From Eunapius fragilis (Eukaryota; Porifera; Demospongiae; Spongillida; Spongillidae): DNA of 64,000 nucleotides. The stretch covers positions 940,772 to 1,004,771 of the forward strand of contig OY811984.1 of NCBI GenBank assembly GCA_963681505.1. Direction: 5' to 3'. Both the position numbers and the translations under genes were made by a program. The first letter of the stretch is position 1. Each line of letters opens with the position of its first letter. Below are positions 1 through 64,000 of the stretch, piece by piece. The notes under the pieces are model-generated. The model was not told the origin of the DNA. It searched no databases and saw nothing but the letters and a program-made list of their open reading frames with translations.

Positions 1-1
1 A

Positions 2-2659
2 AGACATCACACTAGCATTTGTTCCAGGACTGCCCAAAAGAAAGAATCTTCATCATCAAGTGCATCTGATGAAAGTGTAAATCATCAGCGTGTACCTAAA
101 GGAAGTAAACCTCCTGTTGTGACATTGTACGTGGACGCAAAAACTCCAGTACTACTTCAGACAGCGACAACTGGTGTTCTTCGGCCCAATAGTTCATCCC
201 CAGTCATACCAGCCAGGATGATTCTTGACTCTGGTAGTCAGAGATCTTACATAACAAATCGACTGAAGACAGCACTGTCACTACCTACTGAGCAAGTAAA
301 AACAATGTTGATCAAAACTTTTGGTTCAGTTGAAGAGAAAAGGCAGAACTGTGATGTTGTGAGGCTTGCTATGAAGACCAAAACTGGAGAATGTTTGGAG
401 TTAGCATTTCTTGCAGTACCTCTAATTTGCGAACCTTTGTCCGGGCAGCCAATCATGTGTGTGGCTGAACGATTCCCACACATCTTTGGATTGGATCTGG
501 CAGATCCACACTTCAGTGGTGAAAATCTTGATGTGAATATCCTCATTGGATCTGATCACTACTGGGAGGTGGTAACTGGGAATGTCATGAGAGGGGTGTG
601 TGAACCAATGGCGATTGAAACAAAATTTGGATGGGTCCTGTCGGGACCTGTACATGGTATCTCAAGTGAACTGTCTGTTGCAAATCTTGTTTCCTCACAT
701 GTACTGCGACTGGATGCATCCCCTGATACAACTGAATCTGAGGCAAACCTAGATATGAGACTAAAGAAGTTTTGGGATTTGGAGTCCTTGGGGATCAACA
801 GCAGTGAACCTTCGCTGTACGAAAAGTTTGTTGACAGTTTGACCTTCTGTAACAACAGATACAAAGTGAAACTACCATGGAAAGAATCACATTCCACATT
901 ACCTGATAACTATGAATTGAGTCAGAGCAGATTACGAGGTTTACTGAAACGTCTCCAGCAAAGTCCAGACATTCTCAGGCAATATGATGCTGTTATCAGA
1001 GAGCAAATAGATAAAGGGATCGTTGAAATTGTGGCTGAACTTGACATTGACTAGGTAGGCAAAGTACATTACATCCCACATCATCCTGTCATTAAGTTGG
1101 ACAAGGCAACTACAAAGCTGAGGGTTGTGTATGATGCTTCAGCAAGATCTAATGGGCTTTCTCTGAATGACTGTCAACACAAGAGTCAGAGTTTTGATTT
1201 CGATTTGGCAAGGGCTGAAATCTACTGGATACAAATCTTGCAAGAGTCCCTACTTAAAGAAAACAAGTTCAGCCAGTGGAAGCAACAGTTTGATATGTTT
1301 GTTGACAATGAAGGCTTGTGGAGGTGCAAGGAACGGTTGAGTGAATCAGATATTACGGAATTTGCCAAGTATCCGATTCTCGTGGATGCAAGCCACCATA
1401 TAACAGCTCTAATTGTGAAGAGTTGCCATGAGAAAGTACTGCATGGTGGGGTGAAGGATACATTGACAGAATTGAGATCACGGTTTTGGATTGTTCGGGG
1501 AAGGCAAGTGGTGAAAAAGTTGCTGTTTCATTGTGTAATTTGCAGAAGATTTGATAGTCGACCGTTTCAGCCTCCACCACCTCCTTCATTGCCTGGATTC
1601 AGAGTCCAAGAAGCTCAACCATTTGCATACACTGGAGTGGACTTTGCAGGGCCTCTTTACATAGTGAATGACCCAGACACCAAAGTGTGGATATGTCTCT
1701 ACACATGCTGTGTGACTAGAGCGGTGCATCTGGATATTGTCCCAAACCAAACAACTGAGGCATTTTTGCGAAGCTTCAGAAGATTCTCAGCCAGACGAGG
1801 TTTCCCCTGCCGAATGATTTCAGATAATGGGAAAACTTTTAAATCTGCAAGTAAAGTCATCTCAACGATGCTCAAAGACCCTGTTCTGCAAAACTTCTTT
1901 GCCGAAATTCACCTAAAGTGGGTTTTCAACTTGGAAAGAGCTCCCTGGTGGAGAGGAATATTTGAGAGGATGGTACGTTCAATGAAGAGATGTCTCAAGA
2001 GAACTATTGGACGATCTAAACTCTCATATGATGAGCTTTTGACTGTTGTCACTGAAGTGGAGATCACACTGAACTCACGTCCTATCTCCTATGTGTCATG
2101 TGATGACATGGAAGAACCACTTACACCTTCACATCTACTAGTTGGTCATCGGTTGTTAAGCTTGCCCGACCCATTGTGTGCTAAAGCCCTTGATCCTACA
2201 TATGGAGAACAACAGCTTACATTGTGTAGTCTGACACGAAGAATGAGATATCTTGGTGCAACACTGAGTCATTTTTGGCGTAGATGGAGGAGGGAATATT
2301 TGACTGAATTAAGGGAATCCCATCGATATGCTAACAAAACTAATGGTCAAGAAGTGATTGCAATTGGTGATATAGTTGTAGTGTATGACCATGAACTTCC
2401 CAGAACCCTGTGGCGATTGGGAAAGGTAGAGCAGTTGATACGAGGTTCAGATGGAGCAGTCAGAGGTGCGTTAGTCAGAGTGAACAGTGGCAAAAAGAAT
2501 ACATCATTTCTTAAACGCCCAATACAACACCTCTATCCATTGGAAGTGTGTTCAGATTCAGGTAAAAAAAGTGATTCAGGTGAAAAAAAGAGAAACACAA
2601 ATTGTGGAAGACACATGTACGACAGTCAAAGTGCAACGTCCAAAACGAGCCGCATTTAA
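2..2659 (+). mobile_element. Degenerate BEL/Pao LTR retrotransposon, gag-pol 3' part
   Basis: An open frame enters from the left edge with the residues RHHTSIC, typical of the end of the Gag zinc-knuckle region in BEL/Pao elements. It continues into a DUF1758-type aspartic protease (motif LDSGSQRSYI, about 213-245) and the start of the reverse transcriptase. An in-frame TAG at 1052-1054 interrupts it. The same frame resumes and reads RT-type residues (VYDASARS, about 1126-1150), then jumps at about 1170-1190 directly into the pre-integrase region. Most of the RT and all of RNase H are therefore missing by internal deletion. The integrase zinc-binding part, the catalytic core (TGVDFAGPL, about 1632-1660; SDNGKTF, about 1819-1840) and the C-terminal DUF5641 domain are recognisable. 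The frame is shifted near the A-runs at 2565-2590, and a short conserved tail continues in another frame to 2708. The copy is non-autonomous and decayed. Confidence 0.88.
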
Positions 2660-2746
2660 AAGAGCACAACAAGCAATATCAAGCTGTATCAAGGAGTTAG
2701 ATTCATGATTTAATGTCTCTCACTCTCACAGTTGACTTATAGTCAA

Positions 2747-2930
2747 CGGGGGGAGAATGTTTGAAAATACACACACAAATGTATTGGAACGATTACGTAA
2801 CTACGTAACCGCACGTGATGTATTATTATTTTTGTTGTTGTAGAGAAGTGCTTGACAACCGCCGCGCGCAACTGTATTGGAGTAGATTCATAGTCAATAT
2901 AAACGCGAACGATTCTCTTTTAACAATCCC
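2747..2930 (+). repeat. Polypurine tract and probable start of 3' LTR of the BEL/Pao copy
   Basis: A purine-rich stretch (GGGGGGAGAA, about 2748-2757) lies just after the pol reading frames and is followed by TG at 2759-2760, the expected start of a 3' LTR. A TATAAA-like sequence is present near 2899. The LTR right end is unclear; TTTTAACA near 2928 is one possible CA end. The 5' LTR is outside the window, so the LTR cannot be confirmed by pairing. Confidence 0.45.
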
Positions 2931-2938
2931 TTGCGCTT

Positions 2939-3036
2939 CTTGGACCACACCCAAGCTAGGCAGTTCTTTTGTTTTAGGCAGTCTGCCAAACCTCCCTAGG
3001 GCCCTGTTTGCGCGCTGCGTATATATGCACAATACG
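2939..3036 (+). repeat. Dispersed repeat R1, copy 1
   Basis: About 97 bp starting with TGGACCACACCC, containing GGCAGTCTGCCAAACC and GTTTGCGCGCTGCGTAT, recurs at 16688-16795 in the same orientation with small indels. No coding content is seen. Confidence 0.7.
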
Positions 3037-3079
3037 TCATCAACGGCTCCAATTAAAGCTAACAAGAGTTTTATATCAG

Positions 3080-4176
3080 TCATGAAAGCCAGAAAAAAAA
3101 AAAAAGTATATTTGATTGTGACACGCAAAATCTGTATGCTAGATCCTGTTCTTCAAGGTTCAGCCTAAGCTTCATCAAAACCAACAATATCTCTTGGAAA
3201 CGACTCAGTTTGCCTATGAAAGGTACTCCTGATGATACAAACTTAACTATGAAGTCAAGCATAGAAAATGTAGGGAGCCCAGTGTAAAAGTTGACTTTTT
3301 TGTCATCATCCTTCAAATGCTGTTCTGATAATGGTCCTATACATGCCTGAAGCTTAAGCTTATCAACCCTCAGGTTTACACAGCTATAACATTGATCCGT
3401 TTCCTCTGTCTGAACACCGCCATGTATCATAGCTGGATATTCCACATCTGCTTGGACCATCACAGCTTTCGTCAAAGGTTTTCCCCCAAATGTGTTGTCA
3501 TCCATCAAAAGTTCTACCTGAACTGCATTGTCACTAACCGAAGGCATCACTTGAATACATTTGTCATTCTGTGAAGATTCATCAACTGTGACTGGGTTAA
3601 CTTCAAAATGTGCTTGCACCTGCACGTCTGTCACTGAAGGCTCCACGTGATGTGAAATGTCATCCACCATTGATATTCTTTGGGCTGCAATAGCATCAGC
3701 TTGCAGTGCTACAAAAAATGCATATATTGAAACAGTGAAGTTATCATGCCGATGATGCATACGTACATGTTTTATCCTTTTCCATGGCGGTGCAAGCAAC
3801 AGATGTGCTACGTTTACGTTTCGTTTCTGTGGTCTGTATGTATTTCTTTAGCTTCCTTTTGAGCTTTTCCCTACTTCGACAATCCACATCATCAAAAATG
3901 CTTGGAACGAAGTCAGGATGCAGTGGATCGAGACTAGTATGACCTAGTAACGACCAAGAGTGTGATAATGCATCTTTTGTTCGGCGTGAAATCGGTACCT
4001 GATATGAAGTGATCGCTGCAAAGCCTATGCGAGTCAGTTGGGACAAAGCTTTGCCAACGAATTGCGGAGATCCAGAGCATCCTACGACTCGGGTCCAACG
4101 GGAACCGATAATATTTGATCGGAGAGCCAGCTTTCTTTTTGTTTCTACAACCCGGAGCGCAGCAACTCAATACCAT
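3080..4176 (-). CDS. THAP zinc-finger protein with transposase-type HTH, truncated
   Basis: Model: complement(join(3080..3708, 3767..3943, 3999..4176)), 327 aa, with two GT-AG introns of 55 and 58 bp in consistent phase. The N-terminus is a THAP DNA-binding domain (about residues 1-75): it begins MVLSCCAPGC and continues through W, CSDHF and HPDFVPSIF, so the C2CH zinc ligands are present. A basic stretch follows (KLKRKLKKY), then a low-complexity acidic/polar middle, then residues like the helix-turn-helix that precedes DDE transposase domains (about residues 245-315: FYTGLPTFSMLDFIVKF, LVLMKLRLNLEEQDLAYRF). The DDE catalytic domain is absent. The frame ends in an A/T homopolymer near 3100, where the element seems to be cut off. 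It could be a fragment of a THAP/HTH transposon or a domesticated DNA-binding gene. The intact splice phases argue against deep decay. Confidence 0.6.
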
Positions 4177-5220
4177 CGTCTAAGTCAAATCCTCCAATGT
4201 ACAACGTCACGTGATTATAATTAGATTCATTCGTATAGTAATGGAATTCATCTTTTATCGAATAAGGTCTATAGTCCAATCCTCGGGCCGTCATCGTTGG
4301 AATGGATGACACCTTTAATTAGGTGACGACGGGCGTATTTCATTGTTCCGACTTTATTATCCTCGAACGCTGTGTAACAGTGACTGCTTTCTGCTCGAAT
4401 AAGAGGTACATTGTGAGATACAGTGGTTTGGAGGTGTCTGACATCAATTTTGGGAGAATTATAGCGTAACCTACGACTGGCTTAGTTCTGGGCATTTTTA
4501 AATCATAGCGTTAAGGATAAAAATCGGTGTAAATTTGATTTAGAAGCAACTAAATGAACTACACAAACGACGATAGGTTAAAACCATTGTGTTCGTTGCG
4601 TCAGCGTACAAGACGCGAAAAAGCACGTTTTGATAGGGGGATGGTTGTGGGCATTTAGCAGTCCTAAATGCTGTTGTGGGTCGATTTGTGCTTCTTTTCC
4701 GGATAGGAAACTAAATTTTACACAAACGACTATGAAAGACGCAGTGAAAGAACTCAAAGCGCGTTCTCTTTGCGTTGACAAAGACACATGTTCGTAGGCG
4801 CCATTGCTGGGGGCGGGTGCAACTTTGAGTTCAAACTTTCGCGATTGCATCACGCAGTAATTCCTTTGAACCTACGTAGCACGAGCATAAGGAATAGGCC
4901 TCACCATAGATTATGCAGGCTTCGTACGAAGTCTATAATCAATATCTCTGCTATAATACACCTTACCTTTGCCATTTCTTACTAACTCTTTTTAATAAAT
5001 AGCTCTCCCGGTCCAACGATGATGGAACCTGCTAATTGGTGCTAACGACATCCGTTTCCAATCCCTGTGTAGAATATCTATGCTATAGCTAACCGGCAAG
5101 CTTTACCAGAGATCATATATAGAGAGATTGGCCAATCAACACCAATTAACGCTATCTATGACTTTTAAGGCTTCAGGTGTAGCTAGATCTATAGATCTCT
5201 GCTATTCATACCTATATGAT
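4177..5220. other. Non-coding stretch, no feature recognised
   Basis: About 1 kb upstream of the THAP gene. Short ORFs on both strands show no recognisable protein. It presumably holds the THAP gene promoter at its left end. Confidence 0.4.

Positions 5221-5264
<44 letters not shown>
5221..5264. repeat. (CA)n microsatellite
   Basis: A perfect CA dinucleotide run of about 20 units, ending next to the left arm of the inverted repeat at 5267. Confidence 0.95.
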
Positions 5265-5266
5265 CA

Positions 5267-5306
5267 CCGTACATCACCATTGTACCTGTATGCATGGAAA
5301 GCGCAT
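5267..5306. repeat. 40-bp inverted repeat, left arm
   Basis: Positions 5267-5306 are the exact reverse complement of 5851-5890. The 544 bp between the arms holds the decayed minus-strand ORFs described separately. This could be a fold-back structure or a small inverted duplication. Confidence 0.85.
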
Positions 5307-5313
5307 TGGATGA

Positions 5314-6015
5314 TCATAGGTAGAAGCACAGAACTGCATCCTTTGTCCCACGCAGCGCTGAGAATGCACCAACAAAACAAAATGTTATCATTTTTCTCCA
5401 TCGTTCCACAGCACAACTGTTGATACCATCAGTTCCAACAAAATGACAAAATTTAACCTCCATTGAATAAAATAATTCAAATGTCATGTTGCTTACAAAC
5501 AACAAACCACCACGATTCACAGCTGTGATCCATTCTGTTGATACACTTGTTTCTTCTGTTCCATCACTTAAGAGATCGTCTAGACACAGGAGCAGGTCTT
5601 GTTTCTGTTCATGTGGATGCGATGACTTCGATATCTTCTTCTTAAGGGATCTTGGGATGTAACCAGCAGCATAGCGAAGGCCTTGCTTGAATCTCTTCAT
5701 CAGTTAGATCAATAGGCATTTTACTATTGACATCATGAGTGGTGAAATTGCACTGTGACTTAATTAAATGAAGAAAAAATCGGTGTCCAATGTACTGGCA
5801 GAACATGTGGGACATTTCCAATTGAGAACTCTTTCGTAGAAATGCTTTCCATGCGCTTTCCATGCATACAGGTACAATGGTGATGTACGGGCAGAATGAT
5901 ACTTACCCCACATTTTGGCTCTCCTCTTAGCACCTGCTGTGGAGGAGCTAGCTACTGGCACAATGCAGCAGACAGTAGGTCTCTTAGTTGTGTTTGAAAC
6001 AACGGTTTTATTCAA
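5314..6015 (-). pseudogene. Unidentified decayed ORF set, probably transposon-derived
   Basis: Three minus-strand frames run in series: 6015-5907 (ends KRRAKMWG at a GTAAG donor-like site), 5863-5700, and 5700-5314. The last two join in different frames at about 5690-5700, around the residues LTDEEIQ and then GLRYAAGYIPR, so a frameshift or unrecognised small intron separates them. The AGYIPR block followed by a hydrophobic/acidic region resembles the C-terminal parts of some transposases, but I do not recognise the family. The 40-bp inverted repeats at 5267 and 5851 bracket part of it. Confidence 0.3.
5851..5890. repeat. 40-bp inverted repeat, right arm
   Basis: Exact reverse complement of 5267-5306. 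Confidence 0.85.
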
Positions 6016-6095
6016 TTTTAATAATTTATGGCTGGAACGGGTATAGAATTCACATACTTGAATCTAGAAATAGACATGCACATGGCATAGATATG

Positions 6096-7878
6096 CTAGT
6101 CATAAAAATGGTCAGCTCTCTGTCTGTGCCACTATACTGTACATGGTCCCACGGCTTTCCACCTACACACGTGACAGATATGTTGATGTCAGTCATAGTA
6201 AATACAGCTGTGATTAACCACAATGACTATTGGTGAGATGTTGTCAAACCAACCCAGCATCGCCACCATCTTATGCAGGCTATTTAGATGGGTATTATTG
6301 GGCACAGCCCAAGGGATGGAGTTGCATGCCTAACAACACTGTCTGTTTGTAGGTTATATCATGAGATGTTGCCACACCCACCCAGCATCACCAACCTCTT
6401 ATGGCTGTTTAGGTGGGTCGATATTCCACAATTGGGCTCAATCCGGTACCAAGTTGAGTCTAGAGCACGGTGGCATGCCTAACTGACAATGAAATAATGT
6501 ACCAGATACAGCTGGATAGCCAACGTGATGTAAGACCAAACCGTCAAATGAAGAAAACCATATATGACATTATGATATTACAGTGTAGTGTAGGTGATGA
6601 AGATCACAATGAAGGGCGCGGTAATCCAATTTATAGTGTGGAATCAAAAACACATATTTTGCTTTAAAAGATTCATGATATATCCCCATTGTCTGAGGAT
6701 ATATCTTATAGTGTATTATAACATTTACACTAGGGGAACCTGCTCTTGATGACAGCTGTGAGGTAAGCATCATTTGTACGTACAACAAGTCAATACATTT
6801 ATACACCACACATGTATACCAATTTCTATCACATATTTTGGAAGCAACTACACAGCAGTTACCACAAAAAGTGAAGATAATTGCAACTGAGAAACTAGTG
6901 AAGGTCTCCCAAAACCTGGAAAGAATTATATTGAAGTGGACAATGCATGATATTGAAAATGCAGATGGCAGTGGTTGTGACAGCAGTAGCTCATTTTCAA
7001 ATGAGCTACTGTATTGTATTTGTAAACATCCTTACAACCCCGGCTAGTATCCATTTTGGACACAGAAATTCAGCAGAAAACACTTCAGATTTATGATCTC
7101 AGGTGACTACTGTGGTGAATATGCAGAGATTGTGTTGGAATAAATGAAGGAGCACATTACATTAAATAAAAATTATAGATGTTCTGCTTGTGATAATCTA
7201 GGATTGGTTAAACGCGTTTATACTGACGGTAAGATGATGTAATCCATCCACAAAGCCTGTCTTGCATTAGTGCTCAGATATGCATGTGCTCATGCAGGTA
7301 AACTTAAGCACACACTGCTGATCATATGAAATGTGTGCAAGTATGCATGTTTCACCTGGATGCCAAGATGGCCTGATGGCACGTTTCAGCCAGAACATCA
7401 CAAAGGGTGCCTGTTGTGTCATGTCACCACAGCACCCCCATGCTTACAAGTGGTGGCATGATGTCCAAGAGGGTCCAGGGCATTGCCAGGGCAGAGTGCA
7501 CAGTGGGACACCCTGGGATGTGTCCACACCAAGCCACCACTTTATGGCAACTTGAACGGACTAGTGGATCATGGTGTCCTGTAATGGCATGACTGACATC
7601 TTTTATTATTAATCATTAACAATGATAAATTGATGTGAGGGTGCATGTGCATAAGACTTACAAATATATATGCGCCTGTTTTGCTGGATCATAGCGATAC
7701 AGGATAGCTAACCGCCTGAGGCCATGCACTTATTATGAATTATGCATGGCAGGTAAGTACAGAAAGAAGTCAGTTAAACTGCTACAAGTTACTTCAGTCG
7801 ATGAACCACCTGAAGTTAATGTTCAGAGCACTGTGCAACAGGTGGGAGCAAGATGCTGCAACAATCATCTTAGTCACA
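6096..7878 (+). repeat. Large repeat family R2, copy 1
   Basis: This 1.78 kb segment is nearly collinear with 20431-22111 (copy 2, with small deletions). Its right end, from about 7597, is also present at 24041-24329 (copy 3). The left boundary is at CTAGTCATAAAAATGGTC; the right boundary is after CTTAGTCACA, inside what looks like an exon of the FN3 gene. Internal short ORFs resemble no family I know. The repeat therefore carries the 5' part of the FN3 gene locus and was copied into the 4TM gene cluster. Confidence 0.85.
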
Positions 7879-10800
7879 GTGCTACTGTTATCCTCCCCAA
7901 TGTGGTGGAGCTACAATGGGCGCCTCCCCTTGTCTCCAATGGCAACATTGTTTTCTACACATTGTATGGCACACCACTAACATTGTATGAAGATATGAAG
8001 GGTTTGCCTGTTTCAATGGCTTCAGCTAACATTCAAAAGGCATGTGTGCTTATGGTAAACAGAGGCATTATATGATAGCTAAAGTTAGTACCTGCAAGCA
8101 TTGGAGTGATGCATGTAATGTTCTAATTATACTCCTGAAGTGGGTTTTTTTTTTTACAACCAATGATAGCCACTTGATATTTTAGTGATCTGGTATTGAA
8201 GAGTGGCACAGCAATAAATGTATTCTTATGTTGCTTAGTACCATGTTTTTTGTTTTGTTTTTGCGCTTCAGGTGCTTTCAGCAGCTGTTACTGTTGGCAC
8301 GGTGACCATTGACAGTTTCGATGTAGTATACCAATTTCAGCTGTCAGCTTCTGTGTACATTGGAACAACTGAAAATGAAGGGCAGCTATCTGACATAACC
8401 AGCAGGTCTACTGTCTATATTCCACAGCCTGGTAAGAGCACCCCTTGGCCAAACATTGGGGGGGGGGAGAGAGGGGGGTGGGGGGGAGTTGTATTCAGAA
8501 TATCCTATGGTAGGGAAGGAGACCTTTCCACACACCTTCAATACGAAGGGGGCATCATTGCATTTCATTTATTAGACATTGCGGGTAGTTGCCACTGCAT
8601 TGTGCTTTGATGTGGTGACCTTGGTATCTGTCAGAAGTGTGGGAACGAAATTGCAGGGGAATGGGGCAGTGGGGGTGAGGGAGGGAGAGGGGGAGGGGAG
8701 GGGAGGGAGTGGGGGAAGGGAGGGGAGTGGGGGAAGGGAGGGGAGTGGGGGAAGGGAGGGGAGTGGGGGAGGGAGTGGGGTGGGGGAGGGGAGTGGAGTG
8801 GGGGAGGGGAGTGGAGTGGGGGAGGGGAGGGGAGTGGGGGAGGGGAGGGGAGTGGGGAGGGGAGGGGAGTGGGGGAGGGGAGTGGGGGAGGGGAGTGGGG
8901 GAGGGGAGTGGGGGAGGGGAGGGGAGGGGAGTGGGGGAGGGGAGGGGAGTGGGGGAGGGGAGGGGAGTGGGGGAGGGGAGGGGAGTGGGGGAGGGGAGGG
9001 GAGTGGGGGAGGGGAGGGGAGTGGGGGAGGGGAGGGGAGTGGGGGAGGGGAGGGGAGTGGGGGAGGGGAGGGGAGTGGGGGAGGGGAGGGGAGTGGGGGA
9101 GGGGAGGGGAGTGGGGGAGGGGAGGGGAGTGGGGGAGGGGAGGGGAGTGGGGGAGGGGAGGGGAGTGGGGGAGTGGAGGGGAGTGGGGGAGGGGAGGGGA
9201 GTGGGGGAGGGGAGGGGAGTGGGGGAGGGGAGGGGAGTGGGGGAGGGGAGGGGAGTGGGGGAGGGGAGGGGAGTGGGGGAGGGGAGGGGAGTGGAGGAGG
9301 GGAGGGGAGTGGGGGAGGGGAGGGGAGGGGAGGGGAGTGGGGGAAGGGAGGGGAGTGGGGGAGGGAGTGGGGTGGGGGAGGGGAGGGGAGTGGAGGAGGG
9401 GAGGGGAGTGGGGGAGGGGAGGGGAGTGGGGAGGGGAGGGGAGTGGGGGAGGGGAGGGGAGTGGGGAGGGGAGGGGAGGGGAGTGGGGGAGGGGAGGGGA
9501 GTGGGGGAGGGGAGGGGAGTGGGGGAGGGGAGGGGAGTGGGGGAGGGGAGGGGAGTGGGGGAAGGGAGGGAAGTGGGGTAGGGAGTGGGGTGGGGGAGGG
9601 GAGTGGGGGAGGGGAGGGGAGTGGGGGAGGGGAGGGGAGTGGGGGAGGGGAGGGGAGTGGGGGAGGGGAGGGGAGTGGGGGAGGGGAGGGGAGTGGGGGA
9701 GGGGAGGGGAGTGGGGGAGGGGAGGGGAGTGGGGGAGGGGAGGGGAATGGGGGGGGGAGGGGAGTGGGGGAGGGGAGTGGAGTGGGGGAGGGGAGGGGAG
9801 TGGGGGAGGGGAGGGGAGTGGGGAGGGGAGGGGAGTGGGGGAGGGGAGGGGAGTGGGGAGGGGAGGGGAGTGGGGGAGGGGAGGGGAGTGGGGAGGGGAG
9901 GGGAGTGGGGGAGGGGAGTGGGGGAGGGGAGGGGAGGGGAGTGGGGGAGGGGAGGGGAGGGGAGTGGGGGAGGGGAGGGGAGTGGGGGAGGGGAGGGGAG
10001 GGGAGGGGAGTGGGGGAGGGGAGGGGAGGGGAGGGGAGTGGGGGAGGGGAGGGGAGTGGGGGAGGGGAGGGGAGTGGGGGGGGAGGGGAGGGGAGTGGGG
10101 GAGGGGAGGGGAGTGGGGGAGGGGAGGGGAGTGGGGGAGGGGAGGGGAGTGGGGGAGGGGAGGGGAGTGGGGGAGGGGAGGGGAGTGGGGAGGGGAGGGG
10201 AGTGGGGGAGGGGAGGGGAGTGGGGGAGGGGAGGGGAGTGTGGGATGGGAGGGGAGGGGAGTGGGGGAGGGGAGGGGAGTGGGGGAGGGGAGGGAGTGGG
10301 GGAGGGGAGGGGAGTGGGGGAGGGGGGGAGTGGGGGAGGGAGGGTAGTGGGGGAGGGGAGGGGAATGGGGGAGGGGGGGAGGGGGGGAGGGGAGGGGAGT
10401 GGGGGAGGGGAGGGGAGTGGGGGAGGGGAGGGGAGTGGGTTGATTAAAAAGGTCAAGTAGTACTATTTAATACAAACATAAACAGAATGCCAAAAGAGAC
10501 TCAGCCGTCTATATGACCTGGCCAATTGATCTGGCAAGGATTGCATGGGCAATTGAATAACAGGACAAAAAAACAATTAATAATTTAATTTTCACCAGAC
10601 AGTAACAATATCATTACCAATGAATTGATAATATCAGAGATCATATATAGATGTTATGGCAGAAGTCCTATGTCTGCCCCAACAGCAGGGGCGATTGCAC
10701 CCAGCCACCCATCCCCACTCATCCCCACCCACCCCCACCCAGCCACCACCCCCACCCATCCCCACCCACCCCCACCCATCTCTGAGTTCCGATGCTGCTG

Positions 10801-13116
10801 TCTGTGGTTCTGCTTATAATTTCGGTTTTGTTTCTATTTAGAGCTCCCCATGGTACAGGGCCTGCAGCTGGTGAACCATAGCAACACAAGTATTTCTGCG
10901 TCATGGAGACCCCCCAACACAACACTTCCTGTACTTTACTATCAGGTGACTACTGGCATGCATTTAGCACAGTCATAAGTAGCTGTCCAAGTAGTCAACA
11001 AGGTGTGTACACACCCTGTCTTGATACATTGATTACATGTGATCTTATAATTCACATCCAAAATATTTGTGCAGTTACACCTTCACATGGAAGTGTGGTT
11101 ACATGCAGCCTCCCTACGGTCACATGCAGCCTCCCTATGGTCACATGCAGCCTCCCTATTGTCACATGCAGCCTCCCTATGGTCACATGCAGCCTCCCTA
11201 TTGTCACATGCAGCCTCCCTATGGTCACATGCAGCCTCCCTATGGTCACATGCAGCCTCCCTATGGTCACATACAGCCTCCCTATGGTCACATGCAGCCT
11301 CCCTATTGTCACATGCAGCCTCCCTATTGTCACATGCAGCCTCCCTATGGTCACATACAGCCTCCCTACAAAATTGATTAAGTCGCACATAGTATAAGGT
11401 CACACGGTGGCAGGCACACGTATCAAGCATGAACGCACTACCAACCATGTCTCATTGCAGGTCAACATGACCGGTGACGTTGTATGGCGCAGTCCTTCAA
11501 ACGAAGTGGTCACATTTCAACACGTGCAAAAGTTTTCACCACCTCTGCCGATGGTTTCCGTAGTACCCCTTATTCCTAACACAACCTACGTGCTCAGTGT
11601 GCGTGCAGTCTTCAGTGTAGGGGCTGGTGCTGTGTCGTCTCTGACAGTAGTCTCTTCAGTACCCATTGGCGGTAAGGATCAGTTGGATGTTCCTGTACAG
11701 CTTCATTCCATGCACACTTTTTAATTTCACACCAGAGAGGTTAGCCTACTTCCAAATTCGCCTCTCTCCGGTTTATGACTGCACTCAATGGGCCGTAAGT
11801 GATGGCAATTGCTTGAGTGTGTGCATGTGTGCATGTGTGTGTGTGGGCACATGTACCACACGTGCTTGTATGCCAAACATGCTTTCCTCTGGTCACATGT
11901 TTCATTTTCCATATCAGTCTGAGAACACGGCGTCAAAGCTGAATGAGATAAGGGCATCGCTCCTCCACAAAATGAGCACACTCTGCGGCTGCAAACTGAG
12001 CCCGGCCAACTTTGTCGGCAACCAGGAACTGAGCTGCCGGAGTGGCCTCCAGGGTGTGGCTATGAGCGGAGCCACTGCGGGGGTCGTGTACAGGAGCGGC
12101 CTCGTCGCCACGGACACAGCGAGTGCCGACGGTCTGGTCCAAATGCTCCAGAGCTGGGTGAAGGACGGCCGTGCGGCCCTGACCGTGGGAGGACTGCTGC
12201 TGGGCAGCGGACCCAAACTGCACCACTCAGCTCGGGGGATTGAGCGATGCCAACTGCACGGGGCAAACTCAGGGGATCCAGGAGATGGGAGTGGTGACCG
12301 TGCCTCCGACTGCTCTGACGTCGGACATTGTTGTTGTCGTTGCGGCAGTGGGGGGAGGGTCGTGGTGTTGCAGCTGGTGATACTCGTTGCGGCTGTGATG
12401 GTGTGCGCTTATAGGAGATGGAGACCAAAATCCATAAAGTTTGTGTTAATGCAAAGGGTGGGAGAGGTGGGGGGGAGAGGGAGGGGGAGAGGGAGGGGGG
12501 AGGGAGGGGGGAGGGAGAGGGAGAGGGAGAGGGAGAGGGAGGGGGGGCTCAAGGGGAGGGGTGGGAAGTGAAGATGGAAGGGGTATTGTACTTCATCCTC
12601 CGGGGAAGGGTTTGGGTTTACTATTGTTGTGCACTGCATGGGACGTAGACATTTCATTGTAAATCGATGTTGGTGTGTCCTTGTTTGGTGTGCGTGCATT
12701 CCCACCCCCCACCACCCCACCCTGCTTGCCATGGTACATATTTGTGTGACCATACATCCTGTGCTGTTCTCCAGTGGGTTTGAGTGTTCCGTTTAATATA
12801 CAGCTCTATCGATGTAAGCTTAAAGCAGATTGCTGTAACAGAGTCTAATCAGAGCCTCTTAAAAGACACAAGGCGGAGTACAGATAGCCCCGATGATGCA
12901 AGCCACCTTGAAATGTTGGAACTCCTACACGTCCTAGAGGACAGCAGAAGAACGGTGAAGATTCTGGAAGCACAATCCCCCTTGGAGACAGCAGGAGTGC
13001 GACCCCTCTTAAAGAAGCAGTGGGGGCTCAGACCCCTTGTAAGTGCACCAGTAGCAGCCCGGTCCATCTTGAAGTCACAAGGACCAAGCTTCATTCCAAG
13101 GACATTGCAAGAATAG
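7746..13116 (+). CDS. Fibronectin type III single-pass membrane protein (5' end unresolved)
   Basis: Model: join(7746..8054, 8272..8431, 10842..10945, 11461..11671, 11736..11794, 11918..12444, 12804..13116), 560 aa, all junctions GT-AG and phase-consistent. Two FN3-like modules are visible: VELQWAPP with [12 protein letters not shown] then [14 protein letters not shown] (exons 1-2), and SISASWRPP then [15 protein letters not shown] (exons 3-4). A cysteine-containing juxtamembrane domain follows ([42 protein letters not shown]). Next come a transmembrane helix ([16 protein letters not shown], about residues 429-446), basic stop-transfer residues YRRWRPK, and a roughly 110-residue cytoplasmic tail. 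Asn-X-Thr/Ser sites occur in the ectodomain. It is likely a cell-surface receptor or adhesion protein; the ligand is unknown. The true start is uncertain: a perfect donor GCAG|GTAAGTA at 7752-7753 suggests that the first listed exon may begin at 7798 and that exons lie further upstream. The last two exon boundaries are the least certain. Confidence 0.62.
8657..10439 (+). repeat. 1.8 kb G-rich minisatellite in FN3 gene intron
   Basis: A head-to-tail array of GGGGAGGGGAGTGGGGGA-type units with variants (GGGAAGGGAGG, GGGTGGGGG), lying inside the 8432-10841 intron with the G-rich strand as the sense strand. All three forward frames and one reverse frame are open for long stretches, giving spurious Gly/Glu or Pro/Ser ORFs. 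Dense G-runs predict G-quadruplexes in DNA and pre-mRNA. Confidence 0.95.
10700..10780 (+). repeat. C-rich (CCCCACCCA) tract before FN3 exon 3
   Basis: Repeated CCCACCCATCCCCA-like units end about 60 bp upstream of the splice acceptor at 10841; they may act as an extended pyrimidine-rich region. Confidence 0.8.
11102..11370 (+). repeat. 21-bp minisatellite in FN3 gene intron
   Basis: About 12-13 copies of a 21-bp unit (core GCCTCCCTATGGTCACATGC) with TTGTCACAT and ATACAG variants, inside the 10946-11460 intron. Because 21 is a multiple of 3, several frames stay open; these ORFs are not genes. Confidence 0.93.
12460..12548 (+). repeat. GA-rich simple sequence
   Basis: Purine-only stretch of GGGAGA and GAGAGG units within the last FN3-gene intron. 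Confidence 0.9.
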
Positions 13117-13129
13117 GAGGAGCAAGGTA

Positions 13130-13151
13130 AGGGGGGGGGGGGGGGGGGGGG
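13130..13151 (+). repeat. Poly-G tract
   Basis: About 22 consecutive G just after the FN3 gene stop codon, in the presumed 3' UTR. Confidence 0.95.
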
Positions 13152-13276
13152 AATGGAGGGACCTACCACAGAGGATGGTGGTTAGTAAAGGACCGTGGTG
13201 GAGAAGAGGTCCACAAAAAATTCTGTGTGTGGGAGGTGGGAGAAGGAGAGGTTGTTAGGGCCAGAGTGAACATCAC

Positions 13277-13282
13277 AATAAA
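13277..13282 (+). terminator. Candidate poly(A) signal of the FN3 gene
   Basis: AATAAA 160 bp after the proposed stop at 13116; a suitable position for 3' end formation. Confidence 0.5.
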
Positions 13283-13299
13283 AAGCATGAATTAAGGTG

Positions 13300-14430
13300 C
13301 TTGCTATTTTTTAAATGTGGCTATTTTTCTCCCTCTCTCTGTGCAGCCTAAGAGACAGTGAAGTGGATGTAGGGAGCACTGGTGACATCAAGATGGCTGG
13401 AACGTCGATAGTGTAGGAACCTCCTCTGCCCTTTCAACCGATACATGTCTGCGCAGTGCATTATAACACTGTTCACTTCACTTATACGTACCATCATTAT
13501 GTTCAGATATACCTATTATATATACTCGGATATGTATTCTTACATGTATGTATCCAATGCATAACATTTCTGGTATGTACATGTATGTAGTTATTTATTC
13601 TGGTCATGAAAATGAGTACTAAATAGCATCAAGTGGACCAAGACGCAACATATCTCATACACGACTGTATACACAATAGATTCCTGTGTTAATTAATAAT
13701 TTACCTCGACCTATTTTTAACGAAAGCCAATGCCATCAATGAATAATTAATGAAATGATTATATAATTAATGGCAGGATTTTAGTCATTGGGTCTGGGGC
13801 CGAGACTGATATAGAGCTGGATAAAGTATTGCCGACATACGGTAAACCACTCATACTCTTTCAACAAAGAGCACCAAGCAGCAAAGCATAGTTTCACAAT
13901 CAGACCTCACATCTATTTGTTAAACTAGACAGATGACATCACAGTTGCGAATGGATTAAGGAACATGACCCGTATGCATTAGGTGGCATACCTTGGCTGC
14001 TGACCCATCAGCCACACCCACTTACAAGCTAATATTTATAGCAGAGCAGTGATCATGAAGTCAAGAATAGCAGTTAAAAAAAAGTTTACATCCACAGGCT
14101 TGTTGTTCATGCCAGCCATGTCAGTGATTGTCAATGATCAAGATTTCAAAATAAATAAATTGAGATCAGTATAGAGAACTGCTATACTCAGTGGTTGTCT
14201 ACCATATATTTCATAATCTGTCTTCTCAATAATGCAAGGATTGACAAGCTTTTGATCAGCCATTTCATGCCGGTATGTGACCCTCCATCACTCCATCGAC
14301 CCAGCTGGTACTTGGATTCAGTGATATTCTTTTGTATACATATGAAAGTTAGGATTGGGATATAAGTTTACGCACAAATTAAATTAATTCGTTAAACACG
14401 TACACACGTTAAAAAACTTTACGATGCAGC
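13300..14430. other. Non-coding stretch, no feature recognised
   Basis: AT-rich intergenic DNA; no ORF over 60 codons and no recognised repeat. Confidence 0.5.
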
Positions 14431-14434
14431 CTAC

Positions 14435-14444
14435 GCGCATGCGC
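14435..14444. promoter_or_regulatory. NRF1-like palindrome GCGCATGCGC
   Basis: Exact 10-bp palindrome matching the animal NRF1 (NRF-1/EWG) consensus core, 79 bp upstream of an ATG at 14524. The same motif stands before five better-supported starts in this window. Confidence 0.55.
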
Positions 14445-14523
14445 AAAATATTCCTTTTATCGCACATCGTGATTAGATTTGAAATTTGTGTCCCTCGTGA
14501 ATCTTAATTTTACTGGGAAGCGA

Positions 14524-15113
14524 TGCAACCGAAAGCAAGCCACAGGTTTCATGTACCAACGGATCTAATGATAAGGCGAGTTGTACTCCGTCTGACTGCA
14601 TTTCATGTGTAGTATTTCAGTTGAAAGCGCGTGTATTAGGTTGATGCAGCTTCATTTAGAGAATGTCTTCTTCAGTATAGTTCCTAAAACCGTCATTTGT
14701 ATTGAAAGAGCATTAAAACATCGGTTACTGCTTCGTGTGGTGCTGGTGGGACCTTGTCTCGAGAACCTGTTGGGATTTGCAGGGTCACACAAATGTCTCT
14801 GGTCGCCAGGGAACCGCTGAGATTGCAATCTGTTAGCGCTGCCTTCAGCATAGCCAGCATGTCATTCATTGTCCGTAAACACTCCTGGGTATAATCCCCA
14901 TGCAGTGTGTTACAAACACCCGTACATCCACTGCGAGCTACTTTGGTGTGACTTTGAACTACTCAGTTCGTACCTACATGTTTGTATTGGTACTTATTGG
15001 GCCACGACACTGGTTATCTCGCTGTTGCTTCCCGAGCAGTTGCCCAGCACCGCCTGTGTAGACCAGAGCATTGTCCGGCGCCTGTACAGTCAGAATCGCT
15101 TCAACAGTCCGTA
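14524..15113 (+). other. Possible small multi-exon gene, unrecognised
   Basis: An ATG at 14524 opens a frame (MQPKASHRFHVPTDLMIRR) 79 bp after the palindrome GCGCATGCGC. Open segments at 14644-14820 and 14869-15113 follow, the latter containing a hydrophobic run (YLHVCIGTYWATTLVISLLL) and ending SQNRFNSP. Introns of 41-75 bp with GT-AG ends can be drawn, but more than one model fits. An AATAAA lies near 15297. I cannot name a family; the stretch could equally be non-coding. Confidence 0.25.
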
Positions 15114-15309
15114 ATGCTCGTAGGCCGCATGTATTATTCGTTAGTTGTTTTATAAAACTGTTAACACAAATGAAAGATATCCTCAACCTAAGCATTGTCT
15201 AATTATTAAGAATAGATCTAAATATGGGGGTCGAGGCAGCGAAAAGGGACCTAGCGCATATTCAGGAAAGGAAGGGGCATCAAAATACACGCGTGCAATA
15301 AAAATGTAA

Positions 15310-16480
15310 AAAATTCCGACAGGACCCTGTAACTCCATGATGGACAGACTAATTTCCAGTGCGTAAGAAATATGTTATAGAGGTCATAGGTGTCTCTTTG
15401 AATATAAAAACTTGAAAAAATATACCCTTTCGCTGCCTCGATTCCATTAATAGTCCGTGCACCTGCTGACACTGGTTTGAGTAAATTTATGCGCCATGAT
15501 TATAGCTATACATGTAGATGAATTATTAAACGGGGGCTTGCTAGCTGTACCGTAGCTGTACCATAATTGTACCGTACGGTAATTAGCTTTGAATTTGTAA
15601 CTGGAGGGCAAAATATGGTAATTGGTTGGCAAAAATGGTGGGCTCGCCTCCTTTTAATAATTCCCCGAAATCATGTATTTCTAATTGATTTTTACCCTAC
15701 TGCCCAGCGCAAAAGATTCTTACTCCTCGATTCGTTGGGCCTAGATTTGAAAGTGAGGATTATACTAACCTTGGTGTTGTGACGGCTCAGATTTTTTTTT
15801 GTTGTTGTTGCTGCAGCAGACCCTGAGGAAGAACTACTGTAACAGTTTTAATGCATAGATTTTGTACTTTGTGTGTGAAATTTCAATTAAAATGTCGAGG
15901 GGTGGGGCTGGTGGGTTGGTGAGTGTTGCAAAAGCGGACATATTGACGGGAAATAACCGTCATATCATAACGTTAACTATAACATCAGTAATTGCATGTC
16001 ACAAGATATTAACTATAAGTATTTAGATCGTGCTGGGCGTCTTATTTTTTGCATGTAAGGCCATGCAGAGTTGGTTAAATTCTAGTTTCTCAGGCAATAC
16101 AGTAACCTTTACAAGGCAATGTGCTGTTTCTACACCCGGGCCACTTTTGGCAACCCGGTGGTAATTTTCGCGTGTCAGGGCTCAGTACTTTATAATTGTT
16201 ATTAATTGCGGCTCCTCGCTCACATATACTGACCGTTCGCCTGCGCGCGCGCATTTCACGATATCCCTCAGAACTGTTGCTGCTTGACAATGTGAAGCTA
16301 GCGAAGGCCCGGTTAGTGTGACGTGATTGTGAAGTCGGTACAAACAGCTAACTGTCCCCGCTGCCAAATGCTTACTGTACAGATGAATTTTCTCCCAGTC
16401 AAAAATCGACAAAAGCCCCCTTTAAAATTCACGAATTTAATTATCCTCCCATTTGTATACACCTTCCGCCGCCGCTGTAC
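15310..16480. other. Non-coding stretch, no feature recognised
   Basis: Intergenic sequence with scattered short ORFs only. A CG-rich patch (CTGCGCGCGCGC) lies near 16241-16252. Confidence 0.4.
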
Positions 16481-16566
16481 ATGGGAAACCACCCACCTGC
16501 TTTTTTTTTTTTTTTTTTCATGAGAAGAAATGTACGATATCGCGCATGCATGCAGTTATCTCATAG

Positions 16567-16622
16567 GCATGGTAGCTGCTGGGATGATCAATACAAATGC
16601 CAGTACCTGAGTGTGTGTGTGC
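16567..16622 (-). pseudogene. Relic of 4TM-gene exon 2
   Basis: The segment is nearly identical to the 5' end of copy A exon 2 and its acceptor (17785-17830): on the minus strand it reads an acceptor, then VLAFVLIIPAAT, then diverges. A (GT)n run follows on the + strand, as in copy A. Nothing else of the gene remains here; dispersed repeat R1 lies beside it at 16688. Confidence 0.75.
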
Positions 16623-16672
16623 GTGTGTGTGTGTGTGTGTGCGTGTGTGTGTGTGCATATGTGTGTGTTTGT
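16611..16672. repeat. (GT)n microsatellite
   Basis: GTGTGT with single-base interruptions, copied together with the relic exon from the 4TM gene intron. Confidence 0.9.
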
Positions 16673-16687
16673 ACTTCTATAACTTTT

Positions 16688-16795
16688 CTGGACCACACCC
16701 ACGCCATGCAGTTCTTTTGTTGTAGGCAGTCTGCCAAACCTTTGCTTTTCCCTAGGACCCCGTTTGCGCGCTGCGTATGCATATGCGAACGACAT
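16688..16795 (+). repeat. Dispersed repeat R1, copy 2
   Basis: Matches 2939-3036 (TGGACCACACCC through GTTTGCGCGCTGCGTAT), with a short extra TTGCTTTT segment in the middle. Confidence 0.7.
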
Positions 16796-17185
16796 GACAG
16801 TTTTCCTAGCTCCCGATGCAATGCCCTTTTTCCTGCCAAGGAATGCGTGACGTCATGACCAAGATGTACCTATCTGCATGCGTGTGCTCATGAGGAGTTC
16901 TGGGCATGTACTGAATGTTAGAATCAGCCTACAGGCCTATTCCACTGGCAGATCAAACCCTAACAGTTTACATGATGGCAGTTTGCCTGCAAGGCCCTCC
17001 GCACTCAGCGTATAAGATCAGCACATTATACATTAGTTACGTGCTGATGTGTGTGTAAACTTATCGTTTTTTTTTCAAATGATAACTAATCCTATTGCCA
17101 CATTAGCTATAGATCTCTAAAAATCTGATAACAATTATGTCTTTAAAAAATCAGTGTGCACTTGTTGCTAAACCAACTTGGATTT

Positions 17186-17819
17186 CTATGAGGTTGAAGG
17201 CTCAGCATCATCTGACTTCTTCACAGCATACTTTCCACTTTTACACCACTTGAGCACAAAGTAGGCCACCAAAACCCATGCCCCTAGAAGGGCAACAGCA
17301 ATCAACAGAAAGTAGCCAAATGCCTGAGGAGGGGAGAAGGGAAGAATGCATAGCAAGTCTGCACACAACATCACATATTTGAGGGCTTACAGCTGTAGCT
17401 CCTGCTGCTGAAAAAACAGCCTGACCATTTGTATAATATTTGGCAGAACTAGAATAAACAGCCATGGGTGTGGCCCCAGCAAACAGACCAAGTGCTACCA
17501 CCAGACAGATGACTGCATCCTGTAGGTGCACGTGTGAGGTAGCTCCCCTCCACCACACCACCACTACAACTTATACTGCATCCCACCACACCACACCCAC
17601 TTACTGTTATCACCAAGGGTAGTGTGTACTTCTCTATCAAGCCAAGGTTGAGGAACCTGATGACAATGATGTCTGCCTCTATCAACATGGCCACTATAGC
17701 AACAAACAGAAGCCATCCAGCTGCTGAGTATATTTGATCAACTATGGCTGCACCATAGTACACTGATACCCGTGTCCGGGTAGTAGCTGCTGGGATGATC
17801 AATACAAATGCCAGTACCT

Positions 17820-17857
<38 letters not shown>

Positions 17858-19184
17858 ATGTGTGTTGTGTGCACATGTGTGTATGCATGTGTGCATATGT
17901 GTGTGTGTGCATGTACATGTGAAGGAAATAACAATGCAATATTGATCAATGACTGCTTGGCATGTTTTGCCTCATCTACATCGTTAGTCCACAAAATTGT
18001 GCCTCAGATTTAGATATACACCTCTAGTCTCTAAGGACACCACCAACGATCCTTTCCATTCTTTCCATTGCAATGCTGCAAGAAGTTAGCCGCATTGAGA
18101 GTATTCTCATTGTGTTCTGCTACTGAAATGGAGGGTGGAACGTGTACATCATTGCTGCTGTTTGCTTCATCAGTGGTCTGATGTTTGAAGTTGCCGTGAT
18201 GTGAAAAGGTCTTGGGACCTCGCTAAAGATAAAGCAGAGATAAAGCAGAGATAAAGCAGAGATAAGCAGATAAAGCAGAGATAAGCAGATAAAGCAGAGA
18301 TAAAGCAGATAAAGCAGAGATAAATGATGCAATGCCTTTACTTTCCTGATCTGCGAGCTGCCAATAGACCAGTTTCACGTGAGGAATTAAAGTTATGTAA
18401 CGTCTGGCATCGTACTAGACCTAGTTTCTCAACGGGAACGACTGGGAATTAAAAAATAAAATAATGGGATCAAGCGAGGGCAGTTTGCCAAACCATATAC
18501 ACATGTATAGGGACTGAAAACGACTTATATACTAAACTGGATGCTAATTCAAGCATTGCTTTTAAAGATACTAGGATTGTATGTTTGAGGTGGGTTTAAT
18601 TTACCGCTTGGAAGTTAGCACCACATTCCTCAGTACCACATCCCATTTAATTTGTAATTCATTAAGATGCGGCCTGACGATAAGCGGCCAAACTTAATCG
18701 CGGTCAGAACATGTAGCTAGCTAGCTTGTGCAGAAAGAAAACAGCCTACTTACCAGTTCATGACACGGCCTGTAATATGAGCCGGGCTTCCACGTGGAAT
18801 CACGGAACTTTTTGTGTCCAAGGCTCCTGGCTAACCCACTACCAAGTTCCACAGAAATGAGACTTATTATTGTACAGGTGACCCGCAACCATGATGTACA
18901 CATACAGGGCGATGAACTGGTATGGCTTTCGAGGAGAAACCTGACCTTACTGGGTTCATAACATCCACGGGGCGGACTTAGTTTACCGTGCGTTCTAGTG
19001 TGACCAAACTTACCGCGACAACAGCCCGCAGAACGACCTCCACGATTCCCTGCCATGTTTTTATGATGTCGATCCCAGGGTGCGGTTTAAGAGCACTGAA
19101 GAATGACGTTGTCGACTCAGTCGGGACCGTCGTTGTCGTCGTTGTCGTCGTTGTCGTCGTTGTCGTCGCAACCTCCGCTGCCAT
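17186..19184 (-). CDS. Four-pass membrane protein, MARVEL-like, copy A
   Basis: Model: complement(join(17186..17323, 17391..17519, 17605..17817, 19014..19184)), 216 aa, all introns phase 0 and GT-AG. Exon 1 gives a Thr-rich N-terminus (13 Thr in a row from a GTC/GTT-type run), then HPGIDIIKTWQGIVEVVLR. TM1 spans the exon 1-2 junction (IVEVVLRAVVA then VLAFVLIIPA). TM2 is GWLLFVAIVAMLIEADIIVI. TM3 begins at the exon 3 Asp (DAVICLVVALGLFAGATPM). TM4 is FLLIAVALLGAWVLVAYFVL, followed by KWCKSGKYAVKKSDDAEPSTS. The four helices, short cytoplasmic ends, the Y-x-x-x-GW before TM2 and the Asp before TM3 resemble MARVEL/MAL-plasmolipin proteins, which organise membrane lipid domains or junctions. That family call is inference from pattern only. 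The palindrome GCGCATGCGC lies 21 bp upstream of the ATG. Confidence 0.75.
17820..17930. repeat. (GT)n repeat immediately upstream of copy A exon 2 acceptor
   Basis: On the gene strand this is an (AC)n tract ending CACTCAG at the acceptor; it takes the place of a normal pyrimidine tract. Confidence 0.9.
18220..18325 (+). repeat. GATAAAGCAGA tandem repeat
   Basis: About nine units of AGATAAAGCAG with shorter AGATAAGCAG variants, inside intron 1 of copy A. Confidence 0.9.
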
Positions 19185-19205
19185 AGATGTTGTTCTAACT
19201 GACTT

Positions 19206-19215
19206 GCGCATGCGC
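19206..19215. promoter_or_regulatory. NRF1-like palindrome before copy A
   Basis: GCGCATGCGC, 21 bp upstream of the copy A start codon. Confidence 0.6.
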
Positions 19216-20430
19216 GCTTAGCAATCTGCAACAAATCACAAGAATGTTGGGGGGGGGGGGGGGGATTGGTACTTTATGCTTATGTTAACGGCGTCTTCGT
19301 CATCGTCATCCATGTCCAGAAATTGTGGACATCAGTGCATAACATTGTGATTTTTAAAAAAATTCTGATTCACCGTTAAATACTATATCACCTTGTAAAA
19401 ACGGCTAATTAAATTTTCGCCTTATAATGAATTACTGATTTGTAAGTCTGCGTAACAATCCCATGCAATATGTGCAAGCAAGCAGACATTTCACTTAATA
19501 CCATGCCTATGAGACAACTGCATGCCATGCGCGATATAGTACATTCAGTTCTTTGTCAAAATAGTAAGTACATCAGTGTAGTGAGATTCCTGCATCACGG
19601 AATTTCATTAGCGGTGGGTCCGGTTGCAGCGGTCATGCAAAAAACACTAACCCTTGCCTAACATCAAATAGGGCTTATTTTCGCAATGTGTGAGCCGTGA
19701 CTGTAGCCCTAGTTTGGCAGGATTTTATGTAAAAGTGGTGGCCTTTTTTTCTCTTCAATGCAGTCATGAACTGTGAAATCCGAAAGGCTAGTAATTATGC
19801 AGTGATACATTAAGAATGTGGTAAGCGGCCAATGAAACATTGTCCTTTTTTGTTGTTGCTTTGTGTTCCCTGGCACACATACTCATAGCCATGCCATGCC
19901 CATGCAGCTTCGTAGTGAAATCAGTGATTCGTGTGGCTCAGTGGTTAGTTCAGTTAGAGAATCCGACTTTCTGCACTATGCTCTCTGCAGCACAATCCAG
20001 GCGCAACGTGTGAATGCATTCACTCAGCTTGGGATAGGTATCTGTAGAACGTGATCCTATTGTAAGATGCTGTTGGTGCAGTATTACACGATACCGCATA
20101 CAGGTAAGCTGTTTTATTATCAGCTAAAAGTGTTTAAATACATGCAAGGTACTGTATTTTAAACCAAAAATTTTTTTTCCATAGAATGATAAACAGGCGG
20201 GTGGTTTACATAAGCTACCATCCACATGCCTGCACAACGTGAATTTCATTAGCAGTGGGTTGCAGGGATCGATTAGGTCACACAAAGAACACTAACACTT
20301 TACTAACAGCACAATGAATAGGGGTTATGTTTCACAGTGCGTGTTTCTCTATGTGCGCACCTGTCATACGTTAGGTTGTAACTCGTGCCCCTGCCATTTA
20401 CCATGATAAATGATTGTCAACTCGACAATT
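19216..20430. other. Non-coding stretch, poly-G tract near 19250
   Basis: Intergenic DNA upstream of copy A; contains a G-run of about 16 and no supported gene. Confidence 0.45.
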
Positions 20431-22111
20431 CTAGTCATAAAAATGGTCAGCTCTCTGTCTGTGCCACTATACTGTACATGGTCCCACGGCTTTCCACCTA
20501 CACACGTGACAGATATGTTGCTATCAGTCATAGTAAATACAGCTGTGATTAACCACAATGACTATTGGTGAGATGTTGTCAAACCAACCCAGCATCGCCA
20601 CCATCTTATGCAGGCTATTTAGGTGGGTATTATTGGGCACAGCCCAAGGGATGGAGTTGCATGCCTAACAACACTGTCTGTTTGTAGGTTATATCATGAG
20701 ATGTTGCCACACCCACCCAGCATCAGGTTGAGTCTAGAGCACGGAGGCATGCCTAACTGACAATGAACCAGATACAGCTGGATAGCCAACGTGATGTATA
20801 GACCAAACCGTAGCCACCTGAAATGAAGAAAACCATATATGACATTATACGATATTACAGTGTAGTGTAGGTGATGAAGATCACAATGAAGGGCGAGGTA
20901 ATCCAATTTAGTGTGGAATCAAAAACACATATTATGCTTAAAAAGATTCATGATATATCCCCATTGTCTGAGGATATATCTTATAGTGTATTATAACATT
21001 TACACTAGGTGAACCTGCTCTTGATGAGGTAAGCATCATTAGTATATACAACAAGTCAATACATTTATACACCACACATGCATACCAATTTCTATCACAT
21101 ATTTTGGAAGCAACTACGTATATACATAGCCGTTACCAGAAAAAGTGAAGATAATTGCAACTGAGAAACTAGTGAAGGTCTCCCAAAACTTGGAAAGAAT
21201 TGTATTAAAGTGGACAATGCATGGTATTGAATAGTGGTTGTGACGGCAGTAGCCCATTTTCAAATGAGCAACTGTATTGTATTTGTAAACATCCATACAA
21301 CCCCGGCTAGTATCCATTTTGGACACAGAAAACACTTCAGATTTGTGATCTCATGTGACTACTGTGGTGAATATGCGGAGAGCACATTACATTAAATAAG
21401 AATTATAGATGTTCTGCTTGTGATAATTTAGGATTGGTTAAACGCTTTTATACTGACAGGTAAGATTATCCAACCCAACCACAAAGCCTGTCTTAAATAG
21501 AAGCATTAGTAGTGGTCAGAGATGCATGTGCTCATGCAGGTAAACTTAAGCACACACTGCTGTTCATATAAAATGTGTGCAAGTATGCATGTTTCACCTA
21601 GATGCCAAGATGGGCCTGATGGCACATTTCAGCCAGATCATCACAAAGGGTGCCTGTTGTGTCATGCCACCACAGCACCCCCATGCTTACAAGTGGTGGC
21701 ATGATGTCCAAGAGGGTCCAGGGCATTGCCAGGGCAAAGTGCACAGTGGGACACCCTGGGATGTGTCCACACCAAGCCACCACTTTATGGCAACTTGAAT
21801 GGACTAGTGGATCATGGTGTCCTGTGATGGCATGACTGACATCTTTTATTAACAATGATAAATTGATGTCCGGGTACATGTGCATAAGACTTACAAATAT
21901 ATATGCGCCTGTTTTGCTGGATCATAGCGATACAGGATAGCTAACCGCCTGAGGCCATGCACTTATTATGAATTATGCATGGCAGGTAAGTACAGAAAGA
22001 AGTCAGTTAAACTGCTACAAGTTACTTCAGTCGATGAACCACCTGAAGTCAATGTTCAGAGCACTGTGCAACAGGTGGGAGCAAGATGCTGCAACAATCA
22101 TCTTAGTCACA
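20431..22111 (+). repeat. Large repeat family R2, copy 2
   Basis: Collinear with 6096-7878, with several deletions (for example around 20722 and 21025 relative to copy 1). Its right end carries the first exon-like part of the FN3 gene ([15 protein letters not shown]), then sequence diverges from the FN3 locus after CTTAGTCACA. Confidence 0.85.
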
Positions 22112-23159
22112 CCCCTTAGCGAAGCAACCTCAGGTATATTCTGCCATTAATAAATAACAGGGAGGAATTTTCATCTCTTCAAAACTTGATGGAACGAAAG
22201 GTGGACTACATGAAGTTAAAGGTTGATACCACTAAAACACCTTCAATATTTGACATCTGATGAAACCTAAAGTCCACGACACCATCCGAGGAAGTAAAAA
22301 TTATGCACTCGTTTTTAAATAAATGGTGTCTTTGGGGTCTAAATAATAGGTTAGACATATTATTTAGATCATCTCGTATTATTAAAAATTCAGTGAGTTG
22401 AAACTAATGAGCGAGGCGATAATTAACAAGTAGCGCGTGTGGTCACTAATGAATTCACACGAAAACACTTCGAAACGTTTAACATAACTCAAACGAATAA
22501 AGTACAAGGAGCGCCCTTATCTAACGCTAAGCAAACTATGGTTCTGAACAGTTATTTTAGCGAGAACTGTTCTTACAGTCTAAAGGTGGCGCCAGTAATG
22601 AGGCTAAAAAGTAAAGAATGTATTCTTGATAATCAAACGGACAGTGTAAAAGCAGAAGACGAGATATTGTATATTTAGAGGTATATCAATACATGTAGAA
22701 TCAAAATATGATTGGATGCGGTACAAAATAATGGTCGAATTGAATAAATATTTTAAAAGTACTCCCTGTTAACCTGAAATTTTTGACTAATTGTTAAGCT
22801 GCACAAGAATAGCTGGTAGATTTCTACACATTGTGGTATTGTGGGCATGAATGTCATTAAGAAGCATTAACAGAGATAATCTATATTTTATCTCTGCCAT
22901 TAACGTTTACTTCCTCGATGGTGTCGCGGACTTTAGTACTGCACATGCCTTTGATGGTAAGCTATGTCGCATCTCTGGCTCTATTAAAATTTATGTTAAC
23001 ATTTTATAGCTGTAGTGTTCACTTTTATCATCACTGCATTGATTTATGCAGCAACTAGATAAATATATTTGACATTGTTTTGACAATGCGTGTTAAGGGC
23101 AACTTGCTGGCTTTGTATGTTAGCTGTTAATCACATTCCAAACCATTTATACATCTAGG

Positions 23160-23337
23160 CACGAGACTATGCCTTCCCCAATTCAACACCACGAGACTAT
23201 GCCTTCCCCAATTCAACACCACGAGACTATGCCTTCCCCAATTCAACACCACGAGACTATGCCTTCCCCAATTCAACACCACGAGACTATGCCTTCCCCA
23301 ATTCAACACCACGAGACTATCCCTTCCCCAATTCAAC
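23160..23337 (+). repeat. 30-bp minisatellite, six copies
   Basis: Unit core GAGACTATGCCTTCCCCAAT, perfect apart from the last copies. Duplication unit 2 has only one copy of the same unit at about 25969-25998. Confidence 0.93.
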
Positions 23338-23724
23338 ACTTCATGGAGTCGCAAACATTTTCATCTAACACCTTGCTCCTTAGTGGGAAAAATCAAACAG
23401 TGAGGTATTGGGATGGATAAGAGCACAACAGTAATTCTCAGACCTCTGTCTGAGGTGCTCTTACACCAACAGGAATGGACCATGGAGCAGGGTTGCCTCG
23501 TGTCTCTCCCTGACTTCAGTCTTAAATAATTATTTTGTTTATTAAGTGTACTATAATTTTACTCATGTAATGTACGTATTTTATGCTAAACAGTTTTAAA
23601 GATCAATCCACAACATCATCAACACATTACATAATAGAGATTAGAATATTTATACCCATAAATAATGATATATCCAAAGCGTCTTTTATTTTAAAAAAGA
23701 TCAGGATATGCTTTTATCATGAGG

Positions 23725-24044
23725 TTACAGGGGCTTTGAAGGCTCAGCGTCATCTGACTTCTTCACAGCATACTTTCCACTTTTACACCACTTGAGCACA
23801 AAGTAGGCCACCAAAACCCATGCCCCTAGAAGGGCAACAGCAATCAACAGGAAGAAGCCAAAGGCCTGAGGAGGGGAGAAGGGAAGAATGCATAGCAAGT
23901 CTGCACACAACGTCACATTTGAGGGCTTACAGCTGTAGCTCCTGCTGCTGAAGAAACAGATCCGTTTGATAGACTAGAATAAACAGCCATGGGTGTGGCC
24001 CCAGCAAACAGACCAAGTGCTACCACCAGACAGATGATTGCATC
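23725..24044 (-). pseudogene. Four-pass membrane protein, truncated copy B (exons 3-4 only)
   Basis: Exons complement(23725..23865) and complement(23931..24044) are intact in frame and end SDDAEPSKPL, nearly identical to copy C. The duplication breakpoint lies at the first base of exon 3. The sequence before it is now AATAAAA in place of an acceptor, so the splice AG is lost or shifted by one base, and no exons 1-2 belong to it. It is presumably not translated unless it is used as an unusual alternative 3' end of copy C. Confidence 0.8.
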
Positions 24045-26722
24045 TTTTATTATTAATCATTAACAATGATAAATTGATGTCCGGGTGCATGTGCATAAGA
24101 CTTACAAATATATATGCGCCTGTTTTGCTGGATCATAGCGATACAGGATAGCTAACCGCCTGAGGCCATGCACTTATGATGAATTATGCATGGCAGGTAA
24201 GTACAGAAAGAAGTCAGTTAAACTGCTACAAGTTACTTCAGTTGATGAACCACCTGAAGTCAATGTTCAGAGCACTGTGCAACAGGTGGGAGCAAGATGC
24301 TGCAACAATCATCTTAGTCACACCCCTCAGCGAAGCAACCGCAGGTATATTCTGCCATTAATAAATAACAGGGAGGAATTTTCATCTCTTCAAAACTTGA
24401 TGGAATGAAAGGTGGACTACATGAAGTTAAAGGTTGATACCACTAAAACACCTTCAATGTTTGACATCTGATGAAACCTAAAGTCCGCGACACCATCGAG
24501 GAAGTAAAATTTATGCACTCGTTTTTAAATAAAAGGTGTCTTTGGGGTCTAAATAATAGGTTAGACATATTATTTAGATCATCTCGTATTATTAAAAATT
24601 CAGTGAGTTGAAACTAATGAGCGAGGCGATAATTAACAAGTAGCGCGTGTGGTCACTAATGAATTCACACGAAAACACTTCGAAACGTTTAACATAACTC
24701 AAACGAATAAAGTACAAGGAGCGCCCTTATCTAACGCTAAGCAAACTATGGTTCTGAACAGTTATTTTAGCGAGAACTGTTCTTACACAGTCTAAAGGTG
24801 GCACCAGTAATGAGGCTAAAAAGTAAAGAATGTATTCTTGATAATCAAACAGACAGTGTAAAAGCAGAAGACGAGATATTGTATATTTAGAGGTATCAAT
24901 ACATGTAGAATCAAAATATGATTCTTTATTTTGGATGCGGTACAAAATAATGGTCGAATTGAATAAATATTTTAAAAGTACCCCCTGTTAACCTGAAATT
25001 TTTGACTAATTGCTAAGCTGCACAAGAATAGCTGGTAGATTTCTACACATTGTGGTATTGTGGGCATGAATGTAATATTTTCATTAAGAAGCCATTAACA
25101 GAGATAATCTATATATCACTGCATTGATTTATGCAGCAACTAGATGTAGGTTAGACACTGAAACCGAGGGATCTACGTGATTTAGAATCCCCGAGGGCCC
25201 TGAGCTGTAGCATCCCGAGCGGTAGCGAGGGCGCTACTAAGGGCCCGAGGGGATTCTAAATCACGTAGATCCCTCGGTTTCAGTGTCTAACCAATTTAGA
25301 CAATAGCAACGCGTACGTAGCAACCAATACATTATCGCGCAACGCGATAACGATAACGGGAGGGATTCTAAGTGCCAGCGGGGGGGATTCTAAGTGCCCG
25401 GGGCCCCCCCGCTGGCACTTAGAGTCCCTCTCTAGGTTTCTACCGCGTTTAGATACCTGCAATTGACCAATCAGATTGCGCGAATCACTTCCGCTATTTT
25501 CTAAATATAGGTTAGACACTGAAACCGAGGGATCTACGTGATTTAGAATCCCCGAGGGCCCTGGGCTGTAGCGTCCCGAGCGGTAGCGAGGGCACTACTA
25601 AGGGCCCGAGGGGATTCTAAATCACGTAGATCCCTCGGTTTCAGTGTCTAACCAATTTAGACAATAGCAACGCGTACGTAGCAACCAATAAATTATCGCG
25701 CAACGCGATAACGATAACGGGAGGGATTCTAAGTGCCAGTGGGAGGGATTCTAAGTGCCCGGGGCACTTAGAATCCCCCCCACTGGCACTTAGAGTCCCT
25801 CTCAAGGTTTCTACCGCGTTTAGATACCTGCAATTGACCAATCAGATTGCGCAAATCACTTCCGCTATTGTCTAAATAAGTATATTTGACATTGTTTGAC
25901 AATGCGTGTAAAGGGCAACTTGCTGGCTTTGTCTGTTAGCTCATCCAAACCATTTATACAACTAGGCACGAGACTATGCCTTCCCCAATTCAACACTTCA
26001 TGGAGTCGCAAACATTTTCATCTAACACCTTGCTCCGAAGTGGGAAAAATCAAACAGTGAGGCATTGGGATAAGAGCACGACAGTAATTCTCAGACCTCT
26101 GTCTGAGATGTCTTACACCAAGCGGAGAGTGCAACAGGAATGGACCATGGAGCAGGGTTGCCTCGTGTCTCTCCCTGACTTCAGTCTTAAATAATTATTA
26201 AGTGTACTATAATTTTATTCATGTAGTGTATGTATTTTATGCTAAACACTTTAAAACATCATCCACAACATCATCAACACATTAGATAATAGAGATTAGA
26301 ATGGTTATGTGTGTGCATAAAACTTATATCCATAAATAATGATCTATCCAAAGCGTCTTTTATTTTTAAAAAAGATCAGGATATGCTTTTATCATAATGA
26401 GGTTACAGGGGTTTTGAAGGCTCAGCAGCGTCATCTGACTTCTTCACAGCATACTTTCCACTTTTACACCACTTGAGCACAAAGTAGGCCACCAAAACCC
26501 ATGCCCCTAGAAGGGCAACAGCAATCAACAGGAAGAAGCCAAAGGCCTGAGGAGGGGAGAAGGGAAGAATGCATAGCAAGTCTGCACACATCACATTTGA
26601 GGGCTTACAGCTGTAGCTCCCGCTGTTGAAGAAACAGATCCGCTTGATAGACTAGAATAAACAGCTATGGGTGTGGCCCCAGCAAACAGACCAAGTGCTA
26701 CCACCAGACAGATGATTGCATC
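24041..26722. repeat. Tandem segmental duplication, unit 2
   Basis: Partner of 21840-24044. It is longer mainly because of the foldback pair at 25149-25875, and it contains copy C exons 4 and 3. The unit junction shows CATC microhomology. Confidence 0.85.
25149..25875. mobile_element. Two tandem copies of a foldback/MITE-like element
   Basis: Two near-identical units of about 361 bp (25149-25509 and 25510-25875). Each starts with a hairpin: arm 25149-25200 pairs with 25241-25292 (50 of 52 bases), and the second hairpin is 25510-25653. After each hairpin a second part begins TTTAGACAATAGC and ends GCTATTKTCTAAA, a 13-bp inverted repeat, with an inner GGGATTCTAAGTGCC palindrome. The element is absent from the corresponding place in duplication unit 1 (near 23064). 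No ORF is present. This is a non-autonomous element of unknown superfamily. Confidence 0.75.
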
Positions 26723-29700
26723 CTGTGAGTGTGAAGGTGCATGTGTGAAGTAAGGTAAGCTGCCATATTAGAACCGGTTTTTAAACGGACTGTACAAGTC
26801 AAACGCATCGTCTAGAGGGCGTTTTAACACCACCAAGTGTCCCTACTGATGGATGCGCACCATACCATCGTTTTAAAAGTTTTCCAGCACCTTTTGTTTT
26901 GTATATCCACTCGCACCTCTGAGGGGGGGGGGGGGGGGGTTCGCGATGAGTGCCAAATTAGAACAGGGGGTGTGTCATAGCTTTTTTAATAGTTTCAATC
27001 GTACAGACAACCAGCAACACCGCCAACATATCTAGAAGTATCCGAAGTGAAGTTCTAAACACACAAAAAAATACATTTGCGTTCTCTGTCTGCAACTATG
27101 TCACTTTCTGTTAGTTCGAGGGGTAGTGATTTAAAAAACGCCATGCATTGCAAGAGCTAGAAAAGCCCTCCTTTTCCCCATCTTTCTATTCATAAGTCAT
27201 GAGACATCGATTTTAAGCTTAAAACTTTGTTATAAGTGGTTACGCGGAAGAGCTACTTCAAGTCAAAGAGAGGCTTCGTGACCTCCATTGAAAATTACCG
27301 GAAGTGAGTACTAAATGAGCCATAGCTTGCATGGTGGAAATTGGCATCGCTAAGTTACGGTTATAACACAAATCTACGCAAGAAAGAATGAGTTTCAAAT
27401 CCCTACCTCTTCTACAGCCCCCTGAGAATTGCTGGAATTCAGCAAAACAAAACTTGTTTACCTATACTTGGTTAAATTATTGTAATAAATACTATTGGAA
27501 AATTATTGATAGATGCGCGTATATCGGGTACACAATCGGCTATGATTTTTATGGCGTTCAGATCAGTGGTGACGTGTTCTGGGCACTGCAGTTTGGCCTT
27601 ATATTTACCAAATGCTAGGCCTACTTCCTTTGACCCCACGAACGGGTCGGTTCTGTGGAGTGATATCGTTTACATAAGTCCATCGTGACATCTTTACTAT
27701 TAACTGGGATAGGTGCTCTTTCCCTTTCGCTGCCAGCCATTTCTTCCACGCTTGGCCTCCAAGAAATAAGAGGTTTACTAACTAGCTTTCGTACGTACGT
27801 GAAAACAAATTAACTACTTAGGGGCGTAGTTCGCTAAAGGGTATTATCAACTGTGGTTATAGGCTGCGGTTATTCTGACCCCCCACCCCCCCCCCCACTG
27901 TTCCAATAAGGCCAACCTGTTCTAATATGGCAGTTTACCTTACAGCTCCCCTCCACCACCACCACCACATCCCACCACCCCTTACCACACCACACCCACT
28001 TACTGTTAACACCAAGGGTAGTGTGTACTTCTCTATCAAGCCAAGGTTGAGGAACCTGATGGCAATGATAGCTGCCTCAATCAACAGAGTCACTACGGCA
28101 ACGAACAGAAGCCATCCAGCTGCTGAGTAGACTCGATTATTAGACCCTAATGATTGGGTCTGGGCAGCAGCTGCCGGGATGATCAATACAAATGCCAGCA
28201 CCTGAGTGTGCCATGTGTGGAGTAGAGAGAGGGGTAATCTGATTAAACGACTAGTTAACGGTTGGATCAGGCATCAAACAATCCAAGCTGCCCTTCAATA
28301 CTCAGGATACAAATGTTTTAGTCTCTGTTCTTTGAAAAGTGCAGTTAGATCTGGCATATGGAACAAAAGCTATTGATGAATGGCTGCTCATACGAGCGAG
28401 ATCAGCAACAGGGCTGAGAAGATTTGTCAGACTGCCATGTGACGCTTATGGTGGTCCCATGTGACTGCTGTGGGGTCATTCCATATCAATGTAAAGGCAA
28501 TTCCACCTCACCTTTCCAGATTTATATGCTCATCTTCATATGAGTTGACATTTATTCATTTTGTATGTGATGAATAATTAATTAGCTTGCTTATAATCTC
28601 CATTTGCAATGTCATAACTTGTGTGTACAGTTACGTGGGGTAACAGTTACGTGGGGTATCATTGTGTGTACAGTTACGTGGGGTATCATTGTGTGTACAG
28701 TTACGTGGGGTATCATTGTGGGTACAGTTACGTGGGGTATCATTGTGTGTACAGTTACGTGGGGTATCATTGTGTGAACAGTTACGTGGGGTATCATTGT
28801 GTGAACAGTTACGTGGGGTATCATTGTGTGTACAGTTACGTGGGGTATCATTGTGTGAACATTTACGTGGGGTATCATTGTGTGAACAGTTACGTGGGGT
28901 ATCATTGTGTGTACAGTTACGTGGGGTATCATTGTGTGAACAGTTACGTGGGGTATCATTGTGTGAACAGTTACGTGGGGTATCATTGTGTGTACAGTTA
29001 CGTGGGGTATCATTGTGTGAACAGTTACGTGGGGTATCATTGTGGGTACAGTTACGTGGGGTATCATTGTGTGAACAGTTACGTGGGGTATCATTGTGTG
29101 TACAGTTACGTGGGGTATCATTGTGTGTACAGTTACGTGGGGTATCATTGTGTGTACAGTTATCACAGTTACGTGGGGTATCAAATCAGAGGCCACTATA
29201 CCTAGAATCCATCGATGATTGCATTTTGGTGGGAAACAAAAGGGTTAAACAAAAAATGGTGCAAAAGAACAATTTGCAGAATTACTGTATCAAGAAGGTT
29301 GATGGTTATCGTTTTTTTTACATCACGAAAGCTTAAACTGCACTTTTAAATTTTAAAAGTTGATTATATTAACTTAATAACTGCTGAGGTTCTCAACATG
29401 TCTTATATTTGGCAGCCATTTCAGGTTGGTACAAAGGAGAGTGCTGCTAAGTAATAGTATAACCAAATGCAACTAAAACAACCATACATCAACAATTGCT
29501 CAAACTGTGGTTATGTAATTATGCAACCCACTTAGCAACACCTCTCCCTTAAAATGGCTGCCAAAGTATAAAACATGTGACTGCCATGTGATTGCTGTGA
29601 CTGCAATGGTGGTCCCATGTGACTGCTATGGTGGTCCCATGTGACTGCTATGGTGCTCCCATGTGACTGCTATGGTGGTCCCATGTGACTGCTATGGTGG

Positions 29701-31704
29701 TCCCATGTGACTGCTATGGTGGTCCCATGTGACTGCTATGGTGGTCCCATGTGACTGCTATGGTGGTCCCATGTGACTGCTATGGCGGTCCCATATGACT
29801 GCTATGGTGGTCCTATGTGACTGCTATGGTGGTCCCATGTGACTGCTATGGTGGTCCCATGTGACTGCTATGGTGGTCCTATGTGACTGCTATGGTGGTC
29901 CCATATGACTGCTATGGTGGTCCTATGTGACTGCTATGGTGGTCCCATATGACTGCTATGGTGGTCCCATGTGACTGCTATGGTGGTCCCATGTGACTGC
30001 TATGGTGGTCCCATGTGACTGCTATGGTGGTCCCATGTGACTGCTATGGTGGTCCCATGTGACTGCTACGGTGGTCCCATGTGACTGCTATGGTGGTCCC
30101 ATGTGACTGCAATGGTGGTCCCATGTGACTGATATGGTGGTCCCATGTGACTGCTATGGTGGTCCCATATGACTGCTATGGTGGTCCCATGTGACTGCTA
30201 TGGTGGTCCCATGTGACTGCTATGGTGGTCCCATATGACTGCTATGGTGGTCCCATGTGACTGCTATGGCGGTCCCATATGACTGCTATGGTGGTCCTAT
30301 GTGACTGCTATGGTGGTCCCATGTGACTGCTATGGTGGTCCCATGTGACTGCTATGGTGGTCCTATGTGACTGCTATGGTGGTCCCATATGACTGCTATG
30401 GTGGTCCCATGTGACTGCTATGGTGGTCCCATATGACTGCTATGGTGGTCCCATGTGACTGCTATGGTGGTCCCATGTGACTGCTATGGTGGTCCCATGT
30501 GACTGCTATGGTGGTCCCATGTGACTGCTACGGTGGTCCCATGTGACTGCTATGGTGGTCCCATGTGACTGCAATGGTGGTCCCATGTGACTGATATGGT
30601 GGTCCCATGTGACTGCTATGGTGGTCCCATATGACTGCTATGGTGGTCCCATGTGACTGATATGGTGGTCCCATGTGACTGCTATGGTGGCAGCCATATG
30701 GGCACCAACATGTTGATTGCACTACAACAATGTCACACTTACATATTATAAAACAATAGGGCAGCCATGTTAATGTTTTGACACCTGAAGCCCTTTCCTG
30801 CCTGGGGCTTTACACATGCTCACACTTCCTATCTCTACCTACACCACTGGCACTTTAAGAAGTGAAGGTACATGCATATCAATGCCCTTCCTACCCCATC
30901 TACAACAAGGTGGTATTTGGTTGAACTATACCAGTACTGTCCTGACCAAACGCTAAAGGGTATGTGAACACGTCACTTACCAAAGACATGTGGAAACATG
31001 ATCAACATGAGAGGGACAAGGAACAAGAGGGACACGAGAGGGACAAGAGGGAACACGAGAGGGACAAGAGGGAACACAAGAGGTCACATATTCAACCCAC
31101 CCATAAAATGAAATCCAAATTGTCCCGTTCTTCTGGGAGAGGAGCTATACAGGAACCATGCATTTGAGGTGCTTGGGTTCATAATATCCACGGAACGGGC
31201 TTAGTTTTACTTTGCGTTCTACTACATAGTGCAGAGGCGTTTTAAAGTGGGGGGGGGGGGCATACTTTGAGCGCCGATGTGGGAGGGGTGTACCTTTCCT
31301 GTCCAGGGACGGAAAGAGAGAGAGAGAGGGGGGGGGGGGGGGGGGGCGGGCGGGGGGGAGAAGAGAGCTGGGTTTGGGGCTGAGCCTCATCAGAAGACAA
31401 CTTGCCTGTTCCCTTTTCATACGCCTCAGTTGTTATAATATAATATGGTTAGACTATTCGTAAACTTTCTGCACCTGTTATTTAGCGTATCTGTATCAAT
31501 AAAAACGATAGTGCCCCCCCATCAAAAGTGGGGGAAGGGCCCACATTCACGCCGCTGTGGTGTGACAAAACTTACCGCGACAACAGCCCGCAGAACGACC
31601 TCCACGATTCCCTGCCATGTTTTTATGATGTTTATCCCAGGGTGCGGTATAAGGGCACTGAAGAGTGATATCTTCTTCGCTGTCGTAACAACCTCCTCTG
31701 CCAT
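26403..31704 (-). CDS. Four-pass membrane protein, MARVEL-like, copy C
   Basis: Model: complement(join(26403..26546, 26609..26722, 28004..28201, 31576..31704)), 194 aa, all phase-0 GT-AG introns. The N-terminus begins MAEEVVTTAKKISLFSALIP and lacks copy A's Thr run; HPGINIIKTWQGIVEVVLR follows. Helices match copy A in position (GWLLFVAVVTLLIEAAIIAI; DAIICLVVALGLFAGATP; FLLIAVALLGAWVLVAYFVL). The C-terminus is KSDDAAEPSKPL. Intron 2 contains a 1.19 kb TA-flanked inverted-repeat element, and intron 1 contains two long minisatellites. Remnants near 31180-31225 match copy A intron 1 next to its exon 1, confirming common descent. The palindrome GCGCATGCGC lies 34 bp upstream of the ATG. Confidence 0.74.
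26751..27942. mobile_element. TA-flanked terminal-inverted-repeat DNA element in copy C intron 2
   Basis: Ends are inverted repeats of about 25 bp beginning AGGTAARCTGCCATATTAGA, with two mismatches, each flanked by TA. The paralogous copy A intron shows the uninterrupted site (GTGTGAGGTAGCTCCC near 17540-17555), which supports insertion with TA duplication. Subterminal copies of TTAGAACAG/CTGTTCCAA occur inside. No transposase is recognised, so it is probably a mariner-like non-autonomous element. The internal ORF at 27388-27618 (76 aa) resembles nothing known to me. Confidence 0.78.
28630..29185 (+). repeat. 27-bp minisatellite in copy C intron 1
   Basis: About 20 copies of a 27-bp unit (core CAGTTACGTGGGGTATCATT), with GTGTGTA and GTGTGAA variants. 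The unit is divisible by 3 and lacks stops in several frames, which explains the long ORFs on both strands; none looks like a gene. Confidence 0.95.
29583..30695 (+). repeat. 22-bp minisatellite with higher-order duplication
   Basis: About 50 copies of a 22-bp unit (core GACTGCTATGGTGGTCCCAT). Marker variants recur at regular distance: GGCGGTC at 29784 and 30268 (484 bp), CTACGG and CTGATATGG variants about 462 bp apart. Blocks of 21-22 units were therefore duplicated as a whole. Confidence 0.95.
31005..31085 (+). repeat. Short GAGAGGGACAAGAGGGAACAC tandem array
   Basis: Three to four 20-21 bp units in copy C intron 1. Confidence 0.85.
31246..31358 (+). repeat. G-rich and GA simple sequence
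   Basis: Two poly-G runs separated by GAGAGAGAG; inserted next to a segment conserved with copy A intron 1. Confidence 0.9.
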
Positions 31705-31738
31705 TACAAATGAATATTGTTTCGCACACCAAGCGTGC

Positions 31739-31748
31739 GCGCATGCGC
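31739..31748. promoter_or_regulatory. NRF1-like palindrome before copy C
   Basis: GCGCATGCGC, 34 bp upstream of the copy C start codon. Confidence 0.6.
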
Positions 31749-32528
31749 ATATATGGCGGTACGCCCCTTACGAATTTGATTACCGGTACATCATATCAGA
31801 AGTAATTAATTAGATCGATGCTGGTTTATGTTATAATATAATAAGGCTACTGAATCAGTAGATGAATGCAATATCGTGATTGAATAGTTCGGCAGCGCTG
31901 CATGAAATTATAATGATGTTAATTCTCAAATAAACCACAGGTGCACTTTATCAACAATACTGCACTACTAACGGCAGCGCTTTCCACGAGAAAAAAAAAG
32001 CTTCTTGAAAGGTTGTTTCTCTGAGAACATTTAATATAATGTTTAAGTCTTGCATTAAATTATTAGGCGTGAATGCAGATGAAATTATTGGCTCCGCCAT
32101 TTTTTTGAGTGGCAAGTTTTCCTATATAGCCTAGTTTATAAGTCCCCACCATATTTAACACACCCACACACTACTGGGACACAGACGCAGTATGCATCAC
32201 CTCAATTTCAGCTTTGACACTAAATGGCAGATATACTACTTCCATTTCCGCTCTCGCCTAAAATTAATAGTAATTCAATGCATAAGGCCCCACAGTCCAT
32301 CCCTGGAATATGACTCTGTACTTCCTACATACATCCGAATTCCTTTTTGGTAAGAAACTGAAAACCACTAACAAGGACTGGGTATATAGGGTACCATGTA
32401 CAACAGCCATGCCCAAGTATCAAACTTCAAAGATAATGATGTACAGACCAGCTAATCAAAAGTACATAAATAAAACCATTAAATATCGGTACACCGGACA
32501 CTGTTACATAACAAACATCGCCGGGGGT

Positions 32529-33203
32529 TCAGCGCTTGTCATCACCGTCATCCCCGCCGTGCTCTGATATTCTAGAGTGGGCCTGAACGTACTTACCCCC
32601 CACACACCACTTCAGAAAGAAGGTAGCTACCAGTACCCATGTCCCTAGAGCTGCAAAGGCCACCATTTCAAAGTAGCCAAAGGCCTGGGGAAGAGACATG
32701 AGCATCAATGGTGCAGTGGAGGGATGAAGACGACTTACAGCTGCAGCTCCAGCAGGTGAACCCGCAGGATAGGTACTCAGGGACGTGGCGTAGGTTGCCA
32801 TGGGTGTGGCTCCAACGAACAAGCCAACTGCCACAACATATGAGATGGAAACATCCTGTGTGTGTATGTGTGTGTGTATGTGGTGTGTGTATGTGGAGGA
32901 TGGCATGTGAAGATGTGGATGCAGCAAAGGTTGAGTGCATTGGAAAAGAAGACCACACCCCCCTTACCGTTATCACCAGTGGGAGTATATATTTCTCTAT
33001 CAAGCCAAGGTTGAGGAACCTGATGGCAATGATGGCTCCCTCTATCAACATGGCCACTATGGTCACAAAGAGTAGCCATCCTGCTGCAGAGTACGCTGCG
33101 CCCCCATATGGTGATGGTGATGGTAGTGATGGTGATGATGGTGGTAGGTTAGCTGTAGTCTGTGTAACCCCTGCTGGGATGATCAGCACAAATGCCAAAA
33201 CCT

Positions 33204-33250
<47 letters not shown>

Positions 33251-36200
33251 TGAGAGAGTAGATTATACAATTTGTATTACCCTGTATCCATGGAAGGTAA
33301 TTGCTTTTAAGCACTGTTTACTAGCCAGGTACAACCAAGGTCATAGACCTGCAGGGTTTTCAATAACGTTCGGACACATGCCATTTTCCGATCAATTAAG
33401 CCATTTGTCCACATATAATTAATTACATTTGGGCAAAATGTCAGGACAAAAAAAGTGTGCACTTGTTAGGGAGGAAGGTGAGGACGATGTAGAGGATAGG
33501 TAGAAAAAAGCGGTCAGTGACAGTTAAAACTGTAGAAAAGTGGGTGGCAGAGAATGACAAGGATTTGGATATGTCGCTTTGGCTGAAGTACGTGCGTGAA
33601 GGATGACGGTTGGGTTATTGAAATGCACAGTTTGCGTAGAGTTTGAAACAAGGCTGGTTGGAATGCTCAACTATTGTAGTATGTTCACTGGTGGAACACC
33701 TAATCTGCGTACCAGTGGTTATTTGTTTCTGCGCCACTAAGTTCCAGATTGTATTGATTCACTTTGACTACTCATGAGAGATGTTGGACGGCTGCATTTC
33801 TTTGCGTGGATTACGCGTTGATTAGTTCAAAGCATGTGTGAATTAAATTTTGTCCCATTAGGAAGTAAAGTGCGAGGGGGGTATCTAATCTGCAGTATAA
33901 CCCTGAAAACTTTTTGGTGTTATCCTTTGAAGCTAATAGGAAAGTCCATCTGAGAAGCAGGTTTCTGGCAGTTCAAGCAAGCCAATGCAGAAGGATTGTT
34001 CCAGTGTTTTAAGATTGCCATGAGTCATGTGGGCATTTCTGATTGGGAGACAAAGGTAATAGGATTTGGCTGTGATGGAATATTGCTGCTGGAGGACTAA
34101 GAGGGCATCTTGAAGAATCCATGCCTTGGATTGTTGTGTTTTGGTGCCTATCCCATTGCCTAGAGCTTGCTTTAAAAGATAAAAAAATACATATTTCTCA
34201 ACAGTGGATGACATGCTGTTGAAGCTGTACTTTTTATACAAAAAATCTCCAAAAAAGTGCCGAGAAATTGAAGACATTGTGGCTGAGTTAAAGGTATGCC
34301 GTCGTGGTATAAAGCATATGGTACTCAATTCATTGCCCACAAGTTGGCTGCTTTAGAGATAGTTGTGAACCGAATAGGAGCCTATCTCAACCCATCAATG
34401 AAATCTACCGACAGGCAAAAAATGAAGGGTTATCTGCAGCAATGGCATAATGCTAAAGTTCTTTATGGTTGTGCTCTCTTTTTAATGATCTGCTGAAGCC
34501 TGCAGCAATTCTACGTGTTGCTCTTCAAATGATGAATTGTCCATAGTTGGGGCCATAGAAGCCTTCTTGAAAACAAAGAAGGCTATGGAAAAGGTAAGGG
34601 ATATGGCTTTTGAAGACCTTCCTACTGTTAAGAAGGTAATAGAAGCATCCAACAGAGTGATGATGGAGGAGTATCATATCAGGGAGCACAGCTAACCAAT
34701 TTTGATAACTGTACAACATCTCTCAAAAAAACAAAAGACCAATGTGTAGAAGCAATTGAAGCCTGCCTTAAAGATCGTCTGAAAGTACAGTGTCCTGATC
34801 TACTAACTCATGCCCTGACAATTCTTGCTCCAATGGGTTGGAAGAGAAAGGACGATGCCTCCTTGGATATAGTGCAATTGATGCCATTAGCACAGATTTA
34901 GAACTCCATTGGAACATGCTAAAGTCAATTGCAGTTTCTTGCAACAGGAATGGGACGATATGGTGGACTATGCAAAGAGATACTTGAATCTTGTTCAAGA
35001 GGACTATTCTGTTCTTTGGTGGAAACTGTTTAATGCAGTTGATGCAAAAAAAAGTGGTCAAACATCCTGGCACTAGTAGTGCTGCTATTCTGCCTTCCAA
35101 TGTCCAATGGTAAAGTTGAAAGGATGTTCTCTGTTTTGAAAAATATAACAACTGAAAAGCGAACAAGGCTAAGTGAAGACAATTTAGATGATTTGATGCA
35201 AATATCAGTTGATGCACCAGAAATGTCTGCCTGGAATGCTAGTGATGCTGTAAAAACTCTGGTGAACAAGCTGCATTGTCAAAGATGCAAGAAAAACACC
35301 AGAATCACATGCAGCAGCTGTGGAAGAGATTAGTGATGACAATGAAGAAGATGCACTTGTGTTAGATGGTTGGGAAGATTGGATTGAGCAGTAGATGCTA
35401 ACTGATACGCATTCAGACTGAAAGTTAAACCTGTAATTCTAGACATTGCGTATTATAAATGTAAAACACAATTTGTAAAAATCCTTCATCGAATCATGTC
35501 TGAACAATTAAACCATATGTTTGGTCAATTTTGTTCATGACATTTTTTGTCAGAACACTTATTGCTCCTTATCAGAAACCCGGGACCTGCTAGCTCAAGA
35601 CACCAAGGCATAGACCTGCTAGCTCAAGACACCAAGGCATAGACCTGCTAGCTCAAGACACCAAGGCATAGACCAGCTAGCTCAAGATGTCTAACAAGGC
35701 ATAGACCTGCTAGCTCAAGATGACTACCAAGGCATAGACCAGCTAGCTCAAGATGACTACCAAGGCATAGACCAGCTAGTTCAAGATGACTACCAAGGCA
35801 CAACAGTGTACATCACTATTGGCAACAATCAACACATCCTCTTCTTCCAGCCCGTACACCAGAACACAACGCTGCACTTTTGAGTGCCCAATGCACACAG
35901 CAGTATAACTGACTCTGCCTCCATCCATACCTGAGCACAGCAGATACACACAGCAAAGTGACGGTCTACTTGCATCACATTCACAACAGGTTTGCAATGA
36001 CAAAGAACTCATAACAAATGTCACATCAGGTAACATACTGCTTAGAACCAAAGCAATAGGATAATGGAACTGGCACATGGATCAGGGATGTGCAGTTAGA
36101 TAACCAAACAGCTAAACCAAGTTACAACTCCGCCTCAGCAGATAACTAGTAATAACTACACACTATAACAGTTAATAACTACACAGCACACCGTTGATGA

Positions 36201-37236
36201 TTACGTTCAGGCCTCTCAAACATAATACTAGCACACCAACTACAGCCCTATCCCAGCAAGAACCTCGGCACATGTGTATGCACGTGTTGACAAGGATAGT
36301 TTGGCGCACATCTGGATACGAATCAGGATAAAAAACTATATGATCGCAGATCAGGAATGTTATTTATACCAACCTGGCTAACATCCTTAACCACTGAACT
36401 AATATCCTAAAAATTACATCCACCTGAAGTGATTTTCTGAGAACAATGATATTGGGTATGTGCAAACAGTAGAGGCGTGTGGAGTAATCTTGCAAAGGTG
36501 ACTTACAGCATTGGATCATGTGACCAGGTGTTGACATGCCACACCTTCTGTCACCACCAGGTGGCTGTGCAACTGGTTTGCATACATGTATCTAAATAGC
36601 GCCACGCTATAAGTACGCTCAATGTCACCTTCTCTTCGACTGTGATATCATCCTCTTTCACATCTGCAGTTGATTTGGCCATTTGAGTTTTACTAGGTTA
36701 TTCTAACAGTGCTACTGCAAATATCTACATACTCAGTGCAGCTAGGAGTAGCCTACGCTATGGTTATATCAAAACACTATCCGCCGGTTGTAACCGCCCA
36801 CGTACGGCCCCCCATCTCGCGCATTTATCAAGCTGCGTTCACTGAGCGGTAAAAAAAAAAAAAAGCTGTTATTCTCCGAACAACTCCAACAGCTTTGCTC
36901 CTTGGGCAAGACACGTATTTGAGGCGAGTTGCAACCATACGCACACCTGCTGCAACGTAAAATTACAAAAGTACCACATAAATGGTTTCATAGAAGGCGC
37001 CTATTCCCCCAACAAAAGCCACAGGACACGGACACGGATGAGATAATATCTATTCTCCCGTTAACCCTCGCTTCCTTACACCCCCGCACAACGTCGTGAA
37101 CACTCACCGCCGCGGTAGAACGCAGCACTATCTCCACTATTCCTTGCCACGATTTCAGAATGTCGATCCCCGGACGAACTCGCAAGGTTTGAAACAAGCC
37201 TATCTTCATGGCCGCCCCTGCCGCCGAATCTGCCAT
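32529..37236 (-). CDS. Four-pass membrane protein, MARVEL-like, copy D
   Basis: Model: complement(join(32529..32684, 32739..32855, 32968..33201, 37108..37236)), 211 aa, phase-0 introns. Exon 1 reads MADSAAGAAMKIGLF then RPGIDILKSWQGIVEIVLR. The TM1-TM2 loop is longer and Pro/Ser-rich (PPSSPSLPSPSPYGG). TM2 is GWLLFVTIVAMLIEGAIIAI; TM3 begins DVSISYVVAVGLFVGATPM; TM4 is FEMVAFAALGTWVLVATFFL. The tail ISEHGGDDGDDKR is acidic. Intron 1 is 3.9 kb and contains a decayed hAT transposon. The motif CGCATGCGC lies about 43 bp upstream of the ATG. Copy D is clearly diverged from A and C, so it is an older duplicate. Confidence 0.74.
33203..33248. repeat. (GT)n repeat upstream of copy D exon 2 acceptor
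   Basis: On the gene strand, an (AC)n run lies directly before CGTGCAG at the exon 2 acceptor, as in copy A. Confidence 0.9.
33500..35395 (+). mobile_element. Decayed hAT transposase (ZNF862-like family)
   Basis: Recognisable pieces on the + strand are separated by stops and frameshifts. KTVEKWVAENDKDLD and LWLKY lie near 33510-33600, typical of the N-terminal part. DDMLLKLYFLYKKSPKKC lies near 34205-34260. GTQFIAHKLAALEIVV and DRQKMKGYLQQWHNAKVLYG lie at 34320-34480. A C-terminal hATC dimerisation segment (SNGKVERMFSVLKNITTEKR, NLDDLMQI) lies at 35100-35220. No single frame covers it. It lies in intron 1 of copy D, in antisense orientation. Confidence 0.75.
35583..35805 (+). repeat. About 29-bp tandem repeat
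   Basis: Roughly seven to eight units with core GCATAGACCTGCTAGCTCAA, drifting to GACCAGCTAGCTCAAGATGACTA variants at the right end. Confidence 0.9.
35806..37107. other. Intron 1 of copy D, right part, no other feature recognised
   Basis: A minus-strand ORF at 35776-36078 (100 aa) has no recognisable domain. An A-run occurs near 36851. Confidence 0.4.
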
Positions 37237-37278
37237 GTCGCTATAAATTGCAAGGCCAAGATCGAAACAATGAGAACA

Positions 37279-37287
37279 CGCATGCGC
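37279..37287. promoter_or_regulatory. NRF1-like motif before copy D
   Basis: CGCATGCGC (nine of ten bases of the palindrome), about 43 bp upstream of the copy D start codon. Confidence 0.5.
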
Positions 37288-37319
37288 AAAGGATTATCTA
37301 TGGGAAGGCTATGATTGTG

Positions 37320-37990
37320 CAAGAATATGGCGGTGAATACAGTTATGGTGGCATATTAGGATTGGCTGGTTCGCCGACTGTCGACATATGCGGGATTTTC
37401 GCAGCGTGTGGTGGATGTGAATAAATGAAGGAGGGGTAACAGCGATTTAGGGTCGCTTATGCTTTTGTTATCGCTGGATTGGGTCTGAATACCTAAGAAT
37501 GAACCTTTGTAACAGTTGTGTAAACGCGACTCGGTAATATAAAATATTTGAATCTATGATACACTTACAAGTGTGTGTTTGAAGCACAAATACACATGTA
37601 GTCTTTTGTAAATCACGTCGTGCCTTGTCATAATGTGCTGCGGGAGTATGGCACTACACGTTGTGCTGGTATTACAGAACCTTCGCATTTGCCTCTTGAA
37701 TTGTGACCCCATAATAACATGTGCACATCATGGGGTCGGATCAGATCCGGGGCCCTCTGCAATATTTCCATAATGGTGTCAATTTACAGGTGCCTCTTCG
37801 AAATGAAAATGCAAATCAGTACAACTTTGTAGCATCCTCAAACACAGTAGTTTATTTTCCCAGGTTGTTTGCCCACATGAGGGTGACAGATTCTTATTAG
37901 AGCACCCTAGACACACACGCATTATGTTTGAGAGGCCTGAACATAACCATTCCCTGAATCATTCACACCTGATGGAAAGTGAACCTCAAT
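37320..37990. other. Intergenic, no feature recognised
   Basis: Spacer between the copy D start and the copy E stop. An AATAAA on the minus strand near 37850 could serve copy E 3' end formation. Confidence 0.4.
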
Positions 37991-37991
37991 T

Positions 37992-39362
37992 TTACTGTGA
38001 CTCAATAGTAAAATTGCTTTGTTCATTTTGTCCTGTGAGTCGTTTCAGTTTCAGCATGCAGTTGTCCCATGTGCACTGCTTCAATGCAAAGTGGATGATC
38101 AGTACCCATGTCCCCAAGAGGGTAAAGATGCTCATAGAGAAAAAGCTGAAGACCTGGAGAGAATTTCAAAAAGATCAGCATAAGTATGGGGGGGGGGGGG
38201 GGGGGGGATGGGGGGTGGGGGGCAGGGGAGGGACTTTGCTTACTGTGGCGGCTTGCGTTGAACGTTGTATTTTGAAGGGTATGAATTTGCTGCTACTCCA
38301 CATGACAGTATAGGTAGCCATGGGTGTCCCACCAGTGAACAGACACACAGCAATCACAAAACTGATAACTGCGTCCTGTGTGATTTGTGAATGGATTTGT
38401 TGATTGAGTCAAAGCCTTGCTTCACCACTACCATTCTACTACCACATCACCCTCCCACTATTACCACCACTATACCACAATCACCACCACTGCCACAATC
38501 CCTCAATCCCATCTCCACTATCTGCACCCCCTTACCGTTATCACCAGTGGGAGTATATACTTCTCTATCAAGCCAAGGTTGAGGAACCTGATGGCAATGA
38601 TGGCTGCCTCTATCAACATGGCCACTATGGTCACGAACAAAAGCCATCCAGCAGTGGAATATGTCTTAGACGGCAAGGAATCAAAAGAACTGTCAAAAGC
38701 TTTGTAAGGCTCTACATCATCTTGTACCACAGATGCTGTGATAAGCAACAGAAATGCCAAACCCTGTGTATAGGTGTGGATGTTGTTATGTGTATAGATG
38801 TTTGCGCAAATGTGTAGTGTGGATATGCGTTATATGCACATGTGTGCATGTTATGTGTAAAGGTACATGTGCATGTTTACGCAATGTGTAGGTGTTATAT
38901 GCAGATGTGTGCAGTGTGTAATAATGTGGATATGCGTTACATTATATGTATGCATGTATATGTATATACCGGCCCGGCTTACGCACAAGCATGCGTATGT
39001 GCACTGTAACTGATGTGACTGATGCATGAGTACAGTATATATCTTTGCTACATGATTTGCCTAAGTACGCACACGTTGGTTTCCCAATGCACTATGTCTG
39101 TGGCATATATACAAAGGATGCTACAGCGCGCAACAGTCGTTAAATACACGACTTAATGGTGATTTGCAAGACAAAACCGGGGCCTAATTGATGACGTGTA
39201 TAAACTTTTTCACGCAAGGCATCAACTCACCACTGCGATGGCTCGCTGGACTATTTCCACGATTCCTTTCCATGACTTTAGAATGGTAATCCCGGGGTGC
39301 GGTCGCAGAGCCACCCACAGCCACGGCTTTGGCGAGGCTGTAGCTGCAACGTTCTCGGCCAT
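37992..39362 (-). CDS. Four-pass membrane protein, MARVEL-like, copy E
   Basis: Model: complement(join(37992..38153, 38244..38375, 38536..38763, 39231..39362)), 217 aa, phase-0 introns. The first exon is only 44 codons: MAENVAATASPKPWLW, then RPHPGITILKSWKGIVEIVQ. TM1 runs into GLAFLLLITA. The first loop is longer and acidic (VQDDVEPYKAFDSSFDSL). TM2 is GWLLFVTIVAMLIEAAIIAI; TM3 begins DAVISFVIAVCLFTGGTPM; TM4 is FFSMSIFTLLGTWVLIIHFA. The C-terminal tail is long and basic and quite unlike the other copies (LKLKRLTGQNEQSNFTIESQ). Copy E is the most diverged member. It is divergent with PSMD7 (386 bp between start codons). GCGCATGCGC lies 64 bp upstream of the ATG. Confidence 0.72.
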
Positions 39363-39425
39363 GCAACCAACAAGTCACATCGAGGCCCGCCCGCTCGTAA
39401 ATATCGTTCCGTCCATTATTACAAC

Positions 39426-39435
39426 GCGCATGCGC
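39426..39435. promoter_or_regulatory. NRF1-like palindrome before copy E
   Basis: GCGCATGCGC, 64 bp upstream of the copy E start codon, in the shared upstream region with PSMD7. Confidence 0.55.
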
Positions 39436-39748
39436 ACTGCGGTCTGATTATTCCTTCAAGTCGTTTCTACTTACGTTCTTGAAGAACAAAAACTATGAGT
39501 ACGTGCACCGATTTCATTGCGAAGTTAACTCAGAAAATTTTTCACCACCATAATTTATTCTGATTCGTCCACCCATGATTTATTCTGATTCGTCCCCATA
39601 TACATATTTGTCCATTCACATGACCACGTTACGTCATTAATTGTGTAGTAAACTATTTTCGATGGTTATTGCAGTTGGTTTTAATAGTTATTTAACTAAG
39701 CAGCGGCTTTGTGATGCGAGCGCGTTAAAAAGAGTATAGCTACCCAAA

Positions 39749-41181
<1,433 letters not shown>

Positions 41182-41258
41182 TTCTCCTGTGTTTGTTATT
41201 ATTTTTCGGCGTGTGCAGTTGAAAAGACTGTTCGCATATATCATAACCTTGCTCGGTA

Positions 41259-41264
41259 TTAAAA
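41259..41264 (+). terminator. Candidate poly(A) signal of PSMD7
   Basis: ATTAAA about 80 bp after the stop at 41181. The gap to the convergent OSGEP stop is only 122 bp, so the two 3' UTRs probably overlap. Confidence 0.4.
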
Positions 41265-41303
41265 GATCATTTTACATATACATACAATGAACGAGAACTC
41301 AAA

Positions 41304-42314
41304 CTAGTCCTCCCTCCAAGTCACTACCACTTCGTCCGTTCTGTAGCGTTGCGTAATCCACGTGTCCTCCAGCGGGGTGACCTGCCCGCTGCGGAACATC
41401 TCCCACCCAGCCTGGGCGATCATGGCACCGTTGTCGATGCAGAAGCGCTCGTCCGTGGCGAACACTTTACCACCTCTCTCGCCCGCCATCTGCGCCATCA
41501 TCTCCTGGAGGCGGACGTTGCAGCCGACGCCCCCCACGATCAGCACTTCCTGTGACCCGCAGTGGGCCATGGCGCGCTCCGTGGTCTCCACGAGCATGGC
41601 AAAGACCGTCTCCTGCAAGGAATAGCACAGGTCAGCAGCTGTGCACTCTCCCGCGTCGAGCTTTTCCTTTCCAAGCGTCTCAATGTAGGAGAGGAGGCCG
41701 GAGAAGGAAACGTCCATGCCTTTCACGACGTAGGGCAGCTCGATAAACTTGGTGCCCTGCTTCGCCAGCTGCTCTATGTTGTACCCAGGGCTGGGGTCGT
41801 TGGACAGCTTGAGGACGCGGGCGAAGCGGTCTAGGCAGTTGCCCACCGCAATGTCGATGGTCTCCCCGAATATTCGATACTTCTTGTTAGCGTAGGCGAT
41901 GACTTGAGTGTTCCCTCCACTCACGTACAGTACCGTGGGATTTTGCGCCCCCGTGATCAGGCGGCCCATTTCAATATGGCCGACGCAGTGGTTAACGGCC
42001 ACCAGAGGTTTGCCCCACAGCTGGGCTACAGTCCTGGCTACCACCGCTACAGAAACAAGCGGGGCACCCATTCCGGGTCCTTTGGTGAAACAGATGCAGT
42101 CTATTGCTTGAGGGGTGATGTGAGCATCCATCAGGGCTCTATGCAGCACCTCTAAGACGTGTTTCTGATGGTGTCTGGCCGTATCCCGAGGTTGGAATCC
42201 TTCCCCAGCAGGAGGAATGTAGGTGTGTCGCACGTTAGAAAGAACGACACCATCTTGTACTATTCCAATGCCCACTTTGTTCGCACTGCCCTCGAACCCA
42301 ATTGCAATAACCAT
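41304..42314 (-). CDS. OSGEP: tRNA N6-threonylcarbamoyladenosine synthase subunit (Kae1/OSGEP)
   Basis: A single uninterrupted frame of 336 aa, matching the family length (human 335). It is the catalytic ASKHA-fold subunit of the KEOPS/EKC complex, transferring the threonylcarbamoyl group to A37 of ANN-decoding tRNAs in cytosol and nucleus. Visible landmarks: the start [17 protein letters not shown], the metal-binding motif [11 protein letters not shown] with H109 and H113, Y130 in [22 protein letters not shown], and [12 protein letters not shown] near residue 293 supplying the other ligand Asp. It is one of the few intronless genes here, among many multi-exon neighbours, which could reflect intron loss or a retrocopy. 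It is divergent from TOPBP1, with 76 bp between the start codons, and convergent with PSMD7. All key residues are intact. Confidence 0.97.
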
Positions 42315-42390
42315 AATATTATTATTAGGCTGCTGCTGCTAACTGTAACGTTGCGCATTAAATTGAAGCTCAGCCTCCAAAGAGCGGCAA
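42315..42390. promoter_or_regulatory. 76-bp divergent promoter between OSGEP and TOPBP1 start codons
   Basis: The whole spacer between opposite start codons is 76 bp, so the two genes must share or overlap promoter elements and 5' UTRs. It contains GTTGCGCATTAA, half of the palindrome seen upstream of other genes here. Confidence 0.6.
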
Positions 42391-44124
42391 ATGACCACTC
42401 GAATGCTAGGTGAGTTTGATATCCCAGCGCGCATATGGAGCATGGTAGATGTGATGTTCGCAACGTGAGATGCAGGGAGGCTAAGGTTCCTCGACTCGGG
42501 TAAAGATGACGCCCTGATGCAAAGAGCAGAACAGGTGCGTATTGTGAAACAGAGTGGGCGGGGGGGAGGGGATGCTTGCTTATAAGAAGAGGGTCTACCG
42601 CAGGCCGTGCGGGACCGTGGAGTGGAGCCGGTCTGGGTAAGCGGAGACCTGAAAGCGGAACAAGTGAACAAGGAGAGTATTTACGTCCTGGAGAACTTCG
42701 ACTCACCTCCATTCAAGCTTCTTGCGAAGAAGTGTCGTTTGGTTGGGCCAGGGGTGGTGTTGGCTCATCTCCAGCGAGGATTGGTACGCAGTATTGACGT
42801 CGTAACTTTCCTATATGAACAAAAAAAAAAGAAAAAGAGGGAGGTGGTCACTGGTGATGAACAAAGCCTATCATAACCCCCCCCCTCCCTCCCCATCCCT
42901 CCCCAGCCTCTCCCAGCTGCCATGCAACCTGTATTCTCCTTGGCCATGCTGAACATAGTGGCCTGCTTCACCCAGCCTGGGCCGCGCGAGAAGAGGGACC
43001 TACTGTGTGAGCGTGTGGTGCTGATGGGTGGAAAAGTCCTGGGAGATTTCACCAGACACGTGCGTTGGGGTGGTTTTTTTGAGCGTGGCAGAAAAAAATC
43101 AAACTGTATCCTCTCTACTACAGGTGACACACCTTATAGCTGGGCAAGTAGGGAGTACCAAGTACAATGTGGGAGAATTGTTTTGATGTTGCTGTCACGG
43201 CGACCAGCAGTGTGTTCTTTTTGTAGGTTGCCCGGCAACTTGGCATCCCGGTCATGTTGCCTTCGTGGGTGGAGGACTGCTGGGAAAAAGGGCTGAACGA
43301 TGTAATCTATGCTGCAGACGATGAAGTGGTAAGAACAGACAGATGGGTGTGGTCTGAAGGTTGCAATTTCTTGATTGACAAATGTAGTTAAAACTCATTT
43401 TAATGATATCGCTGATACAAATTTGATTCACATACCACCCTGTGAAATACAGCACTTTCATCTGTACCTAGGTATTAAATGTGTGTGTTTGAACAGTTGT
43501 GTGTACCTACAGTGCAAAACTAATGCCCGCTCCCAACCCCCCTCTCCTCCCACTCTCCTCGTCCTTCTACACCTCTCCTCTCCTCCCCCTCCTCTCCTCC
43601 CCCTCCTCTCCTCCCCCTCCTCTCCTCCCCCTCCTCCTCTCCTCCCCTCCTCCTCTCCTCCCCTCTCCTCTCCTCCCTCCTCTCCTCCCCCTCCTCCTCC
43701 CCTCCTCCCCTCCACCTCCTCTCCTCCGCCTCTCCTCTCCTCTCCTCCCCTGCTCCCCTCACTCATTAGATCACCCTCCATCGCTGCCCTCCCCTTACAG
43801 GCTGCACCATCACAGTGACAGGTCTGGATGAGGGTACGAGGAGGCAGGTGTCTGAGCTCTGTCTGAAGCATGGTGGTGCGTACAGTGGAGAGCTGGTGAA
43901 GGACTCCTGCACCCACCTCTTGGTGGGAAGCAAGAACAGTTGAGCAGTCTTCCCTCCGACTGTACATGTGACCACACCTACCTTCCCTCATCACACATTA
44001 CACACATATACACACATACACATACATTCATACATGCATGCATACATACATACATACATACATACATACATACATACATACATACATACATACATACATA
44101 CATACATACATACATACATACATA

Positions 44125-44158
<34 letters not shown>

Positions 44159-47100
44159 ATCCATTCAGGCACCAAATACAAGTATGCCCGGCAGTGGGGT
44201 GTGGAGTGTGTGACCCTCCAATGGCTCCATGACAGTGTGGCCTGTGGATACTGCATGCCTGAAAAGGACTACGATGTGGAGCTCTCCCCTGCCAGCTCCA
44301 GAAGACCCTCTGCTCCACAGGAGGAGGGGAAACCCAGTGAAGACTGGGTGAGGGAGTTACAGGAGTATCAAGTGCCAGCCAGCTCTGAGGCCTGCTTTTT
44401 GGATGGATGCAAGGTTAAGGGGAAGAGAATGGAGGAAGGGGTGTGGTCTGTTTCACTTGATGGCCTTGTCTTGTAGCTGTATTTCAGCGGCTTTACAGAA
44501 CAGCAGCTGGAAAAGCTTTATCGTATTGTGAACATTGGAGGCGGGGCTAGGTTAGTTGGTGCTCTGCAGGGGTTATTAACATTGGAGGCGGGGCTAGGTT
44601 AGTTGGTGCTCTGCAGTGGTTATTAACATTGGAGGCGGGGCTAGGTTAGTAGGTGCTCTGCAGTGGTTAATAATTGCAAACGCACCTGCATTTTAAATAT
44701 GTCTATTGGTACATTGTACCTCTGCTCCACAGCCTTTGGTACCTCTGCTCCACCCCTCCCTGTAGCCTTTGGTACCTCTGCTCCACCCCTTCCTGTAGCC
44801 TTTGGTACCTCTGCCCCACCCCTGCCTGTAGCCTTTGGTACCTCTGCCCCACCCCTTCCTGTAGCCTTTGGTACCTGCCCCACCCCTTCCTGTAGCTTTT
44901 GGTACCTGCCCCACCCCTTCCAGTAGCCTTTGATACCTCTGCTCCACCCCTTACAGGTTTAGTGACCTTAACCCTGGAGTGTCCCATGTTGTAATGGGGA
45001 AGCAGCTGCTATCAGAACTGGCCAGCCTTAATCAGCTAGGTCATTGGTGAGTGAGTAAAGGGAAGGTGGAGGGGAGGGCATGTAGGGGGTGGGTGAATAT
45101 AAGGAAGCGGGATGTATAAGGAGGGGATATAAAGGGATGGTATAAGGGTGGAGGTGCTTTATAAGGGGAGGTAAGGGGAAGAGGTGTTTATAAGGGGGAG
45201 GTAAGGGAGATGTAAGGGTGGAGGTGCTTATAAGGGGGAGGTAAGGGAGATGTAAGGGTGGAGGTGCTTTATAAGGGGAGGTAGGGGGAGAGGTGCTTAT
45301 AAGGGGGAGGTAAGGGAGATGTAAGGGTGGAGGTGCTTTATAAGGGGAGGTAGGGGGAGAGGTGCTTATAAGGGGGAGGTAAGGGAGATGTAAGGGTGGA
45401 GGTGCTTATAAGGGGGGGGGGGGGGGAGGGGGAGAGGTGCTTATAAGGGGTGTATAAGGCCCCTGGGGGAGAGCATGTACCAAAGGTCAACGTAATGGAC
45501 CCTGGGGGAGAGCGTGTACTAAAGGTCAACATAATGACCCCTGGGGGAGAGCATGTACTAAAGGTCAACATAATGACCCCCTAGGGGAGAGCATGTACTA
45601 AAGGTCAACATAATGACCCCCTAGGGGAGAGCATGTACCACGGTCTATTTTTTGATGTATCAATTGCACTCATTGGTCAAATAATAACGGTGAAGACAAC
45701 AAAAATAAGCATATTGGCATGTTTTGGCGATTATTAATTATACTAAACAAATTTACATGATCACTCAATTCTAATTTACAAGAAGTAATGTTTATAACTT
45801 TTCATTGATCTTGAATATGTGGCTACGATTTCAATTTGATTTTGTGGGTCTTAATGTAGTTACCTAACCATTCATTATACTCTTGACTGGCAATGCAGAA
45901 AATAGTATTTATTATTATTTTAATCCTGAGTTAACTGTTGCGCTCATTTAGAAATGCCCAGTATAAGGAGAGGGGGAGGGTATAAGGAGAGGGGGGAGGG
46001 TATAAGGAGAGGGGGAGGGTATAAGGAGAGGGGGAGGGTATAAGGAGAGGGGAAGGGTATAAGGAGAGGGGGGAGGGTATAAGGGAGAGGGGGAGGGTAT
46101 AAGGAGAGGGGGAGGATATAAGGAGAGGGGGGAGGGTATAAGGAGAGGGGGGAGGGTATAAGGAGAGGGGGAGGGTATAAGGAAAGGGGGAGGGTATAAG
46201 GAGAGGGGGAGGGTATAAGGAGAGGGGGAGGGTAATAGGAGAGGGGGGAGGATATAAGGAGAGGGGGGGAGGGTATAAGGAGAGGGGGAGGGTATAAGGA
46301 GAGGGGGAGGGTATAAGGAGAGGGGGAGGATATAAGAAGAGGGGGAGGGTATAAGGAGAGGGGGGAGGGTATAAGGAGAGGGGGAGGGTATAAGGAAAGG
46401 GGGAGGGTATAAGGAAAGGGGGAGGGTACAAGGAGAGGGGGAGGGTACAAGGAAAGGGGGAGGGTATAAGGAAAGGGGGAGGGTATAAGGAGAGGGGGAG
46501 GGTATAAGGAGAGGGGGGAGGGTATAAGGAAAGGGGGAGGGTATAAGGAAAGGGGGAGGGTATAAGGAGAGGGGGAGGGTATAAGGAAAGGGGGAGGGTA
46601 TAAGGAAAGGGGGAGGGTATAAGGAGAGGGGGAGGGTATAAGGAGAGGGGGAGGGTATAAGGAGAGGGGGGAGGGTATAAGGAGAGGGGGAGGGTATAAG
46701 GAGAGGGGGAGGGTATAAGGAGAGGGGGAGGGTATAAGGAGAGGGGAGGGTATAAGGGAGAGGGGGAGGGTATAAGGAGAGGGGGAGGGTATAAGGAGAG
46801 GGGGAGGGTATAAGGAGAGGGGGAGGGTATAAGGAGAGGAGGAGGGTATAAGGGATAGGGGAGGGTATAAGGAGAGGGGGAGGATATAAGGGATAGGGGA
46901 GAGGGTATAAGGAGAGGGGGAGGGTATAAGGAGAAGGGGAGAGGGGGAGGGTATAAGGAGAGGGGGAGGGTATAAGGAGAGGGGGAGGATATAAGGAGAG
47001 GGGGAGGGTATAAGGAGAGGGGGGAGGATATAAGGAGAGGGGGGGAGGGTATAAGGAGAGGGGGAGGGTATAAGGAGAGGGGGGGTATAAGGAGAGGGGG

Positions 47101-50100
47101 AGGGTATAAGGAGAGGGGGAGGGTATAAGGAGAGGAGGAGGGTATAAGGAGAGGGGGAGGATATAAGGAGAGGGGGAGGATATAAGGAGAGGAGGAGGGT
47201 ATAAGGAGAGGGGGAGGGTATAAGGAGAGGGGGAGGGTATAAGGAGAGGGGAAGGGTATAAGGAGAGGGGAAGGGTATAAGGAGAGGGGGAGGGTATAAG
47301 GAGAGGGGGAGGGTATAACGGATAGGGGGTAGGGGAAGGGTATGTATCTAGTGAGGTACTTACATACTTCATGGAGCAAAAACCACCTCCATACCCCAGT
47401 CCATAATATCTTCCTTTCCCCTGCAGCCCACACGTCGTTTCAGTGAAGTGGCTCCTTGCATGTTGCAGTAGTGGGACGAGAACTCCTGAGGAAAGCTATG
47501 TCTGCCTACGTCTTCAGCTCCAGGCCTCTCCCCTACAGCAGCAGCCTTCAAACAAGAGGACACGGTATGACTGCTGGCATCCAACGATGGCTGTCCCTCC
47601 ACCAATGTTGTCTGCAGGTCCTCAGAGGACTGTAGTGACCTCCCCTCCAAAAAAGTGTTCCGCCCACTACCACCACCCCCTGATCAGCTGCTCACAAGAC
47701 CTGAGGATTCAGACCTCCTTAATGAATACGGAGCAGGTGTGTATCTAAGTGGGAGGAGCTTGGAGCTGGTAGGAGCAGGGGTTGTGGGGGAGGAAGGGAG
47801 GGGTGTGGAAGAGGAGAGGGAGGTGGGAGGGGAGTGTGGAAGAGGGAAGAGTTTGGGATTTTTTTTTCATATGCATTTTGTCATTGTAGCCCGAATGCCA
47901 CCTTGTGAAGGACTGTTTTCTGGCAAAAGCTTCTCCATGAGCTTGCGTTTTAATGCACAAGACATGCTTACAGCTACAGGAATTGTACAGTCCAATGGAG
48001 GTACATGTGTGTGTTGTGTCTGTGTGTATGTGTGTGAGTGTCTTGTGTGTGTATTGTGTGTGTATGTATGTATGTTGTGTGGGGTACATGTCATTTATTG
48101 CACAATACATGTACGTCACTTTTGAAGGTAAGGTGGTGGGACCACTTGGAGACTATCATGTTGTACCTTTGGAGTTGGTTGGTGAAGCAGTGTCATCCTC
48201 AGCACAATTAGTTACCATGGTCTGGGTGGTAAGATCCTCTTGTTCTCAAAGTATGCTCCAATTAATGTCCTCTTCTCTCCTAGCAAAGGTGTATAGACAG
48301 CAAGTGTCTGCTCGATCCCAGCTCGTACTTCCTCTTCCAACCAGTGCCCACTCCTCTTTCTCGTACCACTCTAGGTGGTTGTGTCCTGGCACTTAGGTGA
48401 TGATTCCTTCTGTGTCCTTCTCTCCCTCTCCCCCCCTTCCCTCCTCCTCCCCTTCCCTCTCCTCCTCCCTTCCCTCCTCCTCCCCTTCCCTCCTCCTCCC
48501 CTTCCCTCTCCTCCTTCCCTTCCCTCTCCTCCTCCCCTTCCCTCTCCTCCTCCCCTTCCCTCTCCTCCCCTTCCTTCTCCTCCTCCCCTTCCCTCTCCTC
48601 CCCTTCCCTCTCCTCCCCTTCCCTCTCCTCCCCTTCCCTCTCCTCCCCTTCCCTCTCCTCCCCTTCCCTCTCCTCCCCTTCCCTCTCCTCCTCCCCTTCC
48701 CTCTCCTCCTCCCCTTCCCTCTCCTCCCCTTCCCTCTCCTCCCCTTCCCTCTCCTCCTCCCCTTCCCCCTCCTCCTCCCCTTCCCTCTCCTCCTCCCCTT
48801 CCCTCTCCTCCTCCCCTTCCCTCTCCTCCTCCCCTTCCCTCTCCTCCTCCCCTTCCCTCTCCTCCTCCCCTTCCCTCTCCTCCTCCCCTTCCCTCTCCTC
48901 CTCCCCTTCCCTCTCCTCCTCCCCTTCCCTCTCCTCCTCCCCTTCCCTCTCCTCCTCCCCTTCCCTCTCCTCCTCCCCTTCCCTCTCCTCCTCCCCTTCC
49001 CTCTCCTCCTCCCCTTCCCTCTCCTCCCCTTCCCTCTCCTCCTCCCCTTCCCTCCTCCCCTTCCCTCTCCTCCTCCCCTTCCCTCTCCTCCTCCCCTTCC
49101 CTCTCCTCCTCCCCTCTCCTCCCCTTCCCTCTCCTCCTCCCCTTCCCTCTCCTCCTCCCCTTCCCTCTCCTCCTCCCCTTCCCTCTCCTCCTCCCTTTCC
49201 CTCTACCTCTGACATGTGTATCTATGTGCTCAATGTGATGACCTTACATGGGCATCTTCATATATATATATATATATAGCTTGATTATGTGCACATGTAC
49301 ACACACATGCACATATGTACATGTGCATATGCACACATGTACACACATGCGCACACACATTCACGTACACACTACAAAACCATTCCGAATTCTTTAGCCA
49401 GTTCTCTGACCTTGAACGTGAACATTTGGTACGATTTTGCCAGGGTCTTGGAGCAGTGTAAGTATTGTATTCTCTTTCTGTCCTGTTTTGTTTAATTAAT
49501 AACTGTTTGGTTAATTAATAACCCTTTGCCTCTCAGTGTACAGGACCCATTTGTGCACCACCCCAGTCGAGCTCTGATGGCATCGACACATCTGGTGCTC
49601 AAAGAGGCTGGAGGGGAGAAGTATGAGTGTGCTGCCAAGTGGGGTATTCCAGCCGTCAGGGACAGCTGGTTGTTTGCCTGTGCAAAGGCCCGTTGTGTGG
49701 CACCTGTTGAGGAACACCTTGTCAAGCCATTGCTACTGATGGAGCAGAACCTTGTCAAGCAGGTTCCCACTGGAGATGATTTTGGACAAGGACCTGTTCA
49801 GAAGGCAGCTACTGCTGTGAATCTCGAGAAGCCAGATATCACCGTCAAGCCAATTCAGCCTCTGGAGGCTTGTAAGGCAGTTCCATCTGCGGAGCCTTTC
49901 AAACAGGTTCTGCTTGGAAGCACTACCAGTTCAGGAGGACCCACCTTGGAGACGCCCCTCAAAAATTTTCGACCTCACTTTGATATCAAGGTGCTTGATT
50001 GTTGCATATATGAGATGTGCCATATAGTGTGTCTAACACATATCTGGTGTGTACCCTAACATATATACCCTAACATATGTACCTCAAGTGTACCCTAACA

Positions 50101-52069
50101 TATGTACCTCAAGTGTACCCTAACATATGTACCTCAAGTGTACCCTAACATATGTACCTCAAGTGTACCCTAACGTATGTACCTCAAGTGTACCCTAACA
50201 TATGTACCTCAAGTGTACCCTAACATATGTACCTCAAGTGTACCCTAACATATGTACCTCAAGTGTACCCTAACATATGTACCTCAAGTGTACCCTAACA
50301 TATGTACCTCAAGTGTACCCTAACATATGTACCTCAAGTGTACCCTAACATATGTACCTCAAGTGTACCCTAACATATGTGCCTCAAGTGTACCCTAACA
50401 TATGTGCCTCAAGTGTACCCTAACATATGTGCTCCTAACGTATGTACCTCAAGTGTACCCTAACATATGTACCTCAAGTGTACCCTAACATATGTGCCTC
50501 AAGTGTACCCTAACATATGTGCTCCTAACGTATGTACCTCAAGTGTACCCTAACGTATGTACCTCAAGTGTACACTGAGATACATATGTTAGGGTACGCT
50601 TGGTGTACATACATTAGGGTACGCTTGATGTACGTACATTAGGGTACCATCAAGGTACATCCTAACAGACGTGCCCTTCTATGTATCCCACAGCCTGCAT
50701 TGGAACTCCTCCCCTCTCCCATCCCTGGCAATAACACGGTATAGATTTTAACCCTTAGTGCACTGCATTGGCCATCACGTGCCGATGATCCACAGCAACT
50801 TGCAGAGATGTTTGAGATCAACATGGCGAAGGCACTGGAGACAGCCACAAAGGCAGAGAGTGAGGCCAACATGAAGGAAGCGGTGCTGAGAGGAACGGTG
50901 CTGTGTTTGAGCAAGAAGCTGACATCATATGGTGAGAGGCATGGGAGGGGGGAAGGGGAGGAAGAGAAGGGGAAGGAGGAGGGAGGGGGAGGAGGAGGAG
51001 GGAGGGGGAGGATCCAAATGTGCTTCTTTTGTGTTACTTTTCATATTTTCACAGCTGACCTTCATTCTCTTGCATGCCTGCTTGGGGCGGAGTGCCGTCG
51101 GTATGTTGATGACAGCTGTACCCACTACGTGGGCCAGTCAAAAGGGACTGGGGACAAGGAATGGAAAGCCGCCAAGGACAGAGGTTGCTATCTGGTGTCC
51201 CCTCACTGGGTCTTTGAGGTGAGTGTAAATCGCTTTGCCCAGCTGTGATGTGGGTACTATGTCTTTGTGTCCCCTGTGCAAAGTGCGACAAAGCTATGAA
51301 GAAGGTTGATGAAGCACTGTACCCACCTACCTACAATCCTAGCATGGCTTTGGTAAGGGGTCAGAGAGCTCTTGTTTTCAAGTCAGCCCTTGCTTTTCTG
51401 TAGAACATCTCCTCAACTCACAAGTCAGCACCAAGCAAAGAAGCTCTCTCTGAAGACGAGGTTGCTAGGGAACAGCATGCTGATGAGGTTGCTAGGGAAC
51501 AGCATGCTGATGAGGTTGCTAGGGAACAGCATGCTGTTGAGGTTGCTAGGGAACAGCATGGTAATGAAGCCGGGTCCCCCACTAGGCAACCTCTGCCAGA
51601 CCCCACCCACCACCACCACCTCTCCCCATCCAAGCCTTGTCCTACAGAACCCCTCCTCCATCAGTCCCCTCCCACCAAACCACCCCCACAAGACCCCGAG
51701 GCCCCAGTCCTAGAGAAGGCTCGGCAGGAGCAGGAGCTGAGGCAGGAGTTGGAAGAGCTGAGGCACTCTGTGTGTGGAGGGGACCCAAAGCAAAGGAGGA
51801 AGAGCAGGAGGCTTGTGCAGCAGAGAGGGGTACCCATAGTACCGCCCCCTCTCCCTTCCCCGGGGGCAAGGAGCAGGAGGTCACGACGATGGCGCGGTAA
51901 GGAGGTCATGGTGGACAGCCAACTTTCTGATTCCCAGGTCATGACGGTGGTCTATGACGACCCTGCCGGTAGGAAGGCTAAGGAGAAGTTGTTAGAGGCC
52001 ATCGAAAGGTGTGTGTAAGAGGGTTGTTTGGGGTGTGTAGTTTGGGTGTGTGTGCTTAATCAGTGGTAT

Positions 52070-52111
<42 letters not shown>

Positions 52112-53801
52112 TAATCAATGGTATTGTGTGTGTGTGTGTGTTTGTGTGTGTGTGCAGAGAAGAACAACTGAAGGCCAAGGGTATTGACCCCAGACTACTT
52201 AGGAGCCCCCCAAAGGGACCAGATATTCAGCTCATCCTCCCCCCACTGAACAGCGAGCTTGAAGAAAGGATCTTTGCTGCTTATGTGTCTCCCCTTCAGA
52301 CCAAGATCACGGACTCCTCCCTCCTTCCTCACACCTCTGTTCCTCCAGCCTCCACCTCCATCAGACAGACTGGGCTGGAGAGGAAAGTCCAGTCTGGGGA
52401 AGAGGCATTGACAGGGCTAGAAGTGGCTCCTGATGGGAAGACTGTTTTGCCTGTTGAAGCTGTGCCTATTGGCGGATCAGACGGCCGTGGTACGTCAGAC
52501 GATCTTCCCTCAGCCACTCCTGCCCCGCCCCCACTCAACGTCCCCATTGTGACGCATGCACGGCCAACCAGTGAAGGTGTGGGTGTGGTCAGCACGGACT
52601 TCTGTGGGTCAGATTTGATGTTACCTTATATCGTTGTCTCCACAGCCCAGCCACTGTTTGATGAGGGGGAGGTAACCAGAAAGGTATGTGGTGTTTGCAG
52701 CAGGAGGGGCGTTACGGTACAGAATTTGTGTGAAGTCTGACTGCCAGAGCTTAGATGCTAACAATGTAAATTCATTAAATTTAACGGTCTACGAAATCTA
52801 GCGATTTCAATGGAATTTATTGGTTGATTGTTAGTGTATAATAATAGCAACGTGCGCTATTTTTAGTACATCCAGTCGAACAACTGAACCAGCCCATCCA
52901 TTTGTGCTATCCCCCCATTCACCTGTGTTTCTGCTAGTCAAGTTTTAGCCTGCAAGTTGAGTGATGAAGTTTAATACTCGCTTGGTGGTCCAAAAGGTGC
53001 AAGCATCTACCCAGGGACCCTTTACTGCTCAGTGTTATGGTACCCTTTACTGCTCAGTGTTATGGTACCCTTTACTGCTCAGTGTTATGGTACCCTTTAC
53101 TGCTCAGTGTTATGGTACCCTTTACTGCTCAGTGTTATGGTACCCTTTACTGCTCAGTGTTATGGTACCCTTTACTGCTCAGTGTTATGGTACCCTGTAC
53201 TGCTCAGTGTTATGGTACCCTGTACTGCTCAGTGTTATGGGACCCTTTACTGCTCAGTGTTATGGTACCCTTTACTGCTCAGTGTTATGGTACCCTTTAC
53301 TGCTCAGTGTTATGGTACCCTTTACTGCTCAGTGTTATGGTACCCTTTACTGCTCAGTGTTATGGTACCCTTTACTGCTCAGTGTTATGGTACCCTTTAC
53401 TGCTCAGTGTTATGGTACCCTGTGAGTAACCTGCCAGGGAATAACTTCCTAAATGAGTCCTGCCCTCTTCACTGGTGTTCTGTCTTTTTACATTGGGGCT
53501 ATTCCATTTAATGACCACACAGGGGTACGGATGACACATCAATAAATCACCCTGGACAGTTAATAAATCCTCCTGGATATTACGAATATCAAAGCTAACC
53601 ACCATTAATAACTATTTTTCCATCCGTACCCCTGTACAGTCATTGAATAGAATAGCCCATCCCATTACATGTATTTTTTTTTCCCCCATCAGTTACGACC
53701 ACAGCCTCGTAAATTCCTCTTATCTCTTTTGGAACCCAGTGTAAGTATATCTTGGCTGCTGCCGTGTGCATATATGCAGTAAACCTACAGACACTGTATG
53801 C

Positions 53802-53842
<41 letters not shown>

Positions 53843-55847
53843 AACACTGTAGGAGAAAACAGACTATGGTGCACTTATTCAAGAACTAGGTGGGGAGTAT
53901 ATGGATGTTGACTACTTCACCACCAGTTGTACTCATCTTATTGTTGGTAAGGGGTCTTACGGTCTTGTCACCTGACACCTCCATAATTACGATTTTTCTT
54001 TTTTTTTAAATGCCAATTTAGGTAAGGCGAGCCGTACTGAGAAGTACCTTGGGGCATGTGCCTGTGGTAAGTGGGTACTGAGGAAGTCTTATCTGGAGTC
54101 ATGCAGAGCAGCGAAGAAGTTTGTGGAGGTGAGCTGGGTAGTGTGTGTGTTGTGTGTGTGTGTGTGTGTGTGTATGTGTTGCATGTGTGTGTAAGTGTTG
54201 CATGTGTGTGTGTGTCGCAGGTGTGTGTATGTGTCGCATGTGTGCGTATGTGTGTTGCATGTGTGTGTATCTGTGTCGCATGTGTGCGTATGTGTGTTGC
54301 ATGTGTGTGTATGTGTGTTGCATGTGTGTGTATGTTTGTGTATGTGTGTGTGTTAGGATCTGTAGTACCTTATCTTCCACACACCATCCTCTCCATCCAA
54401 ACCCCTCCTACTTCCTTCCTTGATAGGAGGAGCCACATGAGTGGGGAGAGAGGCTGGGCAATGTTCCCTTGGAGCCCCTCGAGTGTGCTCCAAAGAAATG
54501 GAGGCTGGCCCTTAGCAAGTCCAATAAGGTGGGTGTGGCATATGTGACAATATGGGGGTACACCCTAAAACTGAAGGAAGGAGGTGACGAGTGAGGGGTG
54601 ACGTCATATGGAGGTGCTTCATGGGAAAGGGATACATCAATGATGTAAGGAGGGAGGTGGTTATGAAGGTAACATCATGTGAAGGGGAAGGGTACATCAA
54701 TGATGTAAGGAGGGAGGTGGTCATGAGTACATATGAAGGTGACATCATGTGAAGGGGAAGGGGTAATCAGTGATGTCAATCTGGCCATTGAATTGAGGGT
54801 AGTGATTATAATTAATTATGTAATGTTGTTCATCTATTCATAAGGTCACCACCACTTGTATTCCATTTAGGGAGGCAGGCGACCTGAAGGTGCATTTCAT
54901 GGATGGAAGGTTTGGTTTGGGATGGGGAATTGATGGAAGGTTTGGGATGAGGGGGAGGGGGAGGGATTGATGGAAGGTTTGGGATGAGGGGGAGGGGGAG
55001 GGATTGATGGAAGGTTTGGGATGAGGGTGGGGGGGAATTGATGGAAGGTTTGGGATTAGGGTGGGGAGGAATTGATGGAAGGTTTGGGATGAGGGGGAGG
55101 GAGGAATTGATGAAAAATTTGGGATGGGGGGGGAGGAATTGGTGGAGGGATTGATGGAAGGTTTGGGATGAGGGTGGGGGGGAATTGATGGATGGTTTGG
55201 GATGAGGGGGAGGGAGGAATTGATGGAAGGTTTGGGATGAGGGGGGAGGAATTGGTGGAGGATTTGGGATGAGGGGGAGGGGGAAGGTTTGATGGAAGGT
55301 TTGGGATGAGGGGGGGAGGAATTGATGGAAGGTTTGGGATCAGGGGAGGAAGAATTGATGGATGGTTTTCTTTCGAAGCCGGACCCACCATTCTCTGTCA
55401 TAAAATCACAGGTGCTTGTCTGCATGGAGAAGAAGAAATTATTGGGACTGAAGCGTCTACTGGAGGCTGGGGGTGCTGAGGTCATCCTACCAACATCATC
55501 GTACGTAAGCCCCTCTCACAAAACCCCTCTTCTCAATATGAATTACAAGTTGCCCATCTTTGTTCCTCCTTCCTCCCTCCCCACTTTTAGGTCGGTGTCC
55601 ATCAGAGGATTGACTCATGCACTTATCAACATGGGCTATTTTCCAAGTGACTTGGTAAGTATTTGCTCTGGGGCCTCCCAATTAGTTAGTCTACCCTTAC
55701 CGTAACCCCTCCCACCAGCTGACACTGGAGGACCTGGTGAAGGAGGGGGTACACTGCTTAAAGCCTGAGTTCATTACGGACTACTTGTCAAAGGTGAGTA
55801 TCATTAGGAGCTAGCTGGCTGTGTGCATGGTTCATGTACATCATGTG

Positions 55848-55888
<41 letters not shown>

Positions 55889-55953
55889 AGGGAGATGATT
55901 CTGACATGGAGAGTTCATATCTCCCTCAAGTGAAGGCCATGCTCAAGAGATAG
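42391..55953 (+). CDS. TOPBP1: DNA topoisomerase 2-binding protein 1 orthologue (TopBP1/Dpb11/Rad4)
   Basis: 33-exon model, 1481 aa (human about 1520). Exons: 42391-42409, 42476-42534, 42604-42783, 42907-43059, 43124-43168, 43227-43328, 43453-43471, 43801-43938, 44169-44413, 44477-44550, 44957-45046, 47427-47564, 47618-47736, 47890-48000, 48128-48228, 48284-48396, 49398-49457, 49537-49990, 50694-50738, 50796-50931, 51055-51218, 51284-51352, 51404-52008, 52158-52683, 53693-53740, 53853-53946, 54022-54128, 54427-54528, 54871-54909, 55412-55500, 55591-55654, 55719-55793, 55891-55953. All phases close. It is a BRCT scaffold for replication initiation and ATR activation. BRCT0-2 (about 7-275; THLIAG, LPSWVEDCWEKG, CTHLLVG), BRCT3 (about 320-400), BRCT4-5 (about 461-655; STHLVLKEAGGEKYECAAKW), BRCT6 (about 785-870), ATR-activation motif VVYDDPAGRKAKEKL (about 1060) and BRCT7-8 (about 1256-1475; CTHLIVGK, GAFHGWK) appear in the animal order. 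Exon 7 is a 19-nt microexon. Confidence 0.93.
43545..43768 (+). repeat. Pyrimidine-rich (CTCCTCCCC)n array, TOPBP1 intron 7
   Basis: Almost pure C/T units CTCTCCTCCCCCTCCT, ending about 30 bp before the exon 8 acceptor; a hugely extended pyrimidine tract. Confidence 0.93.
44030..44158. repeat. (CATA)n then (CA)n, TOPBP1 intron 8
   Basis: About 20 CATA units followed by a CA run, ending about 10 bp before the exon 9 acceptor (ATTCAG at 44168). Confidence 0.95.
44529..44668 (+). repeat. 47-bp triplication of the exon 10 donor region
   Basis: The end of exon 10 with its donor (GAGGCGGGGCTAG|GTTAGT) occurs three times, with donors at 44550/44551, 44597/44598 and 44644/44645, so the period is 47 bp. 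The first copy is taken as the real junction because the upstream exon is continuous with it. Each unit also contains CTCTGCAG, an acceptor-like string. Confidence 0.9.
44728..44956 (+). repeat. About 30-bp array of acceptor-like units before exon 11
   Basis: Seven to eight units with core TGGTACCTCTGCTCCACCCC followed by TTCCTGTAG. Each TTCCTGTAG looks like a 3' splice site. The last unit ends CCCCTTACAG at 44956, the acceptor used in the model. Confidence 0.9.
45060..45640 (+). repeat. Complex minisatellite, TOPBP1 intron 11 (left part)
   Basis: Two arrays. At 45060-45460 are GGTGCTTATAAGGGGGAGGTAA-like units of about 40-60 bp, many containing GAGGTAAGGG, similar to a donor. At 45460-45640 are four to five units of about 58-60 bp with core GGGGGAGAGCATGTACTAAA. 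Confidence 0.88.
45958..47335 (+). repeat. 1.4 kb (TATAAGGAGAGGGGGAGGG)n minisatellite, TOPBP1 intron 11
   Basis: About 70 copies of a 19-20 bp purine-rich unit on the sense strand, with GGAAAGG, GGATAGG and ATATAAGG variants. Long reverse-strand Pro/Ser/Leu/Tyr ORFs across it are repeat artefacts. Confidence 0.96.
48420..49207 (+). repeat. 0.8 kb (CCCTTCCCTCTCCTCCT)n minisatellite, TOPBP1 intron 16
   Basis: Units of 12-15 bp, pure pyrimidine on the sense strand, in an intron running from 48397 to 49397. The antisense Glu/Gly/Arg ORF is an artefact. Confidence 0.96.
49260..49380 (+). repeat. (TA)n and CA-rich simple sequence, TOPBP1 intron 16
   Basis: A short TA run at 49260-49278, then ACACATGCACATATGTAC-type alternating purine-pyrimidine sequence. 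Confidence 0.85.
50046..50665 (+). repeat. 25-bp minisatellite with an inverted tail, TOPBP1 intron 18
   Basis: About 20 direct units with core TACCCTAACATATGTACCTC at 50046-50575, then two to three units in inverted orientation (GTACATACATTAGGGTACGC) at 50585-50650. The head-to-head junction could fold back. Confidence 0.93.
51458..51565 (+). repeat. Coding 27-bp repeat in TOPBP1 exon 23
   Basis: Four in-frame copies of a 27-bp unit encode EVAREQHAD-type nonapeptides in the linker between BRCT6 and the ATR-activation motif. Confidence 0.92.
52070..52157. repeat. (GT)n repeats, TOPBP1 intron 23
   Basis: Two GT runs separated by a near-duplicate GCTTAATCARTGGTATTG segment; the second abuts the exon 24 acceptor TGTGCAG. 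Confidence 0.9.
53018..53423 (+). repeat. 25-bp minisatellite, TOPBP1 intron 24
   Basis: Sixteen near-perfect units with core GGTACCCTTTACTGCTCAGT. All three forward frames are open across the array; this is repeat periodicity, not coding. Confidence 0.96.
53806..53842. repeat. (AC)n upstream of TOPBP1 exon 26
   Basis: The AC run ends about 10 bp before the ACTGTAG acceptor. Confidence 0.9.
54140..54356. repeat. GT-rich repeat after the exon 27 donor, TOPBP1 intron 27
   Basis: GTGTGTGT with TTGCATGTGTGTGTATGTG higher-order units of about 21 bp. Confidence 0.92.
54895..55375 (+). repeat. Minisatellite seeded at the exon 29 donor, TOPBP1 intron 29
   Basis: About 16 units of GATGGAAGGTTTGGGATGAG plus a variable G-rich spacer. 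The first unit is the end of exon 29 with its donor, GGATGGAAG|GTTTGG (54901-54915), so every unit carries a copy of that 5' splice site. Confidence 0.93.
55851..55886. repeat. (AC)n upstream of TOPBP1 exon 33
   Basis: The AC run leads directly into CACTCAG, the last acceptor of the gene. Confidence 0.92.
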
Positions 55954-56044
55954 CAGTCTATGAGTCTGGGGACCAGACAACCTTGCGCACCGTTTTGTGT
56001 ACATTGTATATATTAGTGCATTATTTTATCATACAAAGTATATT

Positions 56045-56983
56045 ATGACCACTGGAAGGTTAACAGACGAGGAGAAGAACTACTACAGGCGTGTGGAGGA
56101 ATATTTGGGCGCTGAGGACCTCGAAGACACTGAGCTATTCTCACGGAACGTCTTACAACAGGTGCTTAAGGATGGCGCCAAGCGAGTTTTATGTGACAGG
56201 CACGGGAGTTGGGCGACCGAAAAGGTGTTGCTCAGGGCCGACCTGAGCGCTGAGGACATCCAGCCGCTGTTACAACCCGTAACGGACAGCTTCTACCAGC
56301 TGGCCACTAGTAGGTGTGGCAGCCACGTGGTGCAGACACTTGTGCAGATGGCCGCGCGCGCGCGTCTGGAGAATGACGTGTTGAAAGTCGCGGACTGCGT
56401 CGAGGCGCACCTCGATGAGCTCCTGGCGCACGAGTTCGGCAGTCACGTGACAAGCATCACGGTGCAGGTGTTGGCGGGCCTGAAGGTGAGTGATCAGGTG
56501 AGCCGAAGCCGCGGGTCTCGGCAGAACCGAGAGGCCCGGCTGATGACTGACAACAAGAAGGCCCTTGACTGGAGCACAGTGCCAGAGAGTTACCTTCAGA
56601 AACTCGAAAGGGTCGCCAAGAGGACATGCAAGCTCCCAAACTTGGCCGAGCTGTTTGTCAGCGCCAATGCGGTCCCGGTGTTCAGGGTGCTGTTGCTGTC
56701 TTTAACCCATTGCATCCCAGCACGAGCCGCAAGACTGGCGAAGAAGGTGCTCAAGGTCCAGACCCTGGGAACAGTCGACCTGTGCACCCACGTTGTAGGG
56801 AGTCACCTAATGCAGACCTTGATAGAGGTGTCCGCATTGGATGTTCGCCAGAAGGTGTTTGATAAGTTGTACAGGGGCCGTGTCATGGAATATGCTCTGC
56901 ATCCTATTGCCAACTACACATTGCAGCAGTTCCTAGCAACTGGTAGCTCTGAGCAGGTGAAGTAGATATGTCTTTGTGTTTTA

Positions 56984-57022
<39 letters not shown>

Positions 57023-58495
57023 GTGTATATTTTGTGTGATATGTTAGGTGTGTGTATTAGTGTGTAGTGCTTGTGTGTGTATGTATCCATTATTGTGTGC
57101 ATGTATATCTGTTTATTTGTGGCGGTTGTTCAGTGAAAACCTCCAGGTCCACTGTTGCATTGTGCTGCATTGGAATACCAAATGAATATTAATTCTGATA
57201 ATCGCTTGATCAGAAAGGGACTGGTGTTGTAATGTCCTAGATGGTAATCTCTCAGTTTTATTGCCCCCATCCCAACAGGGATTTATTTCATGAGGTGTTG
57301 TTTATTTAAGTTGTGATTTCTTATCATCACAATGTGGAATTCACACAGTATCCCCCCCCCCCCCCAGACCATTTCATTGAAAAAGTGAAATTGTTTGTAT
57401 GTTTATGAATATGGCTTTATGTTCCCCCCCTTTCTCTTTCATCCACCCTCCACCCACCTCATTCATCCTTCCCCTCCCCACCTCCTCCACCCTATCCATT
57501 TCTCTTTCATTCACACCTTTCCACAATCTCCTCCACCTCATTTCCCACACTTGCCTCATTCCTAACTGTCCTGCATTATGTCTCCATTATTCCTCACCAA
57601 CACCTCACCGACCCTCACCCACACCCCTCACCCTCACCTCACCCACCCTCACCCTCACCTCACCCACCCCTCACCCACACCTCTCACCCATAACTCTCAC
57701 CCACCCCTCATCCCCTCACACTCACCTCACTCAACCCTTCATCCTCACTTACCCACCCAACTCACCACTTTCTCTCATTGCTGCCTTGATTCATGCCTAT
57801 GGAAGGTATCTGAGGTGGTTCAGGAACTGGGAAATCTGGAAGAGGTCTTATTTGTGGGGCACTCAGGAGTAGTAGTCAAACTACTTGAAGTTTGTGTGAG
57901 GTGTGTGGAACATCAGCAGCTCGTTCTTCAAAACCTGCTCAAATGTTTTCACACTGAGAACACTTTGGATAAGTGCGTGCCTCTGTTTCTGACCCTAACC
58001 ACTGTCGAAGTCCACACTGCTCAGGTATGAGGAGCAACACATTGTGTGTATATGTGTATGTGTGTGTATATGTGTGTGTACATATCTATGTATGTGTGTA
58101 CGTATGTATGTGCGTAATTTATGTATGTGTGTGTGTGTGTGTTGATTGTATGTGCGTGTTCATCAACACTTCTAAATGCTATTGTCATCATGTAAAGCAT
58201 GGACTTGTGTGTACTGATGTGTGATATACAGGTCTGTGTTTAGTAGGTAAACTATGAAGTATTGGTAAGAACCATCTTTACTTTCAGAGCACACCAACGC
58301 TCCACGGCTCCCTCATGCTGCAATCATTGCTTAAGTTCAGAGATCCCAGTGTCATTGTTAATAGTATGATGAGCATGTCACCTGACCAGCTGGTGGGTTT
58401 GGGCTGTGACCCTTGTGGTAGCCATGTGATGGAGGCTTTTATGGGTAGCACGACTGTACCTACAACCAAGAAGGCAGAACTTGTGAACCTTTTGA

Positions 58496-58556
<61 letters not shown>

Positions 58557-59004
58557 GGTGTGTACGTGGGTGTGTTTGTGTGTGCATGTGTGTCTTGATG
58601 AAGATGTGCCACACACACACACACACACACACACAGGGCAGGTACGTTACTCTCAGCAAAAGCAAACATGGCAGTCGTCTGGTTGAGGCAATGTGGAGGC
58701 ACTGCACGGTAGGCCAGAAGGAAGCCCTTGTGACTGAGCTGCTAGGCAACGAAGAGGAACTGTGTTCTGATTACTACGGGAAATTTGTACTGCGCAATGT
58801 GAACGCCTTGCACTATAAGAAAATGCAGGGGGCGTGGCAGTCTCAACAGCAGTCAGCAGGGAAAAGGCAGGAACTGTTCCAGGACATCATTTCTGGCGAT
58901 ACTGGCACTTCAGCTGAGGTCTGTGTCTATTTTACAGCACTTAACTAAATCTTGCTTTTTAATTCGCACAGGGTCACCCTCCAAGTAAGAGGCATAGGAA
59001 GTGA
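56045..59004 (+). CDS. NOP9: Pumilio-repeat nucleolar protein NOP9
   Basis: Model: join(56045..56956, 57806..58024, 58288..58497, 58637..58918, 58972..59004), 551 aa, all phase-0 introns; human NOP9 is longer (about 636). NOP9 is a PUF-like RNA-binding protein of the nucleolus that binds pre-18S rRNA during 40S subunit assembly. Repeats with the Puf-type signature are visible: DRHGSWATEKVL, SRCGSHVVQTLV, HEFGSHVTSITV (first exon, about residues 55-140), THVVGSHLMQTLIEV and HPIANYTLQQFL (about 250-300), VGHSGVVVKLLE, DPCGSHVMEAFM, SKHGSRLVEAMW and DYYGKFVLRNVN (later exons). The last exon encodes a short basic tail (SKRHRK), possibly a nuclear or nucleolar signal. Start choice: ATG 56045 begins MTTGRLTDEE; an in-frame upstream ATG at 55997 gives a hydrophobic non-family extension. 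It starts 91 bp after the TOPBP1 stop. Confidence 0.92.
57420..57780 (+). repeat. Pyrimidine/CACC-rich region, NOP9 intron 1
   Basis: CCTCACCCACCCTCACC-type units precede the exon 2 acceptor, while a (GT)n run (56990-57020) follows the exon 1 donor. Confidence 0.85.
58498..58636 (+). other. NOP9 intron 3, bracketed by (GT)n and (AC)n
   Basis: This 139-bp intron begins with GTGTGTGT for about 55 bp straight from the donor and ends with about 25 bp of ACACAC straight into the acceptor CACAG. The two ends are complementary and could pair in the pre-mRNA, bringing the splice sites together. No normal pyrimidine tract is present. Confidence 0.85.
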
Positions 59005-59101
59005 CTGCAGCTGTAGAATAAGTGTTTTAAAGTTATTAAAGTCATTAAAATCAATGCCCCGCGGGAGATTTGATTGTACTAGCAAACAATAACAAAAGTG
59101 C

Positions 59102-59111
59102 GCGCATGCGC
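59102..59111. promoter_or_regulatory. NRF1-like palindrome before KARS
   Basis: GCGCATGCGC, 33 bp upstream of the KARS start codon, within the 139-bp NOP9-KARS gap. ATTAAA hexamers at about 59035-59049, on the NOP9 side, could end that transcript. Confidence 0.6.
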
Positions 59112-59143
59112 GATTTCGGTGACCACGCTCCCCTTGAGAAATT

Positions 59144-63130
<3,987 letters not shown>

Positions 63131-63142
63131 TGGACATTTATA

Positions 63143-63148
63143 ATAAAT
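63143..63148 (+). terminator. Candidate poly(A) signal of KARS
   Basis: AATAAA about a dozen bases after the KARS stop codon. Confidence 0.55.
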
Positions 63149-63149
63149 G

Positions 63150-63771
63150 GATTTACACATTTATGATGACACATCTCCAGACCATACACTGAACGAATCG
63201 AGTTTGGCTAAGAGTTGGGAGAGGGCGGATGGACCTGGGTTGCTTTTTAAACCGAGAGCTAGCACGAGACGCCCTGGTTGCTGCATTTGATCTGTTATAT
63301 GACCAGCTATTGAGCGGCCAATGGTGTGTGTCAGGTCCTGCGACGAAAGGCAAAGGGGAGGAGGGGGTTAAAGAGCGCCCCTCGTTAGCGGGCTACTCTC
63401 ACATCGTCCCTGCCCAATAGAGACTTCACCGTGAAGGTGAACTTGGAATGAGGCTGCTGCAAAACTGAATCAGCGGTTACTTCCAGCTGGCGGTATAAGT
63501 TGTGGTTAGGAGGAATTTTAGATGCAGACGTACCAGTGTGCCAATTTTTTCAAATTCAGATATCAAAATGAACAACGTAGCTCCAAACTTGGTGCAAACA
63601 ATATCTAACCGCTTGCCGTCTACCTCTATTCGACCCTGCAGTTCAAATGCAAGTAAAGCAGAGCCTCAAAAGGCTCCATGAATACCTTCTTAGTTGGAAG
63701 ATCCATCTTATTTCTATCTTACGGTAGATTTAATACGGCACGAAAAAAATTGGGGGCCGCGTGTAAGAAAA
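63150..63771. other. Intergenic region with an unrecognised 63-codon ORF
   Basis: A plus-strand frame at 63229-63420 (MDLGCFLNRELARDALVAAF, ending SHIVPAQ) has a composition compatible with coding but matches no family I know, and no splice partners are evident. The rest is AT-rich upstream sequence of the RRM gene. Confidence 0.3.
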
Positions 63772-64000
63772 ATGTCGAAGTTATACGTGGGGAATTTGCC
63801 TGAGTCGACAAAAGAAAAGGATCTGCGGAACCTCTTTGAAGCTTTTGGAGTCGTGGAGGAAGTGGCTATACTTCGTGGATACGGATTCGTGGTGAGTTTG
63901 CAGCAAACATCTAAGTCCCTTGCTACAGAGCTATAATGCATACATCCACTCGTCCCCTCGTCTAGCATTTCCTCAAGAGCGAGGACGCGAACGCAGCATT
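63772..64000 (+). CDS. RRM RNA-binding protein, RBM4/Lark-like (5' part)
   Basis: Exon 1 63772-63891 and exon 2 from 63966, running off the right edge; phase-0 GT-AG intron of 74 bp. The N-terminus MSKLYVGNLPESTKEKDLRN is an RNP2-type RRM start, followed by LFEAFGVVEEVAILRGYGFV (RNP1 begins at the exon junction) and HFLKSEDANAA. A single RRM starting at residue 3, with a short loop lacking the usual long beta2-beta3 segment, is characteristic of RBM4/Lark and of the RNA-binding module in SR-like factors. It would bind RNA in splicing or translation control. Only about 51 residues are visible, so the orthologue cannot be fixed. Confidence 0.75.

Follow-up and report, generated by a model that had tools for sequence, protein, structure and literature searches.

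Gene models and the comparison set

The window, that is, the whole 64,000-nucleotide stretch of DNA that was analysed, carried gene models for PSMD7, TOPBP1, NOP9 and KARS1, and, on the minus strand, for a family of tetraspan-like paralogues. The comparison set comprised 54 modelled introns, 46 of which belonged to the four genes (PSMD7, 5; TOPBP1, 25; NOP9, 4; KARS1, 12) and 8 to the paralogue family. All 46 introns of the four genes were GT-AG, and the spliced frames were all open. For PSMD7 and KARS1 the models agreed with the human chains, for TOPBP1 with TopBP1 chains as well as BRCT domains, and for NOP9 with NOP9-like proteins. Identity to the human protein was 69% for PSMD7 (291 columns) and 68% for part of KARS1 (253 columns), values that we consider compatible with a non-vertebrate. 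The TOPBP1 model started at 43802, with the exons 5' of this position outside it.

The tetraspan-like cluster occupied 16300-39400 (- strand) and contained copies A, B and C, the partial copies E and F, and more exon copies at about 23.8k and 26.5k. Copies A and B were open from Met to stop across their introns, and the family gave a weak MARVEL match below the cut-off. The 54 exclude the intron that precedes TSP_C exon 2, as well as copies E and F, as no full intron was modelled for them. For the same reason, the arrays at 5223, 16611 and 33208 were dropped from the 54-intron counts; there was no gene at 5223, and the arrays at 16611 and 33208, in AC orientation and immediately 5' of a conserved paralogue exon, would have strengthened the sorting described below. 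Both kinds of array were common in the window, which held 10 GT and 5 AC pure runs of at least 8 units. No structured RNA family at the gathering threshold and no tRNA (ARAGORN, bacterial code) was found in the window.

Anatomy and borders of NOP9 intron 3

The features of NOP9 intron 3 and its flanking exons were as follows.

58288..58497, + strand: NOP9 exon 5' of intron 3 (Pfam PUF_NOP9 392-463 and gene model)
58498..58636, + strand: NOP9 intron 3, 139 nt, GT-AG, phase 0 (gene model)
58498..58551, + strand: pure (GT)27, starting at the donor
58552..58593, + strand: degenerate GT prolonging the (GT)27
58594..58609, + strand: non-repeat spacer of 16 bp with the branch-point-like TTGAT inside
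58610..58636, + strand: (CA)13 then G, the AC array closing in the acceptor AG
58637..58918, + strand: NOP9 exon 3' of intron 3 (Pfam PUF_NOP9 465-514 and gene model)

The initial annotation had described about 55 bp of GT repeat from the donor, about 25 bp of AC repeat into the acceptor and about 60 bp between them. Both arrays were recovered, the first as the pure (GT)27 of 58498-58551 with degenerate GT to 58593 and the second as the (CA)13 of 58610-58635, which overlapped the acceptor AG (58635-58636). The interval held as a distance from pure array to pure array (58 bp), and it did not hold as repeat-free sequence, because 42 bp of it was degenerate GT and 16 bp was neither repeat. The donor, AAG/GTGTGT, matched the U1 consensus MAG/GTRAGT at 8/9 positions, and the runner-up GT in the intron matched at 7. 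Besides the acceptor AG, a single AG was present inside the intron, at 58602. TTGAT was the only yTnAy branch-like match, and its A (58598) lay 38 nt from the last base of the intron. The acceptor contained no U and had a longest pyrimidine run of 1, the poorest tract of the 54 introns, in agreement with the missing pyrimidine tract noted initially.

The positions 463 and 465 of the PUF_NOP9 profile met across the junction. The spliced NOP9 protein (550 residues) was aligned with Pumilio homolog 23 (chain 5wzk_A), which we take to be a plant protein; the alignment was gapless through the junction, with an E value of 2.8e-22 for the whole sequence. Since 139 nt is not divisible by 3, retention of the intron shifts the frame, and the unspliced ORF at 58258-58686 departed from the NOP9 frame and reached a stop at 58684-58686. 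An unspliced intron or a border elsewhere was therefore judged unlikely, because the profile positions meet at the junction and retention breaks the frame. On sequence comparison, both borders are fixed by homology. The GT-AG ends and the U1-like donor are those of a U2-type GT-AG intron.

Predicted RNA hairpin

The RNA ends had been proposed to be complementary and able to form a hairpin, and the folding calculations bore this out. NOP9 intron 3 folded alone to -60.7 kcal/mol (z -2.31), with 3/200 dinucleotide shuffles as good, and with 10-nt flanks the z value was -3.33 and 0/200 shuffles were as good. In the ensemble computed with 30-nt flanks, the AC array was paired to the GT array with a mean probability of 0.99. 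In this ensemble, the AC array paired mostly with GT positions at a distance of about 24 to 50 nt from the donor. The first 24 or so intron bases thus lay outside the AC helix, and the branch-like A58598 was unpaired with a probability of 0.95. In the flanked fold, the corresponding values were 0.10 for the A and 0.76 for the G of the acceptor AG, and 0.17 to 0.61 for donor positions -3 to +6. The burial of the acceptor A and part of the donor in this predicted fold would not obviously be of help. The minimum free energy structure represented just 1.85% of the ensemble; hence, the pairing register was not fixed.

The intron had complementary repeats at opposite borders, a stable predicted bridge and no usual tract, and its anatomy matches a known class, the AC-GT bridged introns. 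Such introns of fish and lamprey were reportedly described by Lin et al. (2016, Genome Res 26:12). Their AC- and GT-rich tracts form structure across the intron, according to a passage of a review (PMC7404189), and a passage on zebrafish in another review describes splicing without U2AF2 through such hairpins (PMC9198270). The fish precedent invoked by the initial annotation, including the lower need for U2AF, was thus found in these passages and extends to lamprey. NOP9 intron 3 resembles the fish and lamprey introns in its donor GT, its acceptor AC, its short length, its strong predicted bridge and its lack of a tract. In contrast to them, it was one case among 54 introns with no co-occurrence excess in the window, AC acceptors without a GT partner were commoner in the window, and the host is apparently a non-vertebrate. 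A literature search of partial coverage, through titles and the openings of abstracts, returned no report of GT/AC-bracketed introns outside vertebrates.

Side-specific sorting of GT and AC arrays

At an array score of at least 24, GT arrays were present in 7/54 introns and AC arrays in 8/54. Apart from those of NOP9 intron 3 and the acceptors described in the next section, the arrays included the following.

40259..40299, + strand: GT array 21 nt past the donor of PSMD7 intron 3 (40238-40348)
44000..44157, + strand: AC-rich array in TOPBP1 intron 1 (43939-44168), 11 nt short of its end
48006..48075, + strand: GT array 5 nt past the donor of TOPBP1 intron 7 (48001-48127)
49332..49372, + strand: imperfect AC array in TOPBP1 intron 9 (48397-49397), 25 nt short of its end
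52009..52157, + strand: TOPBP1 intron 16, GT-rich along its whole length up to 3 nt short of the acceptor; an exception to the sorting
53805..53843, + strand: AC array in TOPBP1 intron 18 (53741-53852), 9 nt short of its end
54141..54353, + strand: GT array 12 nt past the donor of TOPBP1 intron 20 (54129-54426)
56984..57026, + strand: GT array 27 nt past the donor of NOP9 intron 1 (56957-57805)
58043..58159, + strand: GT array 18 nt past the donor of NOP9 intron 2 (58025-58287)
61767..61784, + strand: short (18-nt) AC array 7 nt past the donor of KARS1 intron 7; an exception to the sorting

The centre of the array lay in the 5' half of the intron for GT in 6/7 introns and in the 3' half for AC in 7/8 (Fisher p 0.01, 54 introns). 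At the lowest array threshold (score 20), the corresponding values were 6/8 and 7/8 (p 0.041). When the arrays were slid at random within their own introns, the position P was 1.5e-5; it was 2.7e-4 without NOP9 intron 3 and 0.004 when the paralogue family was also removed. On the sense strand of the window, GT was therefore on the donor side and AC on the acceptor side, which is the arrangement of one-sided splicing elements. This side-specific sorting in the window is a more informative finding than the hairpin.

The composition of the introns was also asymmetric. G was commoner in the 5' half in 43/54 introns (p 1.2e-6), and C was commoner in the 3' half (p 2.7e-4). Once the 14 introns with arrays were removed, G was still commoner in 31/40 (p 9.7e-5), C gave a p of 0.0017, and AC plus CA was not significant (p 0.3). 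When the acceptor region was trimmed as well, G was commoner in 14/19 (p 0.03) and C was not significant (p 0.16).

AC and GT repeats were reportedly predicted by Yeo et al. (2004, PNAS 101:15700) to be intronic splicing enhancers in fish. The window resembles that description in having GT and AC arrays near splice sites in a one-sided manner. It differs in being apparently outside vertebrates and in showing side-specific orientation in one 64-kb window, where enhancement would be putative. The window also shares its intronic repeat types with the vertebrate CA elements (hnRNP L) and GU repeats (TDP-43), with the difference that its AC arrays occupy the place of the pyrimidine tract.

As a separate observation, the GT array of TOPBP1 intron 7 showed partial pairing (0.66) with sequence on the acceptor side other than an AC array, and this may be a weaker bridge.

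AC acceptors without a GT partner

After NOP9 intron 3, the poorest tracts were those of TSP_C intron 2, TOPBP1 intron 25 and TSP_A intron 1, with pyrimidine runs of 1, 2 and 2, respectively. These three introns had AC acceptors and ordinary donors with no donor GT array.

17818..19013, - strand: TSP_A intron 1, with an AC array followed by TCAG as its acceptor; no GT array at the donor GTAAGTTTGG; gene open from Met to stop
32856..32967, - strand: TSP_C intron 2, with an AC array directly against the acceptor; no GT array at the donor GTAAGGGGG
55851..55889, + strand: AC array directly against the acceptor of TOPBP1 intron 25 (55794-55890); no donor GT array

Four of the seven AC-only introns were folded, and the pairing of the AC array with the rest of the intron was 0.31, 0.18, 0.00 and 0.04. 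Moreover, the intron-1 acceptor was homologous across five tetraspan paralogue copies, being AC-rich in A, E, C and B and pyrimidine-rich in F; in this comparison, copy E is a fragment and copy F is without a full gene model. Given the AC-only acceptors, the mostly unpaired arrays and the paralogous acceptors, AC tracts in these gene models seem to take the role of pyrimidine tracts with no bridge involved.

Co-occurrence and pairing of intron ends

The initial annotation had made a genome-wide excess of paired GT/AC introns a test of its proposal; among the 54 introns in the window, no excess appeared. Both arrays were present in one intron, NOP9 intron 3, against 1.04 expected as the product of the two separate frequencies, in a set of a size (n = 54) at which a modest excess is undetectable. 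The remaining array introns, 13/14, carried one repeat unit only.

The pairing between intron ends was evaluated in the 26 introns of at least 100 nt. The mean energy was -21.7 kcal/mol for own donor and acceptor ends and -23.7 kcal/mol for swapped ends. Hence, there was no own-end pairing excess over swapped ends in these 26 introns (P 0.79; 0.92 without NOP9 intron 3), and the own acceptor of NOP9 intron 3 ranked 7th of 26 for its donor. Donor ends paired with the acceptor ends of other introns at -23.8 kcal/mol, donor with donor at -20.7 and acceptor with acceptor at -14.2. This better donor-acceptor pairing across introns is what a general G-to-C asymmetry would give.

The proposal that the hairpin juxtaposes the splice sites of NOP9 intron 3 and replaces its pyrimidine tract was upheld in part. 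The complementary ends, the unpaired branch-like A and the absent tract agree with it. The poor-tract AC acceptors without a GT array and the AC arrays that were mostly unpaired in the four AC-only introns tested speak against the hairpin as a requirement, and its necessity is not supported by these comparisons. The hairpin was also considered as the sole reason for the sorting, which the co-occurrence count, the pairing swap and the AC-only introns did not support.

Genome-wide motif counts

The genome searched comprised 218,937,333 bases in 24 contigs. (GT)8 within 30 nt after the donor motif AGGTAAGT gave 36 forward and 199 reverse matches, and (AC)8 gave 2 forward and 18 reverse matches at 4 distinct sites; the forward counts are one per site, and the reverse counts include repeated registers. 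Among the matches listed, the (GT)8 sites numbered 28, of which 17 shared one repeated sequence and 11 did not (10 if a near-identical pair is counted once), and the repeated sequence made up 12/14 of the forward sites. One (AC)8 site lay in the contig range of the listed (GT)8 matches. A control with the backward pattern gave 194 and 16 matches for GT and 53 and 3 for AC, or 16 vs 3 in the one-per-site direction. The occurrence of a C-free motif close to GT arrays in preference to AC arrays is a general feature, and these counts do not show splice-specific sorting, because the backward control has a similar GT excess and one repeat dominates. That repeated sequence, with the donor-like AGGTAAGT before a GT microsatellite, was observed on contigs 1, 3 and 4 (for example at C1:14727565, C3:7619916 and C4:7255328). 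It is probably an element, mobile or duplicated, whose tail is a microsatellite.

The order (GT)8 N20-50 (AC)8 gave 348 matches per strand and the reversed order 122, with registers counted and compound microsatellites included. The pairing model could claim this excess, which is not tied to introns. The genome was also searched for introns with (GT)6 and (AC)6 directly against their two splice sites in the length range 46-76 nt, which excludes the 139-nt NOP9 intron 3 itself; no match was found, and the reversed control also gave 0.

Twenty random 10-kb stretches were also scanned. YAGG within 16 nt followed 5/52 AC arrays and 1/52 GT arrays, under a rule with one extra clause for AC, which leans the tally slightly to AC; in the window, the tally was AC 6 and GT 2 of 15 arrays. 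No array of either kind after a donor motif was found in these 20 stretches. Array pairs at most 300 nt apart, in the random stretches and the window together, were 2 GT-AC, 1 AC-GT and 14 of the same kind.

Possible mechanism and alternative explanations

The reading that we prefer, with a probability of about 0.5, is that microsatellites have been held in the orientation compatible with splicing and that the hairpin is an optional consequence. NOP9 intron 3 would then be of the ordinary U2-type GT-AG kind, with two microsatellites that grew up to its splice sites. The repeats (GT)n and (AC)n are one microsatellite read in two orientations, and selection through splicing would have retained the orientation that fits, with GT-rich or G-rich sequence past donors and G-free, AC-rich sequence ahead of acceptors. 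The sorting observed in the 54 modelled introns may extend across the genome. The first GT of NOP9 intron 3 would be chosen as the donor for being the only GT after AAG and the one with the best match to U1. The AC tract may serve as an AG-free approach to the acceptor, and we infer that it acts for the pyrimidine tract either directly or via a CA-binding protein. Since the intron happens to carry both arrays, its RNA can form a hairpin that would unite the donor, the branch point and the acceptor; this hairpin may help and would not be required.

Alternatively, the GT-AC hairpin may itself have been selected, as in the bridged introns of fish, pairing the splice sites and freeing the intron from the need for U2AF2 and a pyrimidine tract. 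The exact anatomy at both borders, the nearly complete pairing of the AC array, the unpaired branch-like A and the worst tract of the 54 introns are consistent with this explanation, for which passages on fish and lamprey provide a precedent. The better pairing of donor ends with other introns' acceptors than of like with like, and the commoner GT..AC order in the genome, point in the same direction; several of the GT..AC matches, however, were compound microsatellites in which GT adjoins AC. Against a selected hairpin stand the AC acceptors that occur without a bridge, the window's lack of any excess in co-occurrence or own-end pairing, the rank of only 7th of 26 for the intron's own acceptor and the empty genome search for short introns (46-76 nt) with both abutting arrays. 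A selected hairpin is considered doubtful, with a modest chance of being correct. The repeats could also be read by proteins, each repeat alone being an intronic enhancer, with a TDP-43/CELF-like factor on the donor GU and an hnRNP L-like factor on the acceptor CA. The one-sided sorting in the window and the reported enhancer prediction for fish would fit such factors, and the composition alone (G-rich 5' halves and C-rich 3' halves) may explain the sorting without them. In human, HNRNPL is associated with AC repeats and TARDBP with GT repeats, as a passage of PMC13174678 states. Reading by proteins is regarded as unlikely to be the main explanation.

Two further explanations concern NOP9 intron 3 only. 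Its GT array alone, for example as a pUG quadruplex, might control retention of the intron, which would truncate NOP9. The pUG fold needs 12 repeats or guanosines according to passages of PMC12276007 and PMC12962679, and the 27 GU repeats exceed this number; the pairing with the AC array would compete with such a fold, and control by the GT array is very improbable. The intron might also have arisen from an inserted, introner-like element with complementary ends. The termini are indeed complementary, yet they are simple repeats, and the presence of one unit only in nearly all array introns argues against such an origin, which can hardly be credited.

Acceptor recognition without a pyrimidine tract is the point of wider interest, as it has been little explored beyond a few cases. 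The paralogous acceptors that are AC-rich or pyrimidine-rich, together with the one intron that has the complementary GT tract as well, form a natural set that could serve to separate AC alone from AC paired with GT. As a tentative and on balance improbable suggestion, a non-vertebrate animal may use the fish AC/GT splicing code, in which AC tracts would take the place of pyrimidine tracts at many acceptors, whether a GT partner is present or not, and uridine-free tracts would be tolerated; the code would then be pre-vertebrate or have evolved more than once. Should the pattern extend through the whole genome of a non-vertebrate, the code known from fish would not be a vertebrate invention.

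Other features of the window and genome

Minisatellites of 18-37 bp filled introns of KARS1 and TOPBP1 (60328-61273, 45961-47334, 48416-49209 and 54926-55368), and in KARS1 intron 5, pyrimidine-rich minisatellite units extended to the acceptor. A second NOP9-like match was present in the genome at G000:C3:3356695-3356928 (32.6 bits, profile 241-319). The regions 1-2656 and 3086-3847 of the window comprised a long open frame, which may resemble a Pao/BEL-type retroelement polyprotein, and a minus-strand frame with a DDE-superfamily HTH domain. Furthermore, the blocks at 6093-7878 and 20428-26726 were duplicated, with about 90-99% identity among the pairs listed.
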